A DNA stretch of 45,229 bases from Oscillospiraceae bacterium. GTDB taxonomy: Bacteria > Bacillota > Clostridia > Oscillospirales > Oscillospiraceae. The stretch covers positions 1 to 45,229 of the forward strand of contig JAFQCX010000049.1 in assembly GCA_017416245.1 (NCBI GenBank). Direction: 5' to 3'. The notes below the pieces were generated by a model. It was not told where the DNA came from. It saw nothing but the letters and a program-made list of their open reading frames with translations, and ran no database searches. This document shows positions 1 to 45,229 of this stretch, piece after piece. The number at the start of each line of letters is the position of its first letter. The first letter of the stretch is position 1. A program made the translations under genes and the position numbers.

Positions 1-9
1 CATTGCCAT
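1..9 (-). CDS. First codons of a further minus-strand gene (cut by window edge)
   Basis: An ATG on the minus strand at 9-7 is followed by GCA ATG and runs off the window. A strong ribosome site, GGAGGTGAG, sits just upstream (about 13-21). It begins 34 bases after the stop of the YdeI-like gene, so it is probably the next gene of the same operon. Only three codons are visible, so no product can be named. Confidence 0.45.
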
Positions 10-43
10 ATTCTCACCTCCGGTCCAATTCCAATTTGATATT

Positions 44-613
44 TCAATCGTAATACTTATCCACGCCGCCGTAGCCGGGGATCAGCTTACCCTCCCGAGT
101 TTTTCGCAGGAAGCTATCCAGCCGCTTTTGAAACTCCTCGGGACGCTTTCTTGCCGCATCGATGTAGGCAACGCGGATGCGCTTGTAGGGCTGGGAGAAG
201 GCTTCAAAATGCGCCCACGTTGCCGCATCTGCGCGGATCGCATCCAGGATATCCTCCGGAAAAATATAGGGCGCAGAGATCAGATCAGCAACGCTTTCCC
301 GTACACTGGGGTGGATCATTCCCTGCTTGTCCAGCCAAATCAGACGTTCAATGTTGGGACGGGAATAGGGACTTCCGGCCCTTCTCGGCGTGAACCGCAA
401 GGCGCGTCCCCCATCTACAGCGCGATAAATGCTGTCGATCCAGCCAAAGCACAGCGCTTCCTCCACGGCATCGTTATAAGAAAGCCCCGGCTGACCGCTA
501 TTCTTTAGAGGAAAAACAAACCAAACTTCCGTTTCCGTCTCAAAATGCTCTGCAAGCCATCGCCGCCACTCAGCCCGGTTGCTTGTATAAAAGGTGTTTT
601 CCGTTTTCATCAT
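44..613 (-). CDS. YdeI/OmpD-associated-like protein
   Basis: A 189-residue cytoplasmic protein of the YdeI/OmdA type. The N-terminal part has the family-typical stretch WFVFPLKNSG followed by LCFGWIDS near residues 54-61, and the C-terminal third has the basic helical region with PYKRIRVAYIDAARKRPEEF. The family is often annotated as bacteriocin-protection or OmpD-associated, but its biochemical role is not established, so no specific function is claimed. The start ATG at 613 overlaps the TGA of the CPBP protease gene (610-612), which indicates translational coupling. It is the third visible gene of a minus-strand operon that starts at 1658. A second in-frame ATG lies directly after the first and could equally be the start. 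Confidence 0.8.
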   Translation of the reverse strand: MMKTENTFYTSNRAEWRRWLAEHFETETEVWFVFPLKNSGQPGLSYNDAVEEALCFGWIDSIYRAVDGGRALRFTPRRAGSPYSRPNIERLIWLDKQGMIHPSVRESVADLISAPYIFPEDILDAIRADAATWAHFEAFSQPYKRIRVAYIDAARKRPEEFQKRLDSFLRKTREGKLIPGYGGVDKYYD

Positions 614-1344
614 TTTGTTGTCTCTTCTTTCACTGCCAGGGCAAGATACAGCGCATAGCCACCACCGATCACCGCAAGCAAAATGCCGGAAATGATCTCT
701 CTTTGGGGTGTCATAGCTGCTTGGTTGGCAAAAGCACTGAGTCCATTGAAAACGCTGTGGGTGAGGATACAGGGCATCAGGCTCTTAGTTCTGCAATAGA
801 TCATCACGAAGGCAAAACCGATGGCTATGGCATACACCACCTGCAAAAGGTTCGGCAGCAGCTCCGCCCCGGAGCCATTAAAGAGGTTCACGATATGTCC
901 AATGCCAAAAGTCACACTAGAAACAATGATGGCGGATCTCACGCCGTCCTTTGCCATGGCCTTGAATAAAAGACCCCGGAAGATCAGTTCCTCAAGGAAA
1001 CCGACGCAGAACATAGACAAGACATACAGCACCGTTTCCAGGGGCGACAGATTCATCGCCGCGCCGTACCACAAATTTGCTGTCAGCAGAACAAGGAGCG
1101 GGATATAGAATAGCATTTTCGTGGCAGGAAGCTGGGGCTTGCAAAGGCCGTATTTTTCCGTCAGACCGTTCCTGCGGACAAAGCAATACAGAATTGCAGA
1201 CAGTAGGATCAGAATCGGCAAAGTCACGATCTTTTCAATGCCCAAATCTGCCGAAATATTATCGCCTGCGGATGCAAGAACAACATAGGCAATAATCCAT
1301 GCTACCGCAAACCAAATCTCACTTTTCTCATATAGTTTTTTCAT
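610..1344 (-). CDS. CPBP family intramembrane metalloprotease
   Basis: A 244-residue, mostly hydrophobic protein with about seven to eight membrane helices. It carries the CPBP (Abi/CAAX-like) motifs in order: EELIFRG (the EExxxR motif, about residue 117), FGIGH (FxxxH, about residue 146) and a C-terminal HSVFN. In related proteins these Glu and His residues bind the catalytic zinc within the membrane. The family includes prenyl-protein proteases and bacteriocin self-immunity proteins; which applies here cannot be told. The ATG at 1344 overlaps the stop of the upstream TIGR04076-like gene, with the ribosome site GAGGAGG inside that gene, so translation is coupled. The stop overlaps the start of the YdeI-like gene. 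Confidence 0.88.
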   Translation of the reverse strand: MKKLYEKSEIWFAVAWIIAYVVLASAGDNISADLGIEKIVTLPILILLSAILYCFVRRNGLTEKYGLCKPQLPATKMLFYIPLLVLLTANLWYGAAMNLSPLETVLYVLSMFCVGFLEELIFRGLLFKAMAKDGVRSAIIVSSVTFGIGHIVNLFNGSGAELLPNLLQVVYAIAIGFAFVMIYCRTKSLMPCILTHSVFNGLSAFANQAAMTPQREIISGILLAVIGGGYALYLALAVKEETTK

Positions 1345-1658
1345 GCGTCTGCCTCCTCGTCCAAGGCTTCCAGATAAAAACTGACGGGCCGGAAGCCGTC
1401 GTTGCAGGAGATCATAGCGGATTTGGGGTTCTTCATCCAGCCGTCATAAAAATTCCCGCCGCCATGGGCCAGGGTCATCACAAAGGCAGAAATGCTGTCC
1501 CAGGCACTGTCGCAGAAACCTTCCGGTTTTGCCCAGCCGTTGGCGATCCATATCTGCCCTTCTTCTATATCACAGGCATGCTGGATGGGATTTTCGTATT
1601 TTTCCATTAAATCTGGGTAACTTGCCTTTCGGACGGCAGTGATTTTAACTTTTTTCAT
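1341..1658 (-). CDS. TIGR04076-like small protein
   Basis: A 105-residue soluble protein resembling the TIGR04076 family, whose function is unknown. Visible hallmarks are an N-terminal MKKVKITAVRK strand, the HACDIEEGQIW segment, CDSAW in the middle, and a C-terminal ISCNDGFRPVSFYLE. The reading frame is open upstream to 1739, but ATG 1658 is chosen because GAGAGGTG lies just ahead of it and the promoter -10 element (1708-1713) falls inside the longer frame. It is the first gene of an operon with the CPBP protease and the YdeI-like gene, overlapping the protease start by four bases. Confidence 0.75.
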   Translation of the reverse strand: MKKVKITAVRKASYPDLMEKYENPIQHACDIEEGQIWIANGWAKPEGFCDSAWDSISAFVMTLAHGGGNFYDGWMKNPKSAMISCNDGFRPVSFYLEALDEEADA

Positions 1659-1707
1659 AGCACACCTCTCATTTGCTTGCTTTGATCGTATAAGTTGTCT
1701 TAACGGC

Positions 1708-1736
1708 ATTATACCGCATTTTTCTAGGTATCGCAA
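1708..1736 (-). promoter_or_regulatory. Sigma-A promoter of the TIGR04076-CPBP-YdeI operon
   Basis: On the minus strand, TTGCGA (1731-1736), a 17-base spacer and TATAAT (1708-1713) lie about 50 bases before the chosen start at 1658. The promoter begins immediately after the terminator of the upstream TipAS gene. Confidence 0.75.
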
Positions 1737-1740
1737 CAAA

Positions 1741-1764
1741 AAGCGGATGCCGAAGCATCCGCTT
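1741..1764 (-). terminator. Intrinsic terminator of the TipAS gene
   Basis: Perfect ten-base arms AAGCGGATGC / GCATCCGCTT. Read on the minus strand the loop is the stable TTCG tetraloop and the stem runs into TTTTTGTT. It lies 8 bases after the TipAS stop codon. Confidence 0.9.
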
Positions 1765-1771
1765 TTGCCGA

Positions 1772-2191
1772 TTATAAACGCGAAAGATAGATGTCAATAA
1801 CCTGCTTGGCAAAGGTGCCTGTGCCGTCACCGCCGACTTTGTCGATGTTTTCCGTCATACTGCCACCACCGGCGTAGCTTTCAGCCAAGCTCCCCAGGAT
1901 CTGGGGCGTGCAGGTGTAAAAATGCTCCGTAAAGAAAGCCTGCAGCTCCATCGCCCAGTTTTGGGCTTCTTCACTGTCCGGGGCGCAGGGGCGCAGCTTG
2001 CCCAGCTGCACAAAGAAGTCCATCACCTGTGCGTTCAGGTTCTTTTCCTGTTCCTTGGTGCGCACCTTTCGCTTCTGCTGGAATTCTTTGTAGGCGTCCG
2101 TTTTGCCGTAAAGCGCCTTGGCCTGCTGGCAGTACTGCTCAATTTTCTTGGGGTCAAAGCCTTCAAAATCTGTGCGTTCCACTTCTAACAT
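1772..2191 (-). CDS. Stand-alone TipAS-type ligand-binding domain protein
   Basis: A 139-residue protein consisting only of a TipAS-like domain, the drug-binding C-terminal part of MerR regulators such as TipA and Mta. Typical positions are visible: the W of NWAMEL, FFTEHFYTCTPQIL, and the closing ENIDKVGGDGTGTFAKQVIDIY. A full-length MerR protein would have about 110 more residues with a winged helix-turn-helix; here the preceding gene ends at 2230, so that part is absent. The start at 2191 is chosen because GAGGAGGG lies just upstream and because ATG 2218 would fall inside the promoter -10. In Streptomyces, TipAS is made separately from full-length TipAL and sequesters thiopeptides; a comparable ligand sponge or titrating role is inferred only. 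Confidence 0.8.
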   Translation of the reverse strand: MLEVERTDFEGFDPKKIEQYCQQAKALYGKTDAYKEFQQKRKVRTKEQEKNLNAQVMDFFVQLGKLRPCAPDSEEAQNWAMELQAFFTEHFYTCTPQILGSLAESYAGGGSMTENIDKVGGDGTGTFAKQVIDIYLSRL

Positions 2192-2213
2192 ACGCATCCC
2201 TCCTCTTGGCTCT

Positions 2214-2244
2214 ATCATATACTATGACGTTACGTTAAAGTCAA
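2214..2244 (-). promoter_or_regulatory. MerR-type promoter (19-base spacer) with operator dyad
   Basis: On the minus strand, TTGACT (2239-2244) and TATGAT (2214-2219) are separated by 19 bases, the over-long spacing typical of promoters twisted open by MerR-family activators. The spacer contains an imperfect dyad, TGACTTTAACGTAACGTCA (2225-2243). It overlaps the last codons of the SGNH hydrolase gene and precedes the TipAS start at 2191 by about 20 bases. Confidence 0.8.
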
Positions 2245-2853
2245 GAGGTTTTTTAGAATCTCCGCGATAAACCGGCCGTGCTTTTTCTGCACCTCCGGGA
2301 TGTAGTGAACATGGTCACAGTACTTTGGCTCCGGCAGGGCATCCGTAAAACCATACAGATCAATGACAGGAATTCCGTTTTCTGCCATAACCTCCTCCGC
2401 GATCTCGTTGCACAGGAGCAGATCCTTATTGTGCCGGTTGATGCAATAGTGGGTGGCTTTGTTGTGCCGTTCATCCTCCACCGGGGTAGAGTTGACAAAA
2501 ACGGTAGGCAGATCCAGCCGTTTGGTGATGGCAATGATCTCCTGCAGATTTCTCCGATAATCCTCAGGGCCTACCTGCAGGGTGCATTCGGGAGCAACTC
2601 GCTTGATATCGTGAAGTCCGCAGTTAAACACAAACAGGTCATAGTCCAGCGTGCCTTCTGCCTCCCGCTGACGGATATACTCCAGCAGCATACTGCTGTC
2701 GCCGCCGTTAGCGCCCTTGGGCAGATCCAGATCCTCCATAGCCTCCTGCATACCGGCCTTGGTGTAGATCTCCGCAATTCCGGCTAGATATGTGGCCAAG
2801 AAGCGGGAGTAATAAAGACTGATACTGTCACCAACCAGTAGTATCCTTTTCAT
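2230..2853 (-). CDS. SGNH/GDSL-family hydrolase
   Basis: A 207-residue cytoplasmic esterase of the SGNH fold. Block I is VGDSIS with the nucleophile Ser10; the Asn block appears as NCGLHDI; the C-terminal Asp-His pair lies in DHVHY. There is no signal peptide, so it would act inside the cell, for example removing acyl groups from sugars or lipids; the substrate is unknown. The start has AGGAGAG at a good distance. It follows the NagB-like gene by 48 bases without an obvious terminator and is probably co-transcribed with it, which would fit a role in amino-sugar or acylated-sugar use. Its 3' end overlaps the MerR-type promoter of the TipAS gene. Confidence 0.85.
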   Translation of the reverse strand: MKRILLVGDSISLYYSRFLATYLAGIAEIYTKAGMQEAMEDLDLPKGANGGDSSMLLEYIRQREAEGTLDYDLFVFNCGLHDIKRVAPECTLQVGPEDYRRNLQEIIAITKRLDLPTVFVNSTPVEDERHNKATHYCINRHNKDLLLCNEIAEEVMAENGIPVIDLYGFTDALPEPKYCDHVHYIPEVQKKHGRFIAEILKNLLTLT

Positions 2854-2901
2854 AACGAACTCTCCTGTCAGAACATTTTTGTCTTACGGCTGTCTAATAT
2901 A

Positions 2902-3642
2902 TCAGAATTCCCAGTTGATAACCTGCTTTGCAGAATCTGCATCGGCATACACAATAAAATTGTCATGCTCCTTCAGCAGTGTTGCCGGCACATTGGGTGT
3001 GGTCTCCCTGGTCTGCAGAGTCAGCCGAACAGCCTCGGCCTTTACGGCATAGGGCACGCAGGAAATGATCTCCTTGCACTGCATGATCTGCCAGGGCGTC
3101 ATGGAAACAGCCTGCTTGGGCACATCGTCGATGGTGGCAAACCAGCCTTCGCCCATCTGCTGGCGCTTACACTTCTCGTCCAAGTTCACAATGATGTAGG
3201 CTTCCCGGGTATTAAAATCCGCAGGAGGATCGTTGAATGCGATGTGGGTGTTTTCGCCAATGCCGATCAGGCCAATGTCAAGTTCATCCTCGCGAAGCTT
3301 CGCTGTCAGCTGGGCAATGCCCTCAGGTGTGCCGTCAACAAAATTCACAGACCGCAGAGCGCAGGGAAGCTTATCCACAAACCGCTCCTGCAGATACTTG
3401 CGAAAGCTTGCCCCGTGGGTAATGGGCAGGTCAACGTACTCGTCCAAGTGGAACATATCCACCTTGCTCCAATCCACATTTTCCCGGGTCAAAGCATCCA
3501 GGGTGTCAAACTGGGATGCACCGGTGGACAGAACGATCCGTGCGTAACCCTTTTGGGCGATAATAGCATTCAGGCGGCTTGCCACGTGCATAGCAGCGCT
3601 TGCGCCCAGCGCGACTTTATCCTTACAAATACGAACTTCCAT
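2902..3642 (-). CDS. Glucosamine-6-phosphate deaminase-like protein (variant active site)
   Basis: A 246-residue NagB/RpiA-fold protein. Authentic NagB converts glucosamine 6-phosphate to fructose 6-phosphate and ammonia. The general base is present as Asp67 in HLDEY (E. coli Asp72) and the phosphate loop as STGAS (39-43). The second catalytic block, GVGNDGHIAFNEP in E. coli, reads GIGENTHIAFNDP here (127-139): Asp141 becomes Asn131, His143 is kept as His133 and Glu148 becomes Asp138. It may be a weak deaminase, act on another sugar phosphate, or belong to a paralogous clade, so the symbol nagB is withheld. ATG 3642 is chosen over 3663 because its GTGAGG site lies between the two. An SGNH hydrolase follows. 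Confidence 0.82.
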   Translation of the reverse strand: MEVRICKDKVALGASAAMHVASRLNAIIAQKGYARIVLSTGASQFDTLDALTRENVDWSKVDMFHLDEYVDLPITHGASFRKYLQERFVDKLPCALRSVNFVDGTPEGIAQLTAKLREDELDIGLIGIGENTHIAFNDPPADFNTREAYIIVNLDEKCKRQQMGEGWFATIDDVPKQAVSMTPWQIMQCKEIISCVPYAVKAEAVRLTLQTRETTPNVPATLLKEHDNFIVYADADSAKQVINWEF

Positions 3643-3670
3643 AGTTAGTACCTCACTTCTCAATTTTTTG

Positions 3671-3703
3671 CAGGACGACCCGTCCTGAAATACGGAGTCC
3701 TGC
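3671..3703 (-). promoter_or_regulatory. Leader with mutually exclusive hairpins before the NagB-like gene
   Basis: Between promoter and start, CAGGAC-type blocks occur twice on the minus strand and can each pair with a single CGTCCTG block (3671-3677 with 3681-3687, or the outer copy near 3697-3703). The two foldings exclude each other. This may be a regulatory leader or an operator; only the pairing is seen. Confidence 0.4.
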
Positions 3704-3716
3704 AGACTACATTTGA

Positions 3717-3745
3717 ATTATAAAATCCACCAGGGGGAAAGTAAA
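3717..3745 (-). promoter_or_regulatory. Promoter of the NagB-like gene
   Basis: TTTACT (3740-3745), 17 bases, TATAAT (3717-3722) on the minus strand, about 70 bases before the start. The same -35 variant occurs before the DUF4838 gene. Confidence 0.7.
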
Positions 3746-3804
3746 TGTAATATCTTGATATTCTGCAGCTTGTTTTTAAATATATTGCTCTTTTACGAGC
3801 AGAA

Positions 3805-3835
3805 AGGCCTGCCCGCATTATTTGGGGGCAGGCCT
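3805..3835 (-). terminator. Terminator of the first AraC gene
   Basis: Arms AGGCCTGCCC / GGGCAGGCCT enclose the TAA stop of the AraC gene in the loop; on the minus strand the stem is followed by TTCTG, so the T-run is short. Confidence 0.65.
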
Positions 3836-4597
3836 TGTATCGGCAGCATACTTGGTTGGGGATCTGCCGGTCATCTTCTTAAAGAGGAAGCTAAAATAAG
3901 AGGTGGAGTGAAAGCCACAGCTTTCTGCGATCCGGCTGATGCTTTTGTCGGAGAAGGTAAGCATTTGGCAGGCATTCTTGATGCGGATCTGATTGAGGTA
4001 ATCGATGACCGTAATTTTCATTGCGTTTTTGAACACCCGGCACAGGTGAAACTTGGAAATGAAGAAGGCGGCTGCAATTTCATCGATGGAGCTGATGGTA
4101 GCGTAGTTTTTGTTGAGATATGCCACAATGGCGCTGGGGAAATCCTCTTGAATTTCCTCGCTTTTGCAGGATAAAAGCTCCAGCAAAAGCGCGCCTAAAA
4201 GCAAGCCGGACCGCATTTCATCGGCGCACTCCTGCAGCTCCTGCAGATATTCGATGCACCGTTTTTGCTGCGCAGCAGAGGGAGTTCGCTTCCAGCTGTC
4301 AAAGCAGGAAACAAGGAGAGCGCAGGTGTCTTTGGTGTAGAAACGTTCTAAAAAAGCATCGGTAAAGCCCACCAAAATCCGCTTACCGTATTCACCGCCG
4401 GTACGGTGAAGCTTGCCGGGAGGAATCAGCACAAAGTCTCCGGCAGTGACGGGAAAGAGCTTATCCTCAATGAAATAATCCCGACGGCCCTCCTGCAAAT
4501 AGTACAGCTCATAGGACGCGTGATCGTGCATAGAGGTATGGGTATTGCCGGAAGAAACGCTGGTAAAAAAATCCGGGGTGGTGACATAGTTGTTCAT
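3818..4597 (-). CDS. AraC-family transcriptional regulator with cupin sensor
   Basis: A 259-residue regulator. The N-terminal half is a cupin-like sugar-sensing domain with HDHASYELYYLQEG and GDFVLIPPGKLHR, as in AraC/XylS proteins that sense carbohydrates. The C-terminal third carries two helix-turn-helix motifs, including ISSIDEIAAAFFISKFHLCR and the family signature SISRIAESCGFHSTSYFS ending with FKKMTGRSPTKY. ATG 4597 is chosen for its GGGAGGG site; the frame also has a TTG start at 4618. It lies between the NagB-like gene and a second AraC regulator on the same strand, so control of nearby sugar genes is plausible but not shown. Confidence 0.9.
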   Translation of the reverse strand: MNNYVTTPDFFTSVSSGNTHTSMHDHASYELYYLQEGRRDYFIEDKLFPVTAGDFVLIPPGKLHRTGGEYGKRILVGFTDAFLERFYTKDTCALLVSCFDSWKRTPSAAQQKRCIEYLQELQECADEMRSGLLLGALLLELLSCKSEEIQEDFPSAIVAYLNKNYATISSIDEIAAAFFISKFHLCRVFKNAMKITVIDYLNQIRIKNACQMLTFSDKSISRIAESCGFHSTSYFSFLFKKMTGRSPTKYAADTRPAPK

Positions 4598-4693
4598 AAA
4601 TACCCTCCCAAGGGTCAAGTGTATGTCAATATTTTAATATACCGCGCTCTAAATAGCAAGATTCTTTATGGTGAAATTTTGATGCATTGGAAA

Positions 4694-5482
4694 TCAACCA
4701 GGGCGTTTCCGGTAGGCATTGGGGGATATGCCGCAGTGCTGGCGGAACACCTTGGAAAAGTGATAAATATCGCAGTAGCCCAATTTCTCCGCGATCTCCG
4801 TCACGGAGAACAGCTCTGAATCCAAATACTGCTTTGCCCAGCCAATGCGCACCGACTCACGATATTTTAGCGGCGACAGGCCAACATATTCCCGGAACTG
4901 ACTTCGGAAATATGATTCACTCATCCGGCAAAGCTGCGCCAGCGTTTGCAGGCTGATGTCCCTGTTATAGTACTTGTTAATGTATTCAATGGCCGGAGCG
5001 ACCGGAGAAATGGGAGATGGGGCAGCATCTCCGCCCACGGCCTTGCGGATATCCAGAAAAATCTCGTTCAGAAGCAGCCGCGCTTCCAATTTGGAGCATA
5101 CAGAATTCTTCTCCCACACCCGCAGCAGCGACAACACCTTCAGCCGGAAAAGGGGGTCGTGCCCGGCCTTAAAAAAGGTTGGAAGGCCAAACTCTTTGAA
5201 GGAGCAGCTTGGATCCAGGGCAAATGCGGTGGTAACATACTCACTTTCGCAGTCGCCGGTTTCCACCGTGTAGCAGCTGCCGTATTCCACCAACAGAAAA
5301 TCGTCCTTCTCAAAGGGGAAAACATTTCCGTTTTGGTCGGTATATGTACCGTAGCCGCTTAAAAAATATACAAAACCGCTTCCGGCCAGCCGTTGGGCAA
5401 AGACCCTCTTATAGAAGGGTTTTTCTTTTTTTCTGACAATTACAGATACGGAATTAATGAGAAATTCTTTATAAAACTCCAT
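4694..5482 (-). CDS. AraC-family transcriptional regulator
   Basis: A 262-residue regulator with an N-terminal effector domain of the AraC ligand-binding type (SGFVYFLSGYGTYTDQNG, then FEKDDFLLVEYG) and a C-terminal pair of helix-turn-helix motifs: ISLQTLAQLCRMSESYFRSQ and SVTEIAEKLGYCDIYHFSKV followed by GISPNAYRKRPG. The start has AAGGAG nine bases upstream and a clear promoter. It shares only the family architecture with the neighbouring AraC gene, so the pair does not look like a recent duplication. The effector is unknown; the protein probably reports on a sugar handled by the surrounding enzymes. Confidence 0.9.
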   Translation of the reverse strand: MEFYKEFLINSVSVIVRKKEKPFYKRVFAQRLAGSGFVYFLSGYGTYTDQNGNVFPFEKDDFLLVEYGSCYTVETGDCESEYVTTAFALDPSCSFKEFGLPTFFKAGHDPLFRLKVLSLLRVWEKNSVCSKLEARLLLNEIFLDIRKAVGGDAAPSPISPVAPAIEYINKYYNRDISLQTLAQLCRMSESYFRSQFREYVGLSPLKYRESVRIGWAKQYLDSELFSVTEIAEKLGYCDIYHFSKVFRQHCGISPNAYRKRPG

Positions 5483-5505
5483 TCTATATCACTCCTTGTG
5501 GCAAA

Positions 5506-5534
5506 ATTATAGCAAATACGCATCAAAAAAGCAA
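5506..5534 (-). promoter_or_regulatory. Promoter of the second AraC gene
   Basis: TTGCTT (5529-5534), 17 bases and TATAAT (5506-5511), with TGC directly before the -10 element (extended -10), on the minus strand 24 bases before the ATG. Confidence 0.75.
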
Positions 5535-5642
5535 GGCAAACATAAAAATCGAATTGTACAAACGCAAAGCGCAAACCACTGCTACCCTGCTGATCCGCTA
5601 AAAGCAACGGATTGCGATTTTACATTGGTTGAACACACGAAA

Positions 5643-5683
5643 GAAATAACCACCGACGATTCAAGACCGTCGATGGCTATTTC
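5643..5683 (-). terminator. Terminator of the GNAT gene
   Basis: A 16-pair stem with a nine-base loop directly after the GNAT stop. Two positions that are A-C mismatches when read on the plus strand become G-U wobbles on the minus strand, showing that the minus-strand RNA is the selected form. The stem is followed by TTTCG. Confidence 0.75.
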
Positions 5684-5684
5684 T

Positions 5685-6125
5685 TTATTCCTTTTTCATT
5701 TCCATATAGGGCAAGGTGGTAAAGCCATTCTTTTGGTATACGCAAACGGCACGGGTGTTTTCCGGCTCCACCTCCAGGCGGAAGATACAATCGGTAAATT
5801 TCGCCTCCAAATAGTCAAAAAAGCTACTGCCAATGCCTGCTCCCCGATAAGCCGGCTTTATATACAGGTCCTCGATCCAAATGCAGGGCTTTCCGAATTC
5901 TGTGGAAAAGCTCTTGGCGATCATTCCGTAGCCCAGGATCTGACCCCCGTTTTCAAAGATAAAGCCCTCTAAGTAGGGGCTGTCGCCTACACAGTTTGCA
6001 ATGTCCTTTTCAAAGATCTCCCGGGAGCCATTGGTGGATACCGCCGGTGAGTTATAGAAGGTTTCCATCATCTCCATAACCGCCTGCTTATCTTCCTTTG
6101 TCATTACTCTGATATTCGCAACCAT
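5685..6125 (-). CDS. GNAT-family N-acetyltransferase
   Basis: A 146-residue single-domain acetyltransferase. The acetyl-CoA pyrophosphate-binding motif is YRGAGIGSSF, preceded by the core strand WIEDLYIKPA and followed by the CVYQKNGF segment typical of motif B. The acceptor molecule is unknown. The start at 6125 is chosen because AAGGA lies about 11 bases upstream; an ATG at 6137 sits directly on that site and is less likely, and the frame further upstream runs through the promoter. It is a single-gene unit with its own promoter and terminator. Confidence 0.85.
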   Translation of the reverse strand: MVANIRVMTKEDKQAVMEMMETFYNSPAVSTNGSREIFEKDIANCVGDSPYLEGFIFENGGQILGYGMIAKSFSTEFGKPCIWIEDLYIKPAYRGAGIGSSFFDYLEAKFTDCIFRLEVEPENTRAVCVYQKNGFTTLPYMEMKKE

Positions 6126-6158
6126 ATTGTTTCCCATCCTTGCTGCAATTTTTCCTGT

Positions 6159-6187
6159 ATTATACCACAAAAACCGGCTGCTTTCCA
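6159..6187 (-). promoter_or_regulatory. Promoter of the GNAT gene, overlapping the upstream terminator
   Basis: TGGAAA (6182-6187), 17 bases and TATAAT (6159-6164) with an extended TG. The -35 lies in the loop and 3' arm of the hairpin that terminates the DUF4838 gene, so termination and initiation share sequence. Confidence 0.7.
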
Positions 6188-6205
6188 CTATGGAAAGCAG
6201 CCGGT
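6173..6205 (-). terminator. Terminator of the DUF4838 gene
   Basis: Arms ACCGGCTGCTTTCC / GGAAAGCAGCCGGT with a five-base loop, followed on the minus strand by TTTTTGTGG. Confidence 0.85.
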
Positions 6206-6214
6206 CTTCCGTTT

Positions 6215-8098
6215 TTATTTGTCCATTTCATACCAGTTGTCCGGGGTGAAGAGAGCAGGCTCACCTTCCACGGGAACAGCAATGCCAAAGCCCCCGTGGC
6301 TTACAAAGCTATCGAAATGATCACGCATATACAGCAGCTCGCCACGCTCGGGAATATCGTAATGCTTCAGCGCCTTGAAGCCCTTTTCGTCCATTGCGTA
6401 TTCCTCACGGGTCTCCAGGTCGGAATAGCGGAATGCCATACGGATCATACGGATATTATTCCGGGCAGCGCTGTCGCCCTCGGCAGCAGCCAACGCCTTA
6501 TCGTAGTTGGCATAGACACGCGCTTTATCCACGTGGCGCATAAAGTATACGCCGGCGGTCATGATCTCACACTGGCCGTCCAGCACTTCCTCAAAGTAAC
6601 GCAGGTTCTCTGCCACATAGGGAGCGCCCTTGCCGAAAATACGGCAGAGCTTTTGGATATTATCCTCCAAAGACAGCTCTGTATCGTAGCCGGTGCGGCC
6701 AAAGGTATAGAAGTTCAGCAGGTTATTCCACAGGTTGAATACCTCGATCTGTGTTTCAGAGCCCACAATGCCCTTCTCCATAAAGCGGCGGTACATTGCC
6801 TGGATCTCGTCTGCCATAGGCACGATCCGCTGTCTGCCGGGATAGACACCCATAAAGTAATCGTAATAGAACACGGGGATGTTGTACTTTTCCTTCCAGG
6901 CCAGCAGGTTATCCTCATACAGAGTGCCTGCCAGGCAGGAGCCGTCGGGCTTGCCGGTCTTTCTCAGGCCGGTGCTGTGCCAAACCGCCTCGCAGACCAT
7001 ACGGTTGGAGGCCATTTCGTCAACGCCCTCGGGAGGCTCCCAGCTATCCACGTAGGCAAGGCTGGAAAGCTTTACATCCGGATGCTTGTCCTTGATTTTC
7101 TCGGCAAGTCTGTTCAGCATATACTGGCTGTTTTGGGATTTTGTATAGGGCTTGCACTTTTCGCAGCAGCACTGGGGCGCCATACCGTCTTTATCGCACC
7201 AGTTATAAACCTTCACCAGGGGATTCTGATCCAGCCAGGAGATCATATTTTGCGCCAACTGCCCGATCATCTCCTCGTTGCGGGAGCAAAGCACCATCTG
7301 ACCCCAGTTATCCACCATCTCAAAACGGGTGCCGTCCTCATTCAAACGGTAATACTCCGGGTGGGTTTCGTAATAGTGCTCGGGAAAGTACTGATTGCCC
7401 CGCTGGGGGAGCATGGTGTCGATGGAGTCGTGGTGGCCTACCTCTAAAATGAAGCCGCGCTTTTCGGTTTCTTCCAGCAGGCCGTTCTCCTTAAAGTGCT
7501 CATACACTCTGTTCCAGGTATAAATATGGTTGAAGCGGTTTTTGCCCAGCCAATCCCAGAAGGTACGGGCGAGGGTAAAGTTCTCCCGCACCCCGTGAAC
7601 GGAATTCTGAACGATTGCGCCACGAACTTCCACATCGTGCTTTGCTTTCACATAGTAAATGCCGGTAAAGTCCAACTTTTCCGCCTTTGGTACGTATTCG
7701 CCGCCGGGGACCTCAGGATTCATGTAAGTAGCAAATGAGCAGCCGGCAAACCGTTCCAGCAGTTCATAGGCAGCATAAATGGTGCCGCGCTCCCGTTCAT
7801 TTTCATTCTTGGAGCTGCCGGCAACCACCAAACAGGTGCCGTAGTCCTTAATAAAGATACCCTCCGGGCCGGGAACCAACGCATCAAATTCTGCCTCAGT
7901 GATGTACTTGGCAGTGACCGCATTGCGCTCCGGGCCGCCTACAGCGATGGTCAGCTCTCCCGCAGTTTGGGAAATTTCAGCCTCCACACCGCAAAGCATT
8001 TTCAGATATTTTTTCAGTTCCTCTGCGGCAAATTGCTCCCGCTTTGTACTCTGGGCAGGCAGAGAAATCGTCAGCGCGCTTTTGCTTGTAATAACCAT
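6215..8098 (-). CDS. DUF4838 glycoside-hydrolase-like protein
   Basis: A 627-residue protein without a signal peptide. Residues about 1-130 resemble the alpha-glucuronidase/GH20-type N-terminal alpha/beta domain (STKREQFAAEELKKYLKMLCG, then AAYELLERFAGCSFA). The rest is a DUF4838-type barrel, with the family-typical cysteine cluster CCCEKCK and the following SQYMLNRLAEKI. DUF4838 proteins are found with glycan-degrading enzymes, but their substrate is not well defined, so an uronic-acid or amino-sugar glycosidase role is an inference. The ATG has AGGAGG. It is transcribed alone from a good promoter and closed by a strong terminator. Its intracellular location fits the other catabolic enzymes in the window. 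Confidence 0.8.
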   Translation of the reverse strand: MVITSKSALTISLPAQSTKREQFAAEELKKYLKMLCGVEAEISQTAGELTIAVGGPERNAVTAKYITEAEFDALVPGPEGIFIKDYGTCLVVAGSSKNENERERGTIYAAYELLERFAGCSFATYMNPEVPGGEYVPKAEKLDFTGIYYVKAKHDVEVRGAIVQNSVHGVRENFTLARTFWDWLGKNRFNHIYTWNRVYEHFKENGLLEETEKRGFILEVGHHDSIDTMLPQRGNQYFPEHYYETHPEYYRLNEDGTRFEMVDNWGQMVLCSRNEEMIGQLAQNMISWLDQNPLVKVYNWCDKDGMAPQCCCEKCKPYTKSQNSQYMLNRLAEKIKDKHPDVKLSSLAYVDSWEPPEGVDEMASNRMVCEAVWHSTGLRKTGKPDGSCLAGTLYEDNLLAWKEKYNIPVFYYDYFMGVYPGRQRIVPMADEIQAMYRRFMEKGIVGSETQIEVFNLWNNLLNFYTFGRTGYDTELSLEDNIQKLCRIFGKGAPYVAENLRYFEEVLDGQCEIMTAGVYFMRHVDKARVYANYDKALAAAEGDSAARNNIRMIRMAFRYSDLETREEYAMDEKGFKALKHYDIPERGELLYMRDHFDSFVSHGGFGIAVPVEGEPALFTPDNWYEMDK

Positions 8099-8151
8099 TT
8101 TGCTCCTCCTGAATTTTGTTGTTTTATAGTTTCAGAGCCTTTCTATGGCTG

Positions 8152-8180
8152 ATGATATCACATACTTTTTTGAAAGTAAA
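8152..8180 (-). promoter_or_regulatory. Promoter of the DUF4838 gene
   Basis: TTTACT (8175-8180), 17 bases and TATCAT (8152-8157) with a TG extension, on the minus strand about 55 bases before the start. The 8099-8310 gap otherwise holds only A/T-rich sequence and the lysA terminator. Confidence 0.65.
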
Positions 8181-8274
8181 CCCCTCTTTTGATTGCGTTT
8201 TACATTCTTTTTTGCGATTGGATAAATGTGCTTTTTTTGTGGTTTTGACGCTGTGTTTTGAGCATTATTGTAAA

Positions 8275-8305
8275 AAAACACATCCGCCAAAGGCGGATGT
8301 GTTTT
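8275..8305 (-). terminator. Terminator of the lysine operon
   Basis: Perfect 14-base arms (AAAACACATCCGCC and complement), a three-base loop and a run of seven T on the minus strand, six bases after the lysA stop. Confidence 0.92.
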
Positions 8306-8310
8306 ACGTT

Positions 8311-9624
8311 TTAAACGTCCAGTCTTACCATATCCTCCGGGGTCTCCCGCTTTACGGCTATATAGGAAGAGCCGCCTTGCAGCATTACCACGGCAGGTCT
8401 GGGAATGCGATTATAATTGGAAGCCATGGAGTAGTTATAAGCGCCTGTTGTCAGGCAGGCGATCAGATCCCCCCGTTTGAGCGACGCAGGCATCCACACA
8501 TTGCTCTGGATCACATCTCCGCTTTCGCAGCATCTTCCCACCACGGAGCATACCATATCTCTGGGCTCGTGCATTTTGGATGCAGGAAGCAGCGTATAAG
8601 CAGAGCCGTACAGCAGGTATCTGGGGTTGTCCGTCATACCGCCGTCCACCGACACATAGTTCTTATATCCGGGGATGGACTTTAATGTACCCATCGTATA
8701 CAATGTCATACCTGCATCCGCCACAATGCTTCTGCCCGGCTCCATATAGATATGGGGCATAGGGATCCCGTATTCCGCCACCAGCTCATTCACCCGCTGG
8801 CCGACCAAAAGCAGGTTGCTCTCAATATCGATACAGGGGTCGTTACTGGTATAGCGCACACCGTATCCGCCGCCGATATCCAGCTTTTGGGTGATGAAGC
8901 CCAGCTTGCGGTGCATATCCGCAACAAAGGCGATCATCACATCCGCCGTTTGCAGATATACCTGCGAATCGAACACCTGTGAGCCTACGTGACAATGAAA
9001 GCCCTGCAAGTCGATGTTGGGCATAGAGATCGCAAGCTTTGTGATCTCCTCGGCCTGTCCCGTTTCTATGGCTGAGCCAAACTTAGAGTCCACTGTGCCG
9101 GTGTTTACCGCTGCGTAGGTGTGGGGGTCGATGCCGGGCGTTACCCGCAGAAGCACCGGCTGCTTCACACCGTATTGCCCGGCGATGTCATTGATGGCGG
9201 AAAGCTCCTCTCCGTTATCCACCACGAAGAAGCCTACGCCCTTTTGAATGGCGTAATGGATATCTGCATCGGTTTTGTTATTGGAGTGGAAATAAGCGTT
9301 TTCCAAGGGGTATCCTGCGCAGACGGCGGTGGCAATTTCGCCGGAGGACACCACATCGATGCCAATTTGCTCCTGCGCTGCAATTTCGTATATCCGCTTA
9401 AAGGATGCCGCTTTTGAGGCATACAGCACGTGGCCGTAGTCGCCAAAGGCCTTTTGCATACCCCTTGCATAGGTGCGCATCCGATCGCGGATACGGTCCT
9501 CGTCCATCAGGTACAGAGGCGTTCCGTATTGCTGCGCAAGCTCTGCGGTGCTCTGACCGGCAAACTGTAAAATACCATCATCGCTTACCGACAGGTTTTG
9601 GCAAATCATATCTGTATCGTTCAC
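8311..9624 (-). CDS. lysA: Diaminopimelate decarboxylase
   Basis: A 437-residue fold-III PLP enzyme that decarboxylates meso-diaminopimelate to L-lysine in the cytoplasm. Visible motifs are VLYASKAAS with the PLP-binding Lys, HVGSQV, the phosphate-binding GGGYG, EPGRSIV, and CCESGDV with the Cys that reaches the partner active site. The start is taken as GTG 9624, because GGAG lies nine bases before it and the first ATG is 15 bases further in without its own site. It is the last gene of dapA-ddh-lysA, 15 bases after ddh, and ends at a strong terminator. Expression should follow the lysine riboswitch ahead of dapA. Confidence 0.96.
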   Translation of the reverse strand: MNDTDMICQNLSVSDDGILQFAGQSTAELAQQYGTPLYLMDEDRIRDRMRTYARGMQKAFGDYGHVLYASKAASFKRIYEIAAQEQIGIDVVSSGEIATAVCAGYPLENAYFHSNNKTDADIHYAIQKGVGFFVVDNGEELSAINDIAGQYGVKQPVLLRVTPGIDPHTYAAVNTGTVDSKFGSAIETGQAEEITKLAISMPNIDLQGFHCHVGSQVFDSQVYLQTADVMIAFVADMHRKLGFITQKLDIGGGYGVRYTSNDPCIDIESNLLLVGQRVNELVAEYGIPMPHIYMEPGRSIVADAGMTLYTMGTLKSIPGYKNYVSVDGGMTDNPRYLLYGSAYTLLPASKMHEPRDMVCSVVGRCCESGDVIQSNVWMPASLKRGDLIACLTTGAYNYSMASNYNRIPRPAVVMLQGGSSYIAVKRETPEDMVRLDV

Positions 9625-9639
9625 TGTTCGCGACTCCTC

Positions 9640-10617
9640 TTAAAGCATTCTCTTTCTCAGTTCCCCGGGAGAAAGGGGAGACAGGTCGGCAGGCGCAATG
9701 TCAAACAGGGTCTTGCAGCCCACCTCTCCCCTTTTATGCATCCTGTCTGCCGCTCTGGCGCAGGCAAGCAGAACGCTGGCAGTGAATTCCGGGTTGGAAT
9801 CCAACTTCAGGCTATACTCAATGCAGTGCTTATGCTCCCGGTTTAGGCCGGTAGTGCCTGTGTAAATCACCGAGCCGCCGTGTGGCAGCGCGCTGTGTTC
9901 TCGCTGCAGCTGCTCCAGGGAAATGAAATGCACCACAGTATCGTAGTCTGCAAAATAGTTGGGCATTTCCTTGATTCTCCGCTCAATTTTTGCCAGATCT
10001 GCCCCCTCTTGCGCCACAACAAAGCACTCACGGGTGTGCTTTTGTCTTGTGGTGAGGGTGGGGTTCTCCCCTGCGCGCACGCTCTGCATAGCACCCTCCA
10101 CGGGAACGGTATACTGTCTGGCATCCACCACGCCGTCGATCCGGCGGATGGCATCGGAATGCCCCTGGCTCACGCCTCTGCCCCAGAAGGTATAGTCATT
10201 GCCGTTGGGCAAAATGGCGGAGGCATACAGGCGGTTGATGGAGAACATACCCGGGTCCCAGCCTGCGGAAATCACCGCGATTTTTTTGCCCTCTTTTGCA
10301 GCTTTGTCGGTATTTTCAAAGTGCGTCGGGATATTTGCGTGGGTATCAAAGCTATCCACCACGCAGAAATCCTTAGCCAGCGCAGGGGTCATTACGGGCA
10401 GGTCTGTGGCGCTACCGCCGCAAATGATCAGCACGTCGATATCGTTTTTGAACTTCTGCAGATCATCTGCAGAATATACCGGCGCGCCGGACAGAGTCTT
10501 TATGCTATTGGGGTCCCGACGTGTAAAAATGCCTGTGAGTATCGCATCCTCCGCGTTGCAAACAGCGCACTCCACGCCCTTACCCAAGTTTCCGTATCCA
10601 TAAATGGCAATTTTCAT
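9640..10617 (-). CDS. ddh: meso-Diaminopimelate dehydrogenase
   Basis: A 325-residue NADPH-dependent enzyme that makes meso-diaminopimelate directly from tetrahydrodipicolinate and ammonia, bypassing the succinylase and acetylase branches. The Rossmann motif GYGNLG is at the N-terminus, followed by FTRRDP; the substrate domain has SAGWDPGMFS, FWGRGVSQGHSDAIRR and the late TGLNREH. Length and motifs match the family. ATG 10617 is chosen because AGGTGA lies five bases upstream; a GTG at 10626 overlaps that site. It sits between dapA and lysA with gaps of 19 and 15 bases. With dapB elsewhere, these three genes would complete the route from aspartate semialdehyde to lysine. Confidence 0.96.
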   Translation of the reverse strand: MKIAIYGYGNLGKGVECAVCNAEDAILTGIFTRRDPNSIKTLSGAPVYSADDLQKFKNDIDVLIICGGSATDLPVMTPALAKDFCVVDSFDTHANIPTHFENTDKAAKEGKKIAVISAGWDPGMFSINRLYASAILPNGNDYTFWGRGVSQGHSDAIRRIDGVVDARQYTVPVEGAMQSVRAGENPTLTTRQKHTRECFVVAQEGADLAKIERRIKEMPNYFADYDTVVHFISLEQLQREHSALPHGGSVIYTGTTGLNREHKHCIEYSLKLDSNPEFTASVLLACARAADRMHKRGEVGCKTLFDIAPADLSPLSPGELRKRML

Positions 10618-10636
10618 ATTGTTCACCTGTTATCTT

Positions 10637-11527
10637 TTATTTTGCCAACAAGCCGGCCTTTTTCATATTTTCCAGCAGGACCTGCTCGTTCTTCTTCTCC
10701 ATAGGTGTCAGGGGCAGGCGAAGGGTATTTTCGCAGAAGCCCATAGCTGCCATTGCAGCCTTCACAGGAATGGGATTCACCTCACAGAACAGGCTGTCCA
10801 CCAGGGGCAGGTACTCCAGCTGCATCTTCAGCGCCTCCTGCACCTTGCCTTCCATAAACAGCTTGCACATATTGGAGGTTTCCTTAGGCAGCAGGTTGGA
10901 CAAAACCGAAATCACACCCTTGCCGCCAAGGCTCAGAATGGGAACGATCTGATCGTCATTGCCGGAGTAAATATCCAGCTTATCGCCGCAAAGCTGCGCG
11001 ATCTTAGCCACCTGAGAAATATTGCCGCTGGCCTCTTTGATGGCCACGATCCTCTCGTGCTCTGCCAAAACCGCGCAGGTTTCGGGAGCAATGTTACAGC
11101 CTGTCCGGCTGGGAACATTGTAAAGAATACAGGGCTTTGTGCTTGCATCGGCAATGGCAGTGAAGGATTCGATCAAGCCCTGCTGGGTCGCCTTGTTATA
11201 ATAAGGTGTTACCAAAAGCATAGCATCGGCGCCTACCTCACAGGAGAATTTTGTCAGTTCAATGGCGTAGGCAATGTCGTTAGAGCCTGTGCCTGCAATG
11301 ACAGGCACTCTGCCTGCTACCTTCTCCACGCAAAAACGAATGGCCTCTTTATGCTCTGCATCGGTCAGCGTGGGGCCTTCGCCTGTGGTGCCTACCGCAA
11401 CAATGGCGTCGATGCCCTGGGCGATCTGCCACTGAATCAGCTTTTCAAAGGCCTCATAATCCACTCTGCTGCCCTTCATAGGGGTGATGATCGCAGTTGC
11501 TGCACCTGTAAATACTGTGTTTTTCAT
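10637..11527 (-). CDS. dapA: 4-Hydroxy-tetrahydrodipicolinate synthase
   Basis: A 296-residue TIM-barrel aldolase that condenses pyruvate with aspartate semialdehyde, the first committed step of lysine and diaminopimelate synthesis. The expected residues are all visible: GTTGEGPTL at the active-site entrance, the Tyr of YNVPSRTG, and the Schiff-base Lys in IVAIKEASGN. Length is normal for the family. It is the promoter-proximal gene of the operon and is preceded by a lysine riboswitch with a readable terminator, so it is controlled by transcription attenuation. Confidence 0.97.
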   Translation of the reverse strand: MKNTVFTGAATAIITPMKGSRVDYEAFEKLIQWQIAQGIDAIVAVGTTGEGPTLTDAEHKEAIRFCVEKVAGRVPVIAGTGSNDIAYAIELTKFSCEVGADAMLLVTPYYNKATQQGLIESFTAIADASTKPCILYNVPSRTGCNIAPETCAVLAEHERIVAIKEASGNISQVAKIAQLCGDKLDIYSGNDDQIVPILSLGGKGVISVLSNLLPKETSNMCKLFMEGKVQEALKMQLEYLPLVDSLFCEVNPIPVKAAMAAMGFCENTLRLPLTPMEKKNEQVLLENMKKAGLLAK

Positions 11528-11563
11528 TTTCTTATCTTCCTTTCCTGGCCTGTGTAAGCAAAA

Positions 11564-11585
11564 AAGATAGCCCTGAGGCTATCTT
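11564..11585 (-). terminator. Riboswitch-controlled terminator ahead of dapA
   Basis: On the minus strand AAGATAGCC-TCAG-GGCTATCTT is followed by TTTTGC. The 5' arm contains GATAGC, which can alternatively pair with GCTATC at the end of the aptamer (11621-11626), giving an antiterminator when lysine is absent. Confidence 0.88.
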
Positions 11586-11620
11586 CCAACACCACAAATC
11601 TACAAAGAATCTGTTTGGAT

Positions 11621-11779
11621 GATAGCGCTCCGCATTTCTGCGACAACAAAACGGATATTCTCCGCATTGCCAGCAATACGCCCGCCACAGCGCACACTTC
11701 GGCATCCGCCCCTTTTTCGCACGGCCTGGCAGCCCTCGTAGAGTTATGTGCGATACTCTTGGCAAGATGCGCCTCTATC
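11621..11779 (-). promoter_or_regulatory. Lysine riboswitch (L box)
   Basis: The minus-strand leader begins GATAGAGGCGC, continues with AGAGTATCGC, then AAAAAGGGGCGGATGCCGAAG, and closes with GCGCTATC; these are hallmark segments of the lysine aptamer, including the AGAGG and GCCGAAG blocks. GATAG and CTATC form stem P1. Lysine binding stabilises P1 and frees the 11564-11585 terminator; without lysine the 3' strand of P1 can pair with the terminator arm. It controls dapA-ddh-lysA. Confidence 0.92.
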
Positions 11780-11789
11780 GTTCTAAGCT

Positions 11790-11818
11790 ATGGTAACACA
11801 AAAGTGTATGCTTGTCAA
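11790..11818 (-). promoter_or_regulatory. Promoter of the lysine operon
   Basis: Consensus TTGACA (11813-11818), 17 bases and TACCAT (11790-11795) on the minus strand, ending about 10 bases before the first base of aptamer stem P1. Confidence 0.8.
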
Positions 11819-11834
11819 TATTGCCGAGCTTTTT

Positions 11835-11868
11835 AAAAGGCAGTCACCCGTTGGAGTGACTGCCTTTT
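11835..11868 (-). terminator. Terminator of the MFS gene
   Basis: Arms AAAAGGCAGTCAC / GTGACTGCCTTTT, extended on the minus strand by a T-G wobble and a C-G pair, then TTTTAAAAAG. It separates the MFS gene from the lysine-operon promoter. Confidence 0.82.
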
Positions 11869-11884
11869 GGCAGGTTGCCTGGAT

Positions 11885-13069
11885 TCAAACGCTTTTTTTC
11901 TTAAAAAACCGGGTCATTACGAAAACCAGAACGATTCCCAAAACAGGAAAAATCGAACACACAAGCATTCCCGTTTGCAAATTGGAACTATCCGCCACCA
12001 CACCCATAAGCTGCGGCGCAATCGACGCTCCAAGGTCACCACTGGCTGCCATCAGCGCAAAGGCTGCAACTCCCGCATCGGGAATATTCTCCTCCATCAC
12101 GATCAGCGTTCCCGGCCAAAGCATAGATGTGAAAATACCTGTCAGCACACAGGCAATAAATGCAGGCGCAATATGCTCGGAAAATCCCACCACAAGATAG
12201 CATATTGCCGCGCCTATCATACACACAAATAGGAATCTGCCGATATTTTTACCCCATTTTGCATAGTAGATCCGTGTGAGCCCCAGTAAAACGGCAAACA
12301 TCGCGACGCCCAGGATATCCCCAAGGGCTTTGTCAATATGCAGCTGAGCTTCCATATATCCCGAGATCCAGTTTGACATTGCGTTTTCTGCGCAGCTGCC
12401 CAGAAAAATACAGCCTGCGCAAAGAGCGATGCCGATGGTTTTTCTGCGGTTCTTCGTCACGTGGGCGGTGTCTTCCTGCGCGCCCATATCCGGCAGGGGA
12501 GAAATGGCGAAAAGCACCGACGAGATAACAGGCAATGCCGCAAAGAATATAGCCAGATACATCCAGTATTCTGCGCCGATCAGCTTCACAAAAACCGTGC
12601 CGATCACCACAACGCTGAGCACACCGAATGCATACAGCGAGTGTAACAGGCTCATATCCCGCTGGGGATTTTTGGACGGAATTGCCGCAATGATGGGGCT
12701 CAGCAAAACCTCAGAAAGACCCGCAGAAACGGAAAAGATAACCGTGCCTGCCAGCAGGCCTGCATAGGCGATCTGCGGAAAAGCCGTTGGGACTATGGCA
12801 TAGATCAGCAGCCCCAGGGATGTGATCAGGGGCATAGCTTTTACAACCTTTTGTATGTTGAACCTTTTTGAAAAGACCGTAAAGATCAAGTCCACCGTTA
12901 ATTGTGTGAAAAAATTTGTCAGCACCAGTGTGCCCAGCAGCGTCCACGAAACACCGTACATCTGGTGAAAGGTCACAAACAGCAGCGGTGGCAGGCAAAA
13001 CACGGATGCCATGGTAAAGTAGGCAGAATAACAGGCCAGCTTTGTTCTTTTAAACTTTGATTGATCCAT
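11885..13069 (-). CDS. MFS transporter
   Basis: A 394-residue integral membrane protein with about 12 hydrophobic segments and a central cytoplasmic loop (GAQEDTAHVTKNRRKT, about residue 200), as in the major facilitator superfamily. The first half contains SVSAGLSEVLLSPIIAAIP and the second TSMLWPGTLIVMEENIP, resembling the sugar-type FucP/GlcP-like branch, but the substrate cannot be set from sequence alone. ATG 13069 is chosen because GGAG lies eight bases upstream, while ATG 13081 has no site. It forms a single-gene unit between its own promoter and terminator, so there is no operon evidence linking it to the lysine genes. Confidence 0.85.
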   Translation of the reverse strand: MDQSKFKRTKLACYSAYFTMASVFCLPPLLFVTFHQMYGVSWTLLGTLVLTNFFTQLTVDLIFTVFSKRFNIQKVVKAMPLITSLGLLIYAIVPTAFPQIAYAGLLAGTVIFSVSAGLSEVLLSPIIAAIPSKNPQRDMSLLHSLYAFGVLSVVVIGTVFVKLIGAEYWMYLAIFFAALPVISSVLFAISPLPDMGAQEDTAHVTKNRRKTIGIALCAGCIFLGSCAENAMSNWISGYMEAQLHIDKALGDILGVAMFAVLLGLTRIYYAKWGKNIGRFLFVCMIGAAICYLVVGFSEHIAPAFIACVLTGIFTSMLWPGTLIVMEENIPDAGVAAFALMAASGDLGASIAPQLMGVVADSSNLQTGMLVCSIFPVLGIVLVFVMTRFFKKKSV

Positions 13070-13097
13070 AAGCAGCTCCATTTTTTATTTGTAAACC

Positions 13098-13126
13098 ATT
13101 ATAGCATAGCGCTGCAAAATTTTCCA
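13098..13126 (-). promoter_or_regulatory. Promoter of the MFS gene
   Basis: TGGAAA (13121-13126), 17 bases and TATAAT (13098-13103) with TGC before it (extended -10), on the minus strand. Confidence 0.7.
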
Positions 13127-13144
13127 CCGCATTCTGCGCAAAAA

Positions 13145-13168
13145 AGCAGCCACCGAGGAGTGGCTGCC
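13145..13168 (-). terminator. Terminator of the XRE regulator gene
   Basis: The minus strand reads GGCAGCCAC, a six-base loop, GTGGCTGCT and then a T-run. The outer pair is a G-U wobble on this strand and would be a mismatch on the other. Confidence 0.8.
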
Positions 13169-13179
13169 TTTGCTTTTGC

Positions 13180-13785
13180 TTATTTCAATACTTTCTTGCA
13201 CCAGGTGCGCCTTTGGCACTTGGGGCACTTCAGATAACGGGTCGTTCCCATATGCATCGCATTAAGCGCCTGGGTATAGGTAGGCACGATTTCGTGGCCG
13301 CAATTTTTACATTTGTAAGCACCTACACTAACTTCCAGTTTTAATGCATAGAAGCACGGGATCAAAAACACAACGCATAGTCCCAGAATGGCAACAAGCT
13401 GCCATACGCCCTCGGGTATCAAAAACGCAGCAAGAAAGAGGCCTGCAAACAAAGCTGTCATACTTACGCCCATAATTACCCACATGGTAGTCCAGATGGT
13501 TTTGTTTTTCCCTTCCAGTTCCTTTGCCATATCCAGCAAAAGCTGCTGGTTCTTTTCATTTTTGTTTTCCATAATGATCCTCTCCCCACTTAATAATTCA
13601 TTTACACTGATGTTAAGGATATCACACAGCTCCAGCATAATAGAAGTGTCGGGCATTGCGATGCCCCTTTCCCACTTGGATATTGCTTTATCGGTGATAT
13701 GCAGTTTGTCTGCAAGCTGCAGCTGGGTCAAATTTGCCTGCTTTCTGCACGCTGCAATAAACCTGCCTATTTTGATTTGGTTCAT
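13180..13785 (-). CDS. XRE-family regulator with membrane and zinc-ribbon tail
   Basis: A 201-residue protein. Residues about 7-62 form an XRE helix-turn-helix (QADLADKL-type helix seen as LTQLQLADKLHITDKAISKW) of the common Clostridia type. A hydrophilic linker (NKNEKNQQLLLDMAKELEGK) leads to two membrane segments near residues 97-146. The C-terminus has two Cys pairs, CKNCGHE and CPKCQRR, forming a putative zinc ribbon on the cytoplasmic face. Such membrane-linked XRE proteins are frequent in Firmicutes, but their signals are mostly unknown. ATG 13785 is chosen for its AAAGGAGG site. It stands alone between terminators and may be autoregulated. Confidence 0.85.
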   Translation of the reverse strand: MNQIKIGRFIAACRKQANLTQLQLADKLHITDKAISKWERGIAMPDTSIMLELCDILNISVNELLSGERIIMENKNEKNQQLLLDMAKELEGKNKTIWTTMWVIMGVSMTALFAGLFLAAFLIPEGVWQLVAILGLCVVFLIPCFYALKLEVSVGAYKCKNCGHEIVPTYTQALNAMHMGTTRYLKCPKCQRRTWCKKVLK

Positions 13786-13872
13786 AAGGCGCCTCCTTTC
13801 GTGTTCAGTATATAGAATCATTGAGGAAAACAACACCTACCGCTGGTTTAGTGGGGTCGCAGCAAGCTCTCT

Positions 13873-14343
13873 TTATTGTTGCTGACGGTTTTGCTTGCGG
13901 ATCTGGCGACGTTTTTGGGCGGCTTCCCATTCCTGGCGCTGCTGCTGTGTTTCGATTGCAATTTCCGGCACTTCCTTGGGGTTGCCCTTACAATCGATCG
14001 CCACCATATCGATATAAGCCTTATTGATCATCTCTCTGTGTCCGTCCAGCGCTTCCCGATAGGTGTCCACCCGGACTTCCATAGACGTTTTGCCCACACA
14101 GGTTACCCATCCACGCAATACGATCATATCGCCTGTATAAGCCGGCGCGCGAAATTGCAGATTGTCAATGGCTGCTGTTGTTACGGTACACCCACAATGG
14201 CGCATAGCGACGATTCCGGCAAGCTCATCGATCCATTTCAGCAGCTGCCCGCCAAACAGTCTTCCGTAATGATTGATGTGGGCCGGACAAATCAAATACT
14301 GCTGCTCGGTAAGGGATTCCTCTATTTTCTTTATCTCTCTCAT
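13873..14343 (-). CDS. Acyl-CoA thioesterase (hotdog fold)
   Basis: A 156-residue single hotdog-domain thioesterase of the YciA/acyl-CoA hydrolase type. The conserved front section is NHYGRLFGGQLLKWIDELAG, with the Asn and Asp that position the thioester; FRAPAYTGDMIVLRG and the VGKTSMEVRVD strand follow. It would hydrolyse acyl-CoA in the cytoplasm; chain-length preference cannot be read. The C-terminus is a Gln/Arg-rich tail (QQQRQEWEAAQKRRQIRKQN). AAAGGAG precedes the ATG. It is divergent from the TAXI gene and has its own strong promoter. Confidence 0.88.
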   Translation of the reverse strand: MREIKKIEESLTEQQYLICPAHINHYGRLFGGQLLKWIDELAGIVAMRHCGCTVTTAAIDNLQFRAPAYTGDMIVLRGWVTCVGKTSMEVRVDTYREALDGHREMINKAYIDMVAIDCKGNPKEVPEIAIETQQQRQEWEAAQKRRQIRKQNRQQQ

Positions 14344-14376
14344 AACCTTGCTCCTTTATATAATATCTCCATAAAA

Positions 14377-14405
14377 ATTGTATACAGGCGTACGTCTTTT
14401 GTCAA
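14377..14405 (-). promoter_or_regulatory. Promoter of the thioesterase gene
   Basis: TTGACA (14400-14405), 17 bases and TACAAT (14377-14382) on the minus strand. Its -35 lies about 45 bases from the -35 of the divergent TAXI promoter. Confidence 0.82.
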
Positions 14406-14450
14406 GGTAGCCGTTTATCGTTAGAAAACCTGATTTATATGAAATTACCC

Positions 14451-14479
14451 TTGCATTCACTTGGAAAATGTTATATAAT
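14451..14479 (+). promoter_or_regulatory. Promoter of the TAXI-TRAP transporter operon
   Basis: TTGCAT (14451-14456), 17 bases and a perfect TATAAT (14474-14479), about 50 bases before the AAGGAGG site of the TAXI gene. Confidence 0.72.
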
Positions 14480-14532
14480 TGTAAATATTTTTGGTGCATT
14501 CCAAGAAATATGCAATCAAGGAGGAAAAGATT

Positions 14533-15486
14533 ATGAAAAAAGTTTTTGCATTGGCTCTGTGCCTGCTGATGGTGCTGTCTTTGGCAGCCTGCGGCGGCAG
14601 CAAGAATATGACCATGGGTACCGGTGGTACTGCCGGCACCTACTACGCCTACGGCGGCGTTCTGGGCAACCAGATCAAGACCGCTACCGGCATCAACGTG
14701 AATGTGGTTTCCACCGACGGCTCCAAGGCCAACATTCTGGGAATTAACTCCGGCAACTATCAGCTGGCCACTGTTCAGTCTGACGTTATGGCTTATGCCG
14801 CTGCCGGCACCCGTTCCTTCGAAAAGGAAGGCAAGCTGGATTCCTTCCGCGTCATCGGCGGTCTTTATGCTGAGGCTGTGCAGCTGATCACTATGGATCC
14901 TTCCATCAAGTCCGTTGCTGACCTGAAGGGCAAGAAGGTTTCCATCGGCGCTTCCGGCTCCGGCGTGTACTTCAACGCTGTGGACATTCTGGCTGCTGCC
15001 GGTCTGTCTGAAAGTGACATTCAGGCCCAGTATCAGTCCTTTGGCGATTCCGCTGACGCTCTGAAGGACGGCAAGATCGACGCTGCCTTCATCGTTGCCG
15101 GCGCTCCCACCCCCGCTATCACCGAGCTGTGTCTGGCCTCCAGCGCTTCCCTGGTTCCCATCGATGGTGACATCGCCACCAAGCTGATGGAAAGCTCCCC
15201 CTACTACACTACTTATGTGATCCCCGCTGAGACCTACAAGGGACAGACTGCTGACGTCACCACCGTTACCGTTAAGGCTACCCTGATCGTCAGCACCTCC
15301 GCTTCCGAGGAGGATGTTTACAACATCACCAAGGCCATCTTCGATAACATTTCTACTATCACCGCCAACCACGCCAAGGGCAGCGAGCTCTCCTTAGAGA
15401 ACGCTACCAGCGGTATGACTGCACCTTTCCACAAGGGCGCCGCCAAATACTTTGCGGAAAAGAACATTACCGTAGAATCCAAGTAA
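14533..15486 (+). CDS. TAXI-family TRAP transporter substrate-binding lipoprotein
   Basis: A 317-residue extracytoplasmic binding protein. The signal peptide ends in the lipobox SLAAC, with Cys20 as the lipid-modified residue. The mature part has the TAXI features: GTGGTAGTYYAYGGVLG near the start, the QSDVMAYAAAG block, LKGKKVSIGASGSGVYFNA and DGKIDAAFIVAGAPTPAI. TAXI proteins deliver solutes, in characterised cases glutamate-like acids, to a TRAP permease, which follows here. ATG 14533 is chosen for AAGGAGG and the signal peptide. Codon use is strongly biased to C-ending codons, unlike most neighbours, which suggests high expression. The gene is separated from the permease by a leaky-terminator hairpin. 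Confidence 0.94.
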   Translation: MKKVFALALCLLMVLSLAACGGSKNMTMGTGGTAGTYYAYGGVLGNQIKTATGINVNVVSTDGSKANILGINSGNYQLATVQSDVMAYAAAGTRSFEKEGKLDSFRVIGGLYAEAVQLITMDPSIKSVADLKGKKVSIGASGSGVYFNAVDILAAAGLSESDIQAQYQSFGDSADALKDGKIDAAFIVAGAPTPAITELCLASSASLVPIDGDIATKLMESSPYYTTYVIPAETYKGQTADVTTVTVKATLIVSTSASEEDVYNITKAIFDNISTITANHAKGSELSLENATSGMTAPFHKGAAKYFAEKNITVESK

Positions 15487-15500
15487 GGTATAATTTCAGG

Positions 15501-15529
15501 GGCTGCGGCTGATTTGGCCGCAGCCTTTT
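15501..15529 (+). terminator. Leaky terminator between TAXI protein and permease
   Basis: Nine-base arms GGCTGCGGC / GCCGCAGCC with a seven-base loop are followed by TTTTCC, 14 bases after the TAXI stop. Partial read-through would give much more binding protein than permease. Confidence 0.75.
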
Positions 15530-15553
15530 CCGCTACTATTCAAGGAGGTCCTT

Positions 15554-17497
15554 ATGGCGCTATTTAAGAAAAAAGATGCCCCCGCCCAAGCGCCTATGGA
15601 GCTGGACGAGGTCATGAAGAAATTCGACCGTGAGTCGAACACACGTATCTGGGAAGGCACACCCAAGGTGGTTGTCACCTGTATTCTGGCCTGCTTTTCC
15701 ATTTTCTGCATTTATGTAACACTCATTGCCACCTGGCTGGACGAGATCCGCCTGACCAGTTTTATGGCATTCATTACCCTCATCGGTTATCTGGTGTTCC
15801 CTGCAAAGAAGGGTACACAACGGGTAAACTTTATGCCCTGGTACGACATCCTCTTAATGGTGATCGGCACCGGCGCATTTGCTTACTACGCGCTTAACGC
15901 AAGCGCTATCGTTGCCAATTTCTCCATTGCGCCCTATGAAGTGGTGATCGGCATTTTAGGCATTGCCTGTCTGGTAGAGCTTTGCCGCCGCTGCGTCGGC
16001 CTGCCCATTTTGATCGTGGCCGGTGTGCTGCTGGTGTACGCTCTGATTTGGGGCTCCACCAACCCCGATATGCTGGCCCGGATTACGGAATACGTCCGCG
16101 TTCTGTTCTATTCCAAGGAGGGTATCCTCTCCACGCCGGTCAACGTCTGCTCCAAGTACATCGTAATGTTCATTATCTTCGGCGCGTTCCTGGAGCGCAC
16201 CGGAATCGCGGATTTCTTCATTCAGATCTCCAACGCATTGGTGGGCCGTTTCTCCGGCGGTCCTGCCAAGGTGGCTGTAGTTGCCTCTGCTTTGGAGGGT
16301 ATGGTGTCCGGCTCTTCTGTTGCCAATACCGTTGGCTCCGGCGCTGTGACCATTCCCCTGATGAAGAAGACCGGCTACAAGCCTGAGTTTGCCGCTGCGG
16401 CAGAGGCCTCTGCCTCCACCGGCGGTCAGATTATGCCCCCCATTATGGGTGCTGCTGCCTTTTTGATGGCAGAGACCGTAGGTGTTCCCTACTCCGATGT
16501 GGTACTCAAGGCAATCCTGCCTGCTGTTTTGTACTTTGCGGGCGTATTCATCACCGTCCATCTGGAGGCAAAAAAGGAAGGTCTGCGTGGACTGACCAAG
16601 GAAGAGCTGCCCCGGTTGAAGCCCTTGCTGAAGAAGGTTTACCTTCTGCTGCCTCTGATCCTGCTGATCTATCTGGTGGCTACCAGCACCAAATCTATTG
16701 CCTATGCTGCTGCCATTGCAATCGTGGTTGCCATTGCGGTAAGTATGTTTAACAAGGAAAACCGTATCACACCCAAGCGCCTGCTGGAGGCGCTGTCTGC
16801 CGGCGGTCAGGGTATGATCACCGTGGCTGTTGCCTGCGGCGTGGCCGGTATCGTTGCCGGTATTATCGGTTCCACCGGCCTTGCCTACAAGCTGTTTAAC
16901 GGCATCGTCACCTTAGCCGGTAACCAGATAATCATCGCTCTGTTCCTGACCATGCTCTGCTGTATCGTGCTGGGTATGGGTGTTCCCACCACTGCCAACT
17001 ACTGCATTATGGCCGCCACCTGCGCGCCGATTCTGGTGCAGATGGGCGTTCCTATGATCGCAGCCCATTTCTTCGTATTCTACTTCGGCATCGTTGCAGA
17101 CCTGACGCCTCCCGTGGCGCTGGCTGCCTACGCCGGCGCGGCTATCGCCCAGGCCAATCCGATGAAGACCGCTATAACTTCTACGAAACTGGCCATTGGC
17201 GCTTTCATCGTGCCGTATGTGTTCGCCTTGAACCCGGCAATGCTGTTCATCGACACCAACGTTTGGGAGGTCGTTCAAATCGCTGTTACCTCCCTGGTCG
17301 GTATGTTTGGTGTGTCTGCGGCTCTGGAGGGCTACCTGATGCGTCCGATTCCCTGGTATCTGCGGATCATGAGCGTCGTAGGAGGTCTGCTGCTGATCTA
17401 CCCCGGTCTGGTAACCGATTTGATCGGTCTGGGTCTGGTTGGTATTGTTGTGGCATTTCAGTTTATCCAAAAGAAGCGGGCACAGCTGGTTGCCTGA
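15554..17497 (+). CDS. TRAP transporter permease, fused small and large subunits
   Basis: A 647-residue membrane protein of the 4TM/12TM TRAP fusion type that works with TAXI proteins. The first about 140 residues contain four membrane segments equivalent to the small DctQ subunit; the rest is the DctM-like large subunit with a characteristic ion-transporter repeat, visible in GMVSGSSVANTVGSGAVTIP, STGGQIMPPIMGAAAF and GMGVPTTANYCIMAATCAP. It would import a small acid driven by sodium or protons. The start has AAGGAGG. It is transcribed with the TAXI gene through a leaky hairpin. The downstream AbgA-like hydrolase is convergent, so common use of a substrate is only a guess. Confidence 0.94.
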   Translation: MALFKKKDAPAQAPMELDEVMKKFDRESNTRIWEGTPKVVVTCILACFSIFCIYVTLIATWLDEIRLTSFMAFITLIGYLVFPAKKGTQRVNFMPWYDILLMVIGTGAFAYYALNASAIVANFSIAPYEVVIGILGIACLVELCRRCVGLPILIVAGVLLVYALIWGSTNPDMLARITEYVRVLFYSKEGILSTPVNVCSKYIVMFIIFGAFLERTGIADFFIQISNALVGRFSGGPAKVAVVASALEGMVSGSSVANTVGSGAVTIPLMKKTGYKPEFAAAAEASASTGGQIMPPIMGAAAFLMAETVGVPYSDVVLKAILPAVLYFAGVFITVHLEAKKEGLRGLTKEELPRLKPLLKKVYLLLPLILLIYLVATSTKSIAYAAAIAIVVAIAVSMFNKENRITPKRLLEALSAGGQGMITVAVACGVAGIVAGIIGSTGLAYKLFNGIVTLAGNQIIIALFLTMLCCIVLGMGVPTTANYCIMAATCAPILVQMGVPMIAAHFFVFYFGIVADLTPPVALAAYAGAAIAQANPMKTAITSTKLAIGAFIVPYVFALNPAMLFIDTNVWEVVQIAVTSLVGMFGVSAALEGYLMRPIPWYLRIMSVVGGLLLIYPGLVTDLIGLGLVGIVVAFQFIQKKRAQLVA

Positions 17498-17509
17498 ATC
17501 GTGAAATAA

Positions 17510-17539
17510 AAAACGCCATTCCTTTCGGAATGGCGTTTT
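17510..17539. terminator. Bidirectional terminator between TRAP permease and AbgA-like gene
   Basis: Arms AAAACGCCATTCC / GGAATGGCGTTTT around TTTC serve both convergent genes; T-rich sequence follows on the plus strand and a T-run on the minus strand. Confidence 0.85.
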
Positions 17540-17545
17540 CTTTGT

Positions 17546-18865
17546 TTATTTGGTGGTTGTTTTCAGCAGGTCGTACACTGCCGTGCAGAACAGCTTCACA
17601 CCGTTTTGCAGGAACACTTCGTCAAAATCGAAGCGGCGGTTGTGCGCGCCTGCGGAGAGCTTGGTCAAGGTTCGGAAGAAGGTAGCCTGACCTCCCTGCT
17701 GCTGGACAGCGTTCATCATATAGGAGAAGTCCTCACTGCCGCCCGCAGTCATCATATCCTCCTCAGTCAGCGTGAAGCCGGCAGCCTCCCAAACCTTACG
17801 CAGTCGCTGGGCAAGACTTACATCGCTGGTCAGGGACTCTGCAGCGCCCATCAGCTTATACTCCACGGTGCAGCCGTGCATAGCGGCGGCATTTTCCAAA
17901 ATCCGCAGAGCGTAATTTTCTACATAGGTATTCAGCTCGGTGTTTGCGCCGCGGGTCTCAATTTCCATAAAGGCCTCGTCGCAGATCACGTTTCTGCCGG
18001 AGCCTGCCACCAGTTTGCCCACGTTGATGCGGGTAGCGCCGCCTCCGTGGCGAGGAATGGCCTGCAGATTCAGCACCGCTGTAGCCGCTGCCAGCATAGC
18101 ATTGTTACCGCCGTTGGGCGAGCCACCTGCGTGGGCAGACTTGCCGTGGAAGATCACATCGTACTTGGAGGTGGCGAGGGAATCTTTGGCGCCGGGGCAG
18201 ACCATACAATTGGGATATTTGGTATTACCGGTCACGTGAGTGCCCAGCAGATAGTCCACACCATTCAAATGGCCCTTGGCAACAATGGACTTTGCGCCAC
18301 GAACGCCTTCTTCTGCAGGCTGAAAAATCAGCTTTACGGTGCCACGCAGATGCTCCTTGATATCCATCAGCACCTTGGCAACACCCAAGCCTACCGTTGC
18401 GTGGCCGTCGTGTCCGCAGGCGTGCATCATACCGGGATTCACGGAATTCCAGCCCTCAGCAAAGGGGCGGTGGTCCGCATCCTGGGATTCGATCACACCC
18501 AGCGCATCGATATCAAAGCGCAACGCCACCGTAGGGCCCTCGCCGCAGCGCAAAATGCCGATAGCGCCGGTCATACCGCCGCGGGTAGCCTGCACAAATT
18601 CCGGGTCAGCGCCCTGGGCAATGGCTCTTTCGTACTGCTTATCCAGGGTAGCATCATCCGCAACACCCATACGGGCATCCCGGTCGCACACATCCTCGCC
18701 TGTTAAAACCTCGTAACCCAGCTCGGTCAGCTTGCGGGCAATGATAGAGGTCGTACGCATCTCAAACCAGCCGGATTCTGCGTACTTGTGAAAGTCCCGA
18801 CGCTGGGCAACCATTTCCGGCTGCAGCGCCTCTGCCTGTGTGATAATTTTTTCTGTAATCTGCAT
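17546..18865 (-). CDS. abgA: M20D amidohydrolase, p-aminobenzoyl-glutamate hydrolase subunit A-like
   Basis: A 439-residue metallopeptidase of the M20D family that closely follows E. coli AbgA (about 436 residues) along its length: RRDFHKYAESGWFEMRT near the start, the zinc-binding HACGHDGHA, FQPAEEG, the dimerisation-domain HGKSAHAGG, GSGRNV, and a late AGGSEDFSYMM. AbgA acts with AbgB to cleave p-aminobenzoyl-glutamate, a folate breakdown product; no AbgB is present here, so a different N-acyl amino acid substrate is possible. ATG 18865 is chosen for GAGGAG. It follows the GH39 gene closely and shares its promoter. Confidence 0.88.
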   Translation of the reverse strand: MQITEKIITQAEALQPEMVAQRRDFHKYAESGWFEMRTTSIIARKLTELGYEVLTGEDVCDRDARMGVADDATLDKQYERAIAQGADPEFVQATRGGMTGAIGILRCGEGPTVALRFDIDALGVIESQDADHRPFAEGWNSVNPGMMHACGHDGHATVGLGVAKVLMDIKEHLRGTVKLIFQPAEEGVRGAKSIVAKGHLNGVDYLLGTHVTGNTKYPNCMVCPGAKDSLATSKYDVIFHGKSAHAGGSPNGGNNAMLAAATAVLNLQAIPRHGGGATRINVGKLVAGSGRNVICDEAFMEIETRGANTELNTYVENYALRILENAAAMHGCTVEYKLMGAAESLTSDVSLAQRLRKVWEAAGFTLTEEDMMTAGGSEDFSYMMNAVQQQGGQATFFRTLTKLSAGAHNRRFDFDEVFLQNGVKLFCTAVYDLLKTTTK

Positions 18866-18894
18866 AGCAAACTCCTCAAACACCATTTTAGGTA

Positions 18895-20256
18895 TCAATA
18901 ATTTTTGATCAGCACCACTGTGTTTTCTTTCAGGGTAAATGCTTTGGGATCGAATTCTGTTCTGGTGATGAAGTGATCATAGTCGATCATATAAACGCTG
19001 AAATCATCGGAAAGCTCGGACGTGATCTGCACATCCTCTTTTATGTTGGAAAGAATGATCGCGCGCTTATCGCCGTCTTGGGCCGCAAGGGCATAAACAC
19101 CCTCTTGCTCGCAATTGCACAGTACTTCGTTTTGGAGGGCGTAAAGCTCACCAAAGGCCTTGAAATCATAATAAATGCAGGAGGGCTCACGGGTCACAAT
19201 ATCGTAAAAGCCGCCGTATGCCGAAACATTGATGTATCTTGCATCGTAATACATCAGCATATCGGTGCTTTTATGCTGCATGGCAAGCATCATCGCCATA
19301 ACATTTGCCGAAGCATAGGACGAGGCCAGATTCTTCTTTCTGTCGTGGGACAGATTCCATTCGTTCAGGTGGGTTTCCAGGTTTTCGTAACCGTGTTCCT
19401 TAAGGGTCTTTTTAACAAAATCCGCCTCGATTTCCACCACATCCACCGTGCCGTAGGTATGCCAGGAGAAGAAGTCTATGGGAGAATTGTGGGTCTTGAT
19501 ATAGTCCATAAATCCCAGGAAAAACTCCACGCGGTAGATTTGCTTGGAGCTGCTATAGTGCTTTCCCTCCCGCTTTTCAATGGCCATACCGTATTTTTCG
19601 GGGTCGGAGAATATGCCATAGAAGCCACAGGCTGCATATCCGCCAACCTTGATGCTGTCACCAAAGCATTTCTTTAAATGTCTGGCCGCCACATCGTACA
19701 GCTCGTAATACTGCTGGGCTGTGCCCGTCCACATTTGGTTCAGGTGTAAAACATCGTCGTTTTCGGGCTCGTTCCAGATCTCCCAGTACTTGATGTTGAA
19801 GTGAAAACCGTTTGCCCAGCCCTCGTTATAGTGGCGGATAATATGCTCGCAAATTCTCGCCCATTTGTTGTAATCCTTCGGCGGGTGAATGTGATAAGCC
19901 TTTATGTTGCACTGGTTTTCAATGGTAACACCCAGCCTGAAATAGGGCTCAACGCCGTATTCCACAAGGGCTTTTATCAGCTCGTCCGTAAAGGCAAAGT
20001 CGTAGGATTCCGAGTCATTTTCGTCCGCATCAAAATCTCTGAAAATGTTGGGAATATCCACGTAGCGGTTAGAGCCAAAAGCGCCGCCCACATCGTGAAG
20101 GCGGGAATAGGGAATGTTCGCATCCTTCAATATCTGCAGGGGTGAAAAATCCAGCTTGCGGAAACCGCCTGTGAACGGCGGCTGACCTACCGCGTGCATA
20201 CGCTTGATAGTGCCCACCGTTTTAGAAAAATCAACCAGTAATTCTGCCGTGTTCAT
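18895..20256 (-). CDS. GH39-like glycoside hydrolase
   Basis: A 453-residue intracellular enzyme resembling GH39 (beta-xylosidase and alpha-iduronidase family, a TIM barrel with a C-terminal beta domain). The acid/base Glu lies in YWEIWNEPEND, the nucleophile Glu in THLNEWNLS; RLHDVGG near residue 52 and FFSWHTYG are further barrel-end motifs. The protein has no signal peptide, so it would cleave imported xylo- or uronic-acid-containing oligosaccharides. The start has GGAGG. Its promoter is a perfect consensus, and the AbgA-like gene follows after 29 bases. Confidence 0.85.
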   Translation of the reverse strand: MNTAELLVDFSKTVGTIKRMHAVGQPPFTGGFRKLDFSPLQILKDANIPYSRLHDVGGAFGSNRYVDIPNIFRDFDADENDSESYDFAFTDELIKALVEYGVEPYFRLGVTIENQCNIKAYHIHPPKDYNKWARICEHIIRHYNEGWANGFHFNIKYWEIWNEPENDDVLHLNQMWTGTAQQYYELYDVAARHLKKCFGDSIKVGGYAACGFYGIFSDPEKYGMAIEKREGKHYSSSKQIYRVEFFLGFMDYIKTHNSPIDFFSWHTYGTVDVVEIEADFVKKTLKEHGYENLETHLNEWNLSHDRKKNLASSYASANVMAMMLAMQHKSTDMLMYYDARYINVSAYGGFYDIVTREPSCIYYDFKAFGELYALQNEVLCNCEQEGVYALAAQDGDKRAIILSNIKEDVQITSELSDDFSVYMIDYDHFITRTEFDPKAFTLKENTVVLIKNY

Positions 20257-20288
20257 ACGCTTTCCTCCATAGTTTCAACACTAAAGTG

Positions 20289-20317
20289 ATTATAATAAGG
20301 CCTTCCCTTTTTGTCAA
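20289..20317 (-). promoter_or_regulatory. Consensus promoter of the GH39-abgA operon
   Basis: Perfect TTGACA (20312-20317), 17 bases, perfect TATAAT (20289-20294), 33 bases before the GH39 start. No obvious operator is seen, so strong constitutive transcription or a repressor is likely. Confidence 0.88.
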
Positions 20318-20344
20318 CAAATGCGGCGCGAAACCGCTTGCCTT

Positions 20345-20388
20345 AAAAGCAGAACAAGCCATCCGTTCGGATGGCTTGTTCTGCTTTT
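20345..20388 (-). terminator. Terminator of the GH28 to esterase gene block
   Basis: Perfect 20-base arms around a four-base loop overlap the stop of the esterase gene; on the minus strand the stem ends in TTTT. Confidence 0.85.
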
Positions 20389-21385
20389 AAATACCAAGAA
20401 ATTTATGGACGATGGGCCACGCATCATCGGGATAGAATCTATGGCCGCCGTTGCCCTTCACCAAGGCGCAACGATCTCCCATTTGAAACGCATCATAAAC
20501 CCGTTTTCCGTTTTCAAAGACCTGCTCCGCAGCAAAGATCGGGAAAATGTTATCCTCCTTGCCGGATACCTGTACGAAATACTTGGGGTATGCCATTGCC
20601 ATCAGGTCATCCATATCAAAGTATTCCGCTATGTGAGGGACATAGTTGCAGGAGCAATGGCGCATAGCGCCGATGGAGTCTTTAAAGGTACTCATAGCGC
20701 AGGATGGCATTGCCAGAGCGATCCTATCCTCAAGGGCAGCAGCATACGCCGTTGCCGTACCGCCGCCGGAATTGCCCATACAGCAGATCGTATTTACGTC
20801 CACCACATCACCAAATTGGCTATGGAGAACATCGATAAGTCTGGAAATATCCCACACACGCTCGCCTATGGTAGTCCTGCCCATAAGAAGCGCTGTCATA
20901 CTGGATTCCAGGCAATTGGGGCCATTTTCACTGCCGCCACATTCGCCAAAGTTTCTCTGTTCCAGGGCGATGGCTGCAAACCCCTCTTTTACGGCCTGCA
21001 CACAAAAATCACGGCCGCCCTTTATGGTGTTTTCATCTCCCTCGTATTTCGGTTTACCCAGGGAGATGTGCATACCCTTTGAGTGCCCTTGCAGACAGAT
21101 CATAACAGGCGGTTTTTGGATCCCGTCGGGAAGCAGCATATGGCAGGGCACACGGTAACCGGCTTCGCTCTGATATGTAAAGCGGATCTCGGTAGCGCCC
21201 TGCGTTTTTTGCTCATACTCAATGGTTACGTCCAGGTCTGTCTTTTGGAACTTATCCAACCCCAGCAGCTGGGAGAGCTTCTCTCTCGCTGCGCTCTGCC
21301 ACTGCTGAAAAGAAGCTACATCGCAGGACATAGAGGGGGTAACCTTTTGTATCAACTCTTTACTATGTTCATAAGCAGTTTTCAT
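20387..21385 (-). CDS. Alpha/beta-hydrolase, acetyl-xylan-esterase-like
   Basis: A 332-residue alpha/beta-hydrolase. The nucleophile elbow is GNSGGG, the acid is in VSGKEDNIFP and the His in GNGGHRFYP; HSKGMHISLG carries the oxyanion-region loop. The mix resembles cephalosporin-C deacetylase/acetylxylan esterase proteins, so removal of acetyl groups from imported sugars is a reasonable inference; the substrate is not proven. No signal peptide. ATG 21385 is chosen because GGAG lies eight bases upstream; a TTG two codons earlier overlaps that spacing. It follows the SGNH gene by 27 bases and ends in a terminator. Confidence 0.85.
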   Translation of the reverse strand: MKTAYEHSKELIQKVTPSMSCDVASFQQWQSAAREKLSQLLGLDKFQKTDLDVTIEYEQKTQGATEIRFTYQSEAGYRVPCHMLLPDGIQKPPVMICLQGHSKGMHISLGKPKYEGDENTIKGGRDFCVQAVKEGFAAIALEQRNFGECGGSENGPNCLESSMTALLMGRTTIGERVWDISRLIDVLHSQFGDVVDVNTICCMGNSGGGTATAYAAALEDRIALAMPSCAMSTFKDSIGAMRHCSCNYVPHIAEYFDMDDLMAMAYPKYFVQVSGKEDNIFPIFAAEQVFENGKRVYDAFQMGDRCALVKGNGGHRFYPDDAWPIVHKFLGI

Positions 21386-21412
21386 TTTCAAGACTCCTTT
21401 AATCTGTGTAAA

Positions 21413-22153
21413 TTATTCACTTTTTTCGGATGTGGTTTGATATTCCTGTGGGATTTGACGTGTTTCAAAGACCGCTTTCCGCGCCGCCTCACAAAGGATG
21501 CGGGCATTATCTGCCGACAGACCGCCGGTGTATGTTACTTCGGTTGGATCAGCAGCAAAGATTTTTGCAAATAAAGTCACTGCAGCCAGGTAGCTTCCCG
21601 TGGTAGAGGGGTGAGATTTATCGTCGTCATAAAGCTCCAGGCCGGTTTGATTGGTATAAACATCGTAAAACACAAGTCCGACGTGGGCTACGGGTATCTC
21701 CAGCTCATCACCGATGGCCTGGTATGCTGCGGCTAATTTCCACGTCATACTTTCGTTGGTCCACCCCTTTGAGGTCAGGGTCGAGCTGCCTGTCTTGCGG
21801 CCCCAGGTGGCATACAGAACGGGCTTTGCGCCTGTGCTTCTGATCCTTGCAGCAAAGTTTCGGACGGCATCGTAAAAGGCAGGCGCATTCTCCGCAGCAG
21901 GAAGAACGCTCTGTTCCTGCACCACAACATAGTCGTACTTTTTCGCGCCTGTTAATGCTTTTTCCACCTTTGCGCCATATTCATCGTTGGGGTCAGCAAA
22001 TTGAGAAAGCTTATGTGCGCCCTTGGTGATGGCAGTGACATCAACCTGGTAACCCATTTTTTCAGCGATTTTTTCAAAGATCGCTGTTGGCATATCATTG
22101 TAATAGGTATAGCTGTTTCCGATAAACAGAATAAAATATGTAGGCTTTTCCAT
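21413..22153 (-). CDS. SGNH hydrolase (DUF4886-like)
   Basis: A 246-residue SGNH-fold protein of the DUF4886 type: ILFIGNSYTYYNDMP carries the nucleophile Ser, VVQEQS follows, and the catalytic Asp-His pair is in DDDKSHPSTTGSYLAA. It is cytoplasmic, and likely removes acyl groups from glycans or glycosides. The ribosome site GAGGAG lies a rather long 12-13 bases from the ATG, so translation may be modest. It has its own promoter, and read-through from the TIM/MBL gene upstream is also possible since no terminator separates them. Confidence 0.82.
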   Translation of the reverse strand: MEKPTYFILFIGNSYTYYNDMPTAIFEKIAEKMGYQVDVTAITKGAHKLSQFADPNDEYGAKVEKALTGAKKYDYVVVQEQSVLPAAENAPAFYDAVRNFAARIRSTGAKPVLYATWGRKTGSSTLTSKGWTNESMTWKLAAAYQAIGDELEIPVAHVGLVFYDVYTNQTGLELYDDDKSHPSTTGSYLAAVTLFAKIFAADPTEVTYTGGLSADNARILCEAARKAVFETRQIPQEYQTTSEKSE

Positions 22154-22185
22154 CTCAGTAGTTTTCTCCTCTTCTGTGGTTTTTG

Positions 22186-22214
22186 ATTATAGCATATATC
22201 CGATAAAAAGCAAA
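22186..22214 (-). promoter_or_regulatory. Promoter of the SGNH-esterase gene pair
   Basis: TTTGCT (22209-22214), 17 bases and TATAAT with TGC before it (22186-22191), on the minus strand. Confidence 0.65.
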
Positions 22215-22243
22215 TTGCGTTATTTAGATGTACGTTTCCATTC

Positions 22244-23860
22244 TCATTTCAAGTCTATGATCTGTCCGCAGTCAGGGATAAAAACATTCGTTTTCGGCGA
22301 CAGTTCGCTGATCTTTGCTGCCACGAATTCAGCATGCTCCTTACGCCACATAGCCTTATCTCTTCTTCCGTTCTCATAAAGATGGGTCAAGATAATGTTT
22401 TTATTGGAAAATCTCAGCATAAACTCTGCAAAATCCTGGGCTATCGGCTCACAGATTGCATCAAGTCCCTTTCCGTCGCCCAGCCATATATGCGCAAAAC
22501 AATAGTCAGCCTTTGGAATATTGGGCAGATTCTCAAGAGAAAAATCCCGGACATCAACAGGGAACGCAACAGACGGCATACCCTCCGCTGTAATATAATA
22601 TCCGTATTCCGCTGTTCCTCTTTGGGTGCCGGGGCGAAAATGTCTTCCTTCAAAGGGTAGTATCGTAAGATTTCCCACCGTGAGTGGCTCGTCTTTTTTC
22701 GCAATGTGTATTTTTTCTGGAGATAGCCCCCACTCCAGTGCCATATCGTACATAAAATCAGGAATTACCCACCTGATCTGCGTGTTTGCCAGTTCTCGTA
22801 CAACGCTTTCCTCAAAATGATCGGCGTGGTTGTGAGATATCACCATCAAATGCAGGTTTTTTAAATAGTCCACGCATTTTTCCGGCGCAGCCGCCAAAAA
22901 ACGCGCGTTTCTAAACACAACATCCATTCCTACACGATAGCCGTTAAAGTGAAACAGATAGGATGACGAATGGAGCAGCCCGAATTTTGCGCCGTCTGCA
23001 TCAAACACTTTGCACGCAGACGCAAACCAATCGTCAAAATGCTCCCTTATTTCATCATAAAGCTTTGCGCATATAGGCATTTTGGCTTTCAGTTCCCTGA
23101 CCGAGCCAACTAAGGACGGGATCAGCGGCCGAAGCTCCTTAAATCTGTTGTATTCCAGTTCTATATTGTATAATCCGAAGTATCCAAAATACAGTCCACC
23201 AAGGAATTCCTTTAGCGGCAGTGCATGGGAATCCAAAGGGAAATGGGTTTGCAGATCCGACAAAGCGTGGATATGGGTGTGAATCACGCTTTTTAAAAAC
23301 GCATTATCGGGCAAGCGGACAGGCTCACTGCTGTGGTTTTTTTGCCACCAATACATATAATGACCCATATCCCAACAAATACCGATTGCAGCTCTGTCAA
23401 CTTCTTTTACGATCCCAAACACATATGCTGCGCTATCTCCCTCGGTTTTGTCCGGCATAAGACGGTTATTTTCAAGGGCCACCGTAACCGGCAAGTCATG
23501 TTTTTCAATGTGATCGGCAATGGATCTCAGCATTTTTACATTGTCGCCTGCAATGGGATGCACCGTGATATTGACAGATGGCTGGCGCAGGTCTTTCAGC
23601 AATTCTTCCAAGGGGCAAAACAGCTCAAAAACGGCATTCTCCTGGGTTTTCACATCCCCGTGCAAGGAGATAGAAAATCCATAATCCCACAAAAGCTGTG
23701 CAACACCCTTTACATCGGCGGCGGTATGATATTCCCGCACCGTACGCAGTTCAATGCTGCGCACGCCTTCCGTTTTCAGTGCCAGCAGAACATCCTCCCG
23801 GCTTTCCGGCAAGCCCTCTCCTGTGAGCAGCCAGTCAAAAGGTAACGAAACGCCTATCAT
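22244..23860 (-). CDS. Fusion of sugar isomerase-like TIM barrel and metallo-beta-lactamase fold
   Basis: A 538-residue, apparently intact two-domain protein. Residues about 1-260 look like an AP-endonuclease-2/xylose-isomerase-type TIM barrel: SLHGDV, ALENN, CWDMGHYMYW, HTHIHAL and YNIELEY mark the metal-binding strand ends. Residues about 285-538 look like a metallo-beta-lactamase fold: SHNHADHFE is the HxHxDH motif, with FPVDVRD as the later Asp and ILTHLYENGR as the late His. Both metal centres seem complete. The pairing is unfamiliar to me; a sugar isomerase or lactonase-type pair acting in series is a possible reading. It follows GH28 by 39 bases, so a uronic-acid pathway role is inferred. 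Confidence 0.8.
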   Translation of the reverse strand: MIGVSLPFDWLLTGEGLPESREDVLLALKTEGVRSIELRTVREYHTAADVKGVAQLLWDYGFSISLHGDVKTQENAVFELFCPLEELLKDLRQPSVNITVHPIAGDNVKMLRSIADHIEKHDLPVTVALENNRLMPDKTEGDSAAYVFGIVKEVDRAAIGICWDMGHYMYWWQKNHSSEPVRLPDNAFLKSVIHTHIHALSDLQTHFPLDSHALPLKEFLGGLYFGYFGLYNIELEYNRFKELRPLIPSLVGSVRELKAKMPICAKLYDEIREHFDDWFASACKVFDADGAKFGLLHSSSYLFHFNGYRVGMDVVFRNARFLAAAPEKCVDYLKNLHLMVISHNHADHFEESVVRELANTQIRWVIPDFMYDMALEWGLSPEKIHIAKKDEPLTVGNLTILPFEGRHFRPGTQRGTAEYGYYITAEGMPSVAFPVDVRDFSLENLPNIPKADYCFAHIWLGDGKGLDAICEPIAQDFAEFMLRFSNKNIILTHLYENGRRDKAMWRKEHAEFVAAKISELSPKTNVFIPDCGQIIDLK

Positions 23861-23899
23861 ATAACCACCCCTTTCTATTCAATACTCTTACTTTTCCCC

Positions 23900-25459
23900 T
23901 TATTCCTTGATACAGGGGTTGTCCACATTCTCTGTGCGGATGGCATCGCCATCGTGACCTGTCAGCCGGATGTCCTCCAGCACAAGGGTCTTTACATTTT
24001 TGGCAAAGATGCCCATTTTACACACGTTCGGATCAAACCCATCCATGGATGCCGGCATTCCAGAGCAGGCATTGGACGCATAACAGAGCTTCACATGCTT
24101 CATTTCAATGTATTCGATCTTCTTCTCGGGAAGTCCGTAGAAAAATGCGCCGGCAATATGGCAGTTCTTTGCCCTAATGTTTCTGAAGCACAGAGATCGG
24201 AGCTCCGGCGTTCTCTCATCCACAGGAAGGGGCTCTTTGCTCTGCACATATTCACTGTGGCCGTCTGCATCGCAAAAATAGAAGGAATTCACAACAAACG
24301 GGGTAAGCACCCCGTCCATCTCAATGTCCTCAAACAATATCCCGTCAATGATCGCATCCTTACCTCTGCCCCGTCTGGTTTTGATCCGCAGACCCCGGTC
24401 GGTGTGGTCGAAGCGGCATTGAAGCGCTCTTACGTTCTTCACACCGCCGGCCATTTCGCTGCCCAGCGTAATGCCGCCGTGGCCGTCACGCATACAGCAC
24501 TGCCGAATTAAAATATTGGAAGAGGGGGTCTTGTACTTTGCGCCAACGGAGATCTTGCCGGACTTAATGGCAATACAGTCATCCCCCACCGAGAAGTAAC
24601 AGCCTGCAATCTCAACCCCGTCACAGGCCTCCGGGTTCAATCCGTCGGTGTTGGGGGAGTCCTTCGGCCCCAGAATATTCATACAGATGAATTTCAGATT
24701 TTTGGAAAAATACGGGTGAATATTCCAGCTGGGGCTGTTCTGCACAGTGATGCCGCAGATCTGAATATCCTCACAGCGATTGAGGAATATCATCCGCGGC
24801 CGGGCTGCGATGCGGATGTTCTTCACATCGTGCCACCAGTTGTCAAAGCCGGAATTTCCATCGATCAGACCTTCGCCGTACAGGCAGACATTTTTGTTGC
24901 CTATGCCGGTAATGATGCCTGCAAACATATCCATACGGTCACCTTCCCAGGTGCCCAGGATCATCTCCTCGCCGGTCTTCTCACCCATACAGCAGCCTTT
25001 CAGCACCGGGAACATCGTTCTGTCGGTAAATGCGGAAAGAACTGCGCCCTTTGCCAGCTCAATACGCACATTGTCCTTCAGGAAAATGCTTGTGACCTTG
25101 TATACGCCCTCCGGGATCAGCACCCGGCTCTCCGGCGGGCAGGCCAATATGGCAGCCTGAATAAAGGGCGTGTCATTGGTAACACCGTCACCCTTCGCGC
25201 CGAAATCCTTTACATTCAAAGTGAATGCTTCCGGCAGGGTGGTGGAGTGCGCTTCGGCTTTCTCCTGGTTTCTGAGTGCAGTAACTGTGTATTGGGTTGC
25301 AGGCTCCAGATCATAGAGCATGATCTGTGTCCGCTTCGTTTCTAAGCTAAGTACACCATTGATATAAATGCGCCAAGGGGTATCTGTTTCAAATATACTG
25401 CCGTCTGCGCACTGGATTGCAGCGGCACGGGCCTGTTTCCAGGTAACACGCAGTTCCAT
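23900..25459 (-). CDS. GH28 polygalacturonase-like enzyme
   Basis: A 519-residue parallel beta-helix enzyme of GH28, which hydrolyses galacturonan-type pectin or related glycans. The family catalytic set is complete: NTDGLN, VGDDCIA, GHGGI and RIKTRRG. The first about 80 residues form a small beta domain (TWKQARAAAIQCADG onwards) before the beta-helix motif VKDFGAKGDGVTNDTPFIQAAI. There is no signal peptide, which points to exo-type cleavage of imported oligogalacturonides. The start has GGGAGGAG. It heads the minus-strand block with the TIM/MBL fusion, SGNH and esterase genes. Confidence 0.93.
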   Translation of the reverse strand: MELRVTWKQARAAAIQCADGSIFETDTPWRIYINGVLSLETKRTQIMLYDLEPATQYTVTALRNQEKAEAHSTTLPEAFTLNVKDFGAKGDGVTNDTPFIQAAILACPPESRVLIPEGVYKVTSIFLKDNVRIELAKGAVLSAFTDRTMFPVLKGCCMGEKTGEEMILGTWEGDRMDMFAGIITGIGNKNVCLYGEGLIDGNSGFDNWWHDVKNIRIAARPRMIFLNRCEDIQICGITVQNSPSWNIHPYFSKNLKFICMNILGPKDSPNTDGLNPEACDGVEIAGCYFSVGDDCIAIKSGKISVGAKYKTPSSNILIRQCCMRDGHGGITLGSEMAGGVKNVRALQCRFDHTDRGLRIKTRRGRGKDAIIDGILFEDIEMDGVLTPFVVNSFYFCDADGHSEYVQSKEPLPVDERTPELRSLCFRNIRAKNCHIAGAFFYGLPEKKIEYIEMKHVKLCYASNACSGMPASMDGFDPNVCKMGIFAKNVKTLVLEDIRLTGHDGDAIRTENVDNPCIKE

Positions 25460-25509
25460 ATGTTCTCCTCCCTGTTGCGGCCTGTTATATTAGTCTTTTA
25501 TTGCTTGTT

Positions 25510-25537
25510 ATTATAACATAGTTCCCGGGGATTGCAA
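25510..25537 (-). promoter_or_regulatory. Promoter of the GH28 block
   Basis: TTGCAA (25532-25537), 16 bases and TATAAT (25510-25515) with an extended TG on the minus strand. It is 36 bases from the divergent promoter of the serine hydrolases, so shared control is possible. Confidence 0.72.
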
Positions 25538-25573
25538 CCTCTTTTCCGTTGCGGAAATACTTGTTTTTTTGTC

Positions 25574-25602
25574 TTGACATTTCCTTTGGCCAATACTAAA
25601 CT
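25574..25602 (+). promoter_or_regulatory. Promoter of the tandem serine hydrolases
   Basis: TTGACA (25574-25579), 17 bases and TAAACT (25597-25602) on the plus strand, 69 bases before the ATG. Confidence 0.72.
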
Positions 25603-25671
25603 GTACCCAACAGCAACTATCCAAAGCGATCACATATTTAACATCTGATGATTCATCACGGAGGTTTTGTT

Positions 25672-27156
25672 ATGATCAAGGATTTAGAATTTGCCACACC
25701 GGAATCCCAGGGTATTCGCTCTGAGGATATTTTGGAATTCATTAACCGCCTTGCCTATCGCAAAATGAATTTACACTCTTTTTTGATGGCAAGAAACGGA
25801 AAGATCATTGCAGAAGGCTATGTGAAGCCGTTCCACAAGGATTTTGAACACCGTCTTTATTCTGCCAGCAAAACCTTTGTTGCTATGGCTGTGGGCCTTA
25901 TGGTGACCGAGGGCAAGGTGAAGGTCACCGATAAAATTGCTGATTATTTGCAGAATTACATTGACAATCCTCTGGATCGGTGGACACAGGATATGACCAT
26001 CGAGGATTGTATGATGATGAGCGCGCCAATGTTCCCGGATCGCGACAATCCCGCCAAGGATCCCAATCTGCGTTGCTACAATCTGCTGAATCACACCAAG
26101 GGTGTCTATCCCGGCGGCACCCTTTTCTGCTATAACAAGGCGCCGGATCTTGTGTGCGCCGCAATTAAGAATATCACCGGCAAGGAATTCATTGATTACC
26201 TGCGTCCCGTTTTTGATGCGATCGGCATCTCCAAGGATATTTGGTGTGTAAAAACCAAAGAGGATTACTGCTGGGGCGGCAGCGGCATTGTGTGCACCCT
26301 GCGTGACTATGCAAAAATGGGTGAGTTTGTCTTGAATTTGGGCTGCGTGAACGGAAAGCAGCTTATTGACAGGGACTATATGGAAAAGGCAACTACCACC
26401 CGCATCTGCACCCTGAACTCCAACTTCTACGATCCTCTGAGCAATTGCGGCTACGGCTATTACACCTGGATCACCCCGGATGCCTTTGCATTCCGCGGAA
26501 TGGGCACCCAGCAGTGTTTCGGATTCAGAGATAAGGATTTTCTGTTCGTCTGTCAAGCAGATACACAGACTACCTCCGACAATACCAGCGCATGGGTTTA
26601 CGACTGCGTAAAGCATTTGGTATACGACCGAATCGGCAGAAAGAAGAAAGAGGGCAAGGCATATTTGCAGCTGCAGGAAGCGCTGCAAAATCTCCAGCCG
26701 CCTATGTACGGCAGGCCCCACGCCGCCTATGAACAGGAGATAAACGGCAAGACCTATATGGTCAAGCCTGGCAATCCTATGGGTTGGAAGAATTTCCGTT
26801 TTGATTTTGATCCCAACGGCAGCGAGGGTACACTTACCTATGAAAACAGCCGCGGCATCAAGAAGATATCCTTTGGCATTGGCCGGTTAAAGCAGGGTAA
26901 ATTCCCCGAAACCCATTACTACGACAAGCAATTGACTATCCCCGGCAACAGAGAGCAGGATTGCACTGCCGTTTGTGAGTGGGTGGAAGATCAGAAGCTG
27001 CTCCTTCGGGTATACGTGATCGACCACTCTATGGGCAACCTGTTTGCTACCTTTAGCTTTGTGGGCAACGAGGTTGGCCTAAGCTTCCGTAAGACTGCTG
27101 AGTACTTCATGGATGATTACCAAGGTGACACCAGCGGTTACCTTGCACAGGAATGA
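25672..27156 (+). CDS. Beta-lactamase-fold serine hydrolase, copy 1
   Basis: A 494-residue serine hydrolase of the beta-lactamase/class C family. The nucleophile is Ser64 in SASK (SxxK, residues 64-67). A Tyr-Asn pair follows near YNK (about residue 165), and FRGMGTQ occurs in the region of the third motif. The last about 120 residues form a separate beta-rich domain. There is no signal peptide, so it is not a secreted penicillin-binding protein; cytoplasmic esterase or amidase activity is more likely, on an unknown substrate. ATG 25672 is chosen for GGAGG. It is followed after 9 bases by a close paralogue. Confidence 0.9.
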   Translation: MIKDLEFATPESQGIRSEDILEFINRLAYRKMNLHSFLMARNGKIIAEGYVKPFHKDFEHRLYSASKTFVAMAVGLMVTEGKVKVTDKIADYLQNYIDNPLDRWTQDMTIEDCMMMSAPMFPDRDNPAKDPNLRCYNLLNHTKGVYPGGTLFCYNKAPDLVCAAIKNITGKEFIDYLRPVFDAIGISKDIWCVKTKEDYCWGGSGIVCTLRDYAKMGEFVLNLGCVNGKQLIDRDYMEKATTTRICTLNSNFYDPLSNCGYGYYTWITPDAFAFRGMGTQQCFGFRDKDFLFVCQADTQTTSDNTSAWVYDCVKHLVYDRIGRKKKEGKAYLQLQEALQNLQPPMYGRPHAAYEQEINGKTYMVKPGNPMGWKNFRFDFDPNGSEGTLTYENSRGIKKISFGIGRLKQGKFPETHYYDKQLTIPGNREQDCTAVCEWVEDQKLLLRVYVIDHSMGNLFATFSFVGNEVGLSFRKTAEYFMDDYQGDTSGYLAQE

Positions 27157-27165
27157 GGTAAGGAT

Positions 27166-28647
27166 ATGATCAAGGATTTAGAATTTGCCACACCGGAATC
27201 CCAGGGCATTCGCTCTGAGGATATTCTGGAATTCATGGACTATATTGCCTATCGCAAAATCAATCTGCATTCTTTTATGATGGCGAGAAACGGCAAGATC
27301 ATCGCAGAATGTTATGTAAACCCATTCCATAAGGACTTTGCCCATCGCATTTATTCCGCCAGTAAGACCTATGTTGCTCTTGCGGTTGGTTTGATGGTAA
27401 CAGAGGGCAAGGTCAAGGTTACCGATAAGGTCGTGGATTACCTGCAGGATTACATTGACACTCCGCTGGACCACTGGGTGCAGGAAATGACCATCGAGGA
27501 TTGTCTGACTATGCGCCAGCCTATGTTCCCGGACAAGAAAAGCCTTGGTGAAAAAGACAAAGCAAGATGCTATAACCTGATGAATCATTCCTATGCGACC
27601 TACCCCAACGGCTCGATCTTCTGCTATCATTGGGCGCCGGATCTGCTCTGCGTTGCCATCAAGAGAATCACCGGCATGGAATTCATAGATTACCTGCGCC
27701 CCATTTTTGATGAGATCGGTGTTTCCAAGGACATTTGGTGTGTGAAAACAACAGAGGATTACTGCTGGGGCACCAGCGGTATTGTTTGCACGCTGCGTGA
27801 TTTTGCCAAAGTGGGCGAGTTTTTAATGCACTACGGTAACGCCGGCGGCAAGCAGCTCATTGACAGAGCGTATATAGAAAAGGCAACCTCTTCCCGGGTC
27901 TTTACCCTGTCCGCCAACAACTATGACCCCATAAGAGGCAACGGCTACGGCTATTATACCTGGATCACCCCGGACGCTGTTTTGTTCCGGGGTATGGGCA
28001 CCCAGCACTGTTACTGCTTCCGAGATAAGGATTTTCTGTTTGTATGTCAGGCAGATACACAATCCCCCACCGAGGACGACAGCCCGTGGATGTACGATGC
28101 GGTGAAGCACCTGGTTTACGACAGGATCGGCAGAAAGAAGAAAGAGGGCAAGGCTTATTTGCAGCTGCAGGAAGCGCTGCAGAATATGCAGCCGCCTGCA
28201 TTCGGCAAGCCTCACGCTGCCTATGCGCAAGAGATTGACGGCAAGACCTATACTGTCAATCCGGGCAATCCTATGGGTTGGAAGAACTTCCGATTCGATT
28301 TTGATCCCAACGGCAGCGAGGGTACACTTACCTACGAAAACGACCGTGGTGTTAAGAAGATTCCCTTTGGGATCGGTCAGCAGAAGAGAATCACATTCCC
28401 GGAAACCCACTACTATGACAAGGTGCTGGGTGTGCCTGCAGATCGGGAGTTGGACAGCACCGCTGTTTGCGAATGGCTGGAAGAGAAGAAGCTTCTGCTG
28501 CGTGTGTATGTGATCGACACCTGCTTTGGCAGTATGTTTGCCACATTTTCCTTTAAGGGTAACGAGGTTGCCCTTGCATTCCGCAAATGCGCTGAGTGTT
28601 TCCTGGATGAATACCGTGGAGATGGCAGCGGCTATCGCGCAGAATGA
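27166..28647 (+). CDS. Beta-lactamase-fold serine hydrolase, copy 2 (tandem paralogue)
   Basis: A 493-residue paralogue of the preceding gene. The first 20 residues and long parts of the middle are identical, including the SASK nucleophile and the EGKAYLQLQEALQN segment, while other stretches differ. At the DNA level the starts differ at only a few third positions, and the region near 26635-26705 and 28125-28195 is almost identical, whereas flanks diverge more. This suggests an old duplication with later partial homogenisation by gene conversion, though selection on the protein could also contribute. GAGG lies ahead of the ATG. Ends at a shared terminator. Confidence 0.9.
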   Translation: MIKDLEFATPESQGIRSEDILEFMDYIAYRKINLHSFMMARNGKIIAECYVNPFHKDFAHRIYSASKTYVALAVGLMVTEGKVKVTDKVVDYLQDYIDTPLDHWVQEMTIEDCLTMRQPMFPDKKSLGEKDKARCYNLMNHSYATYPNGSIFCYHWAPDLLCVAIKRITGMEFIDYLRPIFDEIGVSKDIWCVKTTEDYCWGTSGIVCTLRDFAKVGEFLMHYGNAGGKQLIDRAYIEKATSSRVFTLSANNYDPIRGNGYGYYTWITPDAVLFRGMGTQHCYCFRDKDFLFVCQADTQSPTEDDSPWMYDAVKHLVYDRIGRKKKEGKAYLQLQEALQNMQPPAFGKPHAAYAQEIDGKTYTVNPGNPMGWKNFRFDFDPNGSEGTLTYENDRGVKKIPFGIGQQKRITFPETHYYDKVLGVPADRELDSTAVCEWLEEKKLLLRVYVIDTCFGSMFATFSFKGNEVALAFRKCAECFLDEYRGDGSGYRAE

Positions 28648-28656
28648 CAAAAACAG

Positions 28657-28687
28657 AATCCGGCACCTGCACAGGTGCCGGATTTTT
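28657..28687. terminator. Terminator between the serine hydrolases and GH20
   Basis: Arms AATCCGGCACCTG / CAGGTGCCGGATT around CA, followed on the plus strand by TTTTT. It likely serves the plus-strand hydrolases and may also stop the convergent GH20 transcript. Confidence 0.85.
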
Positions 28688-28703
28688 CATAGCTTGGTGG
28701 GTA

Positions 28704-31055
28704 CTATACAGATGAATCTGCGAGTCCCGTGACACGGGTAAGGACCACGGTGGTGAAATCCCCCTCTGCCGATCGATAGGAAAGGGAGCTGATTTTCTTT
28801 TCAGGGTGAGGGTTTTCCCACACAACGCTGGTGAGCAGGACATCCTCGCCATTGTATTTTTCCTCCAGGGTCGGCTCAGAAAACCAGGTGCCAACATAGC
28901 CCATATGGCGGTAATACTTGCCGGAAAGCGGATCGGCATATTTGCGGCAGTAATGCTGCACGTTGCCCAGGTATTCCGCAGGGATCGTCACCTGCTCCCC
29001 GTCTTCATAAGATACAGTATAGGTGCCCGCCACATACAATGCCTGCCAGGGAATTCTTGAGGCGCACTGCAAGGTGGTATGCTCGATGAGAAGCCGCTCA
29101 AACCGGCCGTTTACATCCACCCGGCAGCTATCTGCCACGATGGCAGCAGGCCGATATGCAAGAATGCATTGCGGCAAGGTCTGATCGCCTGCAGGCAGTG
29201 GGATATCTGTTTGCATATAGCTGTGCAGCGGGGATCTTTCGCGGATCCCGTCCCGCTGCGCAGGCTGAATGTGCTGCGCGATCAGGTGCGCGTACACCTC
29301 ACGAAGGGCTTCATCATAGACCTCGGTGTTCCAGAGCATCTGCGCGGTATAGGAAAGGTCATAGAATTTGCCCTTCTTGCCCATATAATACTCATTGGTG
29401 GAGCACCAAAGGGAGACCTCGCCGCCGATCATTCCCTTTTGCAGCATACGCTTTTTGTATCTGGGATAGTGGGAGGAATATAGATTGCCTGCGCCAACGG
29501 TGAAACCGGCCTCAAGGAGATTGGTTTCGATATCCTTGTCCAGGTGGAAATACCAGATGAAATCAAGGCAGAGCACGTCTTTGGGGATCAGATTTATGGC
29601 ATTGTGCGTTTGATATCTCGTTACAGGCTGGATCATATCCGACCAGATGACCGTGCCAAGACCCTTTGCTTTCAGGTAGTTATAGAGTCTGTTCACATGG
29701 CGGGCGTAAAGCACATCGTGGGGAGTATCCTTACACTTGGGGCAAAGACCTAAGTGATAGACCTCATCATGACCGATATGGACGTAGCGCGGCGGTTTTG
29801 CCACCTCTATGATCTCGTCAATAATATCAAAAATGATCTCGTAGCTCTTTTCGTTTGAGGGGCAGTAGCAGTGCGCGTAAAAGTTGGCGGGGCGCTCGTC
29901 CTCAGTACGCGTGTCCTTTACGTCCTTATCCTGCTCTTCACGCTCCGCGATCTCGGGGTGCGCGTTGGTGATATACTGCACGTGGCCAAGGCTTTGCGCC
30001 TCGGGAATGATCTCAAAGCCATACTCCCGCGCGTTGTCAAGAAGGTCTATGACCTGTTGCTTTTCCAACACGCCACCGCCTGCAACGGCGCCATGGGGGA
30101 ACGGGGGCTGCAGCCCTGCCTTGGCGCGGGCGTTTGCCTCCACCCACTGCTGGGAGATCTCGGGGTGCCTGTCAAAGCGCATACCCCCTGCAAACTCCAC
30201 GAAAAGCGTATTATAGCCCAGGGGCAGAAGCACATAGCGGAAGAGCCGCTTGGCAAATTCAATATCCTCAACTGCAGGCAGATACATATGAAAACCACGC
30301 AAGGACTTGGTGGGCTGATCATCGATCTTGATAACAGGAAATTCTCCGCCCTTGCCAAGCTGCAGCAGCTTACATGCGGCGTACATCAAGGTCAAACGGC
30401 AGCCTGCGGTCAGCGCAATGCCTTCCTTCGTGACTTCAACGGTATAGCGCTCGTTCTCGTAGCCCTGAGATGCAAGTCTGACGGTAACCGTAACACCGTC
30501 TGTTACAGTAGCGCCACCAAACTTTTCTGCCAAACCTTCCCGAAGAAAACCCGCCACAGCCGACTCATCCTCAGAACGCGAATACGGCATAATTGCGCCG
30601 ATCCGCACACTTCCCTCCGATACAACTGCATTTTTAACGGTGGGCCACAGAAAGGGCACCGCATCAGCGCGGCAAATCGCCACCTGAGGCGCGGTGAAAG
30701 AGATGTCATATAGATCGGCATAGATTCGAACGGTCAATGCGCTTGCGTATGTACCAACCGATGCCGTCAGCATACCGCCTGCAAGCTTGCCTGTTTCGGC
30801 AGTATATCTGCCAACGACCGTATCTTCCGCCAGCACCTCGAAGCCGCGGATCAGAGAGCCCTCTGCCAGGGGAAGTGTAACAGAGCCCACAAAGCACGTT
30901 CCTGCAAGGTCAATGCGCACATCCATACCCGTGTTCAAAAGCGTTTCCCAGCTCCACGTGGAAATGCCATCCGCCTCTTGTGTGGGCGCATAGGGAATGT
31001 CGCTACCGATCCTTGTATAGCGGCATACAGGATCCTGCAGATATCCAATATACAT
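28704..31055 (-). CDS. GH20-like beta-N-acetylhexosaminidase
   Basis: A 783-residue protein. Residues about 1-140 form a beta-rich, carbohydrate-binding-like domain; about 140-240 an alpha/beta domain typical of the GH20 N-terminus; about 240-580 a TIM barrel with SLRGFHMYLP, EIIPEAQSLGHVQY and the hallmark HIGHDEVY with the Asp-Glu catalytic pair; the C-terminus is another beta domain. GH20 enzymes release terminal N-acetylglucosamine or N-acetylgalactosamine using the substrate acetamido group. No signal peptide is present, so it works on imported oligosaccharides. The ATG has AAAGGAG. Product could feed the NagB-like pathway at the start of the window. Confidence 0.88.
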   Translation of the reverse strand: MYIGYLQDPVCRYTRIGSDIPYAPTQEADGISTWSWETLLNTGMDVRIDLAGTCFVGSVTLPLAEGSLIRGFEVLAEDTVVGRYTAETGKLAGGMLTASVGTYASALTVRIYADLYDISFTAPQVAICRADAVPFLWPTVKNAVVSEGSVRIGAIMPYSRSEDESAVAGFLREGLAEKFGGATVTDGVTVTVRLASQGYENERYTVEVTKEGIALTAGCRLTLMYAACKLLQLGKGGEFPVIKIDDQPTKSLRGFHMYLPAVEDIEFAKRLFRYVLLPLGYNTLFVEFAGGMRFDRHPEISQQWVEANARAKAGLQPPFPHGAVAGGGVLEKQQVIDLLDNAREYGFEIIPEAQSLGHVQYITNAHPEIAEREEQDKDVKDTRTEDERPANFYAHCYCPSNEKSYEIIFDIIDEIIEVAKPPRYVHIGHDEVYHLGLCPKCKDTPHDVLYARHVNRLYNYLKAKGLGTVIWSDMIQPVTRYQTHNAINLIPKDVLCLDFIWYFHLDKDIETNLLEAGFTVGAGNLYSSHYPRYKKRMLQKGMIGGEVSLWCSTNEYYMGKKGKFYDLSYTAQMLWNTEVYDEALREVYAHLIAQHIQPAQRDGIRERSPLHSYMQTDIPLPAGDQTLPQCILAYRPAAIVADSCRVDVNGRFERLLIEHTTLQCASRIPWQALYVAGTYTVSYEDGEQVTIPAEYLGNVQHYCRKYADPLSGKYYRHMGYVGTWFSEPTLEEKYNGEDVLLTSVVWENPHPEKKISSLSYRSAEGDFTTVVLTRVTGLADSSV

Positions 31056-31082
31056 ATGCTTTCTCCTTTGCTATGCGTTATT

Positions 31083-31141
31083 ATTCATTGATCAACGAAT
31101 CCTTGTTTTTCGACAAGGTGTTCTGCTGTCCAATCGGACAG
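31083..31141 (-). promoter_or_regulatory. Three successive palindromes downstream of the GH20 promoter
   Basis: Downstream of the -10 and before the ribosome site lie CTGTCC-GATT-GGACAG (31126-31141), CCTTGT-CGAAAA-ACAAGG (31101-31118) and ATTC-G-TTGATCAA-T-GAAT (31083-31100). They could be operators for a repressor or leader hairpins; the last, with a TTGATCAA core, looks most like a protein site. Confidence 0.55.
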
Positions 31142-31145
31142 ATTT

Positions 31146-31174
31146 ATTGTAACAGATAAAAAATTGCAGGTCAA
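31146..31174 (-). promoter_or_regulatory. Promoter of the GH20 gene
   Basis: TTGACC (31169-31174), 17 bases and TACAAT (31146-31151) with an extended TG, on the minus strand about 90 bases before the ATG. Confidence 0.8.
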
Positions 31175-31224
31175 TTATTACAGATGCTTTTAAAAAAGAA
31201 ACCGTTAGAATTGTGCTCATTAAA

Positions 31225-31248
31225 AGACAGCCAGTTGAAAGGCTGACT
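31225..31248 (-). terminator. Second hairpin downstream of the transglutaminase operon
   Basis: The minus strand can form AGTCAGCC / GGCTGTCT with one mismatch, followed by TTTTAATG. It is a plausible backup terminator before the GH20 promoter. The remainder of the 31056-31362 gap shows no gene. Confidence 0.5.
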
Positions 31249-31325
31249 ATTCTTTCGCACGATTTTCTAAATTGCATCTTGTTTTTTTATTTCAAGAAAA
31301 TAACACTTATCCCGGCCCAACAATG

Positions 31326-31353
31326 ATCCCCCGTGGATCGCACCACGGGGGAT
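31326..31353 (-). terminator. Hairpin after the transglutaminase gene
   Basis: Eleven-base arms ATCCCCCGTGG / CCACGGGGGAT and a six-base loop, ten bases past the stop. It lacks a good T-run on the minus strand, so it may stop transcription only partly or protect the RNA end. Confidence 0.6.
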
Positions 31354-31362
31354 GATTCTATT

Positions 31363-33477
31363 TTATGCAATTGCCAGGATCCATTTGATGAAAAGCCTTT
31401 GATACCAAGGTTTTTCTGTAACCGCCGCAAGGAGCGTCAGACGGTAATCCTCATAACACCGCAATTCCTCCGGCTGGATCTCGTGCTGGCTGAATCTTGC
31501 CTTTTGTGCCAAATCGTCCAATTCCTTCGGAACTGTCTGGTTCAGCAGTTTTGCATCCGTGCGGAGCAATCTCCAGCGCCATATGGTACGCGCATTGGGT
31601 TGGCCGCGATTCCACAGCTTCCGCTTCACAAAAATACGTACATAACCTTGCAGCACTATGCAAAGAATCAGAAGCAGGCATCCCAGCACAATTTTCATCC
31701 ACTCATGCATTTGCCATGGTGTTTTTTCCGGCTGAGGTTGCGGCAGATCGTTTTGGTCAGGCAGATCAGGAGTCACCTCATCTTTCGGAGCGGTGGTCTC
31801 CGTCTCTTCTTCGGAGTTGCCCCCCAATCCAACAACCGGTTTCCCATCCGTTGTCTCTTTCACGGTAGGATCCTCTGCCAGAATATCGCTCCATTCGTCA
31901 GGTTTCTCTTCCTGGGGCTTGCCGGAAACGCCCAGCGGCCTTTTTGTTTCCGCGAAGCCGGGCGTTGACTCCAACACACACCAGGCCTGGGTGTTCCAGT
32001 CATAGTATTCCACCCACGCGTGGGCATTCTGCTTACTGACCACCACATCACTGCCAGATTGGCAATATACAGCATATCCTTCCACGTACCGGGCGGGAAT
32101 ATAGGCTGCCCGCAGTAGCACCGCCGTTGCCGTAGCGTAATGGATGCAATGGCCTGTTTCGCTTTCTTCCAGGAACCACTTGGCAAAATCCGTATTCTCC
32201 GAATCCATTTTTGGTGTGGCTGCATCGTATTTGGCAGCTTTGCGCACATAGTCCTGAATCCGGCTGACCTTTTCCCGGTCATCCCTGGCGCCGGCTATAA
32301 TACCCTGCACAAATTGTGTTGCCCAGGAACTCGTTTCCTCAGGAAGATCCTTATAAAGTTTGTCGGGGCTTGCCGTTTTTTTGACATGCGAATTGGAGAA
32401 ATTGTAACTGTATTGCTCGATGTTCTTGTCATTTTTCACGGCGCCGCCAATTACCTTGATCCCCTTCGTCGCATAATAAGGAACGTACAACACATCCTTG
32501 ACGCCGTAAGTCATAATTGTCAACTTGCCCTGCGATATAGCGCCTGCAGTGAGTGTCTCCTCCCGGTCGGTTCCTTCCCAGCCGATGCCGGTATACGCAT
32601 CGAAATCCCGCTCCCGCAGATACAAGACCCCGTCAACAGGCGAATTGACCAGCATCACCGAACGGGATGACCTGCTTCTGGGACCTACCGCCAACAGATT
32701 GCGGCTTTCGACCGAATCTGAAGGAAGGGGTGTGCCGTTGATCACCGCTTCCACGATCTCCCAGAGGTCCTCGAACCACACAACTACCTCTTTTTGAATT
32801 CTGCCTGCGCGGTTTATGTACTCCGCTTTGGGGTTGCAAGCAAGCAAGATCGCCAAGGCCAGGCCAACAGGGAGCGCTGACCAAAGGAGCATTTTCATAC
32901 CTTTCTCAGGCTGATTTTTCCGGCTCCAATCTGTTATTAACAGAACTGCCAGTCCCAAAATCGTCAAATACAGGTATGCTGTTGCAGGCACTTTGAATGC
33001 GGTCATCAGGCATAGGGCCAGCGGCATCACTGCCGGTACAATTGCCACGGCAATATGTTTCCGCCGGCAAATATGCCAGTTCACACAGACCGCCACCAGC
33101 ACAGCCCAAAACATCAACGGAGCAGTTACGTGATCTGCGCCCGGGTTTCCCAAAACCGGCCAGTTATAAGTGGCGTGATAATGGGAAGTAATCCAATAAC
33201 TCAGCTCTTGTATCTGCAGCCATATGTAGGGTCGGAACAACTCTTTCACGAGCATTACTGCCAACACAACGGCTGCGACACGAAGAATCATCTTTTTGTT
33301 AAGCTGGAACTGAAACAGCACTGCAGATCCCAGCGCTGCCAAAGCGCTCATCAGAAAAATTTTCCACAGGTGCACCGACAGTTCGTAGGCGGTGAACAGG
33401 TTTCCCACCGCGCTGATAGCCAGCATAAATGCAACAGCTGCACTAAGCAGACAAGGAAGCCATTTTTTAACCTTCAT
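31363..33477 (-). CDS. Transglutaminase-domain membrane protein (TgpA-like)
   Basis: A 704-residue protein with about six N-terminal membrane helices (residues about 7-210), a large extracytoplasmic part, and one membrane helix near the C-terminus (WMKIVLGCLLLILCIVLQGY) followed by a cytoplasmic tail. The external part holds a transglutaminase-like fold with the Cys in SETGHCIHYATATAV (about residue 440), the His in NAHAWVEYYD (about residue 486), and an Asp just after. A Pro/Glu-rich linker lies before the last helix. ATG 33477 is chosen for GGAGG; it overlaps the DUF58 stop by 11 bases. The moxR-DUF58-tgpA set is common, with an unclear role in envelope protein processing. Confidence 0.88.
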   Translation of the reverse strand: MKVKKWLPCLLSAAVAFMLAISAVGNLFTAYELSVHLWKIFLMSALAALGSAVLFQFQLNKKMILRVAAVVLAVMLVKELFRPYIWLQIQELSYWITSHYHATYNWPVLGNPGADHVTAPLMFWAVLVAVCVNWHICRRKHIAVAIVPAVMPLALCLMTAFKVPATAYLYLTILGLAVLLITDWSRKNQPEKGMKMLLWSALPVGLALAILLACNPKAEYINRAGRIQKEVVVWFEDLWEIVEAVINGTPLPSDSVESRNLLAVGPRSRSSRSVMLVNSPVDGVLYLRERDFDAYTGIGWEGTDREETLTAGAISQGKLTIMTYGVKDVLYVPYYATKGIKVIGGAVKNDKNIEQYSYNFSNSHVKKTASPDKLYKDLPEETSSWATQFVQGIIAGARDDREKVSRIQDYVRKAAKYDAATPKMDSENTDFAKWFLEESETGHCIHYATATAVLLRAAYIPARYVEGYAVYCQSGSDVVVSKQNAHAWVEYYDWNTQAWCVLESTPGFAETKRPLGVSGKPQEEKPDEWSDILAEDPTVKETTDGKPVVGLGGNSEEETETTAPKDEVTPDLPDQNDLPQPQPEKTPWQMHEWMKIVLGCLLLILCIVLQGYVRIFVKRKLWNRGQPNARTIWRWRLLRTDAKLLNQTVPKELDDLAQKARFSQHEIQPEELRCYEDYRLTLLAAVTEKPWYQRLFIKWILAIA

Positions 33478-34393
33478 TCTGCTTACCTCCGATATGGTAC
33501 CGCCAGACCGCATGAAAGGCTTGCTCCCGGATGGAGCCTTCCTTGGCAAAGGGTGTGCCAAGAAGCGTCTGTATGCATATGTCCATCTCATCATCATTCT
33601 GGATGGTCCAACCCTCAATGCCGTTAGCGGTCAAAACCCGCAGATCGAAAGTGACCTCCCGTTCCAGCAGCCATCGGCCCAACCAAAGAAGTTGACCCAA
33701 TTTGGTGTCCAATTCGGCTGCCGTGCCGTTTAAATCCATGGTCAGCAGCATCAAACCACGCGCCGACTCCATGGGTTCCCGAACCATCAGGTCGTCCACC
33801 TTGGCCGACAGTTTCCAATGAATGTTATTCAGATTATCACCGGGGCGGAATTGCCGGATCTCATGATTTTCCGCATAGCCACCGCCGGGTTTGGGCCGCC
33901 AGCTCTGCGCCAAACGTCCGTACAGATTCGGAGGAATTTCCAACTCTACCGGTTTAGGCAGCACCAGAACGGTCTGTCGGGCGGGCTTTCTGATCCTGAT
34001 GTGGAACAGGCCAAGATAATCGCAAGCTCTGGGCTTATACAATTCAACATAAAATTTGCCGCAATGTTCCGTAGGGAATTCAGCATCAGATTTGATCTGC
34101 CAGCTCTCACCCGTCGTAGGCTTTGTGATGTGAATTTTGCTGCTATAGGGCGGCAGAGACAGTTTGGAGAATACATTCAGCTGTATCCTTTCAGCGCTGC
34201 CCATGGGCATTATGGGTGCCACTACCAGGTCCGTCCGCAGACTCAAAATGGCAACGAAACTCAAAAGCAGGGACATCAGCGGCAAGAACACCACAACCTG
34301 TAAAAGGACCCAGGAAAACCACAATTGATAGGCCATATAAAATACCACACAGCCTACCAGCGCCAAGAAATAAATAATTCTTTGCTTTGCCAT
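33467..34393 (-). CDS. DUF58 domain protein
   Basis: A 308-residue protein with two N-terminal membrane helices (residues about 6-50), a beta-rich middle part, and the DUF58 signature RPGDNLNNIHWKLSAK at about 185-200, followed by VWA-like segments such as LLTMDLNG. DUF58 proteins partner MoxR ATPases and are thought to act in protein complex assembly at the membrane. It begins one base after the stop of the moxR gene and overlaps the transglutaminase start, so the three are translationally coupled. Confidence 0.9.
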   Translation of the reverse strand: MAKQRIIYFLALVGCVVFYMAYQLWFSWVLLQVVVFLPLMSLLLSFVAILSLRTDLVVAPIMPMGSAERIQLNVFSKLSLPPYSSKIHITKPTTGESWQIKSDAEFPTEHCGKFYVELYKPRACDYLGLFHIRIRKPARQTVLVLPKPVELEIPPNLYGRLAQSWRPKPGGGYAENHEIRQFRPGDNLNNIHWKLSAKVDDLMVREPMESARGLMLLTMDLNGTAAELDTKLGQLLWLGRWLLEREVTFDLRVLTANGIEGWTIQNDDEMDICIQTLLGTPFAKEGSIREQAFHAVWRYHIGGKQNEG

Positions 34394-34394
34394 A

Positions 34395-35348
34395 TCAGTA
34401 CATCCTGGGCGCAGGTACCTGCTTGAGAATTTCCGCCAGGACCATCTCGGCAGTCAAATTGCGCGCCTCGGCCTTGGTTGAAAGTATCAGCCGGTGGGCG
34501 ATCGTTGTAGTAAAGACCTCCTGTACATCGTCGGGCAACACATAATCCCGACCGTGGAGCCAGGCCATAGCCTTGGCCATAGCGGTCACAGCAAGGGTTG
34601 CGCGGGGGCTGGCGCCGCGGGCAATGTATTCGTTGGTTCTTGTTTCCACGATCAGTTCCACAATATATTTCACTACAGAGCTTTGAACATAGGTGCGCTC
34701 CACTTCCTCCTGCATCGCCACCAACTTTTCATTGGTCAGCAGCGGAGTCAGTTTATGCAAAGGATTGCCCTCCTGTCGCTCCATAACCATATTGACTTCC
34801 TCATTGGGGGCAGGATAGCCCAAGCTCAGCCGCACGATGAATCGGTCCATCTGGCTGTCGGGCAGCAGTTGTGTACCCGCAGCACCGGTCGGGTTTTGGG
34901 TCGCGATGACGAAAAAGGGTTCAGGCAGTTTATGGCTGATGCCGTCAACAGTAACCTGCCCTTCTTCCATAGCCTCCAAAAGAGCGGACTGGGTGCGGGA
35001 GGTTGCCCGGTTCAGTTCGTCTGCCAAAAACAAGTTGCATATGATTGCGCCTTTTTGATAAACCAGTTTGCCGGTCTGACGGTCGGGAACAGAATAGCCG
35101 GTTACGTCAGAGGGCAGTACGTCGGGAGTAAACTGGACGCGGCTGTATTCCAAGTTCAAAACTTTGGAATATGCCAGCGCCATCGTGGTCTTACCCACAC
35201 CGGGCACATCTTCCAGCAAAACATGACCCTTTGCCAAAATGGCCGCCAGTACCCACTGCAGTACATCTTCCTTGCCCACAACGACCTGTTGGATCTGACC
35301 CAAAATTTGCTGCGCAGAAACTGCAACAGCATTCTCTGTTTTTTCCAT
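34395..35348 (-). CDS. MoxR-family AAA ATPase
   Basis: A 317-residue AAA+ chaperone-like ATPase of the MoxR group. Walker A is DVPGVGKTTMA (about residue 45), Walker B LFLADELNRA, sensor 1 VIATQNP, and the C-terminal lid contains SPRATLAVTAMAKAMA (seen as GASPRATLAV). MoxR proteins help activate or assemble partners with VWA-like domains, here the DUF58 protein. ATG 35348 is chosen because GGAGG lies seven bases upstream, and because the longer frame runs into the promoter. First gene of the operon. Confidence 0.95.
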   Translation of the reverse strand: MEKTENAVAVSAQQILGQIQQVVVGKEDVLQWVLAAILAKGHVLLEDVPGVGKTTMALAYSKVLNLEYSRVQFTPDVLPSDVTGYSVPDRQTGKLVYQKGAIICNLFLADELNRATSRTQSALLEAMEEGQVTVDGISHKLPEPFFVIATQNPTGAAGTQLLPDSQMDRFIVRLSLGYPAPNEEVNMVMERQEGNPLHKLTPLLTNEKLVAMQEEVERTYVQSSVVKYIVELIVETRTNEYIARGASPRATLAVTAMAKAMAWLHGRDYVLPDDVQEVFTTTIAHRLILSTKAEARNLTAEMVLAEILKQVPAPRMY

Positions 35349-35375
35349 AATCTTACCTCCAAATGCATTTGTATT

Positions 35376-35405
35376 ATTATAGCACGCACCCATATCAAAA
35401 CGCAA
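35376..35405 (-). promoter_or_regulatory. Promoter of the moxR operon
   Basis: TTGCGT (35400-35405), 18 bases and TATAAT (35376-35381) with TGC before it, on the minus strand. Confidence 0.7.
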
Positions 35406-35641
35406 GTAAAATAACGTTCCAGCAATCTAAACACCGCGCCGGTGTCAAATCGATACCAAACGAAGATTGATAGATTTCATTTGCTTGAAAAGTTAGAAAA
35501 ACACCGGATTTCTTTCAGCAGCTTTCAGCACGGGGACTCTGCCATAATATCGCCTAAGAAGGTTATTTTCATATTCTCCCCTCGTTTCTTTTCCTTTGAT
35601 TTTATATGCCATAAATACAGTGGCTTTTCAACCACAGACGC
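35406..35641. other. Gap with one small dyad
   Basis: This stretch upstream of the moxR promoter has no gene. The only structure seen is the dyad ACACCG-CGC-CGGTGT (35431-35445), about 26 bases above the -35 of the moxR promoter, which might be an operator. Confidence 0.35.
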
Positions 35642-35671
35642 AAAAAGTCACCTCCGAGGAGGTGACTTTTT
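35642..35671 (-). terminator. Terminator of the sipW-TasA operon
   Basis: A long stem AAAAAGTCACCTCC / GGAGGTGACTTTTT, with T-rich flank on both strands, eight bases beyond the last gene of the operon on the minus strand. Confidence 0.88.
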
Positions 35672-35679
35672 TCAGCTTA

Positions 35680-36231
35680 TTAGTTGGGAATCAGTTCCCC
35701 ATCTGCGGGGGTAATGCCCCAGGCATCCTGCACGGCAGCATCGGGGGCAGATTGGATGGCGGCAGCAATAATCCGGATATTCAGACGGAAGCCCGTGGGC
35801 GCTGATACTGCCGCAGCCCTTTCAATTAGCGGAGCAGTCAGTGCCTCCGGCGCAACGGCATTGGCGTAGTACCAGTAGCCGTCTGTACCCTTTCTCCAGC
35901 CGGTAGCGCCCCAAGTGACGGTATAATCCACGCCCTCCTTTGGGGTAACGGCTGAGACCTTGCCCTCATCGGACACGAAGTTGACCACAACTGCCGCCCG
36001 GATATAGGCATCGATGTTGCCGGTATTTCGTATCGTTACATCGCTTTTTACGCCGTCTTGAAAGGTTTCTTCCACAACACAGGAGACCTTGGCAGGCACA
36101 AATTCGTTGGTCACTGGGTCGGTTTTTGCGGAAAGATACGCATAAACACCGGTGGCGCATAGGGCAATGCTCAGGCATACAACTGTAATCAGTATGGCTA
36201 TTTTATTGCGTTTGCCGGAATTTGCTCTCAT
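35680..36231 (-). CDS. TasA/camelysin-like (SipW-dependent) secreted protein 4
   Basis: A 183-residue exported protein, last gene of the sipW operon. Its N-terminus has a basic start, a hydrophobic stretch and the boundary ATGVYAYLSAKTD, followed by NEFVPAKVSC, matching the AY-[LF]-[ST]...N-x-F pattern shared by the other three subunits and known from TasA and camelysin. The mature part is beta-rich (DVTIRNTGNIDAYIRAAVVV, the typical strand with a Gly-Asn-Ile). It is about half the length of the first subunit. ATG 36231 is chosen for AAAGGAG; longer frames reach into the neighbouring gene. It may be a minor or tip subunit. Confidence 0.82.
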   Translation of the reverse strand: MRANSGKRNKIAILITVVCLSIALCATGVYAYLSAKTDPVTNEFVPAKVSCVVEETFQDGVKSDVTIRNTGNIDAYIRAAVVVNFVSDEGKVSAVTPKEGVDYTVTWGATGWRKGTDGYWYYANAVAPEALTAPLIERAAAVSAPTGFRLNIRIIAAAIQSAPDAAVQDAWGITPADGELIPN

Positions 36232-36250
36232 AGCAAGGATCTCCTTTCGT

Positions 36251-39200
36251 TCAGAATTGATTATCTCTAAGGGTGTTGCCGTCCAACCATTTGCCATTTT
36301 CACGGCTGTTATCATAGATGATTTCGTTGGAGCCGTCATTATAGGTCAGATTCACCTTCCGCTTTGCCGCGCTGTTCTCGTACCGCCATGACCAATCTGT
36401 CAGCTCGGTTACGGTATAGCTGCCGGTGGGAAGCTTGGTGATAGTAACAGAGTCATCGCCCACAACGGTTACAGTCAGGTCAACACCTTCTGTTTCCGTG
36501 CCGGCTTCGCCCTGAATACGGAAGATGAACACTTGATCTCCATCGATTGCCGCGGTGGATACTGTGGTAAGGATCAAGTCCGTTTCCAGCGCTGCAAACT
36601 TGGCATAGTAGGTAGTTGCCGTCCACACAGTGCCGGTCATTTGCGGTGTTAGCTTTTGCTGAGCATCCACCCATGCGGGATCCACAGGCTCGGTGCAAGC
36701 GGCATCCTTATACCAACCCACAAACACAAAGCCGTTCTTCACAAGGGGCTGAGAGCCATTGGGCTGACCGCTGATAGCAGGCAGGTTTTCAGATTCCATC
36801 GTCAGGCTGCCGCAGCTATCAGGCCCTACGATCTGATATTTCAGGCCAACCGTGGTTTCCTCGTAGTAGAATTCAATCACATTCATGGTCTGATTTGCGG
36901 AGATGGCGATCACCTTGAGATTTTCGCTGACAAGCTTATAGCCGATGGCCTCAAAGTTTCTGGCATATTCTATAACCTGCTCGCCAAAAGCTGCCGTACC
37001 TACATAAGGGTCATACAAATCTTCATTGGTACGACTGTCAATGTATCTTACCTGATACTGATAGTCCAGACGGTCATAGTAAAATTCGATCAGCGCACCA
37101 TCCTCTGTCAGTCTGGTAGTGACAGACGTGCCGGAGCCGGGCTGCGCCACACCGTTCACCGTGGTCTTGTCCGGGTTGTAAGCAAAGCCGGTGAGGGTCA
37201 GGGCATTGCCGGTGCAATCCTCGCCAATGACGCCCACATTATCTTCAGCGCTGAATTCCCGGTAGGAATTGCCCGTGATATTCTCAATGTAATGGACCAC
37301 ACGGTAGTAGGCATGTTTTTCGTCAGCACTGTAGTGGAAGGTGATCACATTGGCATCGTAAATACCGTCACCGTCACTATCGGTTTTGTCCGCTGAAAGG
37401 ACAAGCCGCTTCTGGTAGGCATCGGGCATCATTTTGCTTGCCCGCACAAAGGTTTCTGTAACAACAGACAGGCCATTATCCATAACCCTCTTATCCGGGA
37501 AGACTTCGTTGCCATTTTCGTCCAGATACCGGACCTTATAGGGCATAGCCTCCACATATTCGTAATAGAAGGTGAATTCGTGGTTTCCTTCAGCGCTCAT
37601 GGTGATGGTATGGCTGCTGGTTTCGGGGAAATAGCCCTCCCGGAAGCCTTCGTAAAGGTCACTTTCTGTCTTTGCGTAGAAGGTCTTATTGTTACCCACG
37701 ATGGCGCTGCCGATGGTGGGAGCAGCGATTTCTTCGCCGGTTTTCCGCAGTTTATAGTAGATTTTGTAGTCAACGGAGAAGTGGGAGCCCCAACGGGCGT
37801 AGATGTTCATATCCTTCAAAACGGGAATGCCTTCGAACACAAAGGCCTTCTCCACCTTTTGGCCACCCACCTCATCCTCATAGAACCAGCCAAGGAACAC
37901 ATAGTTGCCGTTGGTAATATGTCCTGCGGGAGCCTTGGCAAAATCACCGTGGTCCACAATCTGGTCTGTACCCAACTGCTGTGTCATGGATTTGTCCTTA
38001 TACACTCGCACAGTGTGCGTAATGGGCTTCCATTTTGCATACAGAAGCAGGTCGCCCTCCGGCATTGTGGTATTTTCCCAATCCATCTGGGTGCCGTCAA
38101 AGCAACCGGGAGAGGTATACCAGCCATCAAAGGTATAGGCGTTGGGTTCCAGATTTGTGGGGTATGGCGGCTCAAAGTTATAGCCCTTGACCGGTGCGCC
38201 GTACATAACACCGGTAACGGTTTCATCGTCCATCACGATACCGTTGTTGCTAAAGGATATCTTATGGTCTACGATACGGTCATAGTAGAAATCCGCGATT
38301 CTGTCAGAGGGCTTGATCTGTGTGCCGCTTCCAAAGTCCGGGTCTGCAATGTACTGGTCAAAGCCACGGATGGGGAAAAAGTCCTCTGCCTTGGTGACCA
38401 TACCGTATTTCGCCTTAATTTGGGTATAAAGGGCATAGTTCTTGCCCTTGTAGGTCACATCATAAGCTTCACCCGGCAACACCTGCAGATAGTAGTTCAT
38501 GGTATACAGGGAGTTGGTAGAGGTATTCACTGTCAGAGTAAAGCTGTCGCCGGGCATCTCATCAATATAGACAAGCACCTGGTCATAGAGGCTTGTGCCG
38601 GAGGGAGACCAGCGCTGGCCATCACTATAGACAACACCATTGTCATCCTTTACCGGCCAAATGTCCTTCAGCGACTGTCTGTACTTGGCATAGACGATCT
38701 TGACCACCTTGCCGTTGGTACCCTCATTCGAGTGGCTATGGGTTGTGGGAATTCCACAAATCAGACGCTTGCAGGTATCCGTATGGGTGTGCTCCACCGT
38801 GCCGCAGGAATACTTATAGCAGTAGTCCCCGTGGGTGTGCAGAATGTCCCGGTAGCAGCTATCCTGATGCCTGTGGGGTTCCTGAGCGCAGCTGCAATCT
38901 GTGCCGTGGATGTGGGCTGTCTTGCCGCAGACGGGCCTTACGGTATCTCCGCTGGACACATTTCTGCCTGTGTAGGAATACCAGTCACCGCCAATATAAA
39001 TATAATAGCTGGTAAACCACCAACTGGTGGTTGCGTAGATCTCGCCTTCCTCCGGATCCGAAGGAGCGCCGGACAGAGAGCCTTGCCGGTTGCCCACATA
39101 GTTCCAGCAATCTGTGGAGTGGGTATGCTCTTCTTTATCGCAGCTGCAGCCGGTTGCGCCGTGAATATGCTCCTGCTTTCCGCAGATGACACACCCGTCG

Positions 39201-40825
39201 GTATGGGCTGTGTGTTCCTCTGTGGTACAGATCAGTTCGGAAACACAGTCGGCTGTATGGGTATGACCCAAACCGCAGATGATATCATAGCAGGCTTCAC
39301 TGTGGGTATGGGAGGTAGGCAAAATACAAGTGCCGGAGGCCTTGAAGGTAATGGAATAATAATTTCTTGTGTAATATACATTCACGACGGTTGAGCCGTC
39401 ACCCTCAACCAGTACGTTTTTGTCGGATTTACTTGCATTGAAGGTGAAATGCTGTTCATCATCAATGCCGGCCACGCGGGAAATATAGTCCTGCGCGCTT
39501 ACATAAGAGCCGGACATTGCCGGCAGGTTATCCAGATAGCCCCAATAGGTATAGCCGTTGTCGTTGGCATTTTCGCACCAGAACACCATCGTATAGGTGG
39601 TTTCCCTGGTGATCCAGCGAGCCTTATATTTCAGGCTTGCCGCAGGCACTTCAATGGTGCCGCCGGTATTGAGGGCATACTGAGATTTCTGTTCGTTAGT
39701 GGGAGTCTGTCCGCCATAGGACACCAGCTCCCAGCCGTCAAATATATAGCCGTGGCGGGTGGGGGTATTTGCGCCCACTGTGGCGCCGAAACGGGTATAA
39801 ATCGGTTCGGTACCGTAGCCGCCACCCATATCAAAGGATATTAAGTAATAGTTTCGGTCGTAGCGGATCTCCACGACGGTACTGCCGTCGGCCGCCACTA
39901 CCAGCGTTTCATCATAGTCCAGTGGCTTAAAGCCGGGAAGCTGGTCTTCTGTATAGGCCAGTCCGGGGCCAACCAAAGAACCGGTCAGGCCTTGTCTCTC
40001 TGTGGTCTTATGGTCTGTAGCATAGTCATCGTCCAGCACATTCTGGAGGTGGTGGTGTACCTTAAAGTCCACCAGCGTGGGTTCGTAAATAACATTGATC
40101 GTGATATTGCTGTTCACACTATCAATATTGAAGTAGATGGAGTCTGCCTCCACATACGCATTGCCATCCCGGCGGAAGGGCTTATAGCCCATGATCTTAG
40201 GACTCTCAATGGGTTTTTCCGGCTTAAAGGGAGAGCCCGCTGCCACCGTCGCGCCATAAGGCTCGAAGGCGATGGTGTTATCATCAAACAGATAGTTGAT
40301 GACGATGGAATAGGTGGTAAATTCTTGATTATTACTTCTGGCTGCCCGGAGCTTTGCCGGAGCGCTGTTAACAGGGCTATTGTAGTAAGGCGGGAATTCC
40401 TCAACCTTCAGAGAAACCGTCACCTTGACCGGGTCAGAAAAAGCCTCGCCGGCATCCGTGTCCAGACGGCAGCGGAGCTGGGCGGTATTATCCTCCTCCA
40501 GCATACTGCCCACAAGGGCGTAGGTTACCCAAAGGTGTTTGGTGTGGCTATCTGCAATATCCACCCAGGATTCATCCTCAGGGTTTCGAATCTGCCACTG
40601 ATAGCCGCTTGCAGTGTTTGCATAGTCCACATCAAAACGCAGCTTGGCGCCATCCTCCAAAACCACCTGGGAGATGCGCTCCTCATTCATGGTTACATAG
40701 GGTTTTGCTTGTTCCGCTGAAAGGACGGACACCGATATGGGTGACAGTAAGCCACAAATCGCGGCTATGACCAAAAGCAAAGCCATGGCCTTGACGATCT
40801 TTCGATTGCGGAAAAATGCGCGCAT
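36251..40825 (-). CDS. Giant secreted repeat protein with InlB-type repeats and His/Cys array
   Basis: A 1524-residue secreted protein. Residues about 1-36 are a signal peptide (VLS-AEQ cut). Then: an Ig-like domain (about 45-145); MucBP-like beta repeats; InlB-type B repeats (for example YTFDGWYTSPGCF near 900); a His/Cys array at about 505-700 with some ten CxnHxHxxxC units such as HTHSEAC and HIHGTDC; more MucBP-like repeats (about 1010-1310); and a C-terminal prealbumin-like domain with LPTGSYTVTEL. It lacks an LPxTG motif and a final membrane helix, so it is probably held by non-covalent binding, perhaps to the TasA-like fibres. The array may bind zinc. Confidence 0.88.
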   Translation of the reverse strand: MRAFFRNRKIVKAMALLLVIAAICGLLSPISVSVLSAEQAKPYVTMNEERISQVVLEDGAKLRFDVDYANTASGYQWQIRNPEDESWVDIADSHTKHLWVTYALVGSMLEEDNTAQLRCRLDTDAGEAFSDPVKVTVSLKVEEFPPYYNSPVNSAPAKLRAARSNNQEFTTYSIVINYLFDDNTIAFEPYGATVAAGSPFKPEKPIESPKIMGYKPFRRDGNAYVEADSIYFNIDSVNSNITINVIYEPTLVDFKVHHHLQNVLDDDYATDHKTTERQGLTGSLVGPGLAYTEDQLPGFKPLDYDETLVVAADGSTVVEIRYDRNYYLISFDMGGGYGTEPIYTRFGATVGANTPTRHGYIFDGWELVSYGGQTPTNEQKSQYALNTGGTIEVPAASLKYKARWITRETTYTMVFWCENANDNGYTYWGYLDNLPAMSGSYVSAQDYISRVAGIDDEQHFTFNASKSDKNVLVEGDGSTVVNVYYTRNYYSITFKASGTCILPTSHTHSEACYDIICGLGHTHTADCVSELICTTEEHTAHTDGCVICGKQEHIHGATGCSCDKEEHTHSTDCWNYVGNRQGSLSGAPSDPEEGEIYATTSWWFTSYYIYIGGDWYSYTGRNVSSGDTVRPVCGKTAHIHGTDCSCAQEPHRHQDSCYRDILHTHGDYCYKYSCGTVEHTHTDTCKRLICGIPTTHSHSNEGTNGKVVKIVYAKYRQSLKDIWPVKDDNGVVYSDGQRWSPSGTSLYDQVLVYIDEMPGDSFTLTVNTSTNSLYTMNYYLQVLPGEAYDVTYKGKNYALYTQIKAKYGMVTKAEDFFPIRGFDQYIADPDFGSGTQIKPSDRIADFYYDRIVDHKISFSNNGIVMDDETVTGVMYGAPVKGYNFEPPYPTNLEPNAYTFDGWYTSPGCFDGTQMDWENTTMPEGDLLLYAKWKPITHTVRVYKDKSMTQQLGTDQIVDHGDFAKAPAGHITNGNYVFLGWFYEDEVGGQKVEKAFVFEGIPVLKDMNIYARWGSHFSVDYKIYYKLRKTGEEIAAPTIGSAIVGNNKTFYAKTESDLYEGFREGYFPETSSHTITMSAEGNHEFTFYYEYVEAMPYKVRYLDENGNEVFPDKRVMDNGLSVVTETFVRASKMMPDAYQKRLVLSADKTDSDGDGIYDANVITFHYSADEKHAYYRVVHYIENITGNSYREFSAEDNVGVIGEDCTGNALTLTGFAYNPDKTTVNGVAQPGSGTSVTTRLTEDGALIEFYYDRLDYQYQVRYIDSRTNEDLYDPYVGTAAFGEQVIEYARNFEAIGYKLVSENLKVIAISANQTMNVIEFYYEETTVGLKYQIVGPDSCGSLTMESENLPAISGQPNGSQPLVKNGFVFVGWYKDAACTEPVDPAWVDAQQKLTPQMTGTVWTATTYYAKFAALETDLILTTVSTAAIDGDQVFIFRIQGEAGTETEGVDLTVTVVGDDSVTITKLPTGSYTVTELTDWSWRYENSAAKRKVNLTYNDGSNEIIYDNSRENGKWLDGNTLRDNQF

Positions 40826-40869
40826 AACGGTGTCCTCCTTTCTTAAAAATTATGCAGAAACAAAAATAC

Positions 40870-41640
40870 TTATTTAATATCGGAATGAAACGGGAACTGC
40901 TCTGGGAAGGCCAATGTCATAGCCTGAAAGCAATCGCTCAGCGACTGCGTCTGTACGCCATAGGCCTGCACATCTATCCTCAGTTCAGCCAGCTCTTGCA
41001 TATGGGCATTGTTCCACATCTGATCAAAAACAACCTTGTCAAAAATCGTTACCGACTCCCCTACTGCAAAAGGCTTCAGCATCAGGAAATAGAATTCATA
41101 TTTCCCTTCTGCGATATCCGCCACCTGGATCATTGCATAGCGGTCATTGACGCAGACATCCTCGATGCCGTTCCAATTCTCCACCTCTACGTGCTCGTCC
41201 AGCAAACCACCGGTGAGAAGTCGCTCAATATCGATTTCTGCATAGCCTGAGTAGCCGATAACCTTATGCAGGTCGCCGGCGCCATCGGTGAGTGTCACCT
41301 TGGCGGCGATCCATTCAGGCGCATCACCGGTGTTGGTGATGGTAGGATCCTTGTAAACATACATACCGGGATAGACCCTGCCGTAGTCACGGACTTCAGA
41401 CATATCTCTCTTGCCGGTAAACATCATCTGCGCCGGGTCCTTTACAAGGTTGCCATATGCATCCGGCTTTACCGCGGATTCCACAAGGGTAATTTTCACA
41501 TTGCCGGCGGTAAAGGTGTTGGTGGCCTGCTTGGTAGCAGTAAAATAGGCAACGGTCACGCCAAGGAACATCAGCACAAACGCCGAGAGGATCACACAAC
41601 TCATAATCAGATTAAATTTCACAATTTTCTGTGTATGCAT
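40870..41640 (-). CDS. TasA/camelysin-like (SipW-dependent) secreted protein 3
   Basis: A 256-residue exported protein. The N-terminal hydrophobic stretch ends in GVTVAYFTATKQATNTFTAG, the SipW-type boundary, followed by NVKITL. The mature protein has the family-typical PTITNTGDAPEWIAAKVTL strand and a late RIDVQAYGVQTQ. TasA-like proteins polymerise into matrix fibres in Bacillus; here a subunit role is inferred. AAAGGAGG precedes the ATG by eight bases. It follows subunit 2 by 15 bases and precedes the giant protein. Confidence 0.87.
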   Translation of the reverse strand: MHTQKIVKFNLIMSCVILSAFVLMFLGVTVAYFTATKQATNTFTAGNVKITLVESAVKPDAYGNLVKDPAQMMFTGKRDMSEVRDYGRVYPGMYVYKDPTITNTGDAPEWIAAKVTLTDGAGDLHKVIGYSGYAEIDIERLLTGGLLDEHVEVENWNGIEDVCVNDRYAMIQVADIAEGKYEFYFLMLKPFAVGESVTIFDKVVFDQMWNNAHMQELAELRIDVQAYGVQTQSLSDCFQAMTLAFPEQFPFHSDIK

Positions 41641-41655
41641 TGTCTAATCCTCCTT

Positions 41656-42186
41656 TCATGGGTTTAGCGCCTGCCAGGCAGCGGCCGGGGTTGCAAAGCC
41701 GTCGCTTTGGACGGCATAGGCGGTGACTGTCAGAGTGGGATTCACGGTGATGGCGTTCAGTTGTTCCTCGGTCAGAGTGTCCCTTATACGGACACTGTTA
41801 TTTTTCAGCACCGGGAACGCCTGATTTGCAGAAGATTTTTCCACCATCAGGTAGAAAACGCCTGTCTGCCCTTCCAGAGCTGTCCAACCGTCATGAATCT
41901 CATAGGTGCAGTAGGTATCAAAGTCGTTTTCCTTTTCTACCTTCACAAAGAGCCAGCTTTTTTCACTGTTGGCCAGCACCGTTACGGTGGGGTCCTTGGG
42001 AACGGTGACACCCGGGGTCATTTTATACTCGGTAGTAGTCTCCGTCAGGGTGATATCCACACCGCCTATGGTAAAGGTGTTCACAACCGGCTTGGATGAG
42101 GCAACGAGAATCGCCACCGTAACTCCAACGCTCACTGCCAGCAGCAGCGCTAACGCAATTATGAGCCCAATCAGGCTTTTTCTCAT
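41656..42186 (-). CDS. TasA/camelysin-like (SipW-dependent) secreted protein 2
   Basis: A 176-residue exported protein. The signal region ends VSVGVTVAILVASSKPVVNTFTIG; compared with the other subunits it has VAILVAS in place of the AY-[LF]-[ST] boundary, so its cleavage could be slower or at another site. The mature part contains GGVDITLTE, PTVTVLANSEKSWLFVKVEK and a final VTAYAVQSDGF, all shared with subunits 1 and 3. The ribosome site AAGGTGAGG is close to the ATG. It lies between subunits 1 and 3 in the operon. Confidence 0.84.
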   Translation of the reverse strand: MRKSLIGLIIALALLLAVSVGVTVAILVASSKPVVNTFTIGGVDITLTETTTEYKMTPGVTVPKDPTVTVLANSEKSWLFVKVEKENDFDTYCTYEIHDGWTALEGQTGVFYLMVEKSSANQAFPVLKNNSVRIRDTLTEEQLNAITVNPTLTVTAYAVQSDGFATPAAAWQALNP

Positions 42187-42244
42187 TTCCTCACCTTCTT
42201 TCTATAAAGCCTTCAAATATATGGCCGAATTTCAGTGATTAGCC

Positions 42245-43189
42245 CTAAGGATTCGCATTCTCGGGATTCTGAACAGAGGGAGCAGGAAACAGAGCAAAGC
42301 TTGCCTCTTTACCTGGAGCTTTGTCGTATGCAGCATTACCTTCGAGACTTGTGTCGTAGGGATTCACAGGATTCACAATACCGCACTGATAGGGGAAGGA
42401 GGTCTTAACTGCTGTCCATGCAGCACCGGTCACAGCGTGCTTATCGCTACTTTCAGCGCCGGTGAAGCCGGTAGTCTGAATAGCAAATGCGGTAAATGTT
42501 ACATGGGCTGCGCCGTAAACGGTTACATCCACATTGGGATGTACTGTGAAACTCTCGCAAAGCTTAATTTCGGATTTTGCACCCTTGGATACCGCAGTAG
42601 GAGTAATCACGCCGGTATCCTTATTACGGGTACCATATACCCAAACGATTTCGGAGCCGTCACCGCTTCGCACATACTCAACCCAGCCATTTGCTTCCAT
42701 CTGCTCACGCATAGACAGAGGGGTGTCGGCTGTTGCGGGGTCATCATCGCGAACACGGTCATTATAGTTACCGGCCTCAGCGCTGCGAATCAGGTTTGCA
42801 GACTTGACGAACAGGTACATCTGATCATCGCTGTTGATATAAATAGTGGGATCCTTGATGTAGTTTTTACCGGGGAGCAGGTGATAGCTGTTGGTATCAA
42901 TCTTTACAATTTTGTCTCCGAGAGTAGCCTTGTCAATTGAATTGCCTTCGGGATCTACCAGCACACCTGCATCGTTAAGCTTGGCAATCACATTGCCGTT
43001 AGCGTCTACCATGTAACCATCGGGGTTCACCTTGGACTCCTTCATATCAATGCTGACCTTACCTACGGTGAACACGTTGGAAACACCAGAAGATGATGTC
43101 AGGTAGGCGATAGTGGCAAACACAGAGCCAGCTACCAATGCGACTGCACACAGAGTAAGTACAACTGCAGTCAAAAGTTTTTTCTTCAT
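42245..43189 (-). CDS. TasA/camelysin-like (SipW-dependent) secreted protein 1
   Basis: A 314-residue exported protein, the largest of the four subunits and the first after sipW. Its signal region ends SVFATIAYLTSSSGVSNVFTVG, a clear SipW-type boundary, followed by VSIDMKES. Mature strands include PTIYINSDDQMYLFVKSAN and VTFTAFAIQTTGF, the counterparts of those in subunits 2 and 3. Position and size fit the major fibre subunit. The C-terminal about 45 residues are Asn/Pro-rich and lack an anchor. ATG 43189 is chosen for GGAGG eight bases upstream; the longer frame begins within that site. Confidence 0.88.
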   Translation of the reverse strand: MKKKLLTAVVLTLCAVALVAGSVFATIAYLTSSSGVSNVFTVGKVSIDMKESKVNPDGYMVDANGNVIAKLNDAGVLVDPEGNSIDKATLGDKIVKIDTNSYHLLPGKNYIKDPTIYINSDDQMYLFVKSANLIRSAEAGNYNDRVRDDDPATADTPLSMREQMEANGWVEYVRSGDGSEIVWVYGTRNKDTGVITPTAVSKGAKSEIKLCESFTVHPNVDVTVYGAAHVTFTAFAIQTTGFTGAESSDKHAVTGAAWTAVKTSFPYQCGIVNPVNPYDTSLEGNAAYDKAPGKEASFALFPAPSVQNPENANP

Positions 43190-43223
43190 TTTTTGTTCCT
43201 CCATTTGAGATTATTTATTAAAA

Positions 43224-43237
43224 ATGCCTTTTGGCAT
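43224..43237 (-). terminator. Short hairpin between sipW and the first fibre gene
   Basis: The minus strand can form ATGCC / GGCAT around AAAA, followed by TTTTTAA, immediately past the sipW stop. The stem is short, so it may act as a weak attenuator or RNA-processing site that separates sipW and fibre expression levels. Confidence 0.45.
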
Positions 43238-43239
43238 AT

Positions 43240-43779
43240 TTAACCATTGGTGTTTTCCTCGCCCGCTTCAGGCTCGGATTCTTTTTTCGCAGGGAAAAGC
43301 GCATCGATTATGTAAGAGATGGCCAGCACCGCTGCGCCGGTTCCCACCACAGTGATCAGTCCCTTGGGCTGCTGCAGGAAATTGGACAGATAGCCTAAGT
43401 AAGGGATACTGAAGGTAGCCTTGCCGATCACGGCAGAAGCAGGGGTAATTCCGTCCACGGTTTCATTGGCATCGCCCTGGGTGCGGAAGCCCAGGTTCGG
43501 CGTGCCCTCCCCGTGTACCTCGATGATACGGTGGGTGGCAATCACATTGCCTGTGAGGTGGAAGGTGATAGGATCGCCCACCTTCAGGGTGGTGGGATCC
43601 ACCTTCTTTACATAGACGACAGAACCCACATGGTAGGTCGGCTCCATGGAGCCGGAAAGCACGGTGTAGGGGGTAAAGCCAATTACCCGGATTCCCACCA
43701 GCGCAATCGCCAGCAGAACCACCGCTGCAACCAATGCGGTGCTCAGCGTTTTCGATATGATTTTAAAGATTTTTTCCAT
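43240..43779 (-). CDS. sipW: SipW-type signal peptidase I
   Basis: A 179-residue membrane peptidase of the SipW/ER type. One membrane helix (about 12-34) leads to the catalytic SGSMEPTY with Ser44, and the second active-site residue is His83 in IATHRI, in place of the Lys of ordinary bacterial signal peptidases; this His marks the SipW type. A second helix lies near the C-terminus (LITVVGTGAAVLAISYIID). SipW enzymes process TasA and TapA in Bacillus, and the four TasA-like proteins downstream are probable substrates. ATG 43779 is chosen for GGAGG. It leads the operon under a strong promoter. Confidence 0.93.
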   Translation of the reverse strand: MEKIFKIISKTLSTALVAAVVLLAIALVGIRVIGFTPYTVLSGSMEPTYHVGSVVYVKKVDPTTLKVGDPITFHLTGNVIATHRIIEVHGEGTPNLGFRTQGDANETVDGITPASAVIGKATFSIPYLGYLSNFLQQPKGLITVVGTGAAVLAISYIIDALFPAKKESEPEAGEENTNG

Positions 43780-43794
43780 TTCATAGCCTCCGCA

Positions 43795-43830
43795 GCAGGT
43801 ATCTGTGCAGCACAAAACAGATATACCTGC
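43795..43830 (-). promoter_or_regulatory. Leader hairpin before sipW
   Basis: Between the promoter and the ribosome site the leader can form a 7 + 5 pair stem (GCAGGTA and TCTGT with their complements, two-base bulge) that ends three bases before GGAGG. It could limit ribosome access or stabilise the long operon RNA. Confidence 0.55.
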
Positions 43831-43840
43831 TCAACATTAT

Positions 43841-43869
43841 ATTATACGCCTCCGATTTTGATATTTCAA
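43841..43869 (-). promoter_or_regulatory. Promoter of the sipW-TasA operon
   Basis: TTGAAA (43864-43869), 17 bases, TATAAT (43841-43846) on the minus strand, about 60 bases before the sipW ATG. Confidence 0.82.
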
Positions 43870-44012
43870 TAGGACTTGACTGAAAAAAGTGTAGATTTTT
43901 CAGCAACTTTTCCGTTTTAATCTGTTCACTATGCAAAAACTTCCCTTTGGGTGATCGTGGCCACAAAAACGCTACGGATCTTGCAATGATTTCAGGATTC
44001 TTTATGGTCAGG

Positions 44013-44132
44013 GAGGCAGGACTCGATGTGCATTTTCGCAACGGGCGAAAACAGAAGTGGCCACCAGTGTTTGCACTGGTGGCAGGAACTGTCCACCGGA
44101 CAGTTCCACTGCTATGGGTTCGAGTCCTCCTC
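44013..44132. other. Unexplained 120-base cloverleaf-like inverted-repeat element
   Basis: An outer stem (44013-44026 with 44120-44132, 13 Watson-Crick pairs and one bulged C) encloses three side-by-side hairpins: TTTTCGC / GCGAAAA (44033-44051), GCCACCAGTG / CACTGGTGGC (44060-44083) and GGAACTGTCC / GGACAGTTCC (44085-44107). All stems are perfect. TTTATG at 44001-44006 and CATAAA at 44134-44139 can extend the stem. It lies in the 43780-44227 gap without a convincing gene. It may be a structured RNA or a cruciform-type mobile element. Confidence 0.7.
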
Positions 44133-44138
44133 GCATAA

Positions 44139-44171
44139 AAAAGACAGCCACCCGTAGGGTGACTGTCTTTT
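44139..44171 (-). terminator. Terminator of the SASA esterase gene
   Basis: Fifteen-base arms AAAAGACAGTCACCC / GGGTGGCTGTCTTTT on the minus strand, with one internal U-G wobble that would be a C-A mismatch on the plus strand, followed by TTATG. Confidence 0.82.
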
Positions 44172-44227
44172 CTAGCACATCGCACCGAAAAAGATACTTT
44201 CGATCCAATGGATAATCTCTGAATAGA

Positions 44228-45097
44228 TTACTCATAATCTTTAATAATGTGATTTGCCACCCATCTGTTTACCTCCGGCGTAAAGTGAACTGCATCTTTA
44301 ATAAACAAACCGTTACCGCGAATGTTTGGGACATATTGCGGAGCATTGCGAACATCGAAAATCGAAACATTCTCATACTGCTTCTGCAACATATCGAAAA
44401 CACTGTTGATATAATTCATGTTTGCAAGATGTTTTCCCGTTGGGTCCCTATCATTCATTCGATCAGGGCATACAATTTTATGCAACACAATCGGCGGGGT
44501 ATTTAGAAGAGTGTTAAATAAATCAAGTAATTTTGTATAAATGTTTTTGAGAGATTTCGATAAACATTCATCTGTTGCGGTAACATCGTTTTCTCCTCCA
44601 CGCCAGTGAAGACCAATAATCTCGTAGTCAATATCCATTTTTACAAAGCTATCATCAAGCAAGCCGAATATATGCTCACAAAATGGAAAAAGAGAAATAT
44701 CTACTGTACCAAGCTTGCCGGGAACTAACTTTTTCTCTCGGTCGGGGTGCCACATATACCCATCAGTGACACCCTGTGCGCCTATTGCAATCTGAATAAT
44801 ATAAAGATCAGGCAAGCCTAACACGTTACCGCTGTCAATATGGTTTTGCCAAAGAGCTGCCAGGCAGTTCGCAATGGAATAGGTGTTGTCCTGTTCTTCA
44901 GCAAGATTCATGCCAAAACTTGTATAGCCACTCCAAACAAGTTCCTTATTATCAAAGGATTGATTATCTTTTCGGCTCAGTCCGAACACATTTTCCAAAG
45001 GCGTATTTATAATATCCTTTTCTTCCATAGGAATTCCGTGACCAACTGCATTGGATTGCCCCAAAAGAATAAAAACTGCTGCTTTTTTATGTTGCAT
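44228..45097 (-). CDS. SASA-family carbohydrate esterase (sialate O-acetylesterase-like)
   Basis: A 289-residue SGNH-type protein of the SASA family. Block I is ILLGQSNAVGHG with the nucleophile Ser; LHWRGGEND is the typical WxxGEND-like block, here with RG; and the closing Asp-His is in IKDAVHFT. Such enzymes remove acetyl groups from sialic acids or plant glycans; the substrate is unknown. No signal peptide. It is clearly more A/T-rich than the rest of the window (for example many AAA and ATA codons), which may indicate later acquisition. The ATG has AAAGGCGG. Single gene with own promoter and terminator. Confidence 0.88.
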   Translation of the reverse strand: MQHKKAAVFILLGQSNAVGHGIPMEEKDIINTPLENVFGLSRKDNQSFDNKELVWSGYTSFGMNLAEEQDNTYSIANCLAALWQNHIDSGNVLGLPDLYIIQIAIGAQGVTDGYMWHPDREKKLVPGKLGTVDISLFPFCEHIFGLLDDSFVKMDIDYEIIGLHWRGGENDVTATDECLSKSLKNIYTKLLDLFNTLLNTPPIVLHKIVCPDRMNDRDPTGKHLANMNYINSVFDMLQKQYENVSIFDVRNAPQYVPNIRGNGLFIKDAVHFTPEVNRWVANHIIKDYE

Positions 45098-45120
45098 AAT
45101 ATTACCGCCTTTCTTAGTTC

Positions 45121-45149
45121 AGTATAGCGTAAAGAAACGGTTTTTTCAA
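45121..45149 (-). promoter_or_regulatory. Promoter of the SASA esterase gene
   Basis: TTGAAA (45144-45149), 17 bases and TATACT (45121-45126) on the minus strand, 24 bases before the ATG. The final 80 bases of the window show nothing further. Confidence 0.75.
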
Positions 45150-45229
45150 TAAAAACTCATATTTCTTAAAATCGACACCAAAAATATCAATTCTTTGCGT
45201 ATTTTAGTTCAATCCCTCCCCAAAGGTCG

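Follow-up and report, generated by a model that had tools for sequence, protein, structure and literature searches.

Among the closest described systems are the sipW operons of Bacillus and Clostridium. In Bacillus subtilis (tapA-sipW-tasA), TasA forms a fibre through an N-terminal donor strand (PMC9674648) and TapA is an accessory protein that starts the fibre (PMC10151520), as stated in the available text of these reports. In Bacillus cereus, sipW-tasA-capP-calY gives a sortase-independent heteropolymer whose accessory protein localizes to the wall; the portions available to us present three parts, with no giant ending in a CnaB-like domain and no fixed seven-gene order (PMC13082335). The Clostridium perfringens operon sipW-bsaABCRSD gives a stable polymer and encodes a two-component regulator besides a number of secreted proteins; neither a giant nor an anchor is described in the accessible part of the report (PMC7395162). 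The locus analyzed here would share SipW-processed beta-sandwich subunits with B. subtilis, whose operon differs in having one main subunit and no giant or S4. A literature search returned no description of the system reported below.

The window, by which we mean the whole 45,229-nt stretch of DNA from an Oscillospiraceae bacterium that was analyzed, holds six genes on the minus strand (sipW, S1, S2, S3, giant, and S4), with intergenic gaps of 50, 58, 15, 44, and 19 bases in gene order. The features are the following.

43841..43869, minus strand: promoter-like site, TTGAAA-17-TATAAT (11/12 consensus, top match in the region scanned)
43240..43779, minus strand: sipW, archaeal-type signal peptidase I (TIGR02228), 179 aa from MEKIFK
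42245..43189, minus strand: S1, extra TasA/BsaA-like subunit, 314 aa
41656..42186, minus strand: S2, putative shaft subunit of TASa type, 176 aa
40870..41640, minus strand: S3, putative TASb-like shaft subunit, 256 aa
36251..40825, minus strand: giant putative adhesin with an ordinary signal peptide, 1524 aa, with C-terminal homologues in relatives
38666..39319, minus strand: His/Cys-rich stretch of the giant, approximately residues 503-720 (bounds set by eye from the translation)
36254..36610, minus strand: CnaB-like C-terminal domain of the giant, residues 1406-1524, with a WLDG tail (from the alignment of relatives)
35680..36231, minus strand: S4, partner of the giant and proposed tip adaptor, 183 aa
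35632..35685 (stretch folded), minus strand: intrinsic terminator at the S4 end (-21.6 kcal/mol, z -5.43)

A single operon containing sipW, TasA-like genes, a 1524-residue giant, and a fourth TasA-like gene, with one promoter, one terminator, and gaps of 15-60 bases, had been described in the first-pass annotation, and the present data bear this out (gaps of 15 to 58 bases). Weaker promoter matches are uninformative because 17 sites matching at least 9/12 positions were found and 13.0 were expected. The terminator 3′ of S4 consists of a strong hairpin and a T run, and none of 200 shuffles was equally good; a separate terminator scan did not list this hairpin. S1 is 314 aa long from the ATG that follows GGAGG and 319 aa long if the earlier ATG at 43204 is used. 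A longer reading of the S4 open reading frame (219 aa) would begin within the giant gene. SipW scored 101.5 bits against TIGR02228, above the curated cut-off of 51.85, but 96.3 bits against the Bacillus SipW model NF046067, under its cut-off of 190; by these profiles it is of the same type as Bacillus SipW, not the Bacillus equivalog. Its SGSMEP and ATHRI motifs presumably mark a Ser-His type. When plasmids were searched with SipW, all 23 records obtained were below 60% identity.

In relatives across Clostridia, the gene order was sipW–TASa–TASb–TASc–giant–S4–anchor, with complete operons in Merdimmobilis hominis An559, Hespellia stercorisuis DSM 15480, Clostridium porci WCA-389-WT-23D1, and Holdemania sp. 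Marseille-P2844. The position of each subunit was kept: among 26 three-subunit operons, 72 of 78 best matches fell at the same position (permuted mean 26.0, maximum 45). Giants with the same C-terminal domain occurred downstream of sipW, and the proximity of giant and sipW is conserved in relatives. That domain lay directly upstream of S4 in 13 of 14 loci retrieved through S4 alone, in all eight loci first found through the domain itself, and in 39 of 41 loci of a named set selected by the anchor; by gene order, S4 is a separate kind of partner, accompanying the giant in almost every case. The C-terminal end of the anchor carries either SLH domains or a TG motif with a membrane helix. A single sortase match was obtained in the window genome. 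In the scans of this analysis, neither the C-terminal domain of the giant, nor S4, nor the N-terminal domain of the anchor had a Pfam match over cut-off, and a PDB sequence search with the anchor profile found no match below 0.09.

The small proteins had been annotated as four TasA-like subunits. S3 exceeded the cut-off of 19 for TIGR04088, the SipW-dependent signal peptide (31.7 bits), S1 fell below it (16.1 bits), and S2 and S4 had no match. S1 (16.2 bits) and S3 (17.0 bits) were both below the gathering cut-off of 22.5 for the TasA/camelysin family PF12389, in which S2 and S4 were without a match, and S4 (28 bits) and S3 (20.1 bits) were both below the cut-off of 60 for TIGR04090, the BsaA family of the C. 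perfringens operon. No curated-family scan matched S2. Scans of aligned relatives strengthened the likeness: at E ≤ 0.01, TIGR04088 matched 20 of 22 TAS proteins, and TIGR04090 matched all 24 S4 proteins and 15 of the 22 TAS proteins, a distant likeness. Curated cut-offs support the TasA-like label for S3; S1 and S4 score below cut-off, and S2 has no match. Assignment of the small proteins to the SipW-dependent BsaA/TasA group is supported, and they did not fall outside the TasA/camelysin families. The four are not equivalent, however. S2 is of TASa type (202 bits vs. 98 for TASb), with best matches in relatives of 47-51% identity at the sipW-adjacent position; S3 is TASb-like (TASb 106, TASa 62, and TASc 59 bits); S1, about equidistant between groups (TASb 78 and TASa 76 bits), is an extra subunit; and S4 is distinct. 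Counting each distinct protein whose N-terminus has a hydrophobic segment, the SipW-type signal motif was present in 202 of 208 TAS and 58 of 61 S4 proteins, against 3 of 44 giants and 2 of 91 anchors. Judged by motif, TAS and S4 proteins carry SipW-type signals, and giants and anchors ordinary signal peptides. No LPxTG-type signal was seen by eye in S1-S4. A PDB sequence search with TAS gave no match at E up to 1; with the S4 profile, a single match below 0.001 (8fk7) was lost with a larger alignment and was discarded.

The giants vary in their ectodomains and share a CnaB-like C-terminal domain and a WLxG tail, with no C-terminal membrane helix. The window giant has three Flg_new stretches; at least three His/Cys-rich motifs were present in 19 of 66 distinct giants, and a VWA-type site was detected by motif in 21 of 66. 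The C-terminal domain aligned in 25 sequences with 10 invariant columns. CnaB and pilin profiles matched it weakly (lowest E 0.001 with the full chain, 0.017 with the stretch alone), and the C-terminal domain of one relative (L104) gave pilin and CnaB fold matches (8bdw, TMt 0.65-0.67). The predicted fold is therefore CnaB-like, a prealbumin-type fold, as had been suggested for this C-terminus. The earlier statement that the giant lacks a sortase signal also held: the last 80 residues had no hydrophobic segment in any of the 66 distinct giants, the window giant included, and the sole giant that fits a loose LPxTG pattern (L028) is likewise without such a segment. The window giant thus has no visible wall-sorting signal.

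Sequence distances of the protein families were correlated over 21 and then 32 complete operons and again with plain distances. In the 32 operons, the highest correlations were TASc-anchor (0.62), giant-S4 (0.53), and TASa-TASc (0.42); there was little correlation within the shaft (TASb-TASc 0.06, TASa-TASb 0.09), and the value for TASa-anchor (0.36) is at odds with a simple chain. Adjacency alone was rejected as the cause, because the neighbours S4-anchor (-0.15) and TASc-giant (-0.09) were uncorrelated and the distant TASc-anchor pair was correlated. Such correlations are no proof of contact. When a giant-S4 neighbour pair of a relative was folded as one chain, two good domains were obtained with no established interface (pTM 0.56; pLDDT approximately 45 in tail and linker), and a TASc-anchor pair from a relative of the same genus also gave no established interface (pTM 0.57). 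The latter model matched the TasA fibre 8aur with probability 1.00 and E 7e-4, but at rank 15 (TM-scores 0.25/0.35, rmsd 11.9), below long two-domain alignments to unrelated proteins.

We consider it probable that the window operon provides the shaft and the tip of a heteropolymeric TasA/BsaA-type filament on the cell surface, with S4 mounting the giant and a second locus supplying the TASc-anchor base. We infer that SipW would cut the signal peptides off S1, S2, S3, and S4, and that cleavage would expose an N-terminal strand, each subunit donating its strand to a neighbour; the giant and the anchor, with ordinary signal peptides, would cap the chain, one at each end. The CnaB-like domain and WLxG tail of the giant, placed like the sortase signal of a sortase pilus, may dock on S4, which would link the giant to a shaft built of TASa and TASb proteins; TASc and the anchor (a TG-motif or SLH protein) would make the wall end. 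Strand complementation, suggested in the first-pass annotation, may be what holds the giant. Sortase pili consist of a tip adhesin, a shaft, and a base, and the proposed filament resembles them in this tip, shaft, and wall-base logic, in the VWA-type site, and in the CnaB-like domain. It differs in that a sortase signal was seen on neither giant nor shaft subunits but only on the anchor, in one of its two forms.

The window operon itself has neither TASc nor anchor; both stand as a pair on contig C14, near another sipW gene, and this locus would furnish the base here. The giant had been called non-anchored, but this does not hold for the system in general: an anchor gene immediately followed S4 in 11 of 16 loci retrieved through S4 alone, and the C14 anchor is in the same genome. 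A simply unanchored giant is weakened by the anchor family. Apart from the window, 6 of 24 S4 loci had no adjoining anchor. An operon without TASc and anchor, with the pair present elsewhere, was found in four genomes, the window genome and three of its genus (G279, G373, and G412), whose giants are 93%, 30% (in part), and 54% identical to the window giant, respectively; the split is one clade and possibly one further case rather than four events. Because the bin is 65.6% complete, C14 could be mis-binned, although relatives show the same arrangement.

It is unlikely that the operon makes a released matrix fibre, unanchored and decorated by the giant, with the C14 pair serving only the other sipW cluster. 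The anchor is outside the window operon, a separate sipW and further SipW-type proteins are encoded next to the C14 pair, many named loci have a TASc-anchor pair without a giant-S4 operon in the flanks examined, and BsaA polymers of C. perfringens are mostly extracellular according to the available text (PMC7395162). However, TASc and anchor left the operon together, and in a genus sample of 41 genomes all 10 with S4 had the anchor, even when apart, compared with 1 of the 31 others.

In WxL systems, large proteins are displayed non-covalently by means of a conserved C-terminal domain together with a partner. Direct binding of the wall by the C-terminal domain of the giant, with S4 as a secretion chaperone and no part of a filament, would suit the strong conservation of the domain and its WL-containing tail, and a fold comparison with the TASc-anchor model gave a WxL-interacting protein (9i25) as a weak match far down the ranking (rank 35, rmsd 21). 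This seems very improbable: the giant had no WxL family match at E ≤ 0.1, the C-terminal domain, as folded for a relative, matched CnaB-type pilin folds, and the partner here, S4, is a BsaA-like protein with a SipW-type signal. A CnaB-type triad normally forms its bond inside one domain. The Glu and Asn of the triad are invariant in the 25 sequences, and a tally of 66 giants, copies included, placed a Lys in strand A in 47 (the residue was not located in seven, and 5 of 71 giants lay outside the tally), but Thr replaces this Lys in the window giant, leaving the Lys-Glu-Asn isopeptide triad incomplete. Isopeptide bonds joining giant and subunits into SDS-stable ladders, on the model of the BsaA polymers that withstand SDS and formic acid in the text available (PMC7395162), are thus an equally remote prospect.

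For Clostridia more widely, we tentatively put forward, at somewhat less than even confidence, a capped modular pilus of TasA type, in which S4, as a dedicated adaptor, and a CnaB-like WLxG plug, rather than a sortase signal, mount interchangeable giants as tip adhesins on a filament whose swappable base (TASc with an SLH or TG-motif anchor) may lie at a separate locus and serve several filaments of the same cell. The complete copies in named strains make the system testable. If the proposal is true, many gut Clostridia would have a tip-shaft-base pilus without a pilus sortase, which would explain how giant putative adhesins without wall signals are displayed and would draw attention to three families, the C-terminal plug of the giant, S4, and the N-terminal domain of the anchor.

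The operon runs in the order sipW, three small TasA/BsaA-like proteins (S1, S2 and S3), a putative adhesin of 1524 aa (the giant) and a fourth small protein (S4), with intergenic gaps of 50, 58, 15, 44 and 19 bases. A single good promoter match was found 5′ of it and a strong terminator 3′ of it. The operon and its surroundings comprise:

35680-43779, minus strand, the six-gene operon
31366-35405, minus strand like the operon, genes for a MoxR-like ATPase, a DUF58 protein and a transglutaminase, directly 3′ of the operon terminator
25648-28644, plus strand, two tandem serine beta-lactamase fold family proteins (PF00144), near glycoside hydrolase genes (GH20, GH28)

Upstream of the operon (44228-45097), a 289-aa ORF without a Pfam match at E 1e-5 bears a GQSN motif, which we take to resemble that of sialate O-acetylesterases. 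The SipW of the operon was of the archaeal type. S3 carried a SipW-dependent signal above the model cut-off, S1 and S4 matched related models but below the cut-off, and S2 matched none of the models scanned. In the Pfam scan of the giant, Flg_new was matched in three stretches, and nothing else was matched at E up to 0.1. Repeats rich in His/Cys (HTHxxxC; 38666-39319), common to this giant and some relatives, possibly bind metal.

The whole giant was matched in 10 of 61 same-family genomes (partially in the nine besides its own), and its last 125 residues in 9 of 150 genomes, its own among them. The giant-end matches were surrounded by SipW, several TasA-like proteins, the giant, an S4 homologue and then an unrelated secreted protein, the anchor. 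The S4 profile at 93 bits or more matched 26 of 400 same-family genomes, including that of the window. When loci were fetched by S4 alone, S4 was directly preceded by the giant domain in 13/14 and directly followed by the anchor in 11/16; for the loci that the giant domain had first identified, these figures were 8/8 and 7/8. The window operon, which is outside those counts, has the giant but no anchor. The sole family-set locus in which the giant domain was not found directly upstream was L054, and no anchor was found directly downstream of S4 in L029, L039, L040, L051, L053 and L054. When named genomes were scanned with the anchor family, 80 of 113 loci were kept; S4 was present in 42 of the 80, and the giant domain lay upstream in 39 of the 41 with enough sequence. 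One miss (L139) reflected overlapping longest-ORF starts and the other (L084) was real. Because this set was selected by the anchor, it is uninformative on anchor frequency. Further loci of the set had a subunit and an anchor, with no giant-S4 operon within the flanks covered. Class-level S4 matches (E up to 1e-20; sequence match alone) occurred in 19 of 391 genomes from several families, 7 of which, the window's own included, reached at least 150 bits. The operon is thus genuine, and it is conserved. One record with sipW, three subunits and an anchor (L130) bears the title Candidatus Saccharibacteria and is possibly a Clostridia contig put in the wrong bin.

Across 26 three-subunit operons, best matches fell at the same gene position in 72/78 cases (permuted mean 26.0, maximum 45). 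This test included the window and some records fetched twice, and excluded matches above 85% identity. The conserved position defines three subunit types (TAS): TASa, adjoining sipW; TASb; and TASc, adjoining the giant. The window's rows contradict their own gene positions because its subunit set differs. Against profiles of these groups, S2 was TASa (202 bits), S3 was TASb-like (106 bits), S1 was equally close to two groups (78/76 bits), and no TASc was found in the window operon. A GWPxE-like tail closes most of the TASc proteins listed (e.g., L125, 9416-9985), at loci with or without a giant.

The genome bin to which the window belongs, as contig C48, is 65.6% complete, and a profile search located the bin's only anchor on another contig:

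C14:81626-82282, anchor

It scored 176 bits against a profile built without it, the first profile having included it, and the protein directly before it was TASc (148 bits vs. 67 for the next group). Anchors without an adjoining S4 were likewise preceded by TASc in 43/46 cases (37/40 without copies). In a sample of 41 genomes of the genus, S4 was present in 10 (at least 147 bits) and the anchor in 11 (at least 179 bits), including all 10 with S4. The anchor adjoined S4 in seven of the 10, one of which (G428) has a second anchor apart, and lay apart from S4 in the window's genome, G412 and G373. TASc was in the operon in six of the seven, once as a fragment at a contig end; in the seventh, the contig stops within the giant. 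No TASc was found in the operons of G412, G373 and G279 (the last from the family set); a TASc-anchor pair lies elsewhere in G412 and G279, and upstream of sipW in G373. The window carries a split version of the operon. The window, G279 and G412 have giants close to one another, and the giant of G373 is not close to these, so the split arose in one or two events rather than in four. The C14 anchor sits in a second sipW cluster (C14:80000-99999) with two signal peptidase genes, proteins of 783, 963 and 1780 aa weakly matching the TAS profile, TASc and a 216-aa protein; a similar layout recurs across many named Clostridia.

Two of five operon anchors scanned (L031, L034) had SLH domains. The other three (L027, L028, L030) showed, by eye, a TG motif, a hydrophobic helix and a basic tail, one with a MucBP domain. 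The N-terminal domain common to the five (VMPGDxxTQ) gave no match in the scan.

Among the 71 giants (66 distinct; 202 to 2207 residues, the shortest cut by contig ends), 21 distinct giants had a VWA-type site by motif, 27 without this site had two or more F-x-G-W repeats, and 18 had neither; 19 had at least three His/Cys motifs. The last 80 residues contained no hydrophobic segment in any of the 66; a loose LPxTG pattern was present in one (L028), and 64 ended in a loose WLx[G-like] tail pattern. Aligned C-terminal domains (25 sequences) shared ten invariant columns, including the W, W and R of a WSWRY stretch, a Glu, an Asn, and the W and L of the tail. By the fold predicted for the relative L104, this domain is a CnaB-like pilin domain; in profile comparison the CnaB likeness was weak. 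The strand-A Lys of the CnaB triad was found by pattern in 47 of the 66 giants tallied, copies included (residue not located in 7), and the window giant has Thr at this position. In Hespellia stercorisuis (L074, 8381-9373), the giant is a protein of just 330 aa consisting of a signal, a stretch rich in Pro/Thr and the C-terminal domain; at this locus the system is present in minimal form.

The SipW-type motif, a crude one, was counted in distinct proteins that have a hydrophobic segment at the N-terminus. It was present in 202/208 TAS, 58/61 S4, 3/44 giants and 2/91 anchors (222/231, 62/67, 4/63 and 2/104 with copies and cut proteins). In TasA, the N-terminus freed by processing is the donor strand (PMC9674648); SipW-dependent subunits would therefore be expected inside the chain, and the giant and anchor at its ends. 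Sequence-distance correlations were calculated from 32 operons (35 before removal of near-copies; the window, lacking two genes, was left out), with a correction for the mean of the remaining five families. The highest were TASc-anchor (0.62), giant-S4 (0.53) and TASa-TASc (0.42), followed by TASa-anchor (0.36), TASb-giant (0.23) and TASb-S4 (0.22); the nine remaining pairs did not exceed 0.09. TASc-anchor, giant-S4 and TASa-TASc kept a top-three rank in 500, 468 and 401, respectively, of 500 random 70% subsets, and they also headed an initial run on 21 operons. When plain distances were used, TASc-anchor and giant-S4 led in the whole set and in subsets without long anchors (7 of 32, picked by length), of named operons only and of unnamed operons only. 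The simplest reading of these correlations would be a chain giant-S4-(TASb)-TASa-TASc-anchor. The TASb links are weak, the TASa-anchor correlation does not fit this order, and part of the correlations could come from relatedness and from a common history of the modules.

The giant end and S4 of L104 folded as two confident domains (mean pLDDT 88.5; pTM 0.56; tail and linker near pLDDT 45). This model gave no support for docking of the giant end on S4 and is no fair test against it, because the uncleaved signal helix separates the two. TASc and the anchor of L125 (mean pLDDT 80.0, pTM 0.57) showed an N-terminal strand at residues 2-13 (pLDDT 60-70); in the fold search the TasA fibre was matched at rank 15, with long alignments to unrelated proteins of two domains placed above it.

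No description of this operon was found among the papers listed by the literature searches, which left bioRxiv and most subscription journals outside their coverage; the related systems found were those of Bacillus (PMC9674648, PMC10151520, PMC13082335) and C. perfringens (PMC7395162). We regard the operon as a new version of the SipW/TasA filament systems for which a tip and a base are proposed, and the odds for the filament reading come from synteny, co-occurrence and the distance correlations.
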